Positions 1 through 64,000 of a stretch of 64,000 nt of DNA are shown here, one piece after another. A program made the position numbers and the translations under genes. The notes beneath the pieces were generated by a model. The model saw only the letters and a program-made list of their open reading frames with translations, searched no databases and was not told where the DNA came from. The DNA lies in the NCBI RefSeq assembly GCF_002163625.1, contig NZ_CP020892.1:992001-1056000 (forward strand), written 5' to 3'. Origin of the DNA: Pseudomonas sp. M30-35 (GTDB lineage: Bacteria > Pseudomonadota > Gammaproteobacteria > Pseudomonadales > Pseudomonadaceae). Numbering within the stretch: the stretch's first letter is position 1; each line of letters starts with the position of its first letter.

Positions 1-1517
1 GCGACCAACGGGGTCGCGTAAGAAGTACCGCAATGCACTTCGCCTTTCTCATCAGGCTTGGCCGTTGAGGTGTGGACGCAGGCAGCGGCGGTGATGTCTA
101 CGCGCATGTCGATGTTGGAAGCCTTGCGCTTGGTGGCGTACTGAGCATCCTCGACCGGTACGTCTTTTTCGCTGCGTTGATGACCACCCACCACGAACAA
201 CTGATCGGTGACGAAAGACGAAGGCAGGCGATACTCGTCACGACCGGAGAAAGACGAGCCGTTACCCGCCGAGTTGACTACCACCACGTTCGGGTGCTCT
301 TCACGCAGCCAGAGGAAAAATTCTTCCAGCAGTTCTTCGTAGCCGCTCATGGCAATACCCGAGCGCACCAGTGAGTCGATGGGGTCGCCGTTGACGTCAA
401 TCGCACCGATGCGGTGAATACCCCAGCTCCAGTTCAGCACGCGCACGCCGTCTTCAACCAGATTGACCGACGCCGCCACATTGGCGGTGATACCTGCATC
501 CGAGTCGCGCGCGACTATTACATCAAAACCGGGGCCGACATTATCCAGCCCACGCAAAAAGCCGCTGTTGCCGCTCTTGTCCCAGGCTGCCGCCAATATG
601 CCACTAACCGTGGTGCCATGGGCGCTCGGCTTATCGGCATCACGCGCGTACAGGCAAAGGCGCTTGCTGTTGGTGCGACAATCGTCACCGATATAGTCGG
701 CGAAGTCCGGGGTATCAAAATCAACATCGCGCTCAATCACACCGATGCGCACCGGATGGGTCTTCACGCCACCGTTCTCGCGCTGCAACCGTCGCTGATA
801 AAAATTTACCGCATCAAGAAAGCGGTTGGAGGCCCACTCTTCGTTGTCCGCCGGTGGTGCCTTATCGGGATCATCCTCGATACTTTTTTCGGCGCCGGAC
901 TCTTCGATCACCACCGCATCCACACTGACTTCACCGCCAAGACGCAACACCGTGGCATCGCGCTCATCCAGATTCTTCGCTGCAAGGCGCAGCTGATAGG
1001 TGTTCAGCGGAGGGATCATGCCGACCACCTTGGCGCCGTATTTTTCTGCCAGGCGCTTGGCTTCTTTCGCACCGTCGTAATTTTCCTCAATCACGACGCT
1101 GATCAGATCCACATAGGACGTGAGCCCATCCATGTTCTTGGCTACTTCGTCGTCATTGGCCGCCACCACGTGGCTACTGCCCAGCGACAACCAGACCGGA
1201 TTACTCTGCTGGCCCTGTTGTTCAAGCACCAGCGGGCCACTCTGCTTGCCCTTGGTATCAAGTTGCAGTTGCAGCATCTGACCTTTGCCGCTGAGCCGCT
1301 CCGGGCTCAGAGGTTCGCCATTGAGCCGCGCCTGCCAATCACCGGACTGCAGGCCTTTAACCCGCAGGCAGAATGTTTGCTCCTGCGTTTCAAGCAGATC
1401 ACCACAGCGCTGCAGCTGTTGTATGCGAATAGGCTCCGCCGCCGACACACCCAGCGGCAGCGCTGCAAGCAGGAACGCTGGCAGAGACTTGCACAAGGAG
1501 AGAAAAGGACGCTTCAT
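1..1517 (-). CDS. secreted subtilisin-like serine protease (S8), 3' end outside window
   Basis: Read on the minus strand from the ATG at 1517, the frame stays open for 505 codons to the window edge, so the C-terminus is missing. It begins with a signal peptide (MKRPFLSLCK..., Ala-rich core, cleavage expected near VSAAE). After a roughly 230-residue N-terminal region come subtilase signatures: IGVIERDVDF with E262 and D264, the His motif AHGTTVSGI (H300), the oxyanion region NSAGNGS, and the Ser motif CGTSYATPLVA (S499). The expected product is an exported serine endopeptidase. The oddity is that the position aligning with the catalytic Asp of VIDTG-type motifs is Glu262. Large open frames on the opposite strand here are shadows. 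Confidence 0.85.
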   Translation of the reverse strand, partial: MKRPFLSLCKSLPAFLLAALPLGVSAAEPIRIQQLQRCGDLLETQEQTFCLRVKGLQSGDWQARLNGEPLSPERLSGKGQMLQLQLDTKGKQSGPLVLEQQGQQSNPVWLSLGSSHVVAANDDEVAKNMDGLTSYVDLISVVIEENYDGAKEAKRLAEKYGAKVVGMIPPLNTYQLRLAAKNLDERDATVLRLGGEVSVDAVVIEESGAEKSIEDDPDKAPPADNEEWASNRFLDAVNFYQRRLQRENGGVKTHPVRIGVIERDVDFDTPDFADYIGDDCRTNSKRLCLYARDADKPSAHGTTVSGILAAAWDKSGNSGFLRGLDNVGPGFDVIVARDSDAGITANVAASVNLVEDGVRVLNWSWGIHRIGAIDVNGDPIDSLVRSGIAMSGYEELLEEFFLWLREEHPNVVVVNSAGNGSSFSGRDEYRLPSSFVTDQLFVVGGHQRSEKDVPVEDAQYATKRKASNIDMRVDITAAACVHTSTAKPDEKGEVHCGTSYATPLV

Positions 1518-1912
1518 TTACTACTCCGCTTTCGGTTGTCAGCTCGCGCAAGCAGAGTTTCCGCTGCGCTTGATCAACTTCCGACCGCCAGATCAGTGAA
1601 TGTTTCAATGGCCGACCGGAATGACAAAGCGGCAAGGTGTTTATTGCGGCTAGCTTGAGCATGCTGCGCGATGCGATTGCATGCGTGCCCCTCAAGTCGC
1701 CCCGCAAGTAAGTGCTAAGTTACGGAGCTGCTCAAGCATGTTGTAGACGACCACATGCAAGCTCGTTTCAGTGCTAAATCAAGGCAAGGTTTTGCTCAGG
1801 AAGTGGGCGGCGCCCATCCAGGTTTTTCAATATGGGTGCCTGTGTTTTTACATAGCCTGGCCGATAGCGGCCAGTCGCATTCGCATCACCGGGCTTGGCT
1901 GCGTTCGCTCTA
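1518..1912. other. 395-bp intergenic region, no gene seen
   Basis: This lies between the start of the protease gene and the stop of the AraC regulator, both on the minus strand. I see no convincing coding frame. It holds a short perfect inverted repeat (CTGGCC at 1857-1862, GGCCAG at 1869-1874) without a T-run on either side, and a GC-rich dyad near 1804-1816. It should contain the protease promoter, which I could not assign with confidence. Confidence 0.5.
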
Positions 1913-2797
1913 CTAGCTTCTCGTTGCTTGCAAGATTCTTCCCGCATCCCTCGCTGGAGGCAATCCAAACACCCGCGCATAGTCACGACTGAATTGTGTC
2001 GCGCTTTCATAGCCCACCTCGAAAGCGGCTGCGGTGACGCTTTTACCACTGGCGACCATGAGCATCCGCGCCTGGAGCAAGCGAACCCGCTTCTGATACT
2101 GCAAGGGGCTCAAGGTGGTGACCGCCTTGAAGTGGCGGTGAAAGGCCGAGACGCTCATGGCTGCTTTTTGAGCGAGGTTCTCGACTCTGATGGTTTCGGC
2201 GAAGTCCTGACGAATCCATTGAATGGCCTGGTTCACCCTGGCCATCGCCGTGTCTGGCGCTGCTATCTCTCGGAGCATCCAGCCGTGCGGACCTTGCAAT
2301 ACACGGAACAATATCTCGCGCTCGTAGGCGGGAGCGAGAGCCGCAATGGCTTCAGGATTGCCCATCAACCGCAACATTCGCACCCAGGCGTCCATCAATT
2401 CAGGCGTGACGGGCGCTACCGAAAACCCAGGGTCATTATCGTGACGCTCGGTAGGTTTGGGCAGGTCTGCCAGCAGCGTAGATAACACGATGGGATCAAG
2501 TGTCAGGCTGACAGCCAGATAGGGCTCGCCTGCGGAACTCGGATGGACCGAGCCCACTGCTGGTAACTCGATGGACATGACGAAATAGGTTGCTGGGTCA
2601 TACCGCAGCGTGCGGTCGCCCACGGTCATCGTTTTGCTGCCTTGCAGGATCAGGTTGATCATCGGGTCGTAGACCGCAGCGAGCATGTGCTCAGGGATCT
2701 TGCCCTGAACCATGGCGATGCGCGGAATCCCTGTCTCTGTGCGGCGGTTTTCGGCTCCGGCTGTTAAAGCGCGGAGTTCATTCAGTTGGCTGTTCAT
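1913..2797 (-). CDS. AraC-family transcriptional regulator (AraC_N type)
   Basis: A 294-aa protein from the ATG at 2797 (MNSQLNELRAL). The N-terminal two thirds resemble the AraC_N cupin-like domain (PRIAMVQGKIPEHM, YDPMINLILQGSK, FVMSIELPAVG). The C-terminal ~100 residues carry the two helix-turn-helix units (ENLAQKAAMSVSAFHRHFK and KSVTAAAFEVGYESATQFSR). The frame stays open further upstream to 2887, but the extra residues are not AraC-like. The gene is divergent from the SDR gene at 2937 with about 140 bp between them, so it probably controls that cluster. The effector is unknown. Regulators of this subfamily often sit beside an SDR or aldo-keto reductase gene. Confidence 0.88.
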   Translation of the reverse strand: MNSQLNELRALTAGAENRRTETGIPRIAMVQGKIPEHMLAAVYDPMINLILQGSKTMTVGDRTLRYDPATYFVMSIELPAVGSVHPSSAGEPYLAVSLTLDPIVLSTLLADLPKPTERHDNDPGFSVAPVTPELMDAWVRMLRLMGNPEAIAALAPAYEREILFRVLQGPHGWMLREIAAPDTAMARVNQAIQWIRQDFAETIRVENLAQKAAMSVSAFHRHFKAVTTLSPLQYQKRVRLLQARMLMVASGKSVTAAAFEVGYESATQFSRDYARVFGLPPARDAGRILQATRS

Positions 2798-2936
2798 GGC
2801 TGGCATGCTGACGGGATTGTGATGCCCAGCGCAAGCAAAAAGCAGAAACGGGCAGGTTTTGAGTAGGAACGGCTGCGCCAGCCACAACGGCGCTCTTTAC
2901 TGTGGAGGCTCATTCAATCGACAGTGGAGCAAGGTC

Positions 2937-3680
2937 ATGACCGTTATCGTTATTACCGGTGGGAGTCGTGGAATCGGCGCCAGCGCAGCAGAACACGCTG
3001 CCCGGCGCGGCATGGGGGTAATCCTCACCTACAACAATCACCCTGACGCCGCCGAACGGGTGGTGCACCGCATCGAGCAAGCAGGCGGTAAAGCGGTAGC
3101 GCTCAAACTTGACGTTGCGGACGTCGCCAGCTTCGAGGCTTTCCGCACGACGGTCGTCGCGACCCTGCAGAGTATCTGGGGCACAAGCACGCTCGCTGGC
3201 TTGGTGAATAACGCAGGCTACGGTTTGTTCAACCCACTTGAGTCGGTCAGTGAGGCGCAGTTTGATGGTCTTTTCAATGTCCATCTCAAAGGCCCTTTCT
3301 TTCTGACCCAGGCCTTGCTGCCACTGTTGGAAGAGCATGCCAGTATCGTCAACCTCACCAGCGCCACCACGCGCGTAGCCACAGCTGGGGTTGCGCCTTA
3401 TGCAGCCTTCAAAGGTGGCCTTGAGGTGCTCACCCGTTATATGGCCAAGGAGTTTGGTGATCGGCGTATACGGGCCAATGCGGTATCACCCGGTGCGATT
3501 AGTACTGAATTAGGTGGCGGGCTCAATGATGAGTTCGAAGCCATGCTGGCCGGGCAGACTGCTCTGGGCCGAGTGGGCGAACCCGAAGACGTGGCGCAGG
3601 TCATTGCCATGCTGCTCTCGGAAGAGGGCGCCTGGATCAATGCGCAAAGTATTGAGGTCGCAGGCGGCTACATCATCTGA
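2937..3680 (+). CDS. SDR-family NAD(P)-dependent oxidoreductase
   Basis: A 247-aa classical short-chain dehydrogenase/reductase. The cofactor motif TGGSRGIGAS lies at the N-terminus, NNAGYG in the middle, then the catalytic Ser in NLTSATT and YxxxK in PYAAFKGG, followed by the typical C-terminus (GRVGEPEDVAQVIAMLLS, VAGGYII). The ATG at 2937 has GGAGCAAGG just upstream; an earlier in-frame start at 2859 would add non-family residues. It is first in a run of same-strand genes (VOC, saccharopine-dehydrogenase-like) and divergent from the AraC regulator. The substrate cannot be read from sequence; 3-oxoacyl or simple alcohol/ketone substrates are typical. Confidence 0.9.
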   Translation: MTVIVITGGSRGIGASAAEHAARRGMGVILTYNNHPDAAERVVHRIEQAGGKAVALKLDVADVASFEAFRTTVVATLQSIWGTSTLAGLVNNAGYGLFNPLESVSEAQFDGLFNVHLKGPFFLTQALLPLLEEHASIVNLTSATTRVATAGVAPYAAFKGGLEVLTRYMAKEFGDRRIRANAVSPGAISTELGGGLNDEFEAMLAGQTALGRVGEPEDVAQVIAMLLSEEGAWINAQSIEVAGGYII

Positions 3681-3698
3681 ACAATCGAGGGCTTTACC

Positions 3699-4100
3699 AT
3701 GTTGGATCATATTTTTCTGTCCGTAAGCGACATACCGCGTTCTATACGTTTTTACGAGGCGGCCCTTGTGCCGCTGGGCATCACCGCACGGCTGGACTAC
3801 GACGGTAAGGACGGCCCGCCAGGACACCCTGATCTAAAGGGCTTCGGTGTCAACGGCAGGGTGTTCTTCTGGTTGCGCCAGGGCGTCGTTGAAGGGCAAG
3901 CCGTGCACGTAGGATTTGTCGCTCGAAGCAAGGCTGAAGTAGAAGCCGCCTATGCTGCTGCGATGGCCCACGGCGCCGTCGACAATGGTGCGCCGGGAGC
4001 ACGTTTGCACTATGACCCAAACTACTATGCCGCCAATGTGTTGGACCCAGACGGGTACAGCTTGGAATTCGTCTACAAGAACTGGCAGCACGCCCAATGA
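3699..4100 (+). CDS. VOC-family (glyoxalase/bleomycin-resistance fold) protein
   Basis: A 133-aa single-domain vicinal-oxygen-chelate protein starting MLDHIFLSVSDIPRSIRFYE. It shows the paired beta-alpha-beta-beta-beta pattern and the C-terminal stretch NYYAANVLDPDGYSLEFV, whose Glu is a usual metal ligand. It starts 18 bp after the SDR stop and its own stop overlaps the next start (ATGA at 4097-4100), so the three genes are probably one transcript. VOC proteins include glyoxalases, dioxygenases and binding proteins; the reaction here is not identifiable. It resembles the second VOC gene at 5406. Confidence 0.85.
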   Translation: MLDHIFLSVSDIPRSIRFYEAALVPLGITARLDYDGKDGPPGHPDLKGFGVNGRVFFWLRQGVVEGQAVHVGFVARSKAEVEAAYAAAMAHGAVDNGAPGARLHYDPNYYAANVLDPDGYSLEFVYKNWQHAQ

Positions 4101-5074
4101 GTACACTCCTGATCTACGGCGCCACGGGTTATACCGGCCGCATGGCTGCGGAGCGGGCGAAGGCGCTCGGCCTGCCTTTCGAAATAGCCGGTCGCAATCG
4201 CCAGCGTTTGGCAGATCTCGCTGGGCAACTGGGCGTTCCCTATCGTGTCTTCGATGCAGGGCCGAACGCTGCGCACTCGTTGTCTGGCATTAGCGTATTG
4301 CTGAACTTCGCAGGCCCGTTTGCGCACACAGCGCCTGCCTTGATGAGTGCGTGTATTGCGGCCAAGGTCGATTACTTGGACATCACCGCTGAGATCAATG
4401 TCTACCGGCTCGCCGAGCGGTTGGGCGTGGAAGCTACGGCGTCAAACGTGATGCTATTGCCGGGCGTTGGCTGGGATGTGGTTCCCACTGACAGCTTGGC
4501 GGCGCACGTAGCCCGGCGCGTAGTTAATCCAGTGGCGTTGAGCATTGCGCTTCAGGTGCCAGGGTCCATGTCGCGTGGGTCGGCGATGAGTGTCAGCGAG
4601 ATTATCGGTGCAGGTGTGCTGGCGCGGATTGATGGGCAACTCGTATCGACCCCGGATGCGCAGCCACGCCACTTTGATTTCGGTGACGGTCCGGTTCTGT
4701 GTGCGCCATTGTCGTTCGGCGATCTGGTGACCGGTTGGCATTCGATAGGCATACCGAATATTGCGATGTTCGTGCATATTTCAGGTGAAGCGTTTCCTCA
4801 GGGCGATCTGTCGGCTCTGCCCGATGGCCCCAGTGCACAGGAACGAGAGGCACATCGCGCTCGCGCGGTGGTCGAAGTAACGGCTGAAAATGGCAACGTG
4901 GCTCGTGCTGTGATCGAGACGGTGAACGGCTATTCCTACACGCCGTTGGCAGCTATCGAAGCGGCACGCCGTGTTCTGGCTGGCGACCGACGTCCGGGGT
5001 TTGAAACACCTGCACGGATCTTCGGTGGCGGCTTCGCTGAAAGTATTCCGGGGACGACAATTACTGATCTCTAG
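4097..5074 (+). CDS. saccharopine dehydrogenase-like NAD(P)-binding protein (trans-acting enoyl reductase type)
   Basis: A 325-aa protein opening with a Rossmann motif [22 protein letters not shown], followed by [19 protein letters not shown] and [20 protein letters not shown], the arrangement of the saccharopine dehydrogenase NADP-binding family and its enoyl-reductase-like members. No lysine pathway gene is nearby, so lysine metabolism is unlikely. More probably it is a small reductase acting with the SDR and VOC genes. The start overlaps the VOC stop. The C-terminus ([23 protein letters not shown]) looks complete. Confidence 0.8.
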
Positions 5075-5178
5075 GCACTGGGTTGTTTCTCAAGAAGTAG
5101 CGGTGATTTTCATTGCGTGGCCCTCGGTCGTGGGCGGTAATAGTCAGCGTACCCTCGGTAAGCGCAAACGTTTCTGGC

Positions 5179-5282
5179 AGGCACATGAGATCGGTCAGGC
5201 CGTACTCTTTCTGGCGAGCGATGCGTCGAGCTACATTAACGGCACCGAGCTGTTCGCCGACGGCGGTGCTTCCCAAGTCTGA
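5179..5282 (+). pseudogene. C-terminal remnant of a second SDR gene
   Basis: In the frame ending at 5282 the last ~35 codons read [20 protein letters not shown] followed by [12 protein letters not shown], the standard C-terminus of a classical SDR. Nothing upstream in this or another frame supplies the cofactor motif or YxxxK, and the preceding sequence is the end of the saccharopine-dehydrogenase-like gene in another frame. This is a 5'-deleted SDR gene. It is followed, after 123 bp, by a VOC gene, repeating the SDR-VOC order found at 2937-4100. Confidence 0.75.
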
Positions 5283-5405
5283 GCGACTCCTTGATCTCCT
5301 TTTGAGCCACAAAAAATGAACACACCGTGCCGTTGGCAGCATCGCTCGCTGCTGATGGCCCGCTCAACGAACCTGCCGAGTAACGGCGTCTGATGGAGTT
5401 ACCCA

Positions 5406-5810
5406 ATGAGTGAATTTGTAGGATCGACAATCGATCATGTGGGCATCGGTGTTTCGGACATTGCGCATGCGCGTGTCTTCTACGAGCAGGCGCTCAAACC
5501 GCTAGGAATCACCTTGATGATGAGCATCGAGGCCGATCCCCCGGGGGACAAGCCTCGACGACTTGGGTTCGGTTTTGCAGGAAAACCATTCCTCTGGCTG
5601 CATGCTGCGCCGGTTCCCAGCCACGGAGCGCATATCGCACTGATCACGCAAAGTCATGAGGCGGTCGACGCATTCCATGCAGCAGCCATGGCCGCTGGCG
5701 GGCAGGATAACGGGGCGCCGGGCATCAGGTCCCACTACCACTCGAAGTATTACGCAGCCTATGTACTGGCCCCTGACGGCGTGAATCTGGAGGCTGTTTG
5801 CCAAGAGTAA
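5406..5810 (+). CDS. VOC-family protein, second copy in the cluster
   Basis: A 134-aa protein MSEFVGSTIDHVGIGVSDIA... with the vicinal-oxygen-chelate fold and a C-terminus (SKYYAAYVLAPDGVNLEAV) clearly related to the VOC protein at 3699. GGAGTTACCC lies directly before the ATG. The two differ enough to be old paralogues rather than a recent duplication. The gene follows an SDR remnant and is the last gene before the restriction island. Function beyond the fold is not readable. Confidence 0.85.
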   Translation: MSEFVGSTIDHVGIGVSDIAHARVFYEQALKPLGITLMMSIEADPPGDKPRRLGFGFAGKPFLWLHAAPVPSHGAHIALITQSHEAVDAFHAAAMAAGGQDNGAPGIRSHYHSKYYAAYVLAPDGVNLEAVCQE

Positions 5811-6020
5811 TGTGAGGATAGATCCCTAATAAATAACTGATGGGGTGAGGCTGAGCCAAGATCATGGTGCGCGTATTCAAAGTCGCTGCCCCCTTACACG
5901 AACGCCTATTCAGTTGCCGAGTTCCTATATAGAGAAGCACACGGCTATATTTTGTGCTGAACCAGATCACGCAGCGGGTTAGACTCGGATTTTTTAGTAG
6001 TCTTATCTTGGAGTTACTGC

Positions 6021-8006
6021 GTGAACACGGAAAATCATTCCCAGACGGCCGCTTTTCTTTGGTCCATTGCCGATCTGCTGCGCGGAGACTTCAAGCAATC
6101 CCAGTACGGTCGCATCATTCTGCCGTTCACCTTGCTGCGGCGCATGGAGTGCGTGCTAGCGCCGACCAAGGATGAAGTGATCAAGCAATCCTTCGCTCAA
6201 GAAGGCAGGCCAGATCACGTGCGAGAGATGTTGTTGCTGCGCGCAAGCGGTGACTTACAGTTTTTCAACGCATCCAAGCTAACCCTCGGCACCCTGTCGG
6301 ACACGCAAACAGCGGCAGACTTGAATAAATACGTGCAGTCTTTCAGTAAGGACGCTCGCGAGATATTCGAGCACTTCCACTTTGAAGACTTCGTTCAGCA
6401 GTTGGACAACGCCAACCTGTTGTATCAAGTGGTGCAACGCTTTGCCGCCACCGACCTCAGCCCCGAGCGCATCAGCAACTTTGGCATGGGCATCATCTTT
6501 GAAGAGCTGATCCGCAAGTTCGCTGAAAGCTCTAATGAGACCGCCGGGGAACACTTCACCCCTCGCGATATCGTCCACCTGACCACCTCGCTGGTGATCA
6601 CCGATCAAGACCACAAGCTCGCGCCCAACAACATCGTCACCATCTACGACCCAACCGCAGGCACGGGCGGCTTTCTGTCCGAGGGCGATGAGTACATTCA
6701 GTCTATTAGCGACAACGTGACTGTGTCGCTGCACGGCCAGGAGCTCAACCCCGAGTCTTACGCTATCTGTAAGGCCGACATGCTGATCAAGGGGCAAAAG
6801 GTCGAGAGAATCAAACTCGGCAACACGCTGTCCAATGATCAGTTGGTCGGCTCCGAGCATCACTTCGACTTTATGCTCAGCAACCCACCGTTTGGCGTTG
6901 AGTGGAAGAAGGTACAAAAGCAGATTACTGACGAGCACAATCACAAAGGCTACGATGGCCGCTTTGGCCCCGGCTTGCCGCGGGTGTCCGACGGCTCACT
7001 GCTGTTCCTCCTGCATTTGGTCAGCAAAATGCGTAAAGCGCACGACGGTGGCTCGCGTATTGGCATCATCCTTAACGGTTCGCCGCTATTCACCGGTGGC
7101 GCAGGCTCGGGCGAGTCGGAAATTCGTCGTTACCTGCTGCAAAACGATCTGGTCGAAGCCATAGTCGCGCTGCCCACCGATATGTTCTACAACACCGGCA
7201 TCGCCACCTATGTATGGATTCTCTCCAACCACAAATCGGCTGTGCGCAAGGGCAAGGTGCAGTTGATCGACGGTAGCCAGCACTTCGCCAAAATGCGCAA
7301 GTCACTGGGCAGCAAGCGCCAGTACATCACCGAAGCGCAAATCAACGACCTCGTGCGCCTGTACGGTAATTTCGAGGAAACAGCACAGAGTAAAATATTC
7401 CCGATCTCGGCTTTCGGTTACCGGCGCATCACCGTCGAACGTCCGCTGCGCTTGAACTTCCAGCCCAGCGCTGAACGTATAGAGCGAGTGCTGGAAGAGA
7501 AGGCCATTCAGAAACTCGACAGCACAGTGCAACACCAGCTGGTCAACGCCCTGCAATCTATGGATGCCAACGTGCTGCACCGCAACCGCGAGCAGTTCAG
7601 CAAATTGCTGAAAAAGGCGCTTGCTGACCACCACGTCTCCGTTAGTGCGCCAGAGCTTAAAGCCCTGCTCAACGCCTTGAGTGAGCGCGACCCTGAGGCC
7701 GATATCTGCAAGACCAAGGGCCAGCCGGAAGCTGATACCGGCCTGCGTGATAACGAGAACGTGCCGCTGGGCGAGTCAGTGTTTGATTACTTTCAGCGTG
7801 AAGTTATCCCGCATGTGCCGGATGCCTGGATTGACGAAAGTAAAACCGATTCGCTGGACGGCGAGGTTGGCATTATCGGTTTTGAGATTCCGTTCAATCG
7901 CCACTTCTATGTGTTCCAGCCACCGCGCCCGCTGGAAGAGATCGACCGCGACCTCAAAGCCTGCACTGATCGCATCAAGCAGATGATCGAAGGCTTATCA
8001 GCATGA
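6021..8006 (+). CDS. hsdM: type I restriction-modification system, methyltransferase subunit HsdM
   Basis: A 661-aa N6-adenine DNA methylase subunit. It starts at GTG 6021, with GGAG at 6010-6013. The N-terminal helical HsdM domain ([20 protein letters not shown]) is followed by the SAM motif [10 protein letters not shown] (D210) and the catalytic NPPFG (N288). The C-terminal ~150 residues form a long extension typical of this HsdM subgroup. It needs HsdS for target recognition and, with HsdR, forms the restricting complex. Its stop overlaps the start of the DUF1016 gene (ATGA), indicating translational coupling. The locus sits beside a truncated integrase and a prophage, so it is probably mobile. 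Confidence 0.95.
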
Positions 8007-9013
8007 GTGCGCCAACCGCCACTGACGAGCGCTTTGATGAAGTGCTTGCGCTGATTTATACCGCCAAGCAACAAGCCGCGCAGGCGGTTAATACTCGGCT
8101 TATCGAGTTGTACTGGCAGGTAGGCGCTTACATTAGCCACAAATTGGAGCAAGCAGAGTGGGGCGATGCCGTGGTCAGCCAGTTGGCGGATCACCTTGCG
8201 CGAACCCAACCGGGCTTGCGTGGTTTTACCCGGTCAAATTTATTTCGCATGCGCCAGTTCTATGAGATCTACCGAGATGAGGAAAAAGTCGCACCACTGG
8301 CGCGACAATTGTCTTGGTCACACAACCTGATCATCTTCAGCCAGAGCAAGCTTCCAGATGAGCGCGAGTTCTATTTGCGTATGGCCGTGCAGGAAAAATG
8401 GTCAAAACGCGAGCTGGAGCGCCAGTTCAAAGCCGCTTTGTTTGAGCGTAGCGTCAGCCAACCGGCAAAAGTCTCAGCAGTGCTGAGGCAATCTCACCCT
8501 GCTGCGCTGGAAGTGTTCCGCGATACCTATATGGTTGAGTTTCTTGACTTGCCCAGTGGCCATGTCGAGGCTGATTTGCACCAAGGCTTGCTGGCGCGGC
8601 TCAAGGAATTTTTGATCGAGTTGGGCCGCGACTTCTGTTTTGTGGGCTCTCAATACCCGTTGCAAGTAGGCGGTCGTGATTTTGCTCTGGACCTGCTGTT
8701 TTTCCATCGCGGCCTCAATTGCCTTGTCGCTATCGAACTCAAAGTCGGGCGCTTCGAGCCGGAATACCTCGGCAAGCTCGACTTCTACTTGGAAGCGCTG
8801 GACCGCGACGCCCGCAAACCCCACGAAAACCCGGCCATTGGCGTGCTGCTCTGCGCCAGTAAAGACGATGAAGTGGTCGAGTACGCGCTGAATCGTTCGC
8901 TGTCGCCAGCACTGATTGCTGAGTACCAAACTCATTTGCCGGATAAGCAACTGCTGCAAGCCAAGCTGCATGAGTTCTACGCCCTGAATACCGCGCAAGG
9001 AGAAGAGCAATGA
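8003..9013 (+). CDS. DUF1016 (YhcG-type) PDDEXK nuclease-domain protein
   Basis: A 336-aa protein. The N-terminal part ([47 protein letters not shown]) matches the DUF1016 N-terminal helical domain. The C-terminal part ([38 protein letters not shown]) carries a PD-(D/E)xK core with D in FALDLLF and E-x-K in AIELKVG. It overlaps both hsdM and hsdS by 4 bp, so it is built into the operon rather than beside it. Proteins of this family are frequent in type I restriction and other defence loci; their exact role is not established. A nuclease accessory is the likeliest reading. Confidence 0.88.
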
Positions 9014-10386
9014 GCGGATTTAAGCCGTATCCGGCGTATAAGGATTCTGGGGTGGAGTGGTTGGGGGAAGTGCCGGAGGGGTGGACGGTAATTGCCTTAA
9101 AGTGGCTTTCTCCAGTGTTCAGAGGTGCGTCTCCGAGGCCTATTGATGACCCGGTTTATTTTGATGATGACGGTGAATTTGGCTGGGTCAGAATCGCGGA
9201 TGTAACTGCATCCCCTGATGGATATTTATACGAAACTACTCAGAAGCTTTCCGCTCTTGGATCTTCTTTAAGTGTAAAGCTTGAGCCGGGCGAACTGTTC
9301 TTGAGTATCGCGGGGTCTGTTGGTAAGCCATGTATTACTGCTATTAAGGCCTGCATTCATGATGGGTTCGTTTACTTCCCATGGTTATCTATTGACCAAC
9401 GCCTTTTGTATAGGGTCTTCGAGTCTGGCCTTTGCTTTGGCGGGCTGGGGAAAATGGGTACTCAGCTCAACTTAAATACCGACACTGTTGGTGGAATTTG
9501 TATCGCTGTCCCCCCTGCGGCTGAGTTGAGTAGGGCGCTCGCATTCCTCGACCACGAAACTGCCCGCATCGATGCACTGATCGAAGAGCAGCAGCGCCTG
9601 ATCGAACTGCTCAAGGAAAAGCGCCAAGCCGTTATCTCCCACGCCGTCACCAAAGGCCTCGACCCGACGGTACCGATGAAAGACTCTGGTGTGGAGTGGC
9701 TGGGCGAAGTGCCGGCGCATTGGGTTGTTGGTCCGCTGCGTTGGTATGCAACCATTCAGGGAGGCATCGCCAAAGGTAAAGATTACGAGGGTCGCGAGAC
9801 CGTTTCGCTACCTTATCTACGTGTTGCCAATGTGCAGAGCGGTTTCGTTGACCTCACCGAGGTCAAAGAAATCTCTGTGCTCGAATCTGAAATTGGGCGA
9901 TATAGCCTACGTTCAGGTGATGTACTGATGAATGAAGGCGGAGATAACGACAAGCTAGGACGTGGAACTGTATGGCAAGGGCAGATAGAACCTTGCCTTC
10001 ACCAAAATCACGTATTTGCTATTCGCCCGAATGATTTGCTCTCAGCAGAATGGTTGACCGCGTTTACGCAGTGCGATCAAGCACGCAGTTACTTTTTCTT
10101 GAACTCCAAGCAGAGCACTAACTTGGCCTCCATATCAGCAAGCAATGTCATGAGTCTTGCTTTACCAATTCCTTCAGTTGCTGAGCAAAAAGAGATTCTT
10201 TCAAGGTTGAATCAAAGCCGCGTAGCTCACGAAGAGCTGGTTAATCTAGCTACTTCAACCGTCGAATTTCTCAAAGAACGTCGCTCCGCCCTAATTTCCG
10301 CCGCCGTCACCGGCAAAATCGACGTACGCGGCTGGCAGCCACCGGCCAAAGCTCAAGCCCCCGAACTCGAACAAGAGGCCGTGTAA
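9010..10386 (+). CDS. hsdS: type I restriction-modification system, specificity subunit HsdS
   Basis: A 458-aa protein with two target recognition domains, each introduced by the same phrase (KDSGVEWLGEVPEGW at residue ~12 and KDSGVEWLGEVPAHW at ~223). Each is followed by a conserved helix (ALAFLDHETARIDALIEEQQ and LVNLATSTVEFLKERRSALI). This circularly repeated layout is standard for HsdS. The two recognition domains differ from each other and are more AT-rich than the conserved parts, as expected from domain exchange. The recognition sequence cannot be predicted. It overlaps the DUF1016 gene by 4 bp and is followed at once by the partial hsdR copy. Confidence 0.93.
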   Translation: MSGFKPYPAYKDSGVEWLGEVPEGWTVIALKWLSPVFRGASPRPIDDPVYFDDDGEFGWVRIADVTASPDGYLYETTQKLSALGSSLSVKLEPGELFLSIAGSVGKPCITAIKACIHDGFVYFPWLSIDQRLLYRVFESGLCFGGLGKMGTQLNLNTDTVGGICIAVPPAAELSRALAFLDHETARIDALIEEQQRLIELLKEKRQAVISHAVTKGLDPTVPMKDSGVEWLGEVPAHWVVGPLRWYATIQGGIAKGKDYEGRETVSLPYLRVANVQSGFVDLTEVKEISVLESEIGRYSLRSGDVLMNEGGDNDKLGRGTVWQGQIEPCLHQNHVFAIRPNDLLSAEWLTAFTQCDQARSYFFLNSKQSTNLASISASNVMSLALPIPSVAEQKEILSRLNQSRVAHEELVNLATSTVEFLKERRSALISAAVTGKIDVRGWQPPAKAQAPELEQEAV

Positions 10387-10546
10387 ATGGCGGACAGCAA
10401 GGAAGCACAGTTCCAGCAAGACATCATCGATGCACTATCGGCCCAAGGCTGGCTAGTCGGCACCGCCAGCGCTTACGACCGGCGCACGGCGCTGTATACC
10501 GAAGACTTTCTCGGCTACTTCAAAGAAGCTTGGCCGGAGCGCTGGG
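10387..10546 (+). repeat. direct repeat, copy 1 (hsdR 5' end)
   Basis: First copy of a ~160-bp direct repeat, about 95% identical to 11612-11771, offset by exactly 1225 bp. The two copies bracket the RhuM/Fic gene. Recombination between them would delete 1225 bp and rejoin hsdS directly to hsdR. Confidence 0.9.
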
Positions 10547-10560
10547 GGCCGTTGTTATGA
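10387..10560 (+). pseudogene. truncated duplicate of the hsdR 5' end (57 codons)
   Basis: The frame begins ATG GCG GAC one base after the hsdS stop and encodes MADSKEAQFQQDIIDALSAQ..., identical to intact HsdR through residue 53 except three positions. It then diverges (ERWGPLL) and stops with TGA at 10558-10560. That TGA overlaps the ATG of the next gene (ATGA). At DNA level 10387-10546 matches 11612-11771 with about 8 mismatches in 160 bp. It is too short for restriction activity but may act as a leader frame coupling translation of rhuM-fic to hsdS. Confidence 0.85.
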
Positions 10561-11567
10561 AGCAACCCATGGGCCAGCAGCAGATTCAGCTTTTCACCTC
10601 AGCCGACGGCCAGGCACAGCTGCATGTTGCGCTGGAGCATGACACGGTTTGGTTGAGTCAGGCGCAAATGGGCCAGTTGTTCGACACCACGCCCGAAAAC
10701 GTACTCATGCACCTGAAAAATATCTTCAAGGATGAGGAATTGGCCGAACAGGCAACCACTAAGGATTTCTTAGTGGTTCGCCAGGAAGGTGCCAGGCAGG
10801 TACGTCGGCGCATCAAGCATTACAGCCTCGATGCCATTATTTCAGTGGGTTACCGCGTGAGCTCCAAGCGCGCTACCCAGTTCCGCCAGTGGGCCACCGG
10901 GGTGTTGAAAGCGCATTTAGTCGATGGCTACAGCCTCAACCAGCGCCGTCTGGCGGAGCGCGGTATCGAGTTTGAACAGGCAGTGAGTCTGCTGTCGCGC
11001 ACACTGGCCAATCAACAACTGGTCAATGCCCAAGGCCAAGCCGTGGTGCAGGTGATCAGTGACTATGCCCGCAGTTGGAGCTTGTTGCAGGGCTATGATG
11101 AGCAAAGTCTGGAGCAACAGAGTACGGCCCAGACCAACATGCGTGCCCTGGCGTTGGAGGATGTGCTGGCGGCAATCGCACAACTGAAGGCCACGTTGAT
11201 AGCCAAGGGCGAAGCGACCGAGCTGTTCGGCCAATTGCGTGGAGAGGGGCTGGCTTCGGCCATTGCTACCATCGAGCAAGGGTTTGCCGATGAATGGTTT
11301 TATCCTAACGTGGCCAGCCGGGCAGCGCACCTGTTGTATTTCGTGATCAAGAATCACCCACTGGCCGATGGCAACAAGCGCAGTGGTTCGTTTCTGTTTC
11401 TCTGGTATTTGCAGTTGAACCAACACCTGTTGGCGAGGCCCGTGGCGCAATTGATCAACGACAACACGCTGGTGGCTCTGGCCTTGTTGTTGGCCGAGAG
11501 TCTGCCTGAGCAGAAGGAATTAATGGTGCGACTGATTGAACACTTTGTGCTGCTAAAACCGCTGTAA
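10557..11567 (+). CDS. RhuM-family protein with C-terminal Fic domain
   Basis: A 336-aa protein (start ATG 10557). The N-terminal half matches the RhuM/virulence-RhuM family (DTVWLSQAQMGQLFDTTPEN, YSLDAIISVGYRVSSKRATQFRQWA, VDGYSLNQRRL). The C-terminal ~130 residues form a Fic/Doc-like domain with the motif HPLADGNKRSG (H267), matching the Fic consensus HPFxxGNGR except N-K-R in place of N-G-R. Fic domains usually transfer AMP or other phosphoryl groups to proteins; Doc-type members phosphorylate EF-Tu. RhuM-Fic genes are commonly found inside type I restriction loci, but their function there is unknown. The start overlaps the stop of the truncated hsdR copy. Confidence 0.88.
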   Translation: MKQPMGQQQIQLFTSADGQAQLHVALEHDTVWLSQAQMGQLFDTTPENVLMHLKNIFKDEELAEQATTKDFLVVRQEGARQVRRRIKHYSLDAIISVGYRVSSKRATQFRQWATGVLKAHLVDGYSLNQRRLAERGIEFEQAVSLLSRTLANQQLVNAQGQAVVQVISDYARSWSLLQGYDEQSLEQQSTAQTNMRALALEDVLAAIAQLKATLIAKGEATELFGQLRGEGLASAIATIEQGFADEWFYPNVASRAAHLLYFVIKNHPLADGNKRSGSFLFLWYLQLNQHLLARPVAQLINDNTLVALALLLAESLPEQKELMVRLIEHFVLLKPL

Positions 11568-11611
11568 AAACAACTAAAACTAACAAACTGCCGAGCAAGG
11601 AGCAGAGCGTT

Positions 11612-11771
11612 ATGGCGGATAGCCGGGAAATACAGTTCCAGCAGGACATCATCGATGCACTATCGGCCCAAGGTTGGCTAGTCGGCACCGCCAGCGCTTA
11701 CGACCGGCACACGGCGCTGTATACCGAAGACTTTCTCGGCTACTTCAAAGAAGCTTGGCCGGAGCGCTGGG
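11612..11771 (+). repeat. direct repeat, copy 2 (start of intact hsdR)
   Basis: Second copy of the repeat at 10387-10546. Here it is the genuine 5' end of hsdR. Sequence upstream of the ATG differs between copies (copy 1 abuts the hsdS stop; copy 2 has AAGGAGCAGAGCGTT), so the duplication begins exactly at or very near the start codon. Confidence 0.9.
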
Positions 11772-14700
11772 ATAAGTTCGCCAAAGCCAATCCGAACGAT
11801 CCGGAAGGCGTGCTGGTGCAAAAACTGGTACGCGAGCTGGAGCAGAGCGGCACGCTCGATGTGCTGCGCCACGGCTTTAAGCTCCCGGCGGTCAAGGTTG
11901 AGCTGTGCAGTTTTAAGCCAGACCACGGTATGAACCCGGACACGCTCAAACGCTATCAATGCAACCGCCTTCGTGTGGTACCTGAGGTGTCTTATTCACC
12001 CCATGCGCGGGACAAGGCCAGCGGGGGGCAGAGTTATAACCCTCGGTTGGATCTGGTGCTGTTCGTCAATGGTATCCCCACCGCGACGCTGGAGTTGAAA
12101 AGCGAGTTCAAGCAATCGGTAGAAAACGCCAAGCGCCAATACCGCGACGACCGTCCGGTAAAAGACCCGCTTACGCGCAAGCCAGAACCGTTGCTGACCT
12201 TCAAGCGCGGCGCGTTGGTGCATTTTGCGGTTGGCCAGAATGAAGTGGCGATGACCACCAAACTGGCAGGTAAAGATACTTTCTTCCTGCCCTTTAACCT
12301 AGGCAGCGAAGAGGGCGGCGCGGGCAATCCGATGCCAGCCGACGACAGCCAATATGCCACCAGTTATTTGTGGCAACGGCTGTTTCAACCCGATGCGTGG
12401 CTCAAGGTGCTGGGGCGCTTCTTGCACCTAGAGAAGAAAACCAGCGAGGCCTTTGACGGCACACAAGTCACTAAAGAAACCATGATCTTCCCGCGTTATC
12501 ACCAGTGGGAAGTGGTCAATAAACTGATCGACACCACTCGCACTGAAGGGCCGGGCAAGCGTTACTTGATTCAACACAGCGCCGGCTCGGGCAAGTCAAA
12601 TTCCATCGCGTGGTCTGCTCATCAGCTTTCTTCGCTGTATGACGATGCCGGGCAGCGGCTGTTCAACTCGGTGATCGTGGTAACCGACCGCACAGTACTC
12701 GACAGCCAACTGCAGAAAACCATCTACCAGTTCGAACATGCCCAAGGCGTGGTCAAACCAATCACCCGTGATGTCGGCAATCAGAGTAAATCTGAACAGC
12801 TTGCTGAGGCCTTGGCCGAACAGACGCGCATTATCATCGTTACCATCCAGACCTTCCCGGCACTGTTCGATGCGCTGGATAAATACCCCAAACTCGCCAG
12901 TGGCCGTTACGCGGTTATCGCTGATGAGGCGCACTCGTCACAAACCGGCTCATCGGCCAGCAAGTTGAAAAGCATCCTCGGCAGTGACGTGTTGGAAGGC
13001 GAGGAAATCAGCGCCGAAGAGCTACTAGACGCCGCGGTGCAAGCGCGCCAACCGAATGAGCGAATCAGTTACTACGCCTTTACTGCAACGCCTAAAGCCA
13101 AGACGCTGGAGCTGTTCGGCCGCCCGGCTGATCCATCTATCCCTGCCAGCTCAAGCAACAAACCAGAGGCGTTTCACCTGTATTCCATGCGTCAGGCCAT
13201 CGAAGAAGGTTTTATCCTTGATGTGCTGCGCAACTACACCACTTACAGCACCGCTTGGAAGATCGCCCACCCGGATGGCGAAGACGATGAGGTCGACAGC
13301 AAGAAAGCGCGCATGAAGCTGGCGCGTTGGGTGCGGCTGCATCCGTACAACATCAACCAGAAAGTTGAAGTCATCGTGGAGCATTTCCGCGCCAATATCC
13401 GCCACCTGTTGAACGGCCAAGCCAAGGCCATGGTGGTGACCAGCAGCCGACAGGAAGCGGTGCGTTACCAGTTGGCGATGAAGGCATATGTGCAGCAAAT
13501 GGGTTATGGCGATGTGCACCCGCTGGTGGCGTTCTCCGGCAGTGTGTTGCCAGATGAGGTGATCCCCGAGGAAGTAACAGAAAACAGCAGCCTGCTCAAC
13601 GCTGGCCTGAATGGCCGAGACTTGGCTGCTGCGTTCGACACGCAAGACTTCAATGTGATGATCGCAGCCAATAAATACCAGACCGGGTTTGATCAGCCCA
13701 AACTGTGCGCCATGTATGTGGATAAGAAACTGCAAGGTGTGGACTGCGTGCAAACGCTGTCACGGCTGAACCGCACCTTCCCGGCCAAAGAAACCTTCAT
13801 CCTCGACTTCTTCAACGAACCGCAAGACATTCTCGACGCCTTCTTGCCGTATTACACCAAGGCCGAGCTGAACGATGTGACTGATCCGCAGATCATCTAT
13901 GACCTGCAGAAAACCCTGGATGCCGAGGGCATCTATTACTGGACCGAAGTCGAGGCATTCGCCTTGGCCTTCTTTGACCCTAAAGCAACGGCCAGCAAAC
14001 TCAGTTACTACTGCGCACCTGCCAAAGAGCGCTTTGCCAAGCGTTATGCGTTTAGCCAAGAGGCCCGCCAACACGCGCTGGACTTCAAGCGCACCGCAGA
14101 AGCTAACGGCGACAGCGCAGGCCTTAAAAAAGCCGAACACGCACTGAAAGAAGCAGGCGAGCAGGTTGATCAACTCGATCTGTTCCGCAAAAACCTGCAA
14201 AGCTTTGTGCGCCTGTACGAGTTCCTCTCGCAGATCGTGCCGTATGAAGATCCAGAGTTGGAGCAACTTTGTGTATACGCCAAGCACCTGTATCCGCTGC
14301 TGCGTATTGATCGCCTGCAAGAAGACGATGTGGATGTGGGCGAGCTGCAATTAACTCACTATCGCCTGAGCAAGCGCGCCGAACATCAACTGCGCCTCAG
14401 CGAAGACCCCGGCGAGTACGGCCTTGACCCGGCCACAGCGGTCGGCAGCGGCAAAGCGCATGACCCGGAGAAGAAACGCCTCTCGGAAATCATCGATGCG
14501 CTGAACGATATTTTTGGTGCCGAGGTCAGTGATGACGATCAGTTGCAGTTTCTCACTGGCATCGCCCAGCGCATTAGCCGGCAAGAGGATGTAATGGCTC
14601 AGGTAAACAGCCACTCGGTCGAGCAGGTAATGCATGGCTTGTTCCCTAAACGGGTGGTGGACACCGTGCTGGATGCGATGACCGACAACGAAAAGATGTC

Positions 14701-14809
14701 GCTAGAGGTGCTGGACAATGAAACCAAGAGCCGGGCATTTGCGTTGGCGATTTTGAAGTTGATTAAGTCGGCATCTGGTTTTGATACAAATTTACAGCGC
14801 GACGCGTGA
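11612..14809 (+). CDS. hsdR: type I restriction-modification system, endonuclease/translocase subunit HsdR
   Basis: A 1065-aa protein. The N-terminal PD-(D/E)xK nuclease has D147 (NPRLDLVLF) and E161-L-K163 (ATLELKSEF). The SF2 motor follows, with Walker A in SAGSGKSNS (K328), DEAH at D438 (IADEAHSSQTG), YYAFTATPKAKTLELF, and the later helicase motifs (VMIAANKYQTGFDQP, LSRLNRTFP). The C-terminal helical region ends normally. It translocates DNA and cleaves unmodified DNA in complex with HsdM and HsdS. It is separated from rhuM-fic by 44 bp that carry its own SD (AAGGAG). The locus appears functional: all three subunits are full length. Confidence 0.95.
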   Translation: MADSREIQFQQDIIDALSAQGWLVGTASAYDRHTALYTEDFLGYFKEAWPERWDKFAKANPNDPEGVLVQKLVRELEQSGTLDVLRHGFKLPAVKVELCSFKPDHGMNPDTLKRYQCNRLRVVPEVSYSPHARDKASGGQSYNPRLDLVLFVNGIPTATLELKSEFKQSVENAKRQYRDDRPVKDPLTRKPEPLLTFKRGALVHFAVGQNEVAMTTKLAGKDTFFLPFNLGSEEGGAGNPMPADDSQYATSYLWQRLFQPDAWLKVLGRFLHLEKKTSEAFDGTQVTKETMIFPRYHQWEVVNKLIDTTRTEGPGKRYLIQHSAGSGKSNSIAWSAHQLSSLYDDAGQRLFNSVIVVTDRTVLDSQLQKTIYQFEHAQGVVKPITRDVGNQSKSEQLAEALAEQTRIIIVTIQTFPALFDALDKYPKLASGRYAVIADEAHSSQTGSSASKLKSILGSDVLEGEEISAEELLDAAVQARQPNERISYYAFTATPKAKTLELFGRPADPSIPASSSNKPEAFHLYSMRQAIEEGFILDVLRNYTTYSTAWKIAHPDGEDDEVDSKKARMKLARWVRLHPYNINQKVEVIVEHFRANIRHLLNGQAKAMVVTSSRQEAVRYQLAMKAYVQQMGYGDVHPLVAFSGSVLPDEVIPEEVTENSSLLNAGLNGRDLAAAFDTQDFNVMIAANKYQTGFDQPKLCAMYVDKKLQGVDCVQTLSRLNRTFPAKETFILDFFNEPQDILDAFLPYYTKAELNDVTDPQIIYDLQKTLDAEGIYYWTEVEAFALAFFDPKATASKLSYYCAPAKERFAKRYAFSQEARQHALDFKRTAEANGDSAGLKKAEHALKEAGEQVDQLDLFRKNLQSFVRLYEFLSQIVPYEDPELEQLCVYAKHLYPLLRIDRLQEDDVDVGELQLTHYRLSKRAEHQLRLSEDPGEYGLDPATAVGSGKAHDPEKKRLSEIIDALNDIFGAEVSDDDQLQFLTGIAQRISRQEDVMAQVNSHSVEQVMHGLFPKRVVDTVLDAMTDNEKMSLEVLDNETKSRAFALAILKLIKSASGFDTNLQRDA

Positions 14810-14837
14810 CTGCTAGCCATACGGATAGGGAATAAAG

Positions 14838-15749
14838 ATGGCGATTCCGGATTTTCAAAGTGTAATGCGCCCCGTACTTGCAACTGTGCAGAGCGGGGCG
14901 CCTCTGCCGCTTAACGAGTTGCGAGAACGTGTGGCTGATCAGTTCCAGCTGACTGACGAAGAGCGCAAGGAGCGCCTGCCTTCCGGGCAGCAGACGGTGA
15001 TGAATAACCGTGTCGGTTGGGCGCGTACTTACCTGAATAAAGCAGGTCTGCTGACGATACCAAGCAAGGGCATGGTGCAGATCACCGCGCGAGGGCTGGA
15101 CGCTTTAGCCAATGGCCCCGAGCGCATTACTGTAAGCTGGTTGAAGCAGTTTCCTGAGTTCGCGGATTTTCATACCGCTAAACCCCAGGCAGCTGATGTA
15201 CCGCCGATGGTTGAGCTTGATAGCGCTGAGACCACACCAGACGAGCAGTTGGCCGAGGCGCATCAGGCGCTGTTGCAGTCGCTGGTTGACGAGTTGTTGG
15301 TTCAGGTTCGAGCCGCGACACCGAGTTTCTTTGAGCAGTTGGTGGTCGATTTAATGATCGCCATGGGCTATGGCGGCTCCCGCAAGGAAGCTGGTAAAGC
15401 AACTCAGGCAACCAACGACGATGGGATCGACGGGATCATCAAGGAAGATAAGCTTGGCCTCGACGTAATTTATCTGCAGGCCAAGCGCTGGACTAACACG
15501 GTGCATCGCCCGGAAATCGACAAATTTATTGGCGCGTTAACCCGCCAACGCGCGCGCAAGGGCGTGTTTATCACCACCTCTGATTTTTCCCAAGGCGCCC
15601 GTGATGCTGCTCTGAGTTTAGATATCAAAGTGGTCTTGGTTGATGGTGTGGAGCTGGCGAGCTTGATGGTAGAAAACAATCTTGGGGTGAGCGTTAAGCA
15701 GGTCTACCAAGTGAAGCAGATCGACAGTGATTACTTTGCTGGGGAGTAA
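14838..15749 (+). CDS. Mrr-type restriction endonuclease
   Basis: A 303-aa protein with an N-terminal winged-helix Mrr_N domain (residues ~1-100, including GQQTVMNNRVGWARTYLNKA) and a C-terminal Mrr catalytic domain. The latter shows FFEQLVVDLMIAMGYGG, DDGIDG (D198) and LQAKRW (Q214-x-K216), the D-QxK variant of the PD-(D/E)xK core used by Mrr nucleases, then GVFITTSDFSQGA. Mrr enzymes cut modified, usually methylated, DNA. It starts 28 bp after hsdR, probably in the same transcript. Together they could restrict both unmodified and foreign-modified DNA. Confidence 0.92.
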   Translation: MAIPDFQSVMRPVLATVQSGAPLPLNELRERVADQFQLTDEERKERLPSGQQTVMNNRVGWARTYLNKAGLLTIPSKGMVQITARGLDALANGPERITVSWLKQFPEFADFHTAKPQAADVPPMVELDSAETTPDEQLAEAHQALLQSLVDELLVQVRAATPSFFEQLVVDLMIAMGYGGSRKEAGKATQATNDDGIDGIIKEDKLGLDVIYLQAKRWTNTVHRPEIDKFIGALTRQRARKGVFITTSDFSQGARDAALSLDIKVVLVDGVELASLMVENNLGVSVKQVYQVKQIDSDYFAGE

Positions 15750-16104
15750 TTGTAGTGGTCAACTAATCCCGGACGCGGTTTTAAGTAGTTCTTCTGCGGT
15801 TGCCGGAGCCATCCCATCGTTAAATTGATGAGGACTGATTACCTTACGAACGATGTCAATGAATGGGCGGTCGAGACTATGAACAATCCTAAATACCCAT
15901 TGGAACTGTTTTTGTGTGTGGTTACTGTGAGTCTGGAAACCATGAAAATTGTAGAAGCTTTGCCTCCGCTAGATATTTAAATTAGATTCGCCTCTTAAAC
16001 GGCTCGTTTTCTTGCCAGAGGAAACGAGCCAGTTGGTTCGGCGTCATTCAGAAGGCGCTTACAGAGCATGGCTTTATGGTGTTAATAAATCATGGAGGAA
16101 GAAA
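15750..16104. other. 355-bp intergenic region with a possible decayed antisense frame
   Basis: No intact gene. On the minus strand a frame without a start codon is open from 15968 to a TGA at 15759-15761, about 68 codons. It contains KQFQWVFRIVHSLD, faintly reminiscent of some transposase C-termini. The identification is weak. The strong SD GGAGGAA at 16094-16100 belongs to the gene that starts at 16105. Confidence 0.35.
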
Positions 16105-16800
16105 ATGCCTCAGCCAGTTGAGAGAACAATTCAGGTATTGGAAGAGCTAAGCCGCTGTGAGCCGCGAAAAATACAGCGAACGAGTTTAGAAAGAAAGGCG
16201 CAATGGGTAGCTAATTGGTGCCTTGCCTGTTCTTTCGTTTTTCTTATTATTAGCGGAGGATTTGTCTTTTTTTATGATGTTAGGCCTCCTTCTGTATATG
16301 CAAAGATATTTGTATTGCTGATGAGCTCTACCTCAATGCTGTTGGCTATTATTACATTGATTGCGCCAATGGTAGCCTCTTTGTTACTTGCTTTTCGGTG
16401 GAAAAAATTAGCATTTGAAGGGTTGTGTGATGATATTCGTCATGAGCAGGCGATGGCTGATCGCTTAGCTAGTTATGAGGCTGCCGCTCTCAAAGATGCG
16501 CATTTTTGGTTGAGCCGAAAAGTTAGGCGTATAAGTGAGCGGACGGGGCGTTTTTTTGGCGAGAAGACTGCCGCAATAGGTTTATTGGCTACTGTGTATT
16601 CATTTACTGCTGAGTTTGGTGGTTTCGAATGGGTTTCCCGAACTATGAGTGCAGGTCTTCAAGCTGGTAACGTAGGCAATACTATATTGTTAGGTGTAGG
16701 TGCGTTCTTGTTTGGCATGTCTATTGGATCTATCCTGATGGGGTATGTTGCCTCCCGTTATCGGTATCAGATTGAAATAATTGAGTTGGTTGATAGGTAG
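16105..16800 (+). CDS. hypothetical inner-membrane protein, four predicted TM helices
   Basis: A 231-aa protein from ATG 16105, chosen because GGAGGAA lies 4 bp upstream. The frame extends back to a TTG at 16012 without support. Hydrophobic segments are CSFVFLIISGGFVFFY, FVLLMSSTSMLLAIITLIAP running on to SLLLAF, and two more near the C-terminus (IGLLATVYSFTAEF; ILLGVGAFLFGMSIGSILMG). A charged, helical loop of about 70 residues lies between the TM pairs. I do not recognise the family. Base use is AT-rich and unlike the core genes. Its place between the Mrr gene and an integrase remnant suggests island cargo, possibly defence-related, but that is inference from position only. Confidence 0.65.
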   Translation: MPQPVERTIQVLEELSRCEPRKIQRTSLERKAQWVANWCLACSFVFLIISGGFVFFYDVRPPSVYAKIFVLLMSSTSMLLAIITLIAPMVASLLLAFRWKKLAFEGLCDDIRHEQAMADRLASYEAAALKDAHFWLSRKVRRISERTGRFFGEKTAAIGLLATVYSFTAEFGGFEWVSRTMSAGLQAGNVGNTILLGVGAFLFGMSIGSILMGYVASRYRYQIEIIELVDR

Positions 16801-16983
16801 CGTTGAAATGAAGCTGCTTTGTCAGCTGATAATGCCGTGCCTGTCGTTTAGTGATTTTTGAGAGTTTTATATTTCGTGCGCATGCTAAGTGCTATTTCTT
16901 ATAATTTATAATCAGCGTTTTTGGGCATATCTTTGCTATTTCATAGTCAGGGTTATAGGTTGCGAGATTGTGAGCTGCAATCG

Positions 16984-17226
16984 TTAAGCCAGCTGCAACT
17001 CCACTGTGATTTTCCTTGCTTGGGCTAGAGACGGCTCAGGGTATGCATCAAGGCCCATATTGATGCGTTTCTTGGTTACAGGGTGGTAGTAGTTAAAATT
17101 CCATAGCTTAGAGCCATTAGTTCTCACTCGCATTTGAAGGCCGTCGCCATCAACCAGAACGCAATCCTTCTCTAAAGGCTTGGCGGTTCTGATCTTGAGT
17201 TCAGAAAGGCAGTAGCTTGAGCGCAC
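16984..17226 (-). pseudogene. truncated P4-type tyrosine integrase (arm-binding domain only)
   Basis: An 80-codon frame from GTG 17226 reading SELKIRTAKPLEKDCVLVDG, then GLQMRVRTNGSKLWNFNYYH and MGLDAYPEPSLAQARK. This is the N-terminal DUF4102 arm-type DNA-binding domain of P4-like integrases. It ends after KITVELQLA with no core-binding or catalytic domain, and the sequence further left shows no continuation. It points away from the ssrA 3' end repeat at 17393, 167 bp away, exactly where such integrases sit. It marks an older element integrated at the same site, and the restriction genes to the left may be its cargo. Confidence 0.82.
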
Positions 17227-17355
17227 ATTGGTATTCCAAAAATTAGCACTTGAAGGCTTGGAATGCCATCTGGAATACCAAAGGACATAGATCTTGCTGG
17301 ACGCTCGCGGACACTAATGGCGCTGAAAGCCCCGTATTTACTGGATTTCAGGCAC

Positions 17356-17380
17356 AAAAAAGGACGTCCGCGGACGCCCT
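17356..17380 (-). terminator. rho-independent terminator, minus strand
   Basis: Inverted repeat AGGACGTCC (17361-17369) and GGACGCCCT (17372-17380), one mismatch, followed on the minus strand by six T (A-run at 17356-17361). It lies just outside attL. Before the inovirus inserted it would have been immediately downstream of ssrA and would have terminated it. Confidence 0.75.
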
Positions 17381-17392
17381 TAGATGTATATT

Positions 17393-17418
17393 TGGTGGAG
17401 CCGGGGGGATTTGAACCC
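17393..17418. repeat. attL, 26-bp copy of the ssrA 3' end
   Basis: Perfect 26-bp match to 31157-31182; it begins TGGTGGAGCCGGGGGG and continues through the T-arm-like end. On the minus strand it is the last 26 nt of tmRNA including CCA. The flanks of the two copies differ, so this is the crossover core of a site-specific integration. Confidence 0.92.
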
Positions 17419-17523
17419 GTTTTCAGCGCTGTCCGTTGCTGACCTATTTTAGTCAAAGCCAGTCATTCTCTGGCATTCGCTTTTATCCAGTTGGTCAACG
17501 CTGTGCATCATTGGCATTTGATT

Positions 17524-17543
17524 TCGACACTTTTTCGACACCT
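17524..17543 (+). repeat. 20-bp direct repeat, left copy (possible integrase arm site)
   Basis: TCGACACTTTTTCGACACCT, identical to 31072-31091. Each copy is itself two TCGACAC units 11 bp apart. The copies lie about 105 bp inside attL and 65 bp inside attR in the same orientation, where arm-type integrase sites would be expected. Confidence 0.65.
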
Positions 17544-17647
17544 TTCTTTCTTTGCCCAATGGTTGACCTGTAGTGTCATTATGATGTTATCTGTCTAAGC
17601 TGATCATGTTAGTCCTTACCAGCAATCCAGTTCTTGAGGGAAATGTT

Positions 17648-17851
17648 ATGCCAATTTATGTTGCCCCAGGTGTAGAGGTTGGCCGCAACGGAGGGTCTTT
17701 CCAAGAAGTCTCTATGAATACACAGACTCATACAGTAATTACACGGTATGGTCGATACTGCACTATTCGAGACTACGAAAAAGCACCGCCAACCAGCAAG
17801 CCTAACCGTCACTGGTTTCAGATTTATAGAACGCCTGATAATACTGAATAG
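17648..17851 (+). CDS. small hypothetical cargo protein, 67 aa
   Basis: Starts MPIYVAPGVEVGRNGGSFQE at ATG 17648 with GAGGGA seven bases upstream; a longer in-frame start at 17606 has no SD. The opening (xYVAPGxxxxNGG) recalls short proteins such as YjzC, and the remainder (RYGRYCTIRDYEKAPPTSKP, WFQIYRT) has no domain I recognise. It lies just inside attL on the plus strand, convergent with the large GHKL-nuclease gene. Function is unknown. Confidence 0.6.
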   Translation: MPIYVAPGVEVGRNGGSFQEVSMNTQTHTVITRYGRYCTIRDYEKAPPTSKPNRHWFQIYRTPDNTE

Positions 17852-17870
17852 TATTGGTGCATAAAAAAAT

Positions 17871-17900
17871 GAATGCGCTCTTTTTGTTTGGAGCGCATTT
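17871..17900. terminator. bidirectional terminator between convergent cargo genes
   Basis: Stem AATGCGCTC (17872-17880) and GAGCGCATT (17891-17899) with an A-run before and T-rich sequence after. It serves the 67-aa gene on the plus strand and the GHKL-nuclease gene on the minus strand. Confidence 0.65.
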
Positions 17901-17922
17901 TAAATAATAACTTGTCTTGAAG

Positions 17923-19929
17923 CTATGTAGCTAACGTCTCGGTCTGCGCTTGTAAGTTGTTGAGTAGGATGTTTTTATTAAGCTTATCAAGTTCTAATGA
18001 TTCTCTTTCGATTTTTAAATTATCAAGAAAGTGATTGTTTCTTAATTCAAAATCATCGAGTATTGTGTACCAGTTTTTAACATATCTTTTCATTCTTGGA
18101 TCGTCAGAAACTAGCCCCATTTCACCTTTTAGTATGTGGTTGTTTATCCTGCTTTCTATCTCTGAATCTTGGTCAGATATTTTTCTTCCCACAAGGATTA
18201 ACTCAACATGCATATGCCCGCTTGAGAATTCAGGGAATTTCTTTATTAAGGCAGCATAATCATCTAGCTGTCTAAGATGCTTGATGTTTAAGGAAATGCT
18301 TGGCCTTTTTATTTCTATAATAACGCAGCGATAATATTTTCTCCCGGAGGAGTCTATTGAAGGTATCTTTCTTGCTAAGAATAAGTCAGGCTGCCGTTGT
18401 GAGATTATAACCCCATCTCTTTCTTCTTCATCTAGGTCGTCTTCGTTGATGGTTTCGATGCCTCTGACTGTGTCACGTATTCCTTTTGATAGCTTTGTAA
18501 AGGACGCTTCTTCTGCACCTAGGGTTTCGTAGGCTGGACCAAATAGCCATGTATTATTTTCAATTACGCTTTGAAGATCAGGGGTTTCAAGAATCTCAAG
18601 ATAATGTTTGTTCATTATCTCTCTAAGTTGGTGGACTGCAACTTGTCTTTTGTAAAGTATCTCAATGGTTGATATTACATTTTCAAGTTTAATTGACTTT
18701 ATTTGGCGAGCAAGTTTTTCTGTTGAATCTTGATCGAGGTCTAAGGTACTTTCCAAAATATCAAGCAGCGCGTCGTTCTCATTTGATATGAGCAGTCGAT
18801 CTAATAACCTAATAAGTATTTTCTTTTGTTTCTTTTGTAGTGTGTTGAATACAGATGGGTCGGCTAGATATATAGATTTTACTGTGCTTTTTACCTTGGT
18901 ACTTCTCCATTTGGCTTCATGGGTGTCTAACTTGGAGTAGTCAGGGAATATGCCATCTTTTTCGAACTTATCAATCTGAATGTCAGCGAATTTTTTTAAG
19001 AAATCATCATAAATATCTTGTGTTATGGCGTTGAGGTCTTTCTGTAAGCTTCTCCAGGTTTTGCAGTTAGGGTTGAAGCTGCTTGAAAGAAATGTATCGT
19101 TGTTTTCTTCGAACTCATTAGCCCATTCTGAAATTATATAAATGCTTGTGTAAAAATTGGGCTTGTTGTTTAAGCTGCTGAGTTCTTTGTGAACATTTGA
19201 CCCTACGCTGGTCATTAAGTATGTATATGATTTTTCCGAGCTAGGCTTCTCAGTCCAGCGAATAACCTTTATTACAAAATCCTGTCCTTCCGTACTGATT
19301 TTTTTTTCAGTAATTTCGTGTGCGGGAATCTCAATTGGTTTTCCGTTGAGTAAAAGGCTTTTGTCTTTGTTAAGGGCTAAGTACCACCCGAACTCAATAG
19401 ACATTAAATTCGCAAGCTCTGGCTCAGCGGGTAAATTTTTTGTAAAGTTAAAAAGTTCAACACAGGTTCCTTGGCACTCTGATGATAGCAGGGCGTGTTG
19501 ATCTTCTTTTGCTATGCCTTGAATGTTGTAATTTGCCAGGTTGGCAGAATTAATTGTTATGACAGCATCGCCATCATTTTTGTTCCGCGTGTGCCAACGG
19601 GCTTCATTACAAAGTACGTGAAATGCTAACCGGCCTCTTCCATGCGACCCATGCTGGCTGGCTCTTCCGAGCTTGGATGATTCATTAAACTTCCCGAAAT
19701 TATTATCTGCGTATAGAAACTCTATGCCTGTGCCATTGTCCAGCACAGAGATTTGTTCTGGTCCGCCAGCCTCATTCGAGGCGTAATTAACTTTTACTGA
19801 TGATGAATTAGCGTCAAACCCATTCCAAGCAAGTTCAAATATTGGTTGCCAAGGATCAGTTTTTTTAAAGTGTTTCTTAATGCCGAGTCCTGTAATATTT
19901 GTAGAGGCAGAAAGCTTGTAGTTAGACAT
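17923..19929 (-). CDS. GHKL ATPase fused to a Shedu-like (DUF4263) PD-(D/E)xK nuclease
   Basis: A 668-aa protein from ATG 19929 (MSNYKLSAST); an upstream in-frame TTG at 20043 is less credible. The N-terminus is a GHKL ATP-binding domain with ELAWNGFDA (E32, N36, D39), DNGTG (64-68) and the lid GSHGRGR (94-100). The middle ~300 residues are helical and unassigned. The C-terminus has ENNTWLFGP near 457-465, PDLFL (D515) and IIEIKRP (E539, K541), a D-x(n)-ExK core in the style of the Shedu family. The GHKL domain resembles MORC/MutL-like ATPases that occur with restriction systems. I infer an ATP-gated nuclease for anti-phage defence or superinfection exclusion. It is strongly AT-rich and sits as prophage cargo. 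Confidence 0.78.
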   Translation of the reverse strand: MSNYKLSASTNITGLGIKKHFKKTDPWQPIFELAWNGFDANSSSVKVNYASNEAGGPEQISVLDNGTGIEFLYADNNFGKFNESSKLGRASQHGSHGRGRLAFHVLCNEARWHTRNKNDGDAVITINSANLANYNIQGIAKEDQHALLSSECQGTCVELFNFTKNLPAEPELANLMSIEFGWYLALNKDKSLLLNGKPIEIPAHEITEKKISTEGQDFVIKVIRWTEKPSSEKSYTYLMTSVGSNVHKELSSLNNKPNFYTSIYIISEWANEFEENNDTFLSSSFNPNCKTWRSLQKDLNAITQDIYDDFLKKFADIQIDKFEKDGIFPDYSKLDTHEAKWRSTKVKSTVKSIYLADPSVFNTLQKKQKKILIRLLDRLLISNENDALLDILESTLDLDQDSTEKLARQIKSIKLENVISTIEILYKRQVAVHQLREIMNKHYLEILETPDLQSVIENNTWLFGPAYETLGAEEASFTKLSKGIRDTVRGIETINEDDLDEEERDGVIISQRQPDLFLARKIPSIDSSGRKYYRCVIIEIKRPSISLNIKHLRQLDDYAALIKKFPEFSSGHMHVELILVGRKISDQDSEIESRINNHILKGEMGLVSDDPRMKRYVKNWYTILDDFELRNNHFLDNLKIERESLELDKLNKNILLNNLQAQTETLAT

Positions 19930-20056
19930 TTTCTTTCTTGATCCTTTTTGCGCTAATTCAATTGGAGTTTCTAGCTTTTGAGGTTGGTCATAAGTTTTTA
20001 TTTTTAATATATATTGCCCATTGCTAAGAATGGCAGCTTTCAAAAGGTGACTGTTT

Positions 20057-20626
20057 TCAATCTCGGTGGCTTAACCCAACTCTTGCTCTGCAATTCCTGC
20101 CTTCAATGCTGCCTGCTTTGTGTGGCCAGCAAGCCCTGTCTTTCATGCTCGGCTTTTGCTCAACAATTGTGATTTTCGTCTTCTCTGGGGGCTTTGGGGC
20201 TTCTATCGGTATTTTGGGGTCTTCGAATTTCAAAACGTTATCCGCGCCGCGTCGTACGTAATTTCGGTCGTTGAAGGAAACTTGTTTAACCTGGGCGGAT
20301 TTTGACTCGTTTTGAGACGGTGGGGTGAAGGTCACTGTTTCTCGGGCGCGATCACGTTTTGCCTGTTGTTCCACGACCCGATCCCAGTTTTTGGAATCGC
20401 TGCTTACGCTTCTGCTACGCTGCTTCTCATAGTCTGGCGTAGGTCTTACGTAGTTTGGGTTCGTGAAGTTCTTTGCCAAGTCGCCCATGCGGGCTGAGTC
20501 GGTAAAGGCAAGTCCTCCTAGCGTCACGCAGGTTCCGATCACACCGGCTATGATCAGTCCTTTTGTGTTTCCCCTACGTGCCCTTGTCCGTATGTAGTCT
20601 GGGGCATCGTTCCAATCAGCCTTCAT
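20057..20626 (-). CDS. hypothetical single-TM protein in the repressor transcript
   Basis: A 189-aa protein from ATG 20626, with GGGAGAG upstream. It has a short cytoplasmic N-terminus (MKADWNDAPDYIRTRARRGN), one TM helix (GLIIAGVIGTCVTLGGLAF), then ~150 residues of polar, Pro- and Lys-rich sequence (TFTPPSQNESKSAQVKQVSF, EAPKPPEKTKITIVEQKPS) ending with Cys-containing KDRACWPHK and GRNCRARV. Probably a type II membrane protein with a periplasmic extension. It follows the repressor gene on the same strand at 58 bp. I do not recognise the family. Confidence 0.65.
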   Translation of the reverse strand: MKADWNDAPDYIRTRARRGNTKGLIIAGVIGTCVTLGGLAFTDSARMGDLAKNFTNPNYVRPTPDYEKQRSRSVSSDSKNWDRVVEQQAKRDRARETVTFTPPSQNESKSAQVKQVSFNDRNYVRRGADNVLKFEDPKIPIEAPKPPEKTKITIVEQKPSMKDRACWPHKAGSIEGRNCRARVGLSHRD

Positions 20627-20684
20627 TTCTTGCTCTCCCTTGTCCCTCGGGCATACCAACGTTTAGCTAATTCTTGTGTTATCG

Positions 20685-20957
20685 CTATCCCGCGTTTTGA
20701 CTGGTCAAGTTTCGGTTGGCCTCGTCGTACTCTGGGCTTGTCTGACCTTTATCTGGCATGACTTCACCAGTCATGAGCCACCACCGATAGTTCGGGTATA
20801 GCTTCCCAAGCTGGTCAATTTCTTCTGCGCTAATTCTGGCTCGCCCTCTCTTAATGCTCTGCCACCTCACGTATTCCTTGCTGTTTACCTCGGCAAGGTC
20901 TTTGAGGCTGGTTGCATCAAGCAATTTAAGAACTCTATCAAGCATTGATTCGCTCAT
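20685..20957 (-). CDS. phage repressor-like HTH protein
   Basis: A 90-aa protein starting MSESMLDRVLKLLDATSLKD, with LAEVNSKEYVRWQSIKRGRA, RISAEEIDQLGKLYPNYRWW and LMTGEVMPDKG. This resembles small CI/Cro-like regulators of inoviruses, in which the helix-turn-helix is followed by the recurring phrase LGxLYPxYRWWLMTGE. It is divergent from the excisionase gene across a ~115-bp region rich in TGGA/TCCA repeats, so it is the likely lysogeny repressor. The frame also offers a start at 20969, four residues earlier. Confidence 0.8.
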   Translation of the reverse strand: MSESMLDRVLKLLDATSLKDLAEVNSKEYVRWQSIKRGRARISAEEIDQLGKLYPNYRWWLMTGEVMPDKGQTSPEYDEANRNLTSQNAG

Positions 20958-20972
20958 TACCAAAAACAATCG

Positions 20973-21043
20973 TATGGACTATTGCCATAATCCGGTTATT
21001 TATGGATACTGTCCATATGGATTTATTCCATATTGATAGTCCA
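20973..21043. promoter_or_regulatory. divergent control region with repeated TGGA/TCCA operators
   Basis: The region between repressor and excisionase contains TGGACTAT at 20975-20982 and its exact inverse ATAGTCCA at 21036-21043. Between them lies a compact dyad ATGGATACTGTCCAT (21002-21016) and CCATATGG (21013-21020). It is AT-rich and should hold both divergent promoters. The repeated half-sites are good candidate operators for the repressor at 20685-20957. Confidence 0.6.
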
Positions 21044-21072
21044 ACAATGACCAACATAGTGCAGGAAAGATC

Positions 21073-21297
21073 ATGGATGTGGAAGGAACTGACCTCTCTT
21101 TGAAAGACCTTATTTCTCCGCCGCCGCTTATGCCTTGGCGCCAGTTTGCAAATTGGATTCGTATGGCTGATGACCATCCCACTGTTTGGGGCTGGATTCG
21201 CAACGGTTATCTGCCTTCTCGCAAAGTAGGTAAGCACATGATGGTCAATGTGTCGTTGCTTGCTAAACAGCTTCTCGATGAAGAGTTCACCGAGTGA
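21073..21297 (+). CDS. excisionase-like DNA-binding protein
   Basis: A 74-aa protein (MDVEGTDLSLKDLISPPP) with a winged-helix pattern: PWRQFANWIRMADDHPTVWG then WIRNGYLPSRKVGKHMMVNV and SLLAKQLLDEEF. The phrase ...GxLPSxKxGxxxxVN is typical of MerR-like excisionase/Cox proteins in Pf-type phages. First gene of the rightward phage operon, opposite the repressor. It probably directs excision with the integrase and may also antagonise the repressor. Its TGA overlaps the GTG start of the next small gene. Confidence 0.78.
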   Translation: MDVEGTDLSLKDLISPPPLMPWRQFANWIRMADDHPTVWGWIRNGYLPSRKVGKHMMVNVSLLAKQLLDEEFTE

Positions 21298-21458
21298 GCA
21301 GGGCAGATCAGCAATTCAAGCTGCGGCTACCCGCTGCCTTGCGTGCTCAAGTTGAACAAGCCGCAAAGGCATCACGCCGCTCTATAAATGCAGAGTTAAT
21401 CATTCGCCTAGAAGCCAGCTTCGTACAGGTCAAAGAAAGTCAGGAGGACGCCCAGTGA
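21294..21458 (+). CDS. Arc-family ribbon-helix-helix DNA-binding protein, 54 aa
   Basis: A 54-codon frame from GTG 21294, overlapping the excisionase stop (GTGA), ending TGA 21456-21458. It reads SRADQQFKLRLPAALRAQVE and then QAAKASRRSINAELIIRLEAS, the Arc/MetJ pattern: a beta strand with QFKLRLP, helix A, then RRSINAELIIRLE for helix B. Arc-like proteins are dimeric repressors. Its position in the early region suggests control of phage gene expression. Confidence 0.8.
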   Translation: MSRADQQFKLRLPAALRAQVEQAAKASRRSINAELIIRLEASFVQVKESQEDAQ

Positions 21459-21497
21459 TCTACATGACCCACGGACGACTAGGGGAGGGCATGAGCT

Positions 21498-21812
21498 ATG
21501 ACGCTCAACCGCTACCTGCATCAGCCTCACGCCGAGGACTGCGCCTGCTCTGTATGTTGGACTTTGGCCGAAATGGCAAAGCCCGCTCTTTACCAGTCCA
21601 CACCCTGCAACGATTGCAAACCCCATGGGCTGCCGTATCTCGTCAATGGCCGTTGGTACTGCCAGACGGCTTACAAATGCGCGAAACACACGCCCAGCAA
21701 ACGACCTCCGAAGTATTGGAGCGTTATTCACGACTCGGGCAAGCCGGTGCCTTACGTCCCGCTGTGGGGTGTCACCAATGACTTTTTTGGGAGCGGGCAT
21801 AACGTGGACTGA
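21498..21812 (+). CDS. Cys-rich hypothetical phage protein, 104 aa
   Basis: A 104-aa protein MTLNRYLHQPHAEDCACSVC... with Cys/His spacing that suggests a zinc-binding fold: H-x4-C-x-C-x2-C near the N-terminus, C-x2-C in STPCNDCKPHG, and later GRWYCQTAYKCAKH. A second overlapping frame (21455-21781) runs through the same DNA, but its composition (QPLPASASRRGLRLL) looks random. I chose this frame for the regular Cys motifs. Function unknown; early-region position. Confidence 0.65.
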   Translation: MTLNRYLHQPHAEDCACSVCWTLAEMAKPALYQSTPCNDCKPHGLPYLVNGRWYCQTAYKCAKHTPSKRPPKYWSVIHDSGKPVPYVPLWGVTNDFFGSGHNVD

Positions 21813-21876
21813 GCTAGCGATAGTCAGTACCTGCGTCACGATCAACCTCAGCATTGTTTGGGCGATTTTCCGATGA
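21778..21876 (+). CDS. very small membrane protein, 32 aa (candidate)
   Basis: ATG 21778 opens a 32-codon frame MTFLGAGITWTELAIVSTCV then TINLSIVWAIFR, essentially one hydrophobic helix. It overlaps the end of the Cys-rich gene in another frame, and its TGA overlaps the ATG of the next gene (ATGA at 21873-21876). The tight overlaps on both sides favour a real gene. No clear SD is present. It could be a small phage inner-membrane protein. Confidence 0.45.
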   Translation: MTFLGAGITWTELAIVSTCVTINLSIVWAIFR

Positions 21877-22199
21877 TCACTTTACAAATCATTTTGGCGG
21901 TCATGTTTTGCGTTGCTGCCTTCGAGATCTGTCGCAGTGAGATTGCTAAATCAAAGTCAGCCTTTCGCACGGCTCGCTATCTAGTCGCACTGTTATGGCA
22001 CTGGTCGATTCCCTTTGTACTGGGCTGTCTTGCCGCTTCGGTGGTTTCGCTTATGGGCATTCAGCAAGGGCTTATGCAGGTAACCGATGTGCTGGATGAG
22101 GCCATTCAACAAGCCGTACAAGCCTGCGGGGTAGCCGATCAACCGCCTGACAGTAGATCGCCGTCTGAGTCCGGGACAGCTTCACCGTCGCGGGCTTAG
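21873..22199 (+). CDS. phage membrane protein, two TM helices
   Basis: A 108-aa protein from ATG 21873 (MITLQIILAVMFCVAAFEIC). The first TM helix is at the N-terminus, the second at WSIPFVLGCLAASVVSLMG, with a basic loop between them (RSEIAKSKSAFRTARYL). A hydrophilic tail is rich in Ser and Pro (QPPDSRSPSESGTASPS). It is followed by a rho-independent terminator at 22217. Similar small bitopic or two-TM proteins are common in inovirus early regions; no specific role can be given. Confidence 0.65.
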   Translation: MITLQIILAVMFCVAAFEICRSEIAKSKSAFRTARYLVALLWHWSIPFVLGCLAASVVSLMGIQQGLMQVTDVLDEAIQQAVQACGVADQPPDSRSPSESGTASPSRA

Positions 22200-22216
22200 G
22201 GGGCGAAACGGGATAA

Positions 22217-22238
22217 CAAGGGCCGGGCCCTTGGTTTT
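22217..22238 (+). terminator. rho-independent terminator ending the early phage operon
   Basis: Perfect 8-bp stem CAAGGGCC (22217-22224) and GGCCCTTG (22226-22233), followed by GTTTT. It separates the early regulatory genes from the ssDNA-binding and structural genes. Confidence 0.7.
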
Positions 22239-22398
22239 AAACAGGCAACACAACTCACGAATTTAGCGACTTAACAGAAACGCCGCTTCGAACTGAAAAC
22301 CACCCACCGGAAAAACTGAAAGTTAACCGGTGCGGGAAAACTCAGCCCGAAGAAAGGCAAAACCGCGCAATCAAGCGCAATTCAAAGAGGTGGTAAAC
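22239..22398. other. phage intergenic region with CACCGG/CCGGTG dyad
   Basis: About 160 bp without a gene between the early terminator and the ssDNA-binding gene. It contains an inverted repeat CACCGG (22305-22310) and CCGGTG (22327-22332) with a 16-nt loop. It should hold the promoter for the structural operon and is one candidate location for the phage replication origin. Confidence 0.4.
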
Positions 22399-22776
22399 AT
22401 GGCTCGTTCAACTATGGAAGTAGCATTTCTCGGCACTCAACGTTTCGACGGTGAGAACGGCCAGAAGTACATCAAGGTTTTCTACGGTGATGAACCAGAC
22501 GGCAAAACCGAGCACGGCTTGTCGATCATCGGTATGGCTGCTGACGACGATGTCGCTGATGAAATCTTTCACGCTGGCTCCAAGTTCGAACCCCTGCAGC
22601 TTGTGCGCATCACCTTCGATGTCGCTCGCGGTGGCCAGAACAAGGGCAAAAATCTAGCCCTGCACATCGAAGAAGTAGAACGCCCAGGCACTCGCAACGC
22701 ACCAACCCCGTCCACCACTGGCGCGACCAAAGCATCAGATTCGGCCAAACCATCCGACCCGACGAAAGCCAGCTAA
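22399..22776 (+). CDS. inovirus ssDNA-binding-type protein (DUF1293-like)
   Basis: A 125-aa protein from ATG 22399 (MARSTMEVAFLGTQRFDGEN) with AAAGAGGTGG upstream. The first ~95 residues look like a small OB-fold protein (KYIKVFYGDEPDGKTEHGLS, FEPLQLVRITFDVARGGQNK). The tail is low-complexity, rich in Thr, Ser, Lys and Pro. Position and size match the ssDNA-binding (gene V-like) protein of Pf-type phages, which coats the packaged strand before assembly and can repress translation. Assigned from position and general shape rather than a decisive motif. Confidence 0.6.
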   Translation: MARSTMEVAFLGTQRFDGENGQKYIKVFYGDEPDGKTEHGLSIIGMAADDDVADEIFHAGSKFEPLQLVRITFDVARGGQNKGKNLALHIEEVERPGTRNAPTPSTTGATKASDSAKPSDPTKAS

Positions 22777-22785
22777 TCGGAGGGC

Positions 22786-22977
22786 ATGACCGTGCTCAAA
22801 GGTGATCGCGTTATCTGTGACCTCTGCCAGAGCGATATGGGCCAGTTACACAACTTGCCTAGTGATTTCGTCGACTCGGCACCTGATATGCGCGTTCCAC
22901 CTCACTACGCGGTCTGCCCGGTTTGTTTCGAGTACTCGGTTCCTCTGGAACCCGAACAAGACACTCAACCGCTTTAG
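22786..22977 (+). CDS. small zinc-ribbon-like phage protein, 63 aa
   Basis: MTVLKGDRVICDLCQSDMGQ ... HYAVCPVCFEYSVPLEPEQ. Two C-x2-C knuckles 34 residues apart suggest a zinc ribbon. It starts 10 bp after the ssDNA-binding gene and is followed at 13 bp by a 36-codon membrane protein gene, so it belongs to the structural operon. Function unknown. Confidence 0.65.
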   Translation: MTVLKGDRVICDLCQSDMGQLHNLPSDFVDSAPDMRVPPHYAVCPVCFEYSVPLEPEQDTQPL

Positions 22978-22989
22978 GGGCTTCGGGAT

Positions 22990-23100
22990 ATGGACGCATA
23001 CCTGCTGAACATCACTCTCGGCGACCTTTGGGCGCTCCAATTCATACAAGGCGTCGTGATGGTCATGGCCCTTGGACTGATCCACGGACACCAGAGGTAA
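22990..23100 (+). CDS. 36-aa phage membrane protein
   Basis: ATG 22990 to TAA 23100 encodes MDAYLLNITLGDLWALQFIQ then GVVMVMALGLIHGHQR, a short N-terminus followed by one TM helix and a basic C-terminus. Two such tiny membrane proteins directly before the major coat gene occupy the position of the end-cap proteins VII and IX of Ff phages, so a minor capsid or assembly role is plausible. No sequence identity to those is claimed. Confidence 0.6.
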   Translation: MDAYLLNITLGDLWALQFIQGVVMVMALGLIHGHQR

Positions 23101-23105
23101 CGACT

Positions 23106-23231
23106 ATGGCTTTCACTTGGGGGCAATACCTCGTTATCGCTGGGTTCTTGGTAGGTGCCCTAGGTATTGGCGTCGCTTGGGGCAACTTCCGGCTCGGCTG
23201 GAAAGAAATGATAGACGCATCAACCAACTGA
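23106..23231 (+). CDS. 41-aa phage membrane protein, possible minor coat protein
   Basis: ATG 23106 to TGA 23231 encodes MAFTWGQYLVIAGFLVGALG then IGVAWGNFRLGWKEMIDAST. One glycine-rich TM helix is followed by a basic/amphipathic tail, as in minor end-cap proteins of filamentous phages. The start is 6 bp after the preceding stop, and it precedes the major coat gene by 11 bp. Confidence 0.65.
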   Translation: MAFTWGQYLVIAGFLVGALGIGVAWGNFRLGWKEMIDASTN

Positions 23232-23242
23232 GGTAATTCAAC

Positions 23243-23545
23243 ATGGAAAAAACACAACTGGCCGTCTCTATCGGCCAAGCCAACAACAGCAACGGGACCA
23301 GTGTCGGTAAAGCACTGGGCGGCAAAAAGGCGCTCGCCATGCTCACCGTTGTTTCCGCTTCGCTTACTGCTGCATCCGCTAACGCAGCCATTGATGTTCC
23401 GGCTGAACTGCTAGCCATCTTCACCGATCTGGCAATTGCTTTCGGCACGCTCATGGCAGCCGGTGCGGTGCTGTTCGGTGTGATTCGCGGCGGCATTGCA
23501 CTGTTCAAAATCGCTGGTCGTGTATTCAGCGCTGCAGGCGCTTAA
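23243..23545 (+). CDS. inovirus major coat protein precursor
   Basis: A 100-aa precursor. A long leader (MEKTQLAVSIGQANNSNGTS...ALAMLTVVSASLTAASANA) has a signal-peptidase site at ANA/AID. The mature ~49-residue protein has an acidic start (AIDVPAELLAIFTD), a single TM helix (FGTLMAAGAVLFGVIRGGIA) and a basic C-terminus (LFKIAGRVFSAAGA). This acidic-hydrophobic-basic layout is that of filamentous-phage pVIII. Thousands of copies would form the virion tube, inserted in the inner membrane before assembly. Confidence 0.88.
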   Translation: MEKTQLAVSIGQANNSNGTSVGKALGGKKALAMLTVVSASLTAASANAAIDVPAELLAIFTDLAIAFGTLMAAGAVLFGVIRGGIALFKIAGRVFSAAGA

Positions 23546-23566
23546 CCCTAACCCGGAGGCTGATAG

Positions 23567-25159
23567 ATGCGTACGGCTATTGGCCTTCGATTACTGCTTG
23601 CTCTCACCCTTATGGGGTGGGGGCAATTTGCGTTTGCTGAGGATTATTCATGGGGTAATCCAAACGTTTCGCAAGTTCCACGCACAAGCTCACCTCAAGA
23701 GTGGTGTGAAGCTTATCGAGTTTGGCGAGCTACAAGCGCTTACCCTTCATTTGCGCTTAGCCGATTTACGGTTACAGCGACTAAAAAAAGCGCTACTAGT
23801 TACAACTGTGTTGTTTACCTTGATGGGGGGTATAACACTCAAGTCAGTGTGAGCCGGAACGGGGATACGTGCCAACCGGGCTATTCGTTAGACCCGGCTA
23901 CAGATGCGTGTCACCAGCCTAAAGACTGCATCAACAACCATAACGTGACCCTTGAAGCCATTTGCACGCTGGACACCTCTGGCGCCACATCCGAGGTCGC
24001 GTGTCCTGACAAGGTGTATTACGACGGTTGCTCGTTTCGTCGTGATACCTCCAAAGATTCAACCAAGTGCTATTGGGATCTGACTTCCCCGGAAAAAACT
24101 TACCGCTGCAATGTCGATTACTTGGGCGGCTACGGCTCTGTTCCACCTTCACCTGATCCTGATGCCATCGTGTGTAATGGCGAGGGTGTGTGCAAAGACC
24201 CTGCAGGCAACGAAACGGGTATCAACCCTTGGGATTCAGATACGCCATCGGCCAACTGCTATATGTCCGATGGCCGGGAAATTTGCCGAGACCCTAAAGA
24301 TAACGAATGCATCAAGGTCGGCGCCTCTGGTTCCTGCTTAGCCAATGACATGAACTGCTATTACTCAGGGCTTACCCTGCAGTGTGTCGAGGGCGACAAA
24401 CCACAACGCAACTGCACCTATTTCAACGGTGCTTATAAATGCTTCGACCCAAAAGACCCGTCCAAAGAGATTCCGGCAGATTCACCGGATCATCCCGACA
24501 ACGGCGGCAACGCTGACGGCAATGAAAACAATGATCCAAAAGACCCTTCCGCTCCCGGTGATGATGGTTCGGGTGAACCGGATAAACAGGGCAAAGATGA
24601 CCTTGCTACCAACAAATCAGTAAAGGACGTCGAAGACGCCGTTAGCAGCCTGGAAGCCGCTGTTAAAGATGGTTTAGCTGAAACCAACAACCTGCTTGAA
24701 GAAATCAAAGACGGGCTGGTTACCGATGAATACGACAACTCAGGCGATGGCAACGATGCCGATGCAAAAGCCGCCGGGGATGCTGTCGGTGTCGAGTTGG
24801 CCAACGCTATTGAGACCGAAACCGCCTCCATTCTCGAAGAGCGCGATGCTGACGCTCAATCGTACCTAGATAGTCTGCCAAAGGATGTCGAAGACTGGTT
24901 TGGTGCTGATGGCTCAAAGGTCGGTTTAACCGATGTCATTGATACGATTATTCCATCCGCTACCGGGTGTTCTGACTACACCGTCAGTCTCAAATTCAAA
25001 ACCTACTCCGCCAATCTTGTGATTCCAGTTTGCCAACTCACGCGGGTTAAACCGCTGCTTGAGTGGGTCATCTGGTGCATCACCTTTATTGGCCTCTGGA
25101 AAATCCTCTATTCATCACTTCGCCAAGACGACGTTAAAGCGTCGAAGGGAGGCTTCTAA
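23567..25159 (+). CDS. adsorption/attachment protein (pIII-like, TspB-type)
   Basis: A 530-aa protein with a signal peptide (MRTAIGLRLLLALTLMGWGQ, cleavage near FAFAEDY). A Cys-rich ectodomain spans residues ~40-290, with many CxxC-like pairs. An Asp/Pro/Asn-rich linker (PADSPDHPDNGGNADGNEN and on) leads to a helical region and a C-terminal TM anchor (LLEWVIWCITFIGLWKILYS). This matches the minor coat protein that binds the host receptor, usually a pilus, and ends the virion. It follows the major coat gene by 21 bp and abuts the DUF2523 gene. Confidence 0.85.
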   Translation: MRTAIGLRLLLALTLMGWGQFAFAEDYSWGNPNVSQVPRTSSPQEWCEAYRVWRATSAYPSFALSRFTVTATKKSATSYNCVVYLDGGYNTQVSVSRNGDTCQPGYSLDPATDACHQPKDCINNHNVTLEAICTLDTSGATSEVACPDKVYYDGCSFRRDTSKDSTKCYWDLTSPEKTYRCNVDYLGGYGSVPPSPDPDAIVCNGEGVCKDPAGNETGINPWDSDTPSANCYMSDGREICRDPKDNECIKVGASGSCLANDMNCYYSGLTLQCVEGDKPQRNCTYFNGAYKCFDPKDPSKEIPADSPDHPDNGGNADGNENNDPKDPSAPGDDGSGEPDKQGKDDLATNKSVKDVEDAVSSLEAAVKDGLAETNNLLEEIKDGLVTDEYDNSGDGNDADAKAAGDAVGVELANAIETETASILEERDADAQSYLDSLPKDVEDWFGADGSKVGLTDVIDTIIPSATGCSDYTVSLKFKTYSANLVIPVCQLTRVKPLLEWVIWCITFIGLWKILYSSLRQDDVKASKGGF

Positions 25160-25161
25160 TC

Positions 25162-25533
25162 ATGCCTTGGCTTATTGGGTTCTTTAGTCGTTTCTTTCTT
25201 CGGTTCTTCGCCGGTGCGGGCAAATTCCTGTTGGGGCTTCTCGCGCCGCTGATCACGCCGGTGATGCAGTTCATTGCTTCTTTCTTCAAAAAGCTGGGCA
25301 TTCTCGCCCTGATCGTGGCGGCCATCTATACCGCTATCACTGTGCTTTCCGGTGGTATCTCGCAACTAATCAGCACCCTTACGGGCGGCTTTCCAAGTGA
25401 CTTGCTTGTCTTCGGTCGCATGTTTTTGCCCGACAACCTCTCGTTCTGCATAGCGGTACTGGTCACGGCTCGGGTCAAGTCGCTGATCTTCTATTGGGTT
25501 TCCAAGCTCTCCGAAAAACTCATTCACACCTAG
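25162..25533 (+). CDS. DUF2523-type minor coat protein (pVI-like)
   Basis: A 123-aa, strongly hydrophobic protein MPWLIGFFSRFFLRFFAGAG with TM helices at FLLGLLAPLITPVMQFIAS, LALIVAAIYTAITVLSGGIS and a C-terminal segment (FCIAVLVTARVKSLIFYWVS). It is placed between the adsorption protein and the Zot ATPase, as pVI-like DUF2523 proteins are in Pf-type phages. It starts 2 bp after the preceding stop. Expected to sit with pIII at the virion tip and take part in release. Confidence 0.85.
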   Translation: MPWLIGFFSRFFLRFFAGAGKFLLGLLAPLITPVMQFIASFFKKLGILALIVAAIYTAITVLSGGISQLISTLTGGFPSDLLVFGRMFLPDNLSFCIAVLVTARVKSLIFYWVSKLSEKLIHT

Positions 25534-25542
25534 GGACTCGCC

Positions 25543-26643
25543 ATGGCCGTTTATATCGTCACCGGCAAGCTCGGTGCGGGCAAAACATTGCTGTGTATTT
25601 TGAAGATTCTCGACTATCTCAAAGCCGGTCGCCGGGTGGCTGTGAACGTCGATGTGAAAATGGACAAGCTCTGCAGACCCGGTAACAAGCACTCACGCCT
25701 TGTTCGCCTGCCTGACCTGCCATCAGCCGAAGACTTAACCGGCCTCGGCTTTGGCTTAGAAAAATACGATGAAGAAATGTTCGGCGGGATCTTTCTCGAT
25801 GAAGCCGGTGTTTGGCTCAACTCGCGGGACTGGAACTCGAACGGGCGTACCGACTTACTCAAGTTCTTTCTGTTCCTGCGTAAACGCCGTTGGGATCTGT
25901 GGCTGTGCGTTCAAAACGTCAACGTCATTGATAAACAGATCCGTGAATCGATCGCTGAACACGTCGTTTACATCAACCGTTGGGACAAGCTGAAAGTGCC
26001 TTTCTTTCTGCGTTTGCCGGGGCGGCTTCTCACGCTCGGGATCTGGAAAGGCAACCTGCCAAAGATGCATCAGGCCATCGTCAAATACGGCCCCAAATTC
26101 AACTCGCCCAAGGTCGATGACTGGTTCTATCAGGGCAAAGAGTTTTACAGCTTTTACGACACCACGCAGGAATACAACAAGGACTACGAAAAAGGCTCGT
26201 ACTCCATGTTGCCGCCCGGTTACTGGCGTCGCCACCTGCCGACTTCCCCTCGCAACATGGGGTTCTTTATGCGCACTACAAAAATCTTCTTCCGCCGTAC
26301 TCGTACGCTCAACGCATTGTTTCTCGGAGGCGTCATTGCGCTATGTATTGCTGTTCCCGTTTTTGCTGCTGTGGCTCTGGTTAGCTATCCGTCTGTACAA
26401 GCACCTGATGCTTTGCAAACACTCCGAACGCCCGATGCATCCAAGCTGGGCGATCAATTCGGGTCGTTACGTATTGCTACTTATGGTCGTTTATCTGGCC
26501 GGGTTCTCTACGTTTTTGTGGATGAATCAGGCACCCGGATAACAACAGAAGACCTAATCGCCAAAAACATCACCGTCAAAGACCGCGGCCCAAGGGAAGC
26601 GCTGTTGGTGCGTGATGACGACTTTCTCTCTGTTTACCGCTGA
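25543..26643 (+). CDS. zot: Zot-family assembly ATPase (pI)
   Basis: A 366-aa protein. The Walker A motif VTGKLGAGKT lies at the extreme N-terminus (K14), with Walker B as GGIFLDEAGVWL, and SRDW and LRKRRWDLWLCVQNVNVIDK follow, all typical of the zonula occludens toxin domain. A TM helix lies near residue 265-285 (LFLGGVIALCIAVPVFAAVA), followed by a periplasmic tail. In filamentous phages this inner-membrane ATPase drives virion extrusion together with the secretin. It starts 9 bp after the DUF2523 gene and is followed by the secretin after 9 bp. Confidence 0.93.
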   Translation: MAVYIVTGKLGAGKTLLCILKILDYLKAGRRVAVNVDVKMDKLCRPGNKHSRLVRLPDLPSAEDLTGLGFGLEKYDEEMFGGIFLDEAGVWLNSRDWNSNGRTDLLKFFLFLRKRRWDLWLCVQNVNVIDKQIRESIAEHVVYINRWDKLKVPFFLRLPGRLLTLGIWKGNLPKMHQAIVKYGPKFNSPKVDDWFYQGKEFYSFYDTTQEYNKDYEKGSYSMLPPGYWRRHLPTSPRNMGFFMRTTKIFFRRTRTLNALFLGGVIALCIAVPVFAAVALVSYPSVQAPDALQTLRTPDASKLGDQFGSLRIATYGRLSGRVLYVFVDESGTRITTEDLIAKNITVKDRGPREALLVRDDDFLSVYR

Positions 26644-26652
26644 GTAACCGCC

Positions 26653-28017
26653 ATGATTACTGAACGTAAAAGGATGGCCGCTAGCGCTTTCCTGTCTTCT
26701 CTGAGCATGGCGACCGTACTCGCCATCAATCCCAGTCAGTGTCAGGCAGAAGAACGCGTCGAGCTATACGACGCCACACTGCAGGACTTTGTTGAATGGT
26801 CTGCTGTACAGCTGAAAAAGTCGGTCGTGGTGGGTTCTGATATCCGTTCTGCGCCTGTGTCGATCTTTGCCACTTACACCGGCAACAAAGAACTCGAAGC
26901 ACTGCTTGAAAACGCCGTGCAATCGTCCGGCTTTTACTTTTCATCAACGCCCACGACCATTCGGATTAGCTCGCAACAGATCCCGGAATCGCCCGACCTG
27001 ATTACCGAAGTTATTCAGCTGCAGAACCTGCAGGCTGATTTTGCAGTGCAATCGATTCGCGATGTACTTGCCTCACGCCGCGACACTGAAAGCCAAAACG
27101 GCAATCAGGTCATGGTCACACCATCACCCACCACGAACGCCATCATCGTCACCGCCACCAAACCCCAGCTTGAGGCTATACGCGGGGTCATTAAAGAGAT
27201 CGATCAACCACGCAGGCAAGTTGAAATTACTGCAGTAATCGCCGAGCTGTCTGATGATGACTTTACAGCGCTCGGACTAAACATTGGCGGTTCAACTGAT
27301 CATGTGGATTTGGCCGGGGCATCACTGCGGCCTAGTGATCGGTCTGATTTAGGGTTTAGCCTGACCTTTACCGGCCCGACCATTTCAGCCTTCCTGCAGG
27401 CCATCAAAACCAGCGGCAACAGTCGGCTACTTTCAACACCGCAATTGCTCACCCTCAACCGCGAATCCGCTTCCATCGTTGTTGGCCAGAACGTCCCGTT
27501 TATTACTGGGCAAACCACCAGCGGTTCCACGCCGGCATCAGATCCGTTTCAAACCATCGTCCGCCAAGATGTGGGCGTGTCCCTTGAGGTTACACCGTTT
27601 ATAACCCCGTCCAACTCCATCGAGCTGCAGGTTAACCAGTCGGCCTCTAGTGTTTCGGATGATAAGACCGCTGCAGACATCATCACCAACACCAGAAGGG
27701 TGTTAACGCGGGTGCAATTGAAAGATGGGCAAGGGGTGTTGTTGGGTGGTCTCAGGTCGCAGCAAGAAGACACCTCAACCGCCGCCATCCCGATCCTGTC
27801 GGATATTCCCTATCTAGGTCGGCTCTTTCGGTCTGAGTCCAAGCGCACCCGCACTACCAACCTTGTCGTCCTGCTCACGGCCCGTATTCACGATATGCGC
27901 GATTCTGTGCTTGTGCCTAACGACATGAAGCCTTTCGTTGATCTTTCGCTCTGGCAGCTCGGCAGCGGTTCGGGCGCAGCCCGTGACACTGCCGAGCGCG
28001 CCAAGAGCGCCCGGTGA
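26653..28017 (+). CDS. phage-encoded secretin (pIV-like outer-membrane channel)
   Basis: A 454-aa protein with a signal peptide ending near QCQAEER. N-terminal N0/STN-like (LYDATLQDFVEWSAVQLKKS) and N1 domains (QLQNLQADFAVQSIRDVLAS, ITVTATKPQL-type segment) precede the secretin core. Core motifs are VPFITGQTTSGS, VGVSLEVTPFITPSNSIELQ and LLGGLRSQQEDT...IPILSDIPYLGRLFR with TNLVVLLTARI. It forms the outer-membrane pore for virion release. Well-studied Pf phages of P. aeruginosa lack their own secretin, so carrying one is notable. Confidence 0.93.
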   Translation: MITERKRMAASAFLSSLSMATVLAINPSQCQAEERVELYDATLQDFVEWSAVQLKKSVVVGSDIRSAPVSIFATYTGNKELEALLENAVQSSGFYFSSTPTTIRISSQQIPESPDLITEVIQLQNLQADFAVQSIRDVLASRRDTESQNGNQVMVTPSPTTNAIIVTATKPQLEAIRGVIKEIDQPRRQVEITAVIAELSDDDFTALGLNIGGSTDHVDLAGASLRPSDRSDLGFSLTFTGPTISAFLQAIKTSGNSRLLSTPQLLTLNRESASIVVGQNVPFITGQTTSGSTPASDPFQTIVRQDVGVSLEVTPFITPSNSIELQVNQSASSVSDDKTAADIITNTRRVLTRVQLKDGQGVLLGGLRSQQEDTSTAAIPILSDIPYLGRLFRSESKRTRTTNLVVLLTARIHDMRDSVLVPNDMKPFVDLSLWQLGSGSGAARDTAERAKSAR

Positions 28018-28051
28018 CGTCCCTGTAACACGTCATATAAATCAGAAAAGA

Positions 28052-28071
28052 AGTGGCCAATAGTGGTCAAT
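28052..28071 (+). repeat. tandem 10-bp repeat abutting the replication gene start
   Basis: AGTGGCCAAT (28052-28061) directly followed by AGTGGTCAAT (28062-28071), one mismatch. The second unit overlaps the ATG of the replication gene at 28070, and there is no usual SD before it. It could bind the replication protein or act as a translational operator. Confidence 0.5.
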
Positions 28072-29365
28072 GCTGGAGAAACGCAAATTGAAACCACAAG
28101 ATCAAATCAGGTTGAACAACGACGGTTACGAGTCTGCAACCGGTAGGCTGTTTGCTGACCGTGGAAACGGTCGAATCACAGACCTTTCAAAAGTCCGTTT
28201 GCTTCGTTGTGGTGTGGATACGGTTCGCCAGTTGTATCGGGGGCTGATCCGTCCGCACATCATGGCGCTGTTTGAGGTGCCGGGATCAATTGTCGATTTC
28301 GCTGGGCAACGTTGGCACTCGGGACGGGTAGGGCGTGACTCTGGCTATCAGTACAAGCTGCAAAACGCTGACCTTGGCCTGATTTTGCTGATCAAGAACT
28401 TCAATGCCAAGCTTGAAAGCGCTGGGCCTCACTTGAAAATTGAGGTTTCACCGCACGCAATCGACAACCTGTCACCTGAACGTCTGCAAGCACGCTTGGA
28501 CTACTACGCCGAGCACATTCTGAGTAACGTTGAAATCAATCAGTGCGCCGTCCATTTGGCCTTAGACCTTCAAGGCTGGACACCTCCAACCGATTTGGTT
28601 GCCCGCATGCACTGCCGTGCCCGGACTCACCGTGATATCTCGGGCATCAATGAAATCAACTGGGCCACTAAGTCCAGTGTGTATGGACGTGGCGAAACGT
28701 CGATGTTTGGCTCAGCTAACGGTGTTCAGTTGTGTATCTACAACAAAACCGAACAAGCCCGAGCTACTGACAAGCTCGACTATTGGGAAAGCGTTTGGAA
28801 GCGTCGTGACAGCTTCGACGATAACGACCCGGACAACTACGACCCAAACCAAGACGTATGGCGCATCGAGCTGCGTTACCACCACTCAATAATCCAGCAA
28901 TTCGCCAGCGGCTCTGTCGATCTGCAAAGCGGCTCAGTTATCGACACCAGTAGCTTTGCGGCGTTCTCTGGCCACTTAGACGGGCTTTGGCGCTATGGGT
29001 TGAGCCAATTCAAATTGCTATGCCGTCCGGGCTATTTCGAGCCGTTCTGGACGCTCATTCGTGAGGACGTAAAAGTGGATATTGAAGCCGATTCGCTACT
29101 CGATGACACCGAGTACAAGCGTTACTACAAGACCTCCCGTGGCTTTTCGGGTAAGAACGTTGAGCTTTTCTTGGGAAACTTCGTAAGCCTACTGGCAAGG
29201 GAGCAGGTGGGCGCAAAAAAGGCGTTTGATCGTCTGAAAGAATGGGAATGCTGGCCGGTAATACGCGATCACTACGCGGCCAAGGGTATGAGCGAACGGG
29301 ATCTGTATAAGCACATCAAGGCGTTACTTGAGGAACGTCATGTTCGTTGGGGTAGGGCGGTTTAA
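28070..29365 (+). CDS. phage replication initiation protein (gene II/X type)
   Basis: A 431-aa protein resembling the replication initiators of Pf-type inoviruses. It contains INQCAVHLALDLQGW, MHCRARTHRDISGINEINWA, a GETSMFGSANGVQLCIYNKT segment and VWRIELRYHHSIIQQF. It should nick the double-stranded form and start rolling-circle replication. The ATG at 28070 has no clear SD. A TTG at 28088 preceded by GGAGAA (28075-28080) is an alternative start. The stop overlaps the integrase start (TAATG). Confidence 0.82.
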   Translation: MLEKRKLKPQDQIRLNNDGYESATGRLFADRGNGRITDLSKVRLLRCGVDTVRQLYRGLIRPHIMALFEVPGSIVDFAGQRWHSGRVGRDSGYQYKLQNADLGLILLIKNFNAKLESAGPHLKIEVSPHAIDNLSPERLQARLDYYAEHILSNVEINQCAVHLALDLQGWTPPTDLVARMHCRARTHRDISGINEINWATKSSVYGRGETSMFGSANGVQLCIYNKTEQARATDKLDYWESVWKRRDSFDDNDPDNYDPNQDVWRIELRYHHSIIQQFASGSVDLQSGSVIDTSSFAAFSGHLDGLWRYGLSQFKLLCRPGYFEPFWTLIREDVKVDIEADSLLDDTEYKRYYKTSRGFSGKNVELFLGNFVSLLAREQVGAKKAFDRLKEWECWPVIRDHYAAKGMSERDLYKHIKALLEERHVRWGRAV

Positions 29366-30360
29366 TGGCGATTGATCAACAGCCAGATGGTCGCTGGAAA
29401 GTCGATATAGAGCCAGTCAAGGGCAAGCGCTTTCGCAAGACCTTCAAGACCAAAGGCGAGGCTCAACGGTTCGTCTCGTACTGCAGGGCTAAGGTTGTCG
29501 AAACGCCGGTTTGGAACCCTCGTCCCACTGATGCTCGGCGTCTTACTGGGCTTATTGACGCTTGGTTTGAGCTGCACGGGCACTCATTGCGCGATGGTCA
29601 ACGTCGCAAGGCCAAACTCGATCTGGTGGCTAAGCGCTTTCGCAACCCATTGGCAGCTAAGTTAGATCCGCAGGTCTACGCCAACGACCGACGCAAGCGG
29701 CTCGCTCAAGGCGTATCACCCAAGACGCTGAACAATGAACTTGGCTATCTGCGCTCTGTGTACAACGAATTGTCTAGGCTGGGAGTTATCACCTATGCAA
29801 ACCCACTCGCCCAGGTCAAACCGCTGCAGATCCAAGAGCGTGAGCTTTCATGGCTGACCTCTGAGCAAATAACCGAGTTGCTGCAGGCAATTAGCAGTGG
29901 TTGTGATAATCCGCATGTCGAGATCATCACACTGATCTGCTTGGCTACAGGTGCTCGATGGTCTGAGGCTGAGAAACTCAAGTCTACTGGGCTGCGTAAC
30001 GGGGTGATTACATTCAGCGGAACCAAGAGCGGTAAGGTTCGCTCTGTGCCTATCACCAAAGAGCTAGAAGCCAAGATCGTCCGTCATTGGAAGCAACACG
30101 GACAACCTAACTCGTCCATCACTTCGTTTCGGCGTGCTTTGGCCAGAACTTCAATCAAGCTCCCGAAAGGGCAGGCCGCCCACTCCCTGCGGCACACCTT
30201 CGCCAGCCACTTCATCCAGAACGGCGGAAATATCCTGACCCTGCAGAAGATCCTTGGTCACTCCAGCTTGGCTATGACCATGCGCTATGCACACCTTGCG
30301 CCGGATCATCTGCAGGATGCTGTGCTACTCGGTCCGCTTATTTTGCGAGAGGATTATTGA
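29365..30360 (+). CDS. phage tyrosine integrase
   Basis: A 331-aa tyrosine recombinase. An N-terminal beta-rich arm (MAIDQQPDGRWKVDIEPVKG) and a SAM-like core-binding domain are followed by the catalytic domain with Arg in ICLATGARWSEAEKL, HSLRHTFASHF, ILGHSSLAMTMRYAHL (Tyr nucleophile) and a short tail. All catalytic positions are present. It is the last gene of the phage, about 800 bp from attR, and overlaps the replication gene by one base. It should catalyse recombination at the ssrA 3' end with the excisionase at 21073. It is unrelated to the P4-type remnant at 16984. Confidence 0.93.
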   Translation: MAIDQQPDGRWKVDIEPVKGKRFRKTFKTKGEAQRFVSYCRAKVVETPVWNPRPTDARRLTGLIDAWFELHGHSLRDGQRRKAKLDLVAKRFRNPLAAKLDPQVYANDRRKRLAQGVSPKTLNNELGYLRSVYNELSRLGVITYANPLAQVKPLQIQERELSWLTSEQITELLQAISSGCDNPHVEIITLICLATGARWSEAEKLKSTGLRNGVITFSGTKSGKVRSVPITKELEAKIVRHWKQHGQPNSSITSFRRALARTSIKLPKGQAAHSLRHTFASHFIQNGGNILTLQKILGHSSLAMTMRYAHLAPDHLQDAVLLGPLILREDY

Positions 30361-30364
30361 TTTG

Positions 30365-30988
30365 TTACGTTGCATCACTGGGCGAAGGGGGGCTTGAGCT
30401 TCTTGCTTTATGAATTACAAAGGTTGCGACGTATGTTGCCATCATCAGGAGCGTGCCAGCTATGAGGATGAGAGCTAACCCCAAAGGTGTAAATAGAAAT
30501 TTAGTAATGGCATCCAATTTCGGCTTTTCTGGATTTAGAGTCGTATCGGAACTTCTGGCGCGCATTCGTACCTGCATATCAACCTTCATTGCTCCATAAG
30601 CTTTACGCTCTATGTTTTCAGCGACTCTACTTTTTGGAGTCTCCACGAATGTTTCTTTGTAAAGTGCCATCGCGTCTTCACAGTAGTAGTTCGTGTTGGC
30701 GTCATTGGCCTTTTCTGCGCTTATGCAGAGGTCAAGGTAGTCTAATACCTTCCAGTCCCAGTTATACGTTCTGGCTTCATTCACCTTCATACGGAAGGCG
30801 TCTGAGCTGTCGGAATATATTTTGACCTGGCTAAAGGTATATAGATTAAGGCTTCCCAGCGTAATGACGCCTACGGCTGCTAGTAGTAAAAGCCTACTCC
30901 ACATCCAATTGGACGCTTTTATGACTAGAGTGATAATCAGCGTTCCTACGTATTTTGCTTCCTCGATCCTGTCTTTAATCCCGCTCAC
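30365..30988 (-). CDS. hypothetical two-TM membrane protein (prophage cargo)
   Basis: A 207-aa protein from GTG 30988 (SGIKDRIEEAKYVGTLIITL) with AGGGTGAG upstream. The first TM helix is at LLLLAAVGVITLGSLNLYTF. The second is near the C-terminus (GLALILIAGTLLMMATYVAT). Between them is a ~110-residue periplasmic helical domain with a CxxxxKxNDxNxxYYC pattern (two Cys, DLCISAEK and YYCEDAM). It converges on the integrase with 4 bp between stops. AT-rich relative to the phage genes. Family and function unknown. Confidence 0.65.
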   Translation of the reverse strand: MSGIKDRIEEAKYVGTLIITLVIKASNWMWSRLLLLAAVGVITLGSLNLYTFSQVKIYSDSSDAFRMKVNEARTYNWDWKVLDYLDLCISAEKANDANTNYYCEDAMALYKETFVETPKSRVAENIERKAYGAMKVDMQVRMRARSSDTTLNPEKPKLDAITKFLFTPLGLALILIAGTLLMMATYVATFVIHKARSSSPPSPSDAT

Positions 30989-31071
30989 TATCTCACCCTG
31001 ATAAATCGCTTAAGGAATGCCCTTAGCGTTTAGAGTTCGAATAGTAGCAATGTAGTGGCACTCTCTCAATG

Positions 31072-31091
31072 TCGACACTTTTTCGACACCT
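31072..31091 (+). repeat. 20-bp direct repeat, right copy (possible integrase arm site)
   Basis: Identical to 17524-17543 and in the same orientation, 65 bp inside attR. Both copies contain paired TCGACAC units. Confidence 0.65.
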
Positions 31092-31105
31092 AACACCCAG
31101 AAAGC

Positions 31106-31143
31106 AAAAAGCCCCTGAAAATCACTAGGAAATTCAAGGGCTT
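31106..31143 (-). terminator. rho-independent terminator downstream of ssrA
   Basis: Stem AAGCCCCTGAA (31109-31119) and TTCAAGGGCTT (31133-31143), one mismatch, with T-rich sequence on the minus strand after it (A-run 31106-31110). It lies inside the prophage end, so the phage supplies a terminator to the tmRNA gene in place of the one now displaced to 17356-17380. Confidence 0.75.
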
Positions 31144-31156
31144 ATCGTGTTGCAAA

Positions 31157-31182
31157 TGGTGGAGCCGGGGGGATTTGAACCC
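31157..31182. repeat. attR, 26-bp ssrA 3' end
   Basis: Copy of 17393-17418 that is continuous with the body of ssrA. On the minus strand it forms the T-arm-like and acceptor end with the encoded CCA (31157-31159). Confidence 0.92.
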
Positions 31183-31543
31183 CCGTCCGCCAGTTCTCCG
31201 CTGTCGGTTCTACATGCTTAGCCGTGTCTATTAAGTTAACCCTTGGCCGCCCGACGGGCAGGGTGCTTTGGGCGAGTTGTGTAAGTTTTAGCCACTTCGT
31301 CCACAACGTACTACGCGGCGATTCTGTTCTATATGACAATCATTTCGGGTTTACAGACATCCCCTAATGATTGCTGGAGCCGAAGCTACCAGAAGTGCGA
31401 CTAGGCTGCTTACGCAGCTAGTTGAGCACCGTAATTGTCATCATTGGCAATTATAAAGTTTGCAACAGTGGATTTACGAGTTCTGTTACCCACTCGGCAT
31501 GCCCCTCGAGTTTCGCTACCGGCGTCGAATCCTAATCGGCCCC
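31157..31543 (-). ncRNA. ssrA: transfer-messenger RNA (tmRNA)
   Basis: A 387-nt gene on the minus strand from GGGGCCGATTAGG (31543) to the encoded CCA (31157). The 5' GGGGCCG pairs with 3' CGGCTCC and leaves a G-U at the third pair, the alanine identity element. The tag frame runs from GCC at 31448 to TAA at 31410-31412 and encodes ANDDNYGAQLAA. It rescues stalled ribosomes together with SmpB, encoded at 42950-43429. Its 3' end is the integration site of the inovirus. The regenerated sequence looks intact. Confidence 0.95.
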
Positions 31544-31692
31544 GAAACTGTGGTGCGTCTTTACGACCCCTCTAGTGTACGACAAAGCGCCTGTGTGCGT
31601 CGACCGCCAATACTTCGATTGCTGAGTCGCCCTGCCTGATGCATGTATGATGGCGGTTGCTAGACATTGGGTCTTCGGGAAGAGGCAAGTGT

Positions 31693-34614
31693 ATGTCATC
31701 ACGGGTATCGCCATATCCATTGCGCCAGTGGATATGGCGGGCATTTGTACAGAGCTCGCTGATTCCGCTGGTGCTGGTCGAGTGCGTGCTAATTGCTGTT
31801 TACATGCTAAGCAATTCGGCCATACGAGAAGCTCAAGTGGGCTACCTGCGCGACAGTGCGCTTAGCCAGTTGTCGACTTCCGTTGACCGCGAGCGGCAGG
31901 TTATCGAAAGCCGGCTACGAGGCGTGCAGGTTCAGGTTGAGCTATTGCGTGATGCTGCTCAGCAAGCGCTGTTGGATAAGGACTTCAAACCTGATGAAGT
32001 CGAGCGAAACCGTTACAGAACCAGCCCGGAAGGGATTTACTATTCAGAACCAGACCTTGGCCGCGCTTCATCCTTCTATTCGAATCTGACCCCACTGCAG
32101 CAGCAGGATCATGACAAGGTCCTGCGTTTATCTCAGATTGACCCGCTTCTGCGCTCCATTCACGCTGCGAATTCGACCGTGGCAGCGGCGTATTTCAATA
32201 CGTGGGACAGCTACAACCGGATTTACCCCTCTATCGATTCACTTGCGGTCTACCCGCGTGACTTCGACATGACCAAGTTCAGTTTCTACTACAAGGCTGA
32301 TGCCGCGCATAACCCTGAGCGCAAAACGGTCTGGACCGATATTTATCTCGATCCTGCGGGCCAAGGCTGGGTGATGTCGGCTATTGCACCGGTGTACCGG
32401 GGTGATTTTTTGGAGGGTGTGGTTGGGCTCGATGTCACGGTCAGTGAGTTGATTCAAGAAATCAGCGATTTGATTGTGCCCTGGGAGGGGTACTCCGTGT
32501 TGGTCGGTCCTGGAAACATCATCATGGCGCTGCCTAAAGCTGGTGAGCAAGACTTCGGTTTAGCAGAGCTTACCGAGGCCTCGTACAGCGGAGCGGTAAG
32601 CGCTGAAGTCTTGAAGCCCAAACGCTTTAGCTTGGCTGGGCGCGAAGACATGCAGCCACTGTTGGCCGCTATTACGCAAGGCAATGGCGCAGTAACCGAG
32701 ACCAACCTAAACGGCCGTAAGCAGTTAGTGGCATGGAGCGAGGTTAAACAGACTGGCTGGAAACTGCTGCTGGTTGTTGATGAGGTCAATATCTTCCGCG
32801 AGGCCAATCGCATTGCCAGCCATTACCTGAGTATTGGCTATCTGATGATCGTGGGCTTATTGCTGTTCTACCTACTGTTTTTCGGCTGGATGTGGCTGCG
32901 GTCCAAACGTTTGAGTGCTTTGTTGCTCACGCCGATTGACTCTATTGTGGGGATGCTCCGGCAACTGGGAAGCGGGCAATACGAGTTGCAAGCGGTACGC
33001 AGTGAGATCCATGAGCTGGAGTCAATTTCAACTGCGGTGCTGCAGACCGCAGAGCAGTTGCAGGCGAGTGAACTCAAGCGGCAGGAAGCGCAAGGCATCT
33101 TGCAGCTGGTGCTTGAAAGTACGACCGAGAGTTTGTGGGAAGTGGACCATCATTTGTTGACGATTCGTATCAGTGAGCGGTTTCGCACGCGCTTTGGGCT
33201 ACCTGAAAATGTCATCTCTTTCACGGATTTCAATCAGCGTATGCACCCTAATGACGTAGAGCGTATACGCCATTTGCGTGAGCAATTTTCACACAGTGAT
33301 CAAGAGCGCTTCGAAGCCGAGTACCGTTATGCAGACGCTGCCGGTAACTACGTCTGGTTGCTGAGTCGCGGCAAGGTTTTGCAGCGTGATGATGATGGCT
33401 ATGCAGTTCGTATTGCGGGGACGCATGTTGATATTACCCGCCTGAAACTTGCCCAGGAGGAGCTGCGCAGCGCCACATTGGAGGCTCAATCTGCAAGTCA
33501 GGCCAAGAGTCGTTTCCTGTCGAGTATGAGCCATGAGCTGCGTACGCCACTCAATGCGATTCAAGGGTTTGCCCAGCTAATTGAGCTCGAGACGCAGGAT
33601 AAAAACGACCGCCAGCAAGAGGCTGATTATGCGCAGGAGATTGTCAACGCCAGCCGTCACCTGACCTCATTGGTTGATGACATTCTTGACCTGTCGAGCA
33701 TTGAAAGCCGCACCCAGCAATTGCACATGGAATCGGTCGAACTTTCTGGCCTGCTGCACGGCTGCGCGGAATTACTGCTGCCGGAAGCGCAACGTCGTGA
33801 GCTTAATATCGACGTTGAAATTGGCAAGGATGTTTCGTTGTATGTTCACGCTGACGCTAGGCGCGTTCGTCAGGTGTTACTCAACTTTTTGTCGAATGCG
33901 ATCAAGTACAACTCGCCAAAAGGCACCGTCAAGCTTGGTTACGAGTTGCGCTCTGACTCAGTAAGGTTATGGGTGAGTGATAATGGTGATGGACTCAGTG
34001 AGGAGCAGATCAGGCAACTGTTTGAACCCTTCCAGCGGCTTGGTCGTGAGAGCTCGAACATCCCAGGTACTGGCATAGGTTTGGTGCTTTGCCGCGAGCT
34101 GGCTAATTTGATGGGGGGCGAAATCGGGGTGGATAGCGAGGAAGGGAAGGGCAGTTGTTTCTGGATCGACCTACAGAGCGCGGGCCAACCAGATTTAACT
34201 CACCAGCACAGCTTACTCGCGCTGCAAACGCCGACAGTGCTATGCGTTGACAGCAGTCTGGTTAGCCTGGAGCTGGCTACAGAAGTGTTGCAAGACTTAG
34301 CTGATGTGCGCGGGGTTAATACTGCGCAGCAAGCGTTGGCCGCGCTTGATGAAGAGGTGCCAAGTCTGTTGCTGTTAGACCTTGATTTACCGACCGCGAC
34401 TGAGGGGCTAGTTCTATTACGCCAGATCCATGGCAACCCTGCGCTCACTGGACTCCCAGTGATTGTCATCAGCGCGAAATCTGATGAGCGGGTATTTGCA
34501 GAGGCACGCGGCCTTGGTGCTCAAGCTTGCATGACCAAGCCGATAGCGCTCAAAACGCTGCGCCGCCTGCTGTTGTCATCGCTGGATGTCACCAGTCAGG
34601 TCGCACGGCCGTAA
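31693..34614 (+). CDS. hybrid sensor histidine kinase with extracellular Cache-type sensor
   Basis: A 973-aa protein from ATG 31693 (MSSRVSPYPLRQWIWRAFVQ), with AGAGG eight bases upstream. Order: TM helix (LIPLVLVECVLIAVYML), a ~330-residue periplasmic dCache-like sensor (VWTDIYLDPAGQGWVMSAIA), second TM (YLMIVGLLLFYLLFFGWMWL), linker, PAS domain (~residues 465-590), then HisKA with SSMSHELRTPLNAIQGF (H614). HATPase_c motifs follow (NAIKYNSPKG, DNGDGLSEEQ, GTGIGLVLC), then a C-terminal receiver with D896 in LLLLDLDLP and K in CMTKPI. The signal is unknown. No response regulator with an output domain is adjacent. Confidence 0.9.
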   Translation: MSSRVSPYPLRQWIWRAFVQSSLIPLVLVECVLIAVYMLSNSAIREAQVGYLRDSALSQLSTSVDRERQVIESRLRGVQVQVELLRDAAQQALLDKDFKPDEVERNRYRTSPEGIYYSEPDLGRASSFYSNLTPLQQQDHDKVLRLSQIDPLLRSIHAANSTVAAAYFNTWDSYNRIYPSIDSLAVYPRDFDMTKFSFYYKADAAHNPERKTVWTDIYLDPAGQGWVMSAIAPVYRGDFLEGVVGLDVTVSELIQEISDLIVPWEGYSVLVGPGNIIMALPKAGEQDFGLAELTEASYSGAVSAEVLKPKRFSLAGREDMQPLLAAITQGNGAVTETNLNGRKQLVAWSEVKQTGWKLLLVVDEVNIFREANRIASHYLSIGYLMIVGLLLFYLLFFGWMWLRSKRLSALLLTPIDSIVGMLRQLGSGQYELQAVRSEIHELESISTAVLQTAEQLQASELKRQEAQGILQLVLESTTESLWEVDHHLLTIRISERFRTRFGLPENVISFTDFNQRMHPNDVERIRHLREQFSHSDQERFEAEYRYADAAGNYVWLLSRGKVLQRDDDGYAVRIAGTHVDITRLKLAQEELRSATLEAQSASQAKSRFLSSMSHELRTPLNAIQGFAQLIELETQDKNDRQQEADYAQEIVNASRHLTSLVDDILDLSSIESRTQQLHMESVELSGLLHGCAELLLPEAQRRELNIDVEIGKDVSLYVHADARRVRQVLLNFLSNAIKYNSPKGTVKLGYELRSDSVRLWVSDNGDGLSEEQIRQLFEPFQRLGRESSNIPGTGIGLVLCRELANLMGGEIGVDSEEGKGSCFWIDLQSAGQPDLTHQHSLLALQTPTVLCVDSSLVSLELATEVLQDLADVRGVNTAQQALAALDEEVPSLLLLDLDLPTATEGLVLLRQIHGNPALTGLPVIVISAKSDERVFAEARGLGAQACMTKPIALKTLRRLLLSSLDVTSQVARP

Positions 34615-34642
34615 GCCTGTGTCGCTAGGGGAAGTCTATTAA

Positions 34643-34676
34643 AAAGGGTGGAAGCGCTTATGCGGTTCCACCCTTT
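34643..34676 (-). terminator. rho-independent terminator after the hibernation-factor gene
   Basis: Eleven-bp perfect stem AAAGGGTGGAA (34643-34653) and TTCCACCCTTT (34666-34676), with a T-run on the minus strand (A-run from 34641). It ends the minus-strand gene at 34725 and may also slow plus-strand transcription from the kinase gene. Confidence 0.8.
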
Positions 34677-34724
34677 CAGGATCGTTTTAGCACTGATGAT
34701 CAATGCCTAAGACATCGCTATTGC

Positions 34725-35138
34725 TTAGCTGTGCAGAGCTTGATCGTTCTCCAGAAACTCTTCCTGAAGCAGGGCATCTGTATTGCCTGAGGTTTCCTCA
34801 GTGGCCAGTGCATTGGCGCCTGCGCGTTTGTTTCGCAGTTTGCCGAACATGTGTTCAAGCGCGTGGTTGAGCTTGGTGGCCGCGCCTTCAACGGCTTGAT
34901 CCAGAGAGCTTGCCTTGTGAGAGACCGAAACCGGTTGATGGCCTTTGGGCCGGGCTTCCATCTGACAACGCATGTCATCCGGGCCGGGCTTGTCGCCGTT
35001 TTCATCGCTGAGGTGAACTTCAACGCGAGTAAGGTGCTCGTCATAGTGCGCGAGTGCGCCTTCAACGGTACTGCGGACCCAATCCTCCAGTCGGCTAGTG
35101 CTATCGATGTGGTTATCGCTATTGACTTGGATTTTCAT
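34725..35138 (-). CDS. HPF/RaiA-family ribosome-associated protein
   Basis: A 137-aa protein MKIQVNSDNHIDSTSRLEDWV with the S30AE/HPF fold: an N-terminal beta strand, LEDWVRSTVEGALAHYDEHL helix, VEVHLSDENGDKPGPDDMRC and CQMEARPKGHQPVSVSHKAS, then SLDQAVEGAATKLNHALEHM. A short acidic tail follows instead of the long dimerisation domain. Such proteins bind the 30S decoding region and silence ribosomes in stress or stationary phase. This variant is the second Pseudomonas HPF-like type rather than the one beside rpoN. Monocistronic, with its own terminator. Confidence 0.85.
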   Translation of the reverse strand: MKIQVNSDNHIDSTSRLEDWVRSTVEGALAHYDEHLTRVEVHLSDENGDKPGPDDMRCQMEARPKGHQPVSVSHKASSLDQAVEGAATKLNHALEHMFGKLRNKRAGANALATEETSGNTDALLQEEFLENDQALHS

Positions 35139-35305
35139 AGTTTCCCCTTACTTAGGCGTTCTCACATGAGAGTGATCCACCTTATTCGGGTGACGCAGCG
35201 GTGTCTATTCTTCCCGGACATCTCGATACATTAAAAGTCACCAGCGCAGGGTCGAGAAGCTTTTTACAGTGGGAAAATTACAGATGGGAACCGCTGAACA
35301 TCCGA

Positions 35306-35413
35306 CGATAGCTGCAAGCTATCGAGTGTCAGATTGTTTGCGGTTGAGTATTAGGCTGCGGCTGAATACTCGAACGATGCAGGCAGCCATTCAGGAGTGA
35401 GCCTGAATGGCTG
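35306..35413. other. three consecutive perfect stem-loops in the intergenic region
   Basis: Between the genes at 34725 and 35428 lie CGATAGCT/AGCTATCG (35306-35324, 3-nt loop), GAGTATT/AATACTC (35346-35371) and a 12-bp stem CAGCCATTCAGG/CCTGAATGGCTG (35384-35413, 6-nt loop). None is followed by a clear T-run. The block could be a structured 3' UTR of the minus-strand gene at 35428 or an unannotated small RNA. Confidence 0.5.
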
Positions 35414-35427
35414 TCATATGGCCGTGA

Positions 35428-35703
35428 TTAGCCTGCGTCGGTGTTGGTGTCGCCGCTTGGGCCTTTAAGCATCTGCAGCGCTTGTTCTGCATGGCTGCCA
35501 CACTCTTCCAGATTGCCAGCCGCTTTGGCTTCTTTGGCCGCTTTCACGTGCTCTTCAACCTGCTCTTTTAGCGGTGAGCCAAGCGTGGTGGTGATGGCGG
35601 AGTTGTCAGCGAGCTTTTGCAGATTTACGTCACATAGATCATCAGCGGCGAAGACAGGTGCTGTCAGGGCGGCTGCGATAACGAAAGCTGAAATACGTTT
35701 CAT
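35428..35703 (-). CDS. small exported protein, 91 aa
   Basis: Starts MKRISAFVIAAALTAPVFAA at ATG 35703 with AAGGATG upstream; an in-frame ATG at 35721 is possible. A signal peptide is cleaved at VFA/ADD. The mature ~70 residues contain two Cys (DDLCDVNLQKL and LEECGSHAEQAL) that may form a disulfide, and an amphipathic helix (LKEQVEEHVKAAKEAKAAGN). Small periplasmic proteins of this type are widespread in Pseudomonas and of unknown function. Confidence 0.75.
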   Translation of the reverse strand: MKRISAFVIAAALTAPVFAADDLCDVNLQKLADNSAITTTLGSPLKEQVEEHVKAAKEAKAAGNLEECGSHAEQALQMLKGPSGDTNTDAG

Positions 35704-35932
35704 AATAGTCATCCTTTTCAATGGTAGGTCTCGCGAGCTAACTCATTATTTCGAGTTGCGTCTGCGGTTTCTAACAAGCCATTTTTTTAAACGCTCATAG
35801 AAAATGACATGGCGAACCGATCGAAAGTTCAGATTCGTTCAATGCTGTAACTGCGTCGCGCTGACTGGAGAATGGCTAGATAAACCACGCACGCGGCCTG
35901 TCGTGCCTTGTGCGGTTTTTTTGCCAGCAGCT

Positions 35933-38743
35933 TTAAATAGAACGGGGACGCGAAACGCGATCAAGCAAATAAACCAGGCTGTGATAATCAATGCCGGCAT
36001 GCTGGCTCAGGCCAATCTCACAGGTGCGACTGGTCGAGATACCTTCATCACAGATCTGTACCGCGTCTTTCAAGCTGCGCAATGCATGAGTGTTTAGTTC
36101 TGGGGTAGTAAAACCCTTGTCACCAGCAAAACCACAGCAATGAATACCTTCCGGAATCAACACTTGGGTCGAGCAGCGTCTGGCAATGTCGATCAAACCT
36201 TGAGCCTCGCCCAGGTGCTGAGTGCTGCAGGTGACATGCAAGGCGATGGGTTTGCTTTGCGGGGTTATCTCCAGGCGATCGAGTAAATGCTCGCGGATGA
36301 ATTTAACCGGATCATTTACATTGAGCCGCGGGTCGATGCCGTCTTGAATCAGGCGCAACGTGCAAGGGCTGGTGTCGCAGTAAATTGGATCAAGCCCACC
36401 ACGGCTGGCTTTGAGTAATGCATCGACTAACTCTGTACGCTTACGTTCAGCTTGCTCTGCGTAGCCTTTGGAGGCGAATGGCTGACCGCAGCAGAGGCTT
36501 TCCCGAGCTTCGGGGAAAACAACCTGATACCCGGCTTTTTCCAGCAGGCTACGGGTCTTGTCGATCAGCGGCACTTGTTCACTGTCGCTGAATGACGTGC
36601 CCATCGCCCGTGATACGCAGGCGGCCAGATAAACCACGCGGGGGCGTGCGTCATTTGTTGGAGGGTGTACGCGTATGGGCCGCACAGCCTGCGGCATGGC
36701 AGGCGTCCACTGTGGGATGCGTTGTTTGGATACACGGCTCAAGCTGGCGGAGAGGCTTTGCAGGCGTGGCGCGCCGAGAAATTTGCGCACGCCATTGGCC
36801 AGTGTCAGCGTCGCTCGCGCGCCATTTACAGCCGTTTCAAAGTTATCGGCTAGCCAGTTAGCGCTGCGGGTATGCGTTGCCTCTTTGGCGCGCAACTTAC
36901 GTACTAAATCACCGGTGTTGATACCAACAGGGCAGCGTTGTGCGCACAGACCGGTGGCCGCACAGGTGTCGATACCTTGGTAATGGTAATCGCGCTCCAG
37001 CGCCGTGGTGTCAATGCCTGCGCGTTGTTTGGCCTGAATGTCACGCCAAATAACGATGCGCTGGCGTGGGCTCAAGGTCAGGCCTTTTGAAGGGCAAACC
37101 GGCTCGCAGAACCCACACTCGATGCACTTGTCGATTATTTCGTCGGCAGCTGGCAGTGGCTTCAGGTTCTTCAGATGAATCTGCGGGTCTTCGCTTAATA
37201 CGACATCCGGGTTGAGGATGCCTTGCGGGTCAAGCAGGTGTTTGATCTGCCACATCAATTGATGTGCGTCGCGGCCCCACTCTAATTCAACAAAGGGCGC
37301 CATATTGCGTCCGGTTCCGTGTTCTGCCTTGAGCGAGCCGCCGAACTCCACCGCCACCAATTGAGCAACGTCTTGCATAAAGGCTTCATAACGGGCGACT
37401 TGTTCGGGCAAGTCAAAGCCTTGGGTAAAGACGAAGTGCAGGTTGCCTTCGAGTGCGTGGCCAAAAATAATGGCTTCGGAATAAGCGTGTTTGTCGAACA
37501 GTTCAAGCAGCCGGTTGACCCCTTCGGCGAGTTGCTCAACCGGGAAGGTGACGTCTTCGATGATCACTGTGGTGCCCGTCTCACGGACGGCGCCTACTGC
37601 TGGGAAGGTGTCTTTGCGGATCTTCCACAGTTGGTTGTAAACCAATGGGTCGCTGCTGAAATCGACCTGTTTCTCGACCGGGAAATGGCTGATGGATGCG
37701 CTGATCTGGCTAAGCTGCTCGGCCAGCAAGCTGTAACCGGCGGCTCGCGCTTCAATCAATAATGCGCAGGCATTGGCCGACAACGCTTTGACCCACTCAG
37801 GCATGCCTTGTTGATTTTCGACCGAGCGTAAACTGCGTCGATCAAGAAGCTCGACGGCGGAGACCGGTTGGCTTTTCAGTACGGTGACGGCGCGACAGCA
37901 GGTCTCGACATCCGGGAATACAATCAAGGCGCTGGCTTTGTGCGGATGATCCGGCACCGTGTTGTACGTGACTGCGCTGATAAACCCCAGCGTACCTTCG
38001 GAACCGACCATCAAGTGGCTGAGGATATCCAGCGGTTGATCGAAATCGACCAAGGCGTTGAGTGATAAGCCGGTGGTGTTTTTCAGCCGATACTTGTGGC
38101 GAATCTTCGCTGCCAACTCAGTATTGGCGCGGGTCTGCTGGCCCAGCTCTTTGAGCTGTGCAAGCAGCTCGGCATGGCTTTTCTCGAAGTTGGCAACGCT
38201 GGTGCTGTCTTCACTGTCGAGGATGCTGCCGTCAGCCAGTACCAAGCGAATACCGGCGAGTGTCTGGTAACTGTTTTGGGCGGTTCCGCAGCACATGCCG
38301 CTGGCATTGTTGGCGACGATGCCGCCGATTTTGCAGGCATTGATTGAAGCGGGATCTGGGCCGATTTTGCGTTGAAACGGTGCCAGAACCAGATTGGCCT
38401 GTGCGCCGATGACCCCGGGTTGCAGGCGAATCTGCGCCCCTTGCTGGCGCACCTCGCGAGCGTTCCAGTTGTCACCTAATACGATCAATACCGAGTCGCT
38501 CAGCGCCTGACCAGAAAGACTGGTGCCCGCCGCGCGGAATGTCACCGCGACCTGATGTGCGCCAGCAAACTTCAATAGATTGACGACTTCTGCTTCTGAC
38601 TCGACGCGCACCACCAGCTTTGGGATCAGGCGATAGAAGCTGGCATCTGTGCCAAATGCCAGCGTCGATATCGGGTCATCAAACAGGCGCTCGCGTGGAA
38701 TCAGGCGTTTAACTTCAGTCAGGAATGCAGCAGGCAGGCTCAT
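35933..38743 (-). CDS. lldE: FAD/Fe-S D-lactate dehydrogenase (LldE/Dld-II type)
   Basis: A 936-aa membrane-associated flavoprotein from ATG 38743 (MSLPAAFLTEVKRLIPRERL), with GGAG upstream. The N-terminal FAD-binding PCMH domain (FRAAGTSLSGQALSDSVLIV; GGIVANNASGMCCG) is followed by the FAD-oxidase C domain. Two 4Fe-4S motifs come next (CIECGFCEPVCPSKG; CAATGLCAQRCPVG), then the C-terminal CCG-type domain (CCGQPFASKG, CCGFAGDKGF). It oxidises D-lactate to pyruvate and passes electrons to the quinone pool. Last gene of the lldP-lldD-lldE transcript. Confidence 0.92.
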   Translation of the reverse strand: MSLPAAFLTEVKRLIPRERLFDDPISTLAFGTDASFYRLIPKLVVRVESEAEVVNLLKFAGAHQVAVTFRAAGTSLSGQALSDSVLIVLGDNWNAREVRQQGAQIRLQPGVIGAQANLVLAPFQRKIGPDPASINACKIGGIVANNASGMCCGTAQNSYQTLAGIRLVLADGSILDSEDSTSVANFEKSHAELLAQLKELGQQTRANTELAAKIRHKYRLKNTTGLSLNALVDFDQPLDILSHLMVGSEGTLGFISAVTYNTVPDHPHKASALIVFPDVETCCRAVTVLKSQPVSAVELLDRRSLRSVENQQGMPEWVKALSANACALLIEARAAGYSLLAEQLSQISASISHFPVEKQVDFSSDPLVYNQLWKIRKDTFPAVGAVRETGTTVIIEDVTFPVEQLAEGVNRLLELFDKHAYSEAIIFGHALEGNLHFVFTQGFDLPEQVARYEAFMQDVAQLVAVEFGGSLKAEHGTGRNMAPFVELEWGRDAHQLMWQIKHLLDPQGILNPDVVLSEDPQIHLKNLKPLPAADEIIDKCIECGFCEPVCPSKGLTLSPRQRIVIWRDIQAKQRAGIDTTALERDYHYQGIDTCAATGLCAQRCPVGINTGDLVRKLRAKEATHTRSANWLADNFETAVNGARATLTLANGVRKFLGAPRLQSLSASLSRVSKQRIPQWTPAMPQAVRPIRVHPPTNDARPRVVYLAACVSRAMGTSFSDSEQVPLIDKTRSLLEKAGYQVVFPEARESLCCGQPFASKGYAEQAERKRTELVDALLKASRGGLDPIYCDTSPCTLRLIQDGIDPRLNVNDPVKFIREHLLDRLEITPQSKPIALHVTCSTQHLGEAQGLIDIARRCSTQVLIPEGIHCCGFAGDKGFTTPELNTHALRSLKDAVQICDEGISTSRTCEIGLSQHAGIDYHSLVYLLDRVSRPRSI

Positions 38744-38843
38744 ACGAGCTCCGTGAATCATCGGTGGTTGAGCGGTATTCAAGCGTTAGCAATGAGGCTA
38801 CGTTCAACCGCATTGCTCCGCTTTTTTAAGTTTTATCCAGGGC

Positions 38844-39989
38844 TTAGCGGCCTAGTTCGCGCACCAGTGACTCTGCGCTGATCTCGCTGATTGATTTAGC
38901 GCCAGTCAGCACCATTGCCACGCGCATTTCTTTCTCGATCAGGTCGAGTAAATTGCGCACGCCAGCCTCACCGGCTACCGACAGTGCATACAAGAATGCA
39001 CGGCCGAGCATTACGCAGTCAGCGCCGAGTGCGACCATGCGCACCACATCGAGGCCAGTACGAATGCCTGAGTCCGCGAGGATTTTAAGATCGCCTTTAA
39101 CTGCATCAGCAATGGCTGGCAATGCACGGGCGCTGGACAACACGCCATCGAGCTGACGACCGCCGTGGTTGGATACGACGATGCCGTCGGCGCCAAATTT
39201 GACTGCATCTTTAGCGTCTTCTGGATCGAGAATGCCCTTGATGATCATCGGGCCGTCCCAGTAGTCGCGAATCCACTCCAGGTCTTTCCATGAAATCGAC
39301 GGGTCGAAGTTATTCGCCAGCCAGCCGATGTAGTCAGCCAGCCCGGTTGGATTGCCGCGATAAGTAGAAATATTGCCCAGGTCATGCGGGCGGCCCAGCA
39401 AGCCTACATCCAAAGCCCAGGATGGGTGAGTCACGGCTTGCAGCATGCGCCGCGCCGCCGCATTCGGGCCGCTCATGCCGGAGTGCGCATCACGGTAGCG
39501 GGCGCCCGGTGTTGGCATATCAACGGTGAACACCAGTGTGGTAACGCCCGCCGCCTTGGCGCGTTCAAGCGCGTTTTTCATAAAGCCGCGGTCTTTTAAG
39601 ACGTACAGCTGGAACCACATCGGGCGATTGATCGCTGGGGCAACTTCTTCGATCGGGCACACCGACACAGTCGAAAGTGTAAACGGAATGCCTTTTGAGT
39701 CTGCTGCACGCGCGGCCTGAACTTCACCGCGACGCGCGAACATGCCACATAAACCAATGGGTGCGATTGCCACGGGCATCGACAAGGTTTCGTTGAACAG
39801 TTGGGTTTCCAGGCTGAGCTCGGACATATTGCGCAGCACGCGCTGGCGCAGGGCAATGTCAGCCAAGTCAGCAACGTTACGGCGTAGGGTGTGCTCGGCG
39901 TAAGCTCCGCCGTCTGCGTAATGAAACAAAAATGGAGGCAGTTTGCGTTGGGCTGCGGCGCGGTAATCAGTTGAGGCAGAGATAATCAT
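38844..39989 (-). CDS. lldD: L-lactate dehydrogenase (FMN-dependent)
   Basis: A 381-aa member of the FMN-dependent alpha-hydroxy-acid dehydrogenases, starting at ATG 39989 ([20 protein letters not shown]). Motifs include [14 protein letters not shown], the FMN-binding [33 protein letters not shown] and the active-site [10 protein letters not shown]. It oxidises L-lactate to pyruvate at the inner membrane with electrons to the respiratory chain. It lies between lldP and lldE on the same strand, about 150 bp after lldP with a hairpin in the gap. Confidence 0.95.
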
Positions 39990-40098
39990 CAATAAAGCAC
40001 CCTGTGATGTTGATTATGAGGATCTTGCCAGGCGGGCGCTGTCCTCGACTTTGCGTGCACAGAGCTGCGCGCGCTTTCTATACATAACGTCTCTAGCG

Positions 40099-40128
40099 AC
40101 AACATACCCAGAGGGCTGGGCATGTTGT
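40099..40128 (-). other. intergenic stem-loop between lldP and lldD
   Basis: ACAACAT and CCCAG (40099-40111) pair with CTGGG and ATGTTGT (40116-40128), leaving a 4-nt loop and one mismatched pair. There is no T-run, so it is probably an mRNA processing or stability element in the lld transcript rather than a terminator. Confidence 0.5.
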
Positions 40129-40138
40129 ATTGAAGCGC

Positions 40139-41836
40139 TTACTGCGCGGCCAGCAATGGATCGCTGATACCCAGACCATACACGGCAATCATGGCAATGA
40201 TGCCGGTGAATAGCACGTAGTACAGCGTAGGCCAGATGGTTTTGCGCAGCGTATTGCCTTCACGGCCGAGCAGGCCGACGGTAGCCGATGCGGCAACGAC
40301 GTTGTGGATGGCCACCATGTTACCGGCTGCCGCGCCAATGGCCTGGGCCGCAACAATCAGTGCGCTGGATAAACCAAGGCTCGTGGCAACCCCAAACTGG
40401 AACTGGCTGAACATCATATTGCTGACGGTGTTGGAGCCCGCAATAAATGCACCCAACGCGCCGATACTTGGCGCTAGCAGTGGGTAAATACCGCCAACGC
40501 TATCCGCAACCCAGCGCGCCATGACAATCGGCATGCTGCCCAAGTCGGCACCATTAACCCCAGAGTTGATGAGGATACGCACCATCGGCACGGTGAAGAG
40601 CAAGACAAAACCCGCGCTGAGCAATACCGAGCTGGATTCTTTTACAGCAGCAGTCAGCTCACGCGCTTTCATGCCGTGCAGGAAAAAGGTTGCCAGCACC
40701 ACGGCGACCAGAATACCGCCGGGTAGGAAGAGCGGCTGGAAGTTAGCGCTGACCCCGGTTTCACCCAGCAAGTCAGGGAAGTTGATCACCACTGCTTTGA
40801 GTGCGTTGCCAACGTCCGGGAATACGCGGCTGATAACCAGCAACACGCCAACCAATACATAAGGCAGCCACGCACGTAGCGAGCTCATTGGTTTGTGGGC
40901 CAGTTCGTCAAGCTTCATTTCGACGGTGCCGATCCACTCGGCAGGCCAGTCTTTGGCCGGGGCAAAATCCCAAGCGGTTTTCGGTACCAGAAAACCCATG
41001 CGCGCCGCGCTGGTGACAATCGCCAAACCCGTGAGGCCACCAATCAGTGATGGGAACTCAGGGCCAAGGAATACACCGGTCAAGGCGTAAGGAATGGTGA
41101 AGGCCAGGCCCGCGAAAAGCGCAAATGGCAACACTTCCAGACCGGCTTTCCAGCTTTTCTCCTGACCAAAGAAACGGGTCAGCATCATCGCCATGAACAG
41201 TGGCATCACCGTGCCGACAATGGCGTGAATGATCGCCACTTCGCTGGTGATCAGTTGCAGGAACTGCGCCCATGACGAACCGTGTTCCAGTAGTTGCGCA
41301 CCAATCGCATGGCTGTCGAGGCCGGTGCTAACACCGACGATAATCGGCGTACCGACGGCGCCGAACGATACCGGCGTACTTTGCACCAGCATGCCCATCA
41401 ACACAGCAGCCATGGCCGGGAAGCCAATTGCCACGAGCAATGGTGCGGCAATAGCCGCTGGAGTGCCGAAACCTGACGCGCCCTCGATAAAGCACCCGAA
41501 CAGCCAGGCAATAATGATCGCCTGAATGCGGCGGTCTGGACTAATGGTGGCAAACCCTGCGCGAATCGCGGTAATGCCGCCGGAATGCTTGAGTGTATTC
41601 AGCAGCAAGATCGCGCCGAAGATAATCCACAGCAGGCCAAGGGTAATCAGCAGGCCTTGCAGGGTTGAAGCCAGAATACGGGTGAAGCTCATGTCCCAGG
41701 CCAGCAAGCCAACCGCAGCGGTCAGTAAATAAACCAAAGGCATGGCCCGTTTGGCCGGCCAGCGCAGACCAATCAACAAAACGGCAGCGAGCAATATAGG
41801 CGAGAAAGCGAGTAAAGCGAGTACACCGGAATTCAT
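40139..41836 (-). CDS. lldP: L-lactate permease
   Basis: A 565-aa polytopic protein from ATG 41836 (MNSGVLALLAFSPILLAAVL), with GGAG nine bases upstream; the open frame further upstream is not family-like. It shows the repeated LctP pattern: WIIFGAILLLNTLKHSGGIT, IIAWLFGCFIEGASGFGTPA, PVSFGAVGTPIIVGVSTGLD, then late FIAGSNTVSNMMFSQFQFGV. It imports lactate with protons. First gene of the lld operon, preceded by a perfect LldR-type operator and divergent from lldR. Confidence 0.95.
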   Translation of the reverse strand: MNSGVLALLAFSPILLAAVLLIGLRWPAKRAMPLVYLLTAAVGLLAWDMSFTRILASTLQGLLITLGLLWIIFGAILLLNTLKHSGGITAIRAGFATISPDRRIQAIIIAWLFGCFIEGASGFGTPAAIAAPLLVAIGFPAMAAVLMGMLVQSTPVSFGAVGTPIIVGVSTGLDSHAIGAQLLEHGSSWAQFLQLITSEVAIIHAIVGTVMPLFMAMMLTRFFGQEKSWKAGLEVLPFALFAGLAFTIPYALTGVFLGPEFPSLIGGLTGLAIVTSAARMGFLVPKTAWDFAPAKDWPAEWIGTVEMKLDELAHKPMSSLRAWLPYVLVGVLLVISRVFPDVGNALKAVVINFPDLLGETGVSANFQPLFLPGGILVAVVLATFFLHGMKARELTAAVKESSSVLLSAGFVLLFTVPMVRILINSGVNGADLGSMPIVMARWVADSVGGIYPLLAPSIGALGAFIAGSNTVSNMMFSQFQFGVATSLGLSSALIVAAQAIGAAAGNMVAIHNVVAASATVGLLGREGNTLRKTIWPTLYYVLFTGIIAMIAVYGLGISDPLLAAQ

Positions 41837-41950
41837 CTGAAATCTCCGTTCAGTAGCGCGTAGGTGCGACGTGTGAGGTGCGAACGAAGGTGGCTGTTTA
41901 GTGCAGCAAACATGACGAACCTCAAAATTATTGTTATTAAGTGGCGCATT

Positions 41951-41967
41951 AATTGGTAAGACCAATT
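41951..41967. promoter_or_regulatory. LldR/PdhR-type operator (primary)
   Basis: Perfect palindrome AATTGGTAAGACCAATT, arms of 7 bp around AAG. It matches the TTGGTnnnACCAA site bound by GntR/FadR-family lactate and pyruvate regulators. It lies 115 bp upstream of lldP in the lldP-lldR gap. Confidence 0.88.
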
Positions 41968-42108
41968 TACAATGCGCGGTGATCAGGTTAAAAGTAGCGG
42001 GGCCGACTGTCAAACCTCATCACTAAGACTTTGGTCGGATGGCATGTTGTTGTGCGGTTAATGGCGACGATATAGGCTTGCGTTCTTGGCACACGCTTCA
42101 GTTTGAAG

Positions 42109-42119
42109 TGGTCAAACCA
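42109..42119. promoter_or_regulatory. possible second, weaker LldR operator
   Basis: TGGTCAAACCA has the same TGGTnnnACCA core and 3-nt spacing as the site at 41951, but the outer bases are G rather than T/A. It ends 12 bp before the lldR ATG and may mediate autoregulation or DNA looping with the first site. Confidence 0.5.
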
Positions 42120-42131
42120 GTGAGGTTAAGT

Positions 42132-42905
42132 ATGGAAGTTGGACCACTGCGTCAGCGACGTCTCAGTGATGACATCGTTGCGCAACTGGAAACCATGATT
42201 CTTGAGGGATCGCTAAAGGTCGGTGAACGCTTGCCGGCGGAGCGAGTGCTGGCTGAGCGCTTTGGCGTGTCACGGCCATCGCTGCGTGAGGCGATCCAGA
42301 AGCTGGTTGCCAAGGGGCTGTTGGTCAGTCGGCAGGGCGGTGGCAACTATGTCGCGCAGACGCTGGGCTCAACCTTTAGCGACCCTCTGCTATTGCTGAT
42401 GGAAAGCAACCCAGAGGCGCAGCGTGATTTGCTTGAGTTTCGTCATACGCTGGAAGGTTCCTGTGCCTATTACGCAGCACTGCGTGCAACCGAGCTTGAT
42501 CTGGATCGCCTGAAAAATGCCTTCGAGGCGCTGCAGGATTGCTATAACCGCAGCGGCAAGGTAACCCGCGCAGAAGAGGGCGCGGCCGACGCACAGTTTC
42601 ACTTGGCTATTGCCGAGGCCAGCCACAACGCGGTGTTGCTGCACACCATTCGCGGTTTGTTTGATTTGCTCAAGCGCAACGTGGTGACCAACATCGGCGG
42701 CATGTATGAGCAGCGCAGCGAAACCCGGGACATGCTGATTAACCAGCATCGGGCGCTATACGAGGCGATTATTGCGGGGCGTGCCGATGAGGCGCGAACC
42801 TTGTCCAATCAGCACATTGATTATGTGCAGGAAGTGCTCGCCGAGGTGCAGCAGCAGGTGCAGCGCGAAGCCAGGGCGCAGCGCCGTTCGACGCAAACTC
42901 CCTAG
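42132..42905 (+). CDS. lldR: FadR/GntR-family lactate-responsive regulator
   Basis: A 257-aa regulator from ATG 42132 (MEVGPLRQRRLSDDIVAQLE). The N-terminal GntR winged helix (SLKVGERLPAERVLAERFGV; SRPSLREAIQKLVAKGLLVS) is followed by a C-terminal FCD ligand-binding domain (LLEFRHTLEGSCAYYAALRA; FHLAIAEASHNAVLL; QHRALYEAIIAGRADEARTL) with the usual Asp/His metal residues. Divergent from lldP. It should repress lldPDE in the absence of lactate by binding the palindrome at 41951-41967. Confidence 0.92.
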   Translation: MEVGPLRQRRLSDDIVAQLETMILEGSLKVGERLPAERVLAERFGVSRPSLREAIQKLVAKGLLVSRQGGGNYVAQTLGSTFSDPLLLLMESNPEAQRDLLEFRHTLEGSCAYYAALRATELDLDRLKNAFEALQDCYNRSGKVTRAEEGAADAQFHLAIAEASHNAVLLHTIRGLFDLLKRNVVTNIGGMYEQRSETRDMLINQHRALYEAIIAGRADEARTLSNQHIDYVQEVLAEVQQQVQREARAQRRSTQTP

Positions 42906-42949
42906 CTCGCCGACTAGCCGGGCTAGTCGCGTTCATCCAAGGCGGCGTT

Positions 42950-43429
42950 TTACTCTTTACCCTTGGTGCGCATGGCGCGCTGAACTTCACGATCGGCATC
43001 ACGTTCTTTCTCGGTGTGACGCTTGTCGAAGTCTTTCTTACCTTTCACCAGTGCAATGGTGCACTTGACCAGGTGTGCCTGCCACTGAATCGACAATGCG
43101 ACGCAGGTATAGCCTTTCTGGTTGACTGCGCCGAATAGCTTTTCCAACTCACGCTTGTTGAGCAAAAGCTTACGGGTGCGTGTCGGGTCTGCAATCACGT
43201 GGGTGCTTGCAGTTGTGAGCGGGGTGATGTGGCAACCCATCAGCCAGGCTTCATCGTTTTTCAGCAGCACGTAGCTGTCGGTCAACTGAGCTTTGCCGGC
43301 ACGCATGCTTTTCACTTCCCAACCGGCGAGCACGAGGCCTGCTTCGAACTTGGTTTCGATGAAATAGTCATGCAGCGCTTTTTTGTTAAGCGCGATGGTG
43401 TTCTCGTTCTGTTTCTTTTGTTTAGCCAT
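42950..43429 (-). CDS. smpB: SsrA-binding protein SmpB
   Basis: A 159-aa protein [20 protein letters not shown] with the SmpB signatures [55 protein letters not shown] and the basic C-terminal tail ([20 protein letters not shown]). It binds the tRNA-like part of tmRNA and places it in stalled ribosomes. Its RNA partner ssrA is in this same window at 31157-31543. Convergent with lldR. Confidence 0.96.
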
Positions 43430-43610
43430 AGGCGGCGCATTATAGGGAGTCGTACGCGCTCGCGCTATCTGCTGATGCACGACAATTGATTAATTGATTG
43501 CGTCGTCATGCATGCAAACCTCGGGGTGCGGGCCATGCGAGCTTGAGCCGCCTCGCGTTATCTCGGACAATGCGCGATCTTTTTGGGTCAGCACAGCAGG
43601 CTAGCGGCAC

Positions 43611-45014
43611 ATGGCAAACGATAAAGTCTCGATTCACGGCGCTTGGGCCAGCCGCTGGGTGTTTATTCTGGCGGCCACTGGTTCGGCGGTTGGATTGGGT
43701 AATATCTGGAAGTTTCCCTACATGGCCGGGCTTTACGGCGGCGGCGCGTTTGTTGCCATGTACTTGGTGTGTATTGCTGCGGTCGGTTTGCCGATCATGT
43801 TGGCTGAAACCTTGATTGGTCGACGTGGTCGGCAAAGCCCGGTCAATTCGATGCGCAGCTTGGCTGCGGAATCTGGCGGCTCGCGCTATTGGTCGGTCGC
43901 CGCGGTAGTCGGCATGGTCGCGGCGCTGCTGATTCTCTCGTTCTACAGCGTGGTTGCTGGCTGGTCGCTGGATTACATCATTGGCATGGGCCGTGGCGAT
44001 TTCACCGGCATCACTGGCGAAGGCGCAGGCGCAGCATTCGGTGGCCTGACTGATAACCCCTGGCGCCTGACTCTGTGGCATACGCTGTTTATGATTGGCA
44101 CTGGTTTTGTCATCGCCAAGGGCGTTGTGGCCGGGCTTGAGCGCAGTTTGCGGATCATGATGCCAATGCTGTTTGTGTTGCTGTTGATCCTGCTCGGCTA
44201 CAGCTTTACCACCGGGCATTTTATGCAAGGCTTTAATTTTCTATTCCACTTTGACCCAAGCAAGGTTCAGGGCGGGATTCTCGCAGCGTTGGGTCACGCT
44301 TTCTTCACGCTCAGCGTTGGCGTGGGTTCGATCATGGTTTACGGCTCGTACATGCCGAAAAAGTCTTCAATCGGTGCCACGGTGCTGGCGGTCGGCCTGC
44401 TTGATACCTTGGTCGCACTGACGGCTGGCTTGGCTTTGTTCCCGATTGTTTTTGCTGCCGGCCTTGAGCCCGGCGGCGGGCCAGGATTGATGTTCGTCAC
44501 CCTGCCGATTGCCTTCGGCAATGTGGCGTTTGGACAGGTCATGGGCTTGGTGTTTTTCGTATTGGTGGCATTGGCTGCTTGGAGCTCGTCGATTTCCATG
44601 CTTGAACCTGCAGTCGCTTACTTTGTTGAGCGTACCGGGCGCAGCCGCGCGGCAGTGACCAGCATACTGGCAGTTTTCTGCTGGATAGTCGGTATGGGTA
44701 CGGTGCTATCGTTCAATATTGGCGCAGATGCTAAGTTCTTTGTATTTGCCAAAGACGGCTTTCACCTGTTTCAGTGGGGCGCAGAAGGCGGCAAAACCTT
44801 CTTTGAGGGGATTGATTACCTCACCAGCCGTATTTTGTTACCTGTTGGTAGCGTGGCTTTCGCCATGTTCGCGGGTTGGGTCATGAGTCGGGACTCGGTG
44901 CGTGATGAGTTATCGATCAAAAGCCCGCTGTTGTTCAATATTGCCCTGTGGTTGATTCGCGTTGTGGCACCGGTTGGTGTTTTGATTGTGTTTGTTGCAG
45001 AGCTGACTAAGTGA
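43611..45014 (+). CDS. sodium-dependent transporter (NSS/SNF family)
   Basis: A 467-aa protein with the NSS N-terminal signature WASRWVFILAATGSAVGLGN followed by IWKFPYMAGLYGGGAF, and about 11-12 TM helices. Conserved pieces include GLPIMLAETLIGRRGRQSPV and FFTLSVGVGSIMVYGSYMPK. Members import amino acids or related solutes with sodium; the substrate is not predictable. It lies between smpB and ratA, where the core order would otherwise be continuous. Confidence 0.9.
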   Translation: MANDKVSIHGAWASRWVFILAATGSAVGLGNIWKFPYMAGLYGGGAFVAMYLVCIAAVGLPIMLAETLIGRRGRQSPVNSMRSLAAESGGSRYWSVAAVVGMVAALLILSFYSVVAGWSLDYIIGMGRGDFTGITGEGAGAAFGGLTDNPWRLTLWHTLFMIGTGFVIAKGVVAGLERSLRIMMPMLFVLLLILLGYSFTTGHFMQGFNFLFHFDPSKVQGGILAALGHAFFTLSVGVGSIMVYGSYMPKKSSIGATVLAVGLLDTLVALTAGLALFPIVFAAGLEPGGGPGLMFVTLPIAFGNVAFGQVMGLVFFVLVALAAWSSSISMLEPAVAYFVERTGRSRAAVTSILAVFCWIVGMGTVLSFNIGADAKFFVFAKDGFHLFQWGAEGGKTFFEGIDYLTSRILLPVGSVAFAMFAGWVMSRDSVRDELSIKSPLLFNIALWLIRVVAPVGVLIVFVAELTK

Positions 45015-45048
45015 GAATTATGTTCGTGTTGCATGAAGTTGTTGGTTT

Positions 45049-45483
45049 ATGAGTACGCATATTCAGCGCTCGGCGCTGCTGCCATACCCGGCACAGGCGC
45101 TCTATGACTTGGTCAATGATGTGGCTAAATACCCCGAGTTCTTGCCGTGGTGCTCGTCCAGTGAGGTGCTTGAAGTCACCGATGTGCTGATGGTCGCCAG
45201 CCTTGAAGTGGCTAAGGCAGGCTTTAGCCAGCGCTTTGTCACGCGTAATACCTTGGTGCCGGGGCAGTCGATTGAGCTGAACCTTGAAGACGGCCCGTTT
45301 AATCACTTTCATGGCCGCTGGGAGTTCAAGGCCTTGGGTGACAAGGCCTGTAAAATCAGCCTTGATCTGACCTTTGATTACGCCGGCTCGATTGTCCGTG
45401 CGACATTGGGGCCACTGTTCAATCAGGCAGCAAACACTCTGGTCGATGCGTTCTGCCAACGCGCTAAAAATTTATACGGGTAA
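45049..45483 (+). CDS. ratA: RatA/COQ10-family START-domain protein
   Basis: A 144-aa protein MSTHIQRSALLPYPAQALYD with the polyketide-cyclase/START fold: LVNDVAKYPEFLPWCSSSEV, FSQRFVTRNTLVPGQSIELN, GPFNHFHGRWEFKALGDKAC and a long C-terminal helix. The family includes E. coli RatA (reported to inhibit 70S formation) and the eukaryotic ubiquinone-binding COQ10. It precedes rnfH by 8 bp, the usual ratA-rnfH pair, next to smpB as in many proteobacteria. Confidence 0.88.
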   Translation: MSTHIQRSALLPYPAQALYDLVNDVAKYPEFLPWCSSSEVLEVTDVLMVASLEVAKAGFSQRFVTRNTLVPGQSIELNLEDGPFNHFHGRWEFKALGDKACKISLDLTFDYAGSIVRATLGPLFNQAANTLVDAFCQRAKNLYG

Positions 45484-45491
45484 CTCGCTTT

Positions 45492-45815
45492 ATGGATAGC
45501 AAAAGCATTGTGGTCGAAGTGGTGTATGCCTTGGCGGATAAGCAAAAGCTGCTGCGCTTGAGCCTGCCGTATGGCACCACAATGCGCCAGGCTGCCGAGC
45601 AGTCGGGGATGCAGGCGCATTTTCCCGGCCTGGATTTAGCCAGCAGCCCGCTGGGCATATTTGGTAAAGCCGTAGCCAAGCCTGAAGAGCGGGTGATGGA
45701 GGATGGCGAGCGAGTCGAAATTTATCGCTCTTTGATCGCCGACCCGAAAGAGGTGCGCAAGCAGCGCGCCGCCAAAGCTGCCAAGGCTAAGGCCAAGGAA
45801 GAGTCAGGCGAGTAG
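45492..45815 (+). CDS. rnfH: RnfH-family ubiquitin-like protein
   Basis: A 107-aa protein: SIVVEVVYALADKQKLLRLS, then TMRQAAEQSGMQAHFPGLDL, GIFGKAVAKPEERVMEDGER and EIYRSLIADPKEVRKQRAAK. This is the beta-grasp RnfH/UPF0125 family with an added Ala/Lys-rich tail. Function is poorly known. Conserved partner of ratA. A terminator follows at 45953. Confidence 0.9.
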   Translation: MDSKSIVVEVVYALADKQKLLRLSLPYGTTMRQAAEQSGMQAHFPGLDLASSPLGIFGKAVAKPEERVMEDGERVEIYRSLIADPKEVRKQRAAKAAKAKAKEESGE

Positions 45816-45952
45816 GGTGCGACAACATCACATGCCTGCCGAAGGCTGTGGCAACGCGAAGCTCGCCAACCAATGCTCGGTAAAGCCCGGCAATGCTCGA
45901 CAAATAAGCCAAGTGCTGGACGATAAAAGCGTTGTTCAGCTTGCTTGAGTAA

Positions 45953-45982
45953 CAAAAAAACCGGTTTTCACCGGTTTTTTTG
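45953..45982. terminator. bidirectional terminator between rnfH and bamE
   Basis: Stem AAAAACCGG and CCGGTTTTT around TTTTCA, with A-run before and T-run after. It lies between the converging rnfH and bamE genes. Confidence 0.85.
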
Positions 45983-46002
45983 TATCTGGCTATTGGCGAC
46001 CT

Positions 46003-46542
46003 TTATTCGGTATCCAATGGCTCAGGTGAAGGCACCGCTGCAGGTTCTGCACTGTCGACGTCCCCCTGGATTTGCTCCAGCAGCGAGCCCGGTGCAGGCG
46101 GCTCATCGTCAACTTGCGGTGCTTCGGTCTCTGGCTGCTCTGTGCTGCCGTCAGCAGGTGTGACAGTCGTCGCAGGCTCATCGCCCATGATTTCCTGGTC
46201 ACGGCTGACGCCTGGCATAAAGTCGCCAGCTAAACCGGTGAGTTGGTCATTGTCGTCAAACATAAGACTCACGCGTTCTTGCAAACGCTGGCGACCACCT
46301 GGCTGCATGCTGTACAGATAATCCCAGCGATTTGCATGGAATGTATCCGTAATCAGCGGGTTGCCCATAATAAACCGCACTTGTTTGCGGGTCATTCCTG
46401 GGCGCAACTGGTCTATCATGTCTTGTGTGACGACATTGCCCTGTTGAATGTCGATTTTATAAACCCCGGGGAATGAACAACCGGCGAGTGCGATGAGCCC
46501 CGTAAAGGTGAGGCTGGTCAGCAGGAGCTTGGTTTTTTGCAT
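46003..46542 (-). CDS. bamE: outer membrane protein assembly factor BamE (OmlA/SmpA)
   Basis: A 179-aa lipoprotein from ATG 46542: [20 protein letters not shown] followed by the lipobox LAGC. The mature protein has the SmpA/OmlA core ([56 protein letters not shown]). The C-terminal extension of ~70 residues is rich in Glu, Pro and Ala and longer than the E. coli form. It is part of the BAM complex. Divergent from fur, as in other pseudomonads. Confidence 0.93.
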
Positions 46543-46639
46543 CGGTGCGTGACTTCCACTATCTTGGCTGGGCAACGTAAACCCCGATCATACCCGTAAT
46601 AAGGGAAGCTGCGAAACCGCTTCCTCGAGAAAGCAGACC

Positions 46640-47044
46640 ATGGTTGAAAATAACGAACTACGCAAGGTTGGCCTAAAAGTAACCCTACCACGGGTTAAGA
46701 TCCTGCAAATGCTGGACTCAGCAGGTCAACGCCACATGAGTGCAGAAGATGTCTACAAGTCTCTGATGGAGGCGGGTGAGGACGTTGGTTTGGCCACTGT
46801 TTATCGGGTATTGACGCAATTTGAGGCCGCAGGTCTAGTTGTTCGTCATAACTTTGATGGCGGTCATGCCGTGTTTGAACTGGCTGACGGAGGACACCAC
46901 GACCATATGGTTTGTATGGAGACTGGTGAGGTGATCGAATTTTTCGATAGCGAGATCGAAAAACGCCAAAAAGAAATTGTAAGCGAGCATGGTTTTGAGC
47001 TCGTAGACCACAACCTGGTGCTCTACGTACGTAAAAAAACCTAA
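46640..47044 (+). CDS. fur: ferric uptake regulator Fur
   Basis: A 134-aa protein MVENNELRKVGLKVTLPRVK with winged helix (LATVYRVLTQFEAAGLVVRH) and the metal site HHDHMVCMETGEVIEF. Only one Cys appears in that region, as in pseudomonad Fur. It represses iron uptake genes when loaded with Fe(II). It is divergent from bamE across ~97 bp. A terminator shared with recN follows. Confidence 0.96.
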   Translation: MVENNELRKVGLKVTLPRVKILQMLDSAGQRHMSAEDVYKSLMEAGEDVGLATVYRVLTQFEAAGLVVRHNFDGGHAVFELADGGHHDHMVCMETGEVIEFFDSEIEKRQKEIVSEHGFELVDHNLVLYVRKKT

Positions 47045-47105
47045 GAAATCATTTGGGGTTCCCCCAGCGATTTCTACTCCACGCGGCATGTTTGTGCGTG
47101 TGATT

Positions 47106-47137
47106 TAAAAAGGCGACCTACCTTGGTCGCCTTTTTT
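47106..47137. terminator. bidirectional terminator between fur and recN
   Basis: Stem AAAAAGGCGACC and GGTCGCCTTTTTT around TACCTT, with A-run and T-run on the two sides. It lies between the converging fur and recN genes. Confidence 0.88.
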
Positions 47138-47164
47138 ATGCCTTGTTGAGCGGTGTAAATACGT

Positions 47165-48838
47165 TCAGGCTTGGGCGCTGCCGACCATTTGTCGGGCGTG
47201 GGCGATTGATTCATCGGTCAGGTCAACGCCGCCAAGCATTCGTGCGATCTCTTCGACACGTTGTTCGTTGCTGAGCTTGCTGACGGCGGTGCGTGTGGCG
47301 TCGTTGCCACGTGCCTTGTGCACGAATAGATGTTGGTGGCCTTGTGCTGCAACTTGCGGCAAGTGGGTAACGGTCAGTACTTGTCCGCGTCCCCCCAGGC
47401 GGCGTAGCAACTGGCCGACGACCTCGGCAGTTGGGCCGCCAATGCCCACGTCAACTTCGTCGAATACCAGCGTTGGTACGCGTGAGGTTTGCGCGGTGAT
47501 TACCTGAATGGCCAAGCTGATGCGCGACAGCTCGCCGCCCGATGCAACTTTAGCCAGGCCTTTGAGCGGCTGGCCGGGGTTGGCGCTGACCAGAAATTCA
47601 ACCTGTTCCATGCCGTTAACGTGCGGCTCGGCGCTGCTGCAGGCTTGCAGTTTGATGCTGAAACGTCCGCCGGGCATGCCCAAGGTTTGCATTTCCTTTT
47701 CTACCGCTTTGCCGAGCTTCTCGGCGGCTTTGTTGCGCAGGCGGCTTAGTTCGGCGGCCTTTTTTTGATAATGCCGCTCAAATGCGCTGAGTTCTTCGTT
47801 GAGACGCTCAACGGCTTGGTCGTCAGCGTTGAGTGTTTCAATTTCATCGAACAGTTGTTGTTGCATGTGCGGTAGCTGGTCGGGTTGAATCCGGTGCTTG
47901 CGCGCCAATGTATAAATAGCATCAAGGCGTTCTTCGAGCGTTTGTAGGCGCTCTGGATCAGCGTCGAAATGATCAATAAAGCGGTTTAGTTCGCCGACGG
48001 CTTCTTCAACCTGAATTTGTGCGTTGGCGAGCATGTGGCTCGCTTCTGTCAGTGCGCCGGGCTGGCCTTGAAAACTGCTGAGTCGGTTGAGGCTGCCAGT
48101 CAGTGCTGATAACACGTTGCCTGCATCGTTCTCGCTGCATAGCTCCAATACCTGGCGACAGGCGCTGAGCAGGCTTTCCGCATTGGTCAGGTTCTTGTGT
48201 TCTTGCTCAAGCTGCTCCAGTTCGTTGTCGACCAACGCCAGGTTGTCGAGTTCTTCAAGCTGATAGCTGAGCAATTGATGGCGCGAGCGTTGTTCATCGC
48301 CGAGGTTGGAGATGCGCTCCAGTTCATTCTTGGTTTGCTTCCAGCGCTGCGCTGCCAGCGACACTTGGCGAGAAATTTCTTGGCTGCCAGCAAACTCATC
48401 AAGCAAGCGCCGATGAGTTTCAGCTTTAAGCAGCGATTGGTGCTCATGCTGGCTGTGAATATCAATCAGCAGCTCGCCCAGCGCTTTTAAATCGGCTTGC
48501 GGGCAGGGTGATCCATTGATGTAGCCGCGCGAGCGGCCTTCGGCAGTGATCACGCGGCGCAAGATACACGGGCCGTTATTGTCGAGGTCGCGCTCGGCTA
48601 GCCAGGTGCGGGCTTCGGGGATGTCATCCAGGTCAAAGCTGGCCAGGATGTCGGCTTTGTCGGCACCGGGGCGCACGACACCGCTGTCTGCCCGGTCGCC
48701 TAAGGTCAGGCCGAGCGCGTCGAGCATGATGGATTTGCCGGCCCCGGTCTCGCCGCTGATCACGCTCATGCCGCGCTCGAGCTCTAGATCGAGATGCTCA
48801 ACGATTGCGTAGTTGTGTACGGACAGGTGCACCAGCAT
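47165..48838 (-). CDS. recN: DNA repair protein RecN
   Basis: A 557-aa SMC-like ATPase. Walker A is VISGETGAGKSIMLDALGLT near the N-terminus. Two coiled-coil arms flank a central region. The signature (VASGGELSRISLAIQVI) and Walker B (TLVFDEVDVGIGG) are near the C-terminus. It acts in double-strand-break repair. Divergent from grpE. The start MLVHLSVHNYAIVEHLDLEL is the usual one. Confidence 0.96.
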   Translation of the reverse strand: MLVHLSVHNYAIVEHLDLELERGMSVISGETGAGKSIMLDALGLTLGDRADSGVVRPGADKADILASFDLDDIPEARTWLAERDLDNNGPCILRRVITAEGRSRGYINGSPCPQADLKALGELLIDIHSQHEHQSLLKAETHRRLLDEFAGSQEISRQVSLAAQRWKQTKNELERISNLGDEQRSRHQLLSYQLEELDNLALVDNELEQLEQEHKNLTNAESLLSACRQVLELCSENDAGNVLSALTGSLNRLSSFQGQPGALTEASHMLANAQIQVEEAVGELNRFIDHFDADPERLQTLEERLDAIYTLARKHRIQPDQLPHMQQQLFDEIETLNADDQAVERLNEELSAFERHYQKKAAELSRLRNKAAEKLGKAVEKEMQTLGMPGGRFSIKLQACSSAEPHVNGMEQVEFLVSANPGQPLKGLAKVASGGELSRISLAIQVITAQTSRVPTLVFDEVDVGIGGPTAEVVGQLLRRLGGRGQVLTVTHLPQVAAQGHQHLFVHKARGNDATRTAVSKLSNEQRVEEIARMLGGVDLTDESIAHARQMVGSAQA

Positions 48839-48949
48839 GGCGAGGTCTCCGGGGTGTTTGACATGGTTATTTATACAGTAGTTTTTTTGCTGCTGGCAAT
48901 ATCCTTATGTGGCGCGTGTTTAATCTTGCGTATTTGCGAGTGTTTTCCC

Positions 48950-48978
48950 CTTGAAGCTCTAAAAACCGCCCCCATATA
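48950..48978 (+). promoter_or_regulatory. sigma-32 (RpoH)-type heat-shock promoter for grpE-dnaK-dnaJ
   Basis: CTTGAA at 48950-48955 and CCCCAT at 48970-48975 (within CCCCCATATAA), 14 nt apart, match the RpoH consensus CTTGAA-N11-16-CCCCAT. It lies about 55 bp upstream of the grpE start. Confidence 0.82.
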
Positions 48979-49031
48979 ACGGTGCAGAAGCGTGAGTTAA
49001 GACTCGCGCCCGTTATTTAGAGGAGAGAGGC

Positions 49032-49601
49032 ATGGCTGACGAACAGACCCTGGATACGCAGATTCCCGAGGCAGATGCAGCAGTAGATGCAGCGCCGGGT
49101 GACGAACTGGCTGCTCGCGTGCAAACGCTGGAAGAGCAGTTGGCAGCTGCGCAGGATCAATCGCTGCGCATGGCTGCTGACCTGCAAAACGTACGCCGTC
49201 GCGCAGATCAGGATGTAGAAAAGGCACACAAGTTTGCCTTGGAAAAATTTGCCAACGACCTGTTGCCGGTTGTCGACAGTCTGGAGCGCGGCCTTGAGCT
49301 GTCGAGTCCGGATGATGAGGCGATCAAAGCAGTGCGCGAAGGCATGGAGTTAACCCTTAAGTTGTTCCGTGACACGCTGTCGCGTTTTCAGTTGGAAGCG
49401 ATTGATCCGCATGGCCAGCCGTTCAACCCTGAGTTGCATCAGGCGATGGCGATGCAGGAAAGCGAAACCCTGGAGCCAAACAGCGTGATTCAAGTGTTCC
49501 AGAAGGGTTACCAGTTGCACGGTCGTTTGTTGCGTCCGGCGATGGTTGTAGTGAGCAAGGCACCTGCCGCTCCGACGCCATCAATTGATGAAAAGGCTTG
49601 A
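49032..49601 (+). CDS. grpE: nucleotide exchange factor GrpE
   Basis: A 189-aa protein with a strong SD (AGGAGAGAGG). An acidic N-terminus and long coiled coil ([20 protein letters not shown]) precede [38 protein letters not shown] and the beta-wing ([40 protein letters not shown]). It exchanges ADP on DnaK. First gene after the heat-shock promoter, ahead of dnaK by 100 bp. Confidence 0.97.
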
Positions 49602-49700
49602 AATTAATTTTTTAGCCCCCATTAAACAGTCAAGCGTTTTAGTGCTAGCGCAACTGGCTCAGAACCAGTGCGCAATTATCAAAGTTTCGGGAGAGTAATT

Positions 49701-51617
<1,917 letters not shown>

Positions 51618-51710
51618 GCGCACGCTTGCTAGGCGCATCCTTGGTGGTTTCAACGATGCGCTAAGGCTCCAGCCGGTTGTGGCGTGAGTCACAACCTGTA
51701 TGATCCGCCG

Positions 51711-51730
51711 CGCGGGAGCTTGCTCCCGCG
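51711..51730. repeat. REP-like palindrome between dnaK and dnaJ
   Basis: CGCGGGAGC and GCTCCCGCG separated by TT, a 9-bp perfect GC-rich palindrome typical of Pseudomonas REP elements. No T-run follows, so it probably does not terminate; it may stabilise the dnaK mRNA end. Confidence 0.6.
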
Positions 51731-51822
51731 TTGGCGTGTCTGGAGGGAATGATTTGCAAGGCGTTAATCAGAGACGCAGGTGCGATAGCTTTTTAACGAT
51801 TTGTTTAAGGTGTTGAGGATTT

Positions 51823-52965
51823 ATGTCTAAACGTGACTATTACGAGGTGCTCGGTGTTGAGCGCGGCGCCAGCGAAGCTGAGCTGAAGAAAGCTTACCGA
51901 CGCCTGGCGATGAAGCATCACCCGGACCGTAATCCTGACGATAAAGTCTCGGAAGAAAAGTTCAAGGAAGCCAATGAGGCTTACGAAGTACTTTCTGACT
52001 CGAGCAAGCGTGCCGCTTATGATCAGTATGGCCACGCAGGCGTTGACCCAAGCATGGGAGGCGCTGGTGCTGGCGGTGCAGGTTTCGGCGGGGCTAACTT
52101 CTCCGACATTTTCGGTGATGTGTTCAGTGACTTCTTCGGTGGTGCAGCAGGTGCTGGCGGCCGAGGTCGTGGTGGTGCGCAGCGCGGTAGCGACTTGCGT
52201 TACACCCTTGAATTGGATCTGGAAGAGGCCGTACGCGGCACGACCGTGACCATTCGAGTGCCAACGCTGGCGAACTGCAAAACCTGTGATGGCTCGGGTG
52301 CCAAGAAGGGCACGACGCCAGTGACCTGTACCACCTGTGGCGGTATTGGTCAGGTGCGTATGCAGCAGGGCTTCTTCTCGGTGCAGCAAACCTGCCCGCG
52401 CTGCCACGGCAGCGGCAAGATGATTACTGATCCATGTGATTCTTGCCATGGTCAGGGTCGTGTTGAAGAGCACAAAACCCTGTCGGTTAAAGTCCCGGCC
52501 GGTGTTGATACGGGCGACCGTATCCGTCTCTCGGGTGAAGGTGAGGCGGGTGCCATGGGCGGCCCGGCTGGCGACCTGTACGTGGTGGTGAATGTGCGTG
52601 AGCACGCGATCTTCCAGCGCGATGGCAAGCATCTGTATTGCGAGGTGCCAATCAGCTTTGCGGATGCAGCGCTAGGTGGTGAGCTGGAAGTGCCGACGCT
52701 GGATGGTCGGGTCAAGTTGAAGATTCCGGAAGGCACGCAAACCGGTAAGTTGTTCCGTCTGCGTGGCAAGGGCGTTGCGCCTGTGCGCGGTGGTGGCGCC
52801 GGTGACCTGATGTGCCGTGTAGCGGTGGAAACGCCGGTGCACCTGGATCGTCGTCAGCGTGAGTTGCTTGAAGAGTTCCGCAAGTCGATCGACGGCGACA
52901 GCTCGCACTCGCCAAAAGCCAATGGCTGGTTTGAGGGTGTTAAGCGTTTCTTCGGTGATCTGTAA
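51823..52965 (+). CDS. dnaJ: co-chaperone DnaJ (Hsp40)
   Basis: A 380-aa protein with J domain ([11 protein letters not shown]), a Gly/Phe-rich segment, four zinc repeats ([32 protein letters not shown]) and a C-terminal substrate-binding domain. It stimulates DnaK ATPase. Last gene of the grpE-dnaK-dnaJ cluster, followed by a compound terminator. Confidence 0.98.
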
Positions 52966-52992
52966 GAATATCGCAAGCACATCGCTGTATTG

Positions 52993-53048
52993 AAAAAGCT
53001 GCTTAATGTGCAGGTTTACCTAGTAAACTGCGGGTTAAGCAGCTTTTT
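52993..53048 (+). terminator. compound terminator after dnaJ
   Basis: Outer 14-bp stem AAAAAGCTGCTTAA (52993-53006) and TTAAGCAGCTTTTT (53035-53048) encloses a second hairpin GTTTAC/GTAAAC (53014-53028). The A-run and T-run make it effective in either direction. Confidence 0.85.
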
Positions 53049-53100
53049 TATTTGGGCGAAGCACGCTTGCAGCATCGAGATTGATGTGTGTGGGTTGTAG

Positions 53101-53955
<855 letters not shown>

Positions 53956-54080
53956 GTCACTCGATCAATGGTGCCGAGTCGATGAATTTTTAGCGTAAGT
54001 CGGGTGGACCAAAAACGCACTTTCCTGTAAGCTTTCTGCTTTAGTGTGTCCACTAAAAGTTACGCAGAATGAATTCATAT

Positions 54081-54119
54081 AAAAAGCGGGATGACGGTTC
54101 ACACGTCATCCCGCTTTTT
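54081..54119 (+). terminator. strong hairpin between dapB and carA
   Basis: Sixteen-bp perfect stem AAAAAGCGGGATGACG (54081-54096) and CGTCATCCCGCTTTTT (54104-54119), followed by another T. It ends 43 bp before the carA start. It may terminate dapB or act as an attenuator if the carA promoter lies upstream; TATAAA at 54078 sits at its edge. Confidence 0.85.
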
Positions 54120-54162
54120 TACAATCTGCGTTTGCTTCAAGCTTTGATCTTCGGAGGTTTTC

Positions 54163-55311
54163 TTGAGTAAGCCAGCCCCTAAAGCTGCCATTTTGGTTCT
54201 CGCTGATGGCAGTATTTTTCGTGGCGAGGCCATCGGTGCCGACGGCCATACAATCGGAGAGGTGGTTTTTAACACTGCCATGACTGGCTATCAGGAAATC
54301 CTTACCGATCCTTCCTATGCCCAGCAAATCGTTACCCTGACCTATCCGCACATCGGCAACACTGGCACCACGCCAGAGGATGCTGAATCGAATCGCGTTT
54401 GGGCTGCTGGTTTGATTATTCGTGATCTGCCGCTGATCGCCAGTAACTGGCGCAACAAACAGTCACTGGCTGATTACTTGAAAGAAAATGGCACTGTTGC
54501 AATCGCTGGTATCGATACCCGCCGCCTGACCCGCATTCTGCGTGAGAAAGGCTCGCAAAATGGCTGCATTCTGGCTGGCGATGACGCCACCGAAGAAAAA
54601 GCCTTGGAATTGGCGCGCAGCTTCCCTGGTCTCAAGGGCATGGATTTGGCCAAAGTCGTGAGCTGCACCGAGCAGTACGAATGGCGCTCAACTGTTTGGG
54701 ATTTGAAAACCGATAGCCACGCTGAAATCCCGGCTAGCGAATTGCCTTATCACGTCGTTGCGTTCGATTACGGCGTTAAGCTGAATATCCTGCGTATGCT
54801 GGTGGCTCGCGGTTGCCGTATCACTGTTGTGCCGGCGCAAACGCCTGCCAGCGAAGTGTTGGCGATGAATCCTGATGGTGTGTTCCTGTCCAATGGCCCG
54901 GGTGACCCTGAGCCGTGCGACTACGCCATTCAGGCAATCAAAGAGGTGTTGCAAACCGAGATTCCAGTATTTGGTATCTGCCTCGGCCACCAACTGCTAG
55001 CGCTGGCTTCGGGTGCTAAAACCGTGAAAATGGGCCACGGCCATCACGGTGCCAACCACCCGGTTCAAGATCTCGATACAGGCGTGGTGATGATTACCAG
55101 CCAGAACCACGGCTTTGCTGTGGACGAGGCGACGTTGCCAGACAATGTTCGGGCCATTCACAAGTCACTGTTTGATGGCACGCTGCAGGGCATCGAGCGT
55201 ACCGACAAGGTCGCGTTTAGTTTCCAGGGCCACCCTGAAGCGAGCCCAGGTCCAAATGACGTCGCGCCACTGTTTGACCGCTTCATCGAAGCCATGGCCA
55301 AGCGCCGCTAA
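54163..55311 (+). CDS. carA: carbamoyl-phosphate synthase small subunit
   Basis: A 382-aa glutaminase subunit with a TTG start at 54163 ([20 protein letters not shown]), preceded by GGAGG seven bases upstream. No ATG nearby would keep the conserved N-terminus. The C-terminal class I amidotransferase domain has [14 protein letters not shown], the nucleophile C273 in GICLGHQL and [11 protein letters not shown]. It supplies ammonia to CarB for arginine and pyrimidine synthesis. Confidence 0.96.
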
Positions 55312-55349
55312 GCCTGCTGACTGTGACCAACGGATTCGAGTGAGTAAAA

Positions 55350-58300
55350 ATGCCAAAACGTACTGATATAAAAAGCATCCTGATCCTCGGCGCCGGCCCG
55401 ATTGTTATCGGCCAGGCCTGCGAGTTTGATTATTCGGGTGCTCAAGCCTGTAAAGCGCTGAAGGAAGAGGGTTTCCGGGTCATTCTGGTGAACTCCAATC
55501 CAGCAACCATCATGACTGATCCGTCGATGGCCGACGCCACCTATATCGAGCCGATCAAATGGTCGACTGTGGCCAAGATCATCGAGAAAGAGCGTCCAGA
55601 CGCGCTGCTGCCAACCATGGGTGGCCAGACTGCACTGAACTGTGCGCTGGACCTTGAAAAGCACGGCGTGCTGGAAAAGTTCGGTGTCGAGATGATCGGC
55701 GCCAATGCTGACACCATCGACAAGGCTGAAGACCGTTCACGTTTCGACAAGGCGATGAAAGACATCGGTTTGGCGTGCCCGGTATCCGGTATCGCGCACA
55801 GCATGGAAGAGTCCTATGCGGTGTTGGAAAAGGTCGGCTTCCCGTGCATCGTTCGTCCGTCCTTCACCATGGGCGGCACTGGCGGTGGTATTGCTTACAA
55901 CCGTGAAGAGTTCGAAGAAATCTGCGCCCGTGGTCTCGATCTGTCGCCGACTCGCGAGCTGTTGATCGACGAATCGTTGATCGGTTGGAAAGAGTACGAA
56001 ATGGAGGTTGTCCGCGATAAAAAGGACAACTGCATCATCGTTTGTACCATTGAAAACTTCGATCCAATGGGCGTGCACACCGGTGACTCGATCACCGTGG
56101 CTCCAGCACAGACCCTGACTGACAAAGAATTCCAGATTCTGCGTAACGCATCGCTGGCCGTTCTTCGCGAAATCGGCGTAGAAACCGGTGGCTCGAACGT
56201 GCAGTTCGGTATTTGCCCAAATACCGGGCGTATGGTCGTAATCGAGATGAACCCGCGTGTATCGCGCTCCTCGGCACTGGCGTCGAAAGCAACCGGTTTC
56301 CCGATTGCTAAAATCGCGGCCAAGTTGGCGGTCGGTTACACCCTTGATGAGCTGTCGAACGACATCACTGGCGGTCGCACGCCTGCCTCGTTCGAGCCGG
56401 CGATCGACTACGTCGTAACCAAGATCCCGCGTTTCGCGTTCGAGAAATTCCCTAAAGCCGACGCACGCCTGACAACCCAGATGAAGTCTGTGGGCGAAGT
56501 CATGGCCATCGGTCGCACCTTCCAAGAGTCCTTGCAGAAAGCCTTGCGCGGTCTGGAAGTGGGCGTTTCAGGGCTTGATCCAAAGCTCGACCTGAAAGAC
56601 CCGGAAAGCGCAAGCACGCTTAAGCGTGAGCTGATTGTGCCGGGCGCAGACCGTATCTGGTACATCGGTGATGCATTCCGTGCTGGCAAGACAGTTGAAG
56701 AAGTCTTTGCCCTGACCAACATTGATGAGTGGTTCTTGGTTCAGATCGAAGATTTGATCAAGGACGAAGAGCGCATCAAGACTCAAGGCCTGACCAGCAT
56801 CGATCGTGATGTGATGTTCAAGCTCAAGCGCAAAGGCTTCTCTGATGCGCGTCTGGCCAAGTTGCTGGGTGTGACCGAGAAGAACCTGCGCAGCCACCGT
56901 CACAAGCTAAAAGTGTTGCCGGTGTATAAGCGGGTTGATACTTGTGCGGCAGAATTTGCTACCGACACCGCTTATATGTACTCGACCTACGAGGAAGAGT
57001 GCGAAGCGAATCCGTCGACTCGCGACAAGATCATGATCCTGGGCGGCGGTCCAAACCGTATTGGTCAGGGTATCGAGTTCGATTACTGCTGCGTACATGC
57101 GGCGCTGGCGATGCGTGAAGACGGTTACGAGACCATCATGGTCAACTGCAACCCGGAAACCGTATCGACCGACTACGACACCTCTGATCGTTTGTACTTC
57201 GAGCCAGTAACCCTGGAAGACGTGCTTGAAATCGTCCGTGTTGAGCAGCCTAAAGGTGTAATCGTGCAGTACGGTGGGCAAACCCCGCTGAAACTGTGTC
57301 GTGCCCTTGAGGAAGCTGGCGTGCCAATTATTGGTACCAGCCCTGATGCAATCGACCGTGCAGAAGACCGTGAGCGCTTCCAGCAAATGGTTGAGCGCCT
57401 GAACTTGCGTCAGCCGCCTAACGCCACTGCGCGTAGTGAAGATGAAGCCTTTGCGGCCTCGAAAACCATCGGTTATCCGCTGGTTGTGCGTCCATCCTAT
57501 GTATTGGGTGGTCGTGCCATGGAAATCGTTTATCAGGAAGACGAGCTGCGCCGTTATATGCGCGAAGCCGTACAGGTGTCGAACGACAGCCCGGTATTGC
57601 TTGATCACTTCCTCAACTGCGCGATCGAAGTCGATATCGATGCAGTCAGCGATGGCGAGCAAGTGGTGATCGGCGCAATCATGCAGCACATCGAGCAGGC
57701 CGGTGTTCACTCCGGTGACTCCGCCTGTTCGCTGCCGCCTTACTCGTTGCCTGCGCACATCCAGGACGAGATTCGGGATCAGGTCAAGAAAATGGCCCTC
57801 GAACTCAACGTAATCGGCCTGATGAACGTGCAGATGGCTGTGCAGGGCGAGGATATCTTCGTCATCGAAGTCAATCCGCGTGCATCGCGTACCGTACCGT
57901 TTGTGTCCAAGTGCATCGGCGTGTCGCTGGCTAAAGTGGCTGCGCGTGTAATGGCAGGCAAGACATTGGCCGAAATTGGTTTCACCAAGGAAATCATTCC
58001 GCCGTTCTTCAGCGTCAAGGAAGCGGTGTTCCCGTTCGCCAAGTTCCCGGGTGTTGACCCGATCCTCGGCCCGGAAATGAAGTCCACCGGTGAAGTGATG
58101 GGCGTTGGCGACAGCTTCGGTGAGGCCTTCGGTAAAGCCCAGTTGGGTGCTAGCGAAATTCTGCCAAACTCGGGCTGTGCGTTTATCAGTGTGCGTGATG
58201 ATGACAAGCCGCAAGCGGCTGACGTTGCCCGTGACCTGATCTCGCTGGGCTTCGAGGTTGTGGCCACTGCGGGAACTGCTAAAGTGATCGAGGCTGCAGG

Positions 58301-58571
58301 CTTGCCTGTGCGTCGCGTCAACAAGGTGACTGAAGGTCGCCCGCACGTTGTCGATATGATCAAGAATGACGAAGTCACGCTGATCATCAATACCACTGAG
58401 GGGCGTCAGTCGATTGCTGACTCCTACTCGATCCGTCGTAACGCTCTGCAACACCGGATTTGCTGCACAACCACCCTGGCGGCGGGTGCGGCTATCTGTG
58501 AAGCGCTGAAATTTGGTCCAGAGAAGACCGTGCGCCGCTTGCAGGATCTCCATGCAGGAATCAAGGCATGA
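55350..58571 (+). CDS. carB: carbamoyl-phosphate synthase large subunit
   Basis: A 1073-aa protein formed of two homologous ATP-grasp halves (starts [20 protein letters not shown] and [20 protein letters not shown]) and a C-terminal allosteric MGS-like domain. It makes carbamoyl phosphate from bicarbonate, ammonia and ATP. It begins 38 bp after carA, and its stop overlaps greA (ATGA). Very long open frames on the opposite strand, including one of 589 codons, are composition artefacts. Confidence 0.98.
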
Positions 58572-59044
58572 CAAAATACCCAATGACCGTCCAGGGCGCG
58601 CGCGCCCTGGAAGAAGAACATTTGCACCTGACCAAGGTCGTGCGTCCAAAGCTGAGTGAAGACATTGGTACCGCACGCGAGCTGGGTGATCTCAAGGAAA
58701 ACGCTGAATACCATGCTGCCCGCGAGCAGCAAGGTATGGTTGAGGCGCGTATTCGCGATATCGAAGGGCGTATGCAGAATGCGCAGATCATCGATGTCAC
58801 GGCTATCCCGCACACCGGTAAGGTGATCTTCGGTACTACCGTTGAAATCGCTAACTGCGAAACCGATGAAAGCGTGACCTATCAAATCGTTGGTGACGAC
58901 GAAGCCAATATCAAGAAGGGCAAGATCTCGGTCAGCTCACCTATCGCCCGTGCCTTGATCGGCAAGGAAGAAGGTGATGTCGCCGTGGTTCAAACGCCGG
59001 GCGGTTTGATTGAGTTCGAAATTGTCGAAGTCCGTCATATTTAG
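58568..59044 (+). CDS. greA: transcript cleavage factor GreA
   Basis: A 158-aa protein: N-terminal coiled coil ([40 protein letters not shown]) with the two acidic tip residues in GDLKENAEY, and a C-terminal FKBP-like domain ([24 protein letters not shown]-type). It rescues backtracked RNA polymerase. Overlaps carB by 4 bp. Confidence 0.97.
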
Positions 59045-59489
59045 GTCTGGTAATTCGCGGGCAGTGCCGCAAGGAACTGCTTCGCGACTGAATGCAGGTG
59101 CGATCAGTTGGTTGATCGTCCAGACCTTCTGGGTCGGCGGTATTTGGTTGCTGCAATTCCTGGTGATGCCAGCGCTGATTAAGTTGGGGTTGGCACCGCT
59201 ACTGATTGACGACCTGATGGATACGTTGAAGCCATTGCTGGTGGGGTTGGCGGCATGCTGCGCAGTGCTGCAGGCCGTTGTGCTGATTGCTGCGTCGGGC
59301 TTGCCCAGCTTGTGGCGCGATATTCGTGGGCAGTTGCTGCTCACTGTGTTGTTGATGGCGGTGGGTTATTTTGCCGTGCATTGGCTCGAGCTGCAGGCCC
59401 CGCGCTGGCAATTGTTTAACTATATGGTGTTGGCATTCTGCGGCTTGCTTCTGGTGTTGCAGCCGGTGCCCGCCAAGTCGGGTGGGTGA
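59010..59489 (+). CDS. DUF4149-type inner-membrane protein
   Basis: About 159 aa with four TM helices ([80 protein letters not shown]). The family start region (SGNSRAV) lies just past the greA stop. The reading frame continues back into greA to a TTG at 59010, and no good start is visible between; a GTG at 59064 is an alternative. It is conserved between greA and yhbY in pseudomonads. Function unknown. Confidence 0.75.
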
Positions 59490-59547
59490 GGTTTTACCCA
59501 TCGAGCTGATGCGATAGACGTATACGCTTGGTTTGGGCGTTTGAAGC

Positions 59548-59640
59548 GGGTGGACAAGCGGCGCGTTGTCACACCCTACCGTTTCATGCTGGTTAGGGTG
59601 GTTGGCGCTTTACTTATCCACCGCAGGCTGTGGTGGATAG
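59548..59640. repeat. block of intergenic palindromes, Pseudomonas-type repeat
   Basis: Contains GGGTGGACAA (59548-59557) facing TTGTCACACCC (59566-59576), then TATCCACC (59615-59622) facing GGTGGATA (59632-59639). The GGGTGG/CCACCC composition resembles short dispersed repeats common in Pseudomonas intergenic DNA. No gene is seen in the 167-bp gap. Confidence 0.4.
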
Positions 59641-59656
59641 CCGAGAGCTGTATGCA

Positions 59657-59968
59657 TCAACCTTGAAAGCGGCTGATATTCGACAGGTTTTTATTCACTT
59701 TCGGATTTTTGCGGTAGATCAGCGCCATTTTGCCGATGATCTGCACCAATTCAGCGTTGGCCGATTTGCACAATTCATTGATCGCGGTGATACGGTCTTC
59801 GCGCTCAGTGATGCGAACCTGTACCTTGATCAGCTCATGATCGTTAATAGCGCGCTCTAGCTCGGCTAAAACGCCTTCGGTCAAACCGTTATCGGCGACC
59901 ATTACTACCGGTTTCAGGTGGTGGCCGATAGACTTGTACTGTTTCTTCTGCTCTTGAGTGAGCGGCAT
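59657..59968 (-). CDS. yhbY: ribosome assembly RNA-binding protein YhbY (CRM domain)
   Basis: A 103-aa single CRM-domain protein: PLTQEQKKQYKSIGHHLKPV, then VMVADNGLTEGVLAELERAI, NDHELIKVQVRITEREDRI and ELVQIIGKMALIYRKNPKVN, which includes the GKMALIYR form of the conserved GxxxxxYR element. It associates with pre-50S ribosomal particles. Divergent from rlmE across ~100 bp, the usual arrangement. Confidence 0.94.
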   Translation of the reverse strand: MPLTQEQKKQYKSIGHHLKPVVMVADNGLTEGVLAELERAINDHELIKVQVRITEREDRITAINELCKSANAELVQIIGKMALIYRKNPKVNKNLSNISRFQG

Positions 59969-60069
59969 AATCTGATCCCTGCGTGTGATCTGGTGAAAAT
60001 ATGGCGCTCAGTTTACCTGAGCGCTTTAATGCTCGCCCAGAAATTCACGAATGTTAATAGAGGTGCCAC

Positions 60070-60693
60070 GTGGCGCGTTCCAAAACTAGCCAGCGTTGGC
60101 TGAAAGAACACTTCGATGACCCTTACGTCAAAATGGCGCAAAGGGATGGCTATCGCTCGCGAGCCAGCTACAAGCTGCTGGAAATCCAGGAAAAGGATCG
60201 GATTCTGCGTCCCGGCATGACCGTGGTTGATCTGGGGGCGGCGCCCGGTGGTTGGTCGCAGGTGACCAGTCGGGTAATTGGCGACAAAGGCACTTTGATT
60301 GCATCCGACATCTTGGAAATGGACAGCATCCCTGACGTAACCTTCATTCAAGGCGACTTCACCGAAGATGAAGTCTTTGCGCAGATTCTTGAAGCTGTCG
60401 GAAATAATCCTGTAGACCTTGTGATTTCCGATATGGCCCCCAATATGAGTGGAGTAAGGACAGCAGATCAAGCGCGCGCGATGTATTTGTGCGAGCTGGC
60501 GCTAGACTTATCTGCACGTGTGCTCAAGCCGGGCGGTGATTTTTTGATCAAGATTTTCCATGGTGAAGGTTTTGATGCGTACCATAAACAGGTGCGTGAA
60601 ATGTTTGACAAGGTGCAAATGCGCAAGCCGTTATCTTCACGTGATCGTTCGCGTGAGCAATACATGCTTGGGCGCGGATTTCGCGGTAACTAA
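60070..60693 (+). CDS. rlmE: 23S rRNA (uridine-2'-O)-methyltransferase RlmE (FtsJ)
   Basis: A 207-aa protein from GTG 60070 ([20 protein letters not shown]), with AGAGG upstream. SAM motif [11 protein letters not shown], acidic [20 protein letters not shown] and the catalytic Lys region [15 protein letters not shown] belong to the K-D-K-E FtsJ methyltransferases. It modifies U2552 in the A loop. It precedes ftsH, as in many bacteria. Confidence 0.96.
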
Positions 60694-60924
60694 TCGGCTT
60701 GAGAGACTGACGCTATGAAACCTAGGACGGGGTTGTCAGTCTTATGTATACCTAGATATTTAGGCGTGTTGGATTAGGAATTTCGCGAGTCGCGAGTCGC
60801 GGCTCATAAAGGGTTACAGACAGCGCCTGCAATAAAGGGGCGTAGTGTAGTAAGTTAGATCGGTACATAACTGGTCGTCATGCGAGGCATGCTCGCGCAC
60901 GGGCTTGCTTCAGAGGGTAGGTAA

Positions 60925-62874
60925 TTGAACGACATGGCAAAAAATCTGATCTTGTGGCTAATCATCGCGGCCGTTTTAGTGACCGTGATGAATAATTTCT
61001 CTAGTCCGAACGAGTCGAATAAGCTCAATTATTCTGAGTTCATTCAGCAGGTTCAAGAGGGCGAAGTTAAGCGTGTGACGGTTGATGGTTACATCATCAG
61101 CGGTGTGCATTCTGACGGCAGCTCGTTTGAAACCGTGCGCCCGGCTATTCAGGATAATGGCCTGATTAAAGACTTGATCGACAACAAGGTCGATATTGTC
61201 GGTAAGCAGCCAGAGCGTCAGAGCATCTGGACGCAGTTGCTGGTTGCCAGTTTCCCGATTCTGGTAATCATTGCCGTGTTCATGTTCTTTATGCGCCAGA
61301 TGCAAGGCGGTGCCGGCGGTAAAGGCGGGCCGATGAGCTTTGGTAAGAGCAAGGCGCGTCTGCTCTCTGAAGACCAGGTTAAAACGACCTTTGCTGACGT
61401 CGCTGGTTGCGACGAGGCCAAGGAAGAAGTGAGCGAGCTGGTTGAATTCTTGCGTGATCCGGGCAAGTTCCAGCGTCTCGGCGGGCGTATCCCGCGCGGC
61501 GTACTGATGGTCGGCTCGCCGGGTACGGGTAAAACCTTGCTGGCCAAGGCGGTTGCCGGTGAAGCTAAGGTGCCGTTCTTCACTATTTCCGGTTCTGACT
61601 TCGTCGAGATGTTTGTCGGTGTAGGTGCTTCGCGTGTTCGTGACATGTTCGAGCAAGCCAAGAAGCATGCGCCGTGCATCATCTTTATCGATGAAATCGA
61701 CGCCGTCGGTCGCCATCGTGGCGCTGGCATGGGTGGCGGTCACGATGAGCGTGAGCAGACACTTAACCAGTTGCTGGTTGAAATGGATGGCTTTGAAGCG
61801 AATGACGGCATCATCGTTATTGCTGCAACCAACCGTCCGGATGTACTCGACCCGGCATTGCTGCGTCCAGGCCGTTTCGACCGCCAGGTTGTTGTGGGGC
61901 TGCCAGATATTCGTGGTCGCGAGCAGATTCTCAAAGTGCACATGCGTAAAGTGCCAATGGGTGAAGACGTCAAGCCCGCTGTTATTGCGCGCGGTACGCC
62001 GGGCTTCTCCGGTGCGGATCTGGCCAACTTGGTCAACGAAGCGTCATTGTTCGCTGCGCGTTCGGGCAAGCGCCTGGTCGAGATGAAAGAATTCGAGCTG
62101 GCTAAAGACAAGATCATGATGGGCGCTGAGCGCAAAACCATGGTCATGTCGGATAAAGAAAAGCTCAACACCGCTTATCACGAAGCAGGCCACGCGATTG
62201 TCGGCCGCCTGGTGCCTGAGCACGATCCGGTCTATAAGGTTTCGATCATTCCACGCGGCCGTGCGCTGGGTGTGACTATGTTCTTGCCTGAGGAGGATCG
62301 TTACAGCCTCAGCAAGCGCGCCTTGATCAGTCAGATTTGCTCGCTGTTCGGTGGTCGTATCGCCGAAGAAATGACTTTAGGCTTTGATGGTGTAACCACC
62401 GGGGCTTCCAACGACATCATGCGTGCGACTCAATTGGCTCGGAACATGGTGACCAAGTGGGGCTTGTCAGAAAAGCTCGGGCCACTGATGTATGCCGAGG
62501 AAGAGGGTGAAGTATTCCTGGGTCGCAGCATGGGCAGTCAAAGCAGCAATATTTCTGGCGATACCGCCAAGCTGATTGACCAGGAAATTCGCAGCATCAT
62601 CGATGGTTGTTACGATACTGCCAAGCGCATGCTTGAAGAGAATCGCGACAAGCTTGAAGCAATGGCTGAAGCCTTGATGAAGTACGAAACCATTGATGCT
62701 GACCAAATTGAAGACATCATGTGTGGTCGCATACCGCGCGAGCCGCGTGACTGGCCGGGCGATGGCGGTGCAGGTACGCCTGTTGATCCAAGCCTGAATT
62801 CGGATAACACGCCTGGTTCTGATAAGCCAGACACGCCTGAAAAACCGATTGGTGGCCCAGCGACAGAAGTTTAA
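60925..62874 (+). CDS. ftsH: ATP-dependent zinc metalloprotease FtsH
   Basis: Up to 649 aa. The TTG at 60925 has the better SD spacing (GAGGG); an ATG three codons later at 60934 is also possible. It has an N-terminal TM, a periplasmic domain and a second TM ([20 protein letters not shown]), then the AAA module with Walker A GSPGTGKT (K203), [17 protein letters not shown] and SRH, and the protease HEAGH (H419). It degrades membrane proteins and regulators. Walker A has Ser198 where GPPGTGKT is usual. Confidence 0.97.
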
Positions 62875-62913
62875 GGCTCTGTTGCTGTATCACTCGCAGT
62901 CACTGTAAAAGCG

Positions 62914-62950
62914 CGCCGGAATACTTCGTAGAGGAGTCTTCCGGCGTTTT
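62914..62950 (+). terminator. rho-independent terminator after ftsH
   Basis: Stem CGCCGGAA (62914-62921) and TTCCGGCG (62939-62946), followed by TTTT, 40 bp after the ftsH stop. Confidence 0.72.
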
Positions 62951-63035
62951 GCTTTGCTGGTCAGTAAAGTTTGCTCGGTGATGCAGGCCGGGTAAAATGT
63001 TGGCTTGAGTTGCTCACGTTTTTTTCAGGTTCTAC

Positions 63036-63887
63036 ATGACGCTAAAGCACAGTTTCAGCCCGCTGCCTTGTGGTGGCCGGATTCTTGATCTGGCCCGTAC
63101 GCAAGTGATGGGTATCCTCAATGTGACACCTGATTCGTTTTCCGATGGCGGTCGTTTCAGTCAGCGCGATGCGGCGTTGCGTCATGCTGAGGCCATGTGG
63201 CGTGCAGGCGCTACGCTGATAGATATCGGTGGTGAATCAACCAGGCCTGGTGCACAGGCGGTGTCTGTCGATCAAGAGCTTGATCGAGTTGCTTCAGTGA
63301 TTGAAGTGATTGCGGCTGAGCTGGATGTGATTGTTTCGGTCGATACCTCAACCCCAGAGGTTATGATCGAGGCGGGGCGTCTGGGTGCAGGCTTAATCAA
63401 CGATGTACGCTCATTGCAGCGTGAAGGGGCCTTGGCGGCTGCTGCAACAACAGGTCTGCCTGTGTGTCTGATGCACATGCGAGGTGAGCCGACGACCATG
63501 CAGCAAAGCCCGCAATACGCCGATGTGGTTGCCGAGGTTGAAGGTTTTCTGGTTGAACGCATGCAGGCTTGTGCGGCCGCGGGTATTGCCAGCGATAAGC
63601 TGCTGTTGGACCCCGGTTTTGGCTTTGCTAAGACCCTTGAACACAACCTGAGCCTGTTCAAGCGCATGGAATCCCTTCACGGGTTGGGGCGGCCATTGTT
63701 GGTGGGCGTTTCGCGTAAAAGCATGATCGGCCGTGTGCTGGGTCATGAGGTCGATGGCCGTTTATCTGGCAGTCTGGCGCTTGCAGCGCTGGCAGTTACC
63801 AAAGGTGCGCACATCTTGCGGGTGCATGATGTGGCAGAAACAGTTGATGTAGTGCGGATGATTGCTGCGGTTGAGGCTGCAGAATAA
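63036..63887 (+). CDS. folP: dihydropteroate synthase
   Basis: A 283-aa TIM-barrel enzyme. Key motifs are GILNVTPDSFSDGGRFSQRD, DIGGESTRPGAQAVSVDQEL, VSVDTSTPEVMIEAGRLGAG, LMHMRGEPTTMQ, LLLDPGFGFAKTLEHNLSL and VGVSRKSMIG. It condenses p-aminobenzoate with the pterin pyrophosphate and is the sulfonamide target. It is followed by glmM after 20 bp, as in P. aeruginosa and E. coli. Confidence 0.97.
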   Translation: MTLKHSFSPLPCGGRILDLARTQVMGILNVTPDSFSDGGRFSQRDAALRHAEAMWRAGATLIDIGGESTRPGAQAVSVDQELDRVASVIEVIAAELDVIVSVDTSTPEVMIEAGRLGAGLINDVRSLQREGALAAAATTGLPVCLMHMRGEPTTMQQSPQYADVVAEVEGFLVERMQACAAAGIASDKLLLDPGFGFAKTLEHNLSLFKRMESLHGLGRPLLVGVSRKSMIGRVLGHEVDGRLSGSLALAALAVTKGAHILRVHDVAETVDVVRMIAAVEAAE

Positions 63888-63907
63888 CTATTTAGGGAAG
63901 ACGACTT

Positions 63908-64000
63908 ATGGCGCGTAAATATTTTGGTACTGACGGTATTCGTGGCCGTGTAGGTGACTATCCGATTACCCCTGACTTTATGCTCAAGCTGGGCTGGGCT
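63908..64000 (+). CDS. glmM: phosphoglucosamine mutase, 5' end only
   Basis: The first 31 codons ([20 protein letters not shown], then [11 protein letters not shown]) are in the window; the rest lies beyond the right edge. The [10 protein letters not shown] start is diagnostic for GlmM, which converts glucosamine-6-P to glucosamine-1-P for cell-wall synthesis. Confidence 0.93.

What the first reader, a model, noticed from the sequence alone, without database searches (positions are those of the whole stretch)
17923..19929. GHKL ATPase-Shedu-like nuclease fusion carried as inovirus cargo
Seen directly: complete GHKL motifs (E32/N36/D39, DNGTG, GSHGRGR) and, 400 residues later, ENNTWLFGP, D515 and E539-x-K541, a PD-(D/E)xK core in Shedu/DUF4263 style. 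The gene is AT-rich, monocistronic and sits just inside attL of a filamentous prophage next to its own terminator. Known: MORC/MutL-like GHKL ATPases occur in restriction loci, and Shedu nucleases are anti-phage effectors. Inference: a single-protein ATP-gated nuclease protecting the lysogen from other phages. This is the strongest candidate in the window for a little-described system.
Basis: partly seen in the sequence, partly recalled or inferred. Interest (0 to 1): 0.82.

Follow-up and report, generated by a model that had tools for sequence, protein, structure and literature searches.

The report
Prophage-borne GHKL ATPase–nuclease fusion
A filamentous virus dormant in what looks like a Pseudomonas chromosome carries, next to its own repressor gene, a probable single-protein anti-phage nuclease of a kind already shown to work in another bacterium; the new points are who carries it and where it sits.

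Summary
On the minus strand, 17923-19929 encodes a 668-aa protein with complete GHKL ATPase motifs and a C-terminal E-D-ExK nuclease core; E32, N36, D39, E457, D515, E539 and K541 are invariant in 39 of 39 aligned sequences. It lies inside a 13.8-kb Pf-type inovirus integrated in tmRNA, has a terminator, and is AT-rich.

The fusion is not new: it has the architecture of paraMORC3 (2008) and of Shedu type I-D, whose member VcSduA is experimentally anti-phage. Pf prophages are already known to carry defence genes. Direct SduA_C and PADLOC matches are absent; the Shedu link is by profile-profile comparison.

What I add: the gene probably follows a Pf4r-like repressor in one transcript rather than standing alone. 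In IMG/VR, relatives sit behind CI-like repressors in 21 of 23 contigs (15 of 16 distinct genes; one clade), a rex-like position. Other inoviruses of the genus carry other cargo in this slot (PADLOC hits in 9 of 20 proteins I picked), some in short elements with little room for morphogenesis genes. Verdict: new member of a known kind, unusual carrier.

The parts
17923..19929 (-). 668-aa GHKL ATPase / PD-(D/E)xK nuclease fusion (P0001), the subject of the finding
   Evidence: phrog_6203 (unknown function) E 1.9e-79 over residues 16-642
19522..19851 (-). GHKL ATPase core, residues 27-136 (HATPase_c_3); E32, N36, D39, DNGTG, HGSHGRGR
   Evidence: Pfam E 4.4e-14; motifs invariant in 39 of 39
18010..18747 (-). 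C-terminal nuclease region, residues 395-640: E457 in ENNTWLFGP, D515, E539-x-K541
   Evidence: hhalign prob 94.7 to GHKL-SduA_C fusions, 99.6 to four distant relatives, reversed controls 0.1-0.2
17872..17899 (-). intrinsic terminator directly downstream of the gene
   Evidence: 9-bp stem then U-run, z -3.39, 0 of 200 shuffles as stable
20057..20659 (-). 200-aa phage protein between repressor and cargo
   Evidence: phrog_7381 (unknown function) E 7.8e-9; tblastn match in 18 of 48 related regions, 4 of them over only about 40 residues
20685..20969 (-). immunity repressor, Pf4r/Pf6r type
   Evidence: PDB 6wnm Pf4r E 5.7e-22, 6x6f Pf6r E 1.2e-20; phrog_147 E 5.1e-26; tblastn match in 45 of 48 related regions
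21073..21297 (+). HTH protein, excisionase-like by position (inferred)
   Evidence: HTH_17 E 0.0013, below cut-off; phrog_1864 (unknown function) E 6.5e-28
25543..26643 (+). morphogenesis protein (pI/Zot family)
   Evidence: phrog_1675 E 1.1e-115
28070..29365 (+). putative replication initiator, used as inovirus marker
   Evidence: phrog_1159 (unknown function) E 9.5e-207; replication initiation family only E 0.061; function inferred
29365..30360 (+). tyrosine integrase
   Evidence: phrog_1 integrase E 8.9e-76
17393..17418 (.). attL, 26-bp copy of the tmRNA 3' end
   Evidence: reverse complement equals the last 26 of the 28 bases of the Pf-tmRNA attP printed in PMC7549136
31157..31182 (.). attR, inside the tmRNA 3' end
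17521..17543 (.). repeat near attL (partner 31069-31091, 96% identical), perhaps an integrase arm site (inferred)
31157..31543 (-). tmRNA gene, integration target

Best explanation
The gene encodes a single-protein anti-phage nuclease of paraMORC3 / Shedu type I-D architecture, carried as lysogenic-conversion cargo by a Pf-tmRNA inovirus and made in the lysogen from the repressor side of the prophage. Inferred working: two copies dimerise when the N-terminal GHKL domains bind ATP; the middle region closes as a clamp on DNA; closure releases or positions the C-terminal PD-(D/E)xK domains, which cut incoming phage DNA without killing the host. Shown here: domain content, invariant catalytic residues, prophage location, terminator, position behind a Pf4r-like repressor. 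Inferred: co-transcription, dimer clamp, ATP gating, DNA cutting, anti-phage effect. Not known: what triggers it.
For: GHKL domain and invariant E-D-ExK core in 39 of 39 aligned sequences. C-terminal profile aligns with five GHKL fusions found by PF14082 (prob 94.7, reversed control 0.2). Relatives show weak PD-(D/E)xK matches: HSDR_N_2 in 6 of 8 tested, best E 8.2e-5, and PDDEXK_9 E 1.1e-4 in one, all below cut-off; HSDR_N_2 in 4 of 39, best 0.0064. VcSduA, same architecture: E27A and K557A abolish protection, growth curves fit direct restriction with host survival (PMC12137116 section 12). Prophage location behind a Pf4r-like repressor. CI-like repressor upstream on the same strand in 21 of 23 viral contigs. 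Pf accessory genomes are a published home of defence genes (PMC11878078; PMC11341870).
Against: No PF14082 match in the protein; 1 of 39 relatives at E 0.024, below cut-off. No PADLOC match. In distant relatives the nuclease part matches HSDR_N_2, PDDEXK_9 or Cas4 models as well as or better than SduA, so 'Shedu' is not the only possible label. Against 15 classic SduA proteins the profile comparison gives prob 23, against subsets 1.3-16. Structure not tested. VcSduA not compared. None of 48 other inovirus regions carries this gene at tblastn E <= 1e-4. I know of no phage phenotype for this subfamily. In 3 of 4 plasmid regions viewed a methyltransferase lies near the relative, so some may belong to R-M systems.
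Confidence: 0.74

Rival explanations
1. It is a component of a restriction-modification system that needs a partner methylase or helicase, as first proposed for paraMORC proteins, and is an orphan here or works with the type I R-M genes at 6021-14809.
For: Iyer et al. link MORC and paraMORC proteins to R-M operons (passages). Distant relatives lie near methyltransferases on 3 of 4 plasmid regions viewed: Deinococcus, Psychrobacter, Streptomyces, not Mesorhizobium. A type I R-M island lies outside attL (by reading of the ORFs). In one genus relative (L046) an HsdM-like ORF follows (by reading).
Against: The gene is inside att while the R-M genes are outside. The three ORFs found between attL and the repressor in the window include no methylase. 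VcSduA works alone. Phage-borne relatives have a repressor as upstream neighbour in 21 of 23 contigs.
Confidence: 0.12
2. It serves the phage itself: a DNA-processing or superinfection-immunity factor for the inovirus, or a regulator of co-resident prophages, rather than general defence.
For: Sits beside the immunity repressor. The Pf6 KKP cargo has a double role in prophage control and defence (PMC11341870, passages).
Against: Relatives occur in other viral contigs, on plasmids and in chromosomal regions without an obvious prophage. None of 48 other inovirus regions has it, so it is not needed for inovirus replication in general.
Confidence: 0.08
3. It is a DNA repair protein (MutL-like), as some database entries name relatives.
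For: Weak match to MutL TIGR00585, E 2.2e-4, 20 bits against a cut-off of 180; GHKL part resembles MutL, topoisomerase VI and MORC structures; some relatives are named DNA mismatch repair protein.
Against: Sporadic: 11 of 398 genomes of the genus and 7 of 398 of the family sample. Similarity to MutL is confined to the ATPase part; prophage locations do not suit housekeeping.
Confidence: 0.03

Closest known systems
VcSduA, Shedu type I-D of Vibrio cholerae VSP-II (PMC12137116)
   Same: N-terminal GHKL ATPase, C-terminal PD-(D/E)xK nuclease in one polypeptide; key residues at like positions (E27 and K557 there, E32 and K541 here); mobile-element location
   Different: Carrier is a genomic island, not an inovirus; direct DUF4263 match reported there, none here; sequence identity not measured because its sequence was not obtained
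paraMORC3 (Iyer, Abhiman and Aravind 2008, PMC2292703)
   Same: GHKL module with a conserved C-terminal domain bearing E-D-ExK motifs; sporadic, laterally mobile distribution, prevalent in proteobacteria; a subset stands outside R-M contexts
   Different: S5 domain not tested here; inovirus carriage not seen in the passages read
GHKL-SduA_C fusions of about 585 aa in the same bacterial family (L038-L041, L043)
   Same: GHKL plus W-x-[LF]G, R-x-DL, ExKRPS-x-x-L nuclease motifs; hhalign prob 94.7 (C-terminal region) and 96.3 (N-terminal region, no reversed control run)
   Different: About 81-86 residues shorter; borderline to PF14082 (one of five reaches the cut-off), which P0001 does not match
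Classic Shedu SduA
   Same: PD-(D/E)xK core; single-gene system (recalled)
   Different: No GHKL domain; profile comparison with P0001 only prob 23
Defence cargo of Pf prophages: KKP; TA, retron, Kiwa, ShosTA, Gabija, IetAS, PfsE, Avs (PMC11341870, PMC11878078)
   Same: Accessory genes of Pf-type prophages
   Different: No GHKL-nuclease fusion among the eight systems that PMC11878078 lists for its Pf phages (passages)

Membership tests
paraMORC3 | N-terminal GHKL ATPase with complete motifs | tested here: met
   HATPase_c_3 E 4.4e-14; invariant motifs
paraMORC3 | C-terminal domain with E-D-ExK motif | tested here: met
   E457, D515, E539-x-K541 invariant in 39 of 39
paraMORC3 | that domain has the restriction-endonuclease fold | tested here: inconclusive
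   no structure; weak HSDR_N_2 / PDDEXK_9 matches in relatives, below cut-off
paraMORC3 | S5 domain after the GHKL domain | not tested
   no Pfam match there in P0001; no structure available
paraMORC3 | widely sporadic, laterally mobile distribution | tested here: met
   11 of 398 genus genomes, 7 of 398 family genomes; phage and plasmid records, viral contigs
Shedu type I-D (GHKL form) | SduA_C / DUF4263 (PF14082) match | tested here: inconclusive
   no direct match in P0001; 1 of 39 relatives E 0.024; indirect hhalign prob 94.7 through GHKL fusions that PF14082 finds
Shedu type I-D (GHKL form) | PD-(D/E)xK catalytic residues | tested here: met
Shedu type I-D (GHKL form) | regulatory N-terminal enzymatic domain fused to the nuclease | tested here: met
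Shedu type I-D (GHKL form) | homology to VcSduA along the whole length | not tested
   VcSduA sequence not obtained; no protein accession in the passages read
Shedu type I-D (GHKL form) | anti-phage activity dependent on both active sites | not testable with these tools
   needs plaque assays
Pf-tmRNA inovirus | att repeat equal to tmRNA 3' end, with an integrase | tested here: met
   26 of the 28 attP bases in PMC7549136; that the integrase is of the tmRNA type was not tested
Pf-tmRNA inovirus | Pf4r-type repressor and pI/Zot morphogenesis gene | tested here: met

The most novel reading that the evidence does not exclude
Phages of unrelated kinds (an ssDNA inovirus and dsDNA temperate phages) have separately placed this GHKL-gated nuclease behind their immunity repressor, making it a rex-like lysogen-only defence module. 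If, like EcSduA, it is activated by DNA ends, an inovirus is the ideal carrier: its circular replicative form and circular ssDNA offer no ends, so the carrier would be exempt without any immunity gene, while tailed phages that inject linear DNA are cut. Tailed carriers would then need a separate exemption, such as shut-off with the repressor at induction.
Probability: 0.25. Interest if true: 0.7.

Novelty: new member of a known kind. Interest (0 to 1): 0.42.

Why it matters
It extends a recently tested defence architecture to a filamentous phage and to a subfamily that Pfam's SduA_C and PADLOC 2.0.0 do not flag in this protein, so surveys built on those models can miss it. The repressor-linked position suggests that expression is tied to lysogeny. 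The inovirus carrier gives a clean test of self/non-self discrimination: a nuclease that spares a circular ssDNA phage but cuts linear tailed-phage DNA would point to end or topology sensing as the trigger of GHKL-type Shedu enzymes, which to my knowledge is open.

Tried and rejected
Direct Shedu assignment by Pfam or PADLOC: no match in P0001. Solved structures: no hit with the single sequence; the profile's 35 hits at E <= 10 fall on the ATPase part (MutL family, topoisomerase VI, MORC, sensor kinases) except two at E 0.58 and 1.3 that look like chance; no nuclease structure is among them. Structure prediction: switched off, so no fold search. Closest relatives (70-74% identity; two are named Pseudomonas aeruginosa and one P. 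citronellolis): genomic context not found; a viral-contig scan with P0008 gave none, and a family-wide genome search gave nothing above 51% apart from the window itself. Rejected: reading the repressor linkage as 15 independent events; the tree puts all 17 CI-linked rows in one clade (100/100), so it is one association plus the separate inovirus case. Caveats: two of 46 rows were dropped as empty (L046, L047), six rows were shortened at the N-terminus because my script looked for ATG only (L150 keeps 32% of columns), and the outgroup has a very long branch. L150 shows no single open frame over 500 aa at the match, so that copy may be broken. No background PADLOC rate was measured for the cargo survey; the 20 proteins were large ORFs picked by me, one per element, from 20 of the 27 elements other than the window listed (two of the 27, L096 and L101, have a repeat that is not at a tRNA or tmRNA). 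One search translated minus-strand loci on the wrong strand; redone.

Full report
OBSERVATION. The gene is on the minus strand, 17923-19929, ATG to stop, 668 aa. In P0001 Pfam finds only HATPase_c_3 (E 4.4e-14, residues 27-136). The gene is single copy. Its GC is 38.2%, that of 19930-31156 51.7%. A terminator follows it (17872-17899).

PROPHAGE. A 26-bp perfect repeat bounds 17393-31182; the right copy is the 3' end of tmRNA. Its reverse complement is the last 26 of the 28 bases of the Pf-tmRNA attP in PMC7549136 (passages). Inside are a Pf4r-type repressor (PDB 6wnm, E 5.7e-22), an integrase, and a pI/Zot morphogenesis protein. The putative replication initiator is named by inference: its best PHROG has no function. 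The order from attL is: an 81-aa plus-strand ORF of unknown worth, then the cargo gene, the 200-aa protein and the repressor (all minus), then the plus-strand phage genes. Gaps of 127 and 25 bp and no predicted minus-strand terminator between them make co-transcription with the repressor likely, so 'monocistronic' is not supported.

WHAT THE PROTEIN IS. Direct evidence for Shedu is weak: no PF14082 match in P0001, 1 of 39 relatives at E 0.024; no PADLOC match in P0001, and E 0.007-0.02 hits to SduA models in 3 of 8 relatives tested. Evidence for a nuclease in general is a little better: HSDR_N_2 in 6 of 8 relatives (best E 8.2e-5) and PDDEXK_9 in one, all under cut-off. One phage relative also has a weak Cas4 hit (E 3.5e-4). 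Searching 248 genomes of the family with PF14082 found 20 with matches (16 over the cut-off), not the window's own genome; among the matches are five proteins of 582-587 aa that start with a GHKL domain, one of which reaches the cut-off. The C-terminal profile of P0001 aligns with these at probability 94.7 (reversed control 0.2), with four distant relatives (one phage, three plasmids) at 99.6, and with 15 classic SduA proteins at only 23, subsets of them 1.3-16. So it belongs with GHKL-nuclease fusions, and through them probably with the Shedu group. Iyer et al. described this architecture as paraMORC3 (PMC2292703, passages). VcSduA of V. cholerae was tested: anti-phage, lost in E27A and K557A (PMC12137116, section 12 read whole). 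I did not obtain VcSduA's sequence, and none of 240 listed proteins has its motif positions by my pattern, so closeness to VcSduA is untested.

WHERE RELATIVES LIVE. In the genus sample, 11 of 398 genomes match: eight full-length including the window's own (one of them at 31% identity), one split into two frames, and two only over 50 N-terminal residues. In the family sample 7 of 398 match, the window's own included. Two Pasteurella phages carry distant relatives, as do 34 plasmid records. A scan of IMG/VR, a collection of viral contigs and so biased to phage carriage, gave with profile A1 23 contigs at 43-48% identity, 16 distinct genes at 95%. In 21 of 23 contigs a CI-like repressor lies upstream on the same strand; counted to the start of the match the gap is 37-845 bp in 20 and 1710 bp in one. 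The exceptions are L146, cut at the gene start, and L018, which by reading of its sequence looks P2-like, with the gene beside an integrase. By cluster this is 15 of 16. That these contigs are tailed phages is inferred; only the Pasteurella phage record viewed is annotated with tail genes. Of eight genus regions fetched, I tested the three that looked repressor-linked by eye, and all three have the CI-like gene (L047-L049); four others (L044, L045, L046, L050) showed no obvious repressor beside the gene, by reading, and L051 was not looked at. Five CI-like proteins were compared with solved structures: two match lambda CI, one a C.AhdI HTH protein, two nothing; all 24 were grouped by one profile seeded with two of them. 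The tree puts the CI-linked rows in one clade, separate from the clade of P0001, so the association is one lineage, and the inovirus case is a second, separate one. The context of P0001's closest relatives (70-74%) is unknown.

THE INOVIRUS CARGO SLOT. The putative replication protein finds inovirus-like elements in 34 of 398 genus genomes, 59 listed places. I fetched 48 regions, leaving out ten fragments and the window's own. None carries the GHKL gene at tblastn E <= 1e-4. In 25 of 48 an att repeat at a tRNA or tmRNA 3' end could be assigned by reading; three regions are cut by contig ends. The stretch between repressor side and attL holds largely different genes from element to element, with some shared pairs. 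Of 20 large cargo proteins that I picked, one per element, PADLOC matches 9 at E <= 1e-5: bSEFIR, RT_V, RT_IV and AriAB, which are named systems, and PDC-S31, PDC-M11A, PDC-M55C, PDC-M49A, PDC-M53A, which are candidates only; 11 of 20 have none. Pfam adds NACHT in two and PIN_8 in one of those 11. No background rate was measured. That Pf accessory genomes carry defence genes is published for P. aeruginosa (PMC11878078, passages; KKP, PMC11341870, passages), so this extends a known pattern to other species of the genus.

MECHANISM. Best reading: ATP-gated dimeric clamp nuclease. The dimer and clamp come from a published model of VcSduA, not from mine. The trigger is unknown. EcSduA senses DNA ends (review PMC12904381, passages). 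If that holds here, an inovirus with circular DNA would be exempt. Against a simple form of this idea, most phage-borne relatives found sit in what look like dsDNA temperate phages, whose own DNA has ends.

NOVELTY. New member of a known kind. Full-text searches for GHKL ATPase/Shedu/DUF4263, MORC/GHKL/anti-phage, paraMORC3, Shedu/SduA, and Pf or inovirus with defence terms listed no title or abstract reporting this fusion in an inovirus; the papers listed were not read in full, and the open-access library lacks most subscription papers.

Noticed in passing
L083, L084, L085, L103, L108, L113, L116, L117 (oriented coordinates): Eight of 25 delimited related elements are only 5.7-8.8 kb, against 10.8-14.9 kb for the other 17: repressor side, HTH, replication protein and integrase, with only about 1.0-1.6 kb between HTH and replication gene, too little for a usual set of coat and export genes. 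Cargo includes an AriAB-like protein (L108). They may be inovirus satellites carrying defence genes. Lack of a match to the window's pI/Zot says little, since only 7 of 48 regions match it.
   Followed up: partly
window 6021-15749: Defence island outside attL: type I R-M genes (by reading), with an inserted PDC-S02 protein, a PDC-S23 protein with a Doc/Fic-like part, and a type IV methyl-directed restriction enzyme (mREase_IV, E 2.8e-85).
   Followed up: partly
window 16984-17226, minus strand: 80-aa remnant of an integrase arm-binding domain (Arm-DNA-bind_3, E 4.1e-14) just outside attL, suggesting an older element at the same place.
   Followed up: no
window 17606-17851, plus strand: 81-aa ORF between attL and the cargo gene without any Pfam match at E <= 1, convergent with it across the terminator.
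   Followed up: no
L038-L041, L043: A second type of GHKL-SduA_C fusion of 582-587 aa in five genomes of the same bacterial family, at the edge of PF14082's cut-off.
   Followed up: partly
L018: By reading of its sequence a P2-like viral contig carries a relative next to an integrase.
   Followed up: no
window 54086-54163, minus strand: Pseudomonas sRNA P31 (Rfam RF01676, E 9.1e-8).
   Followed up: no
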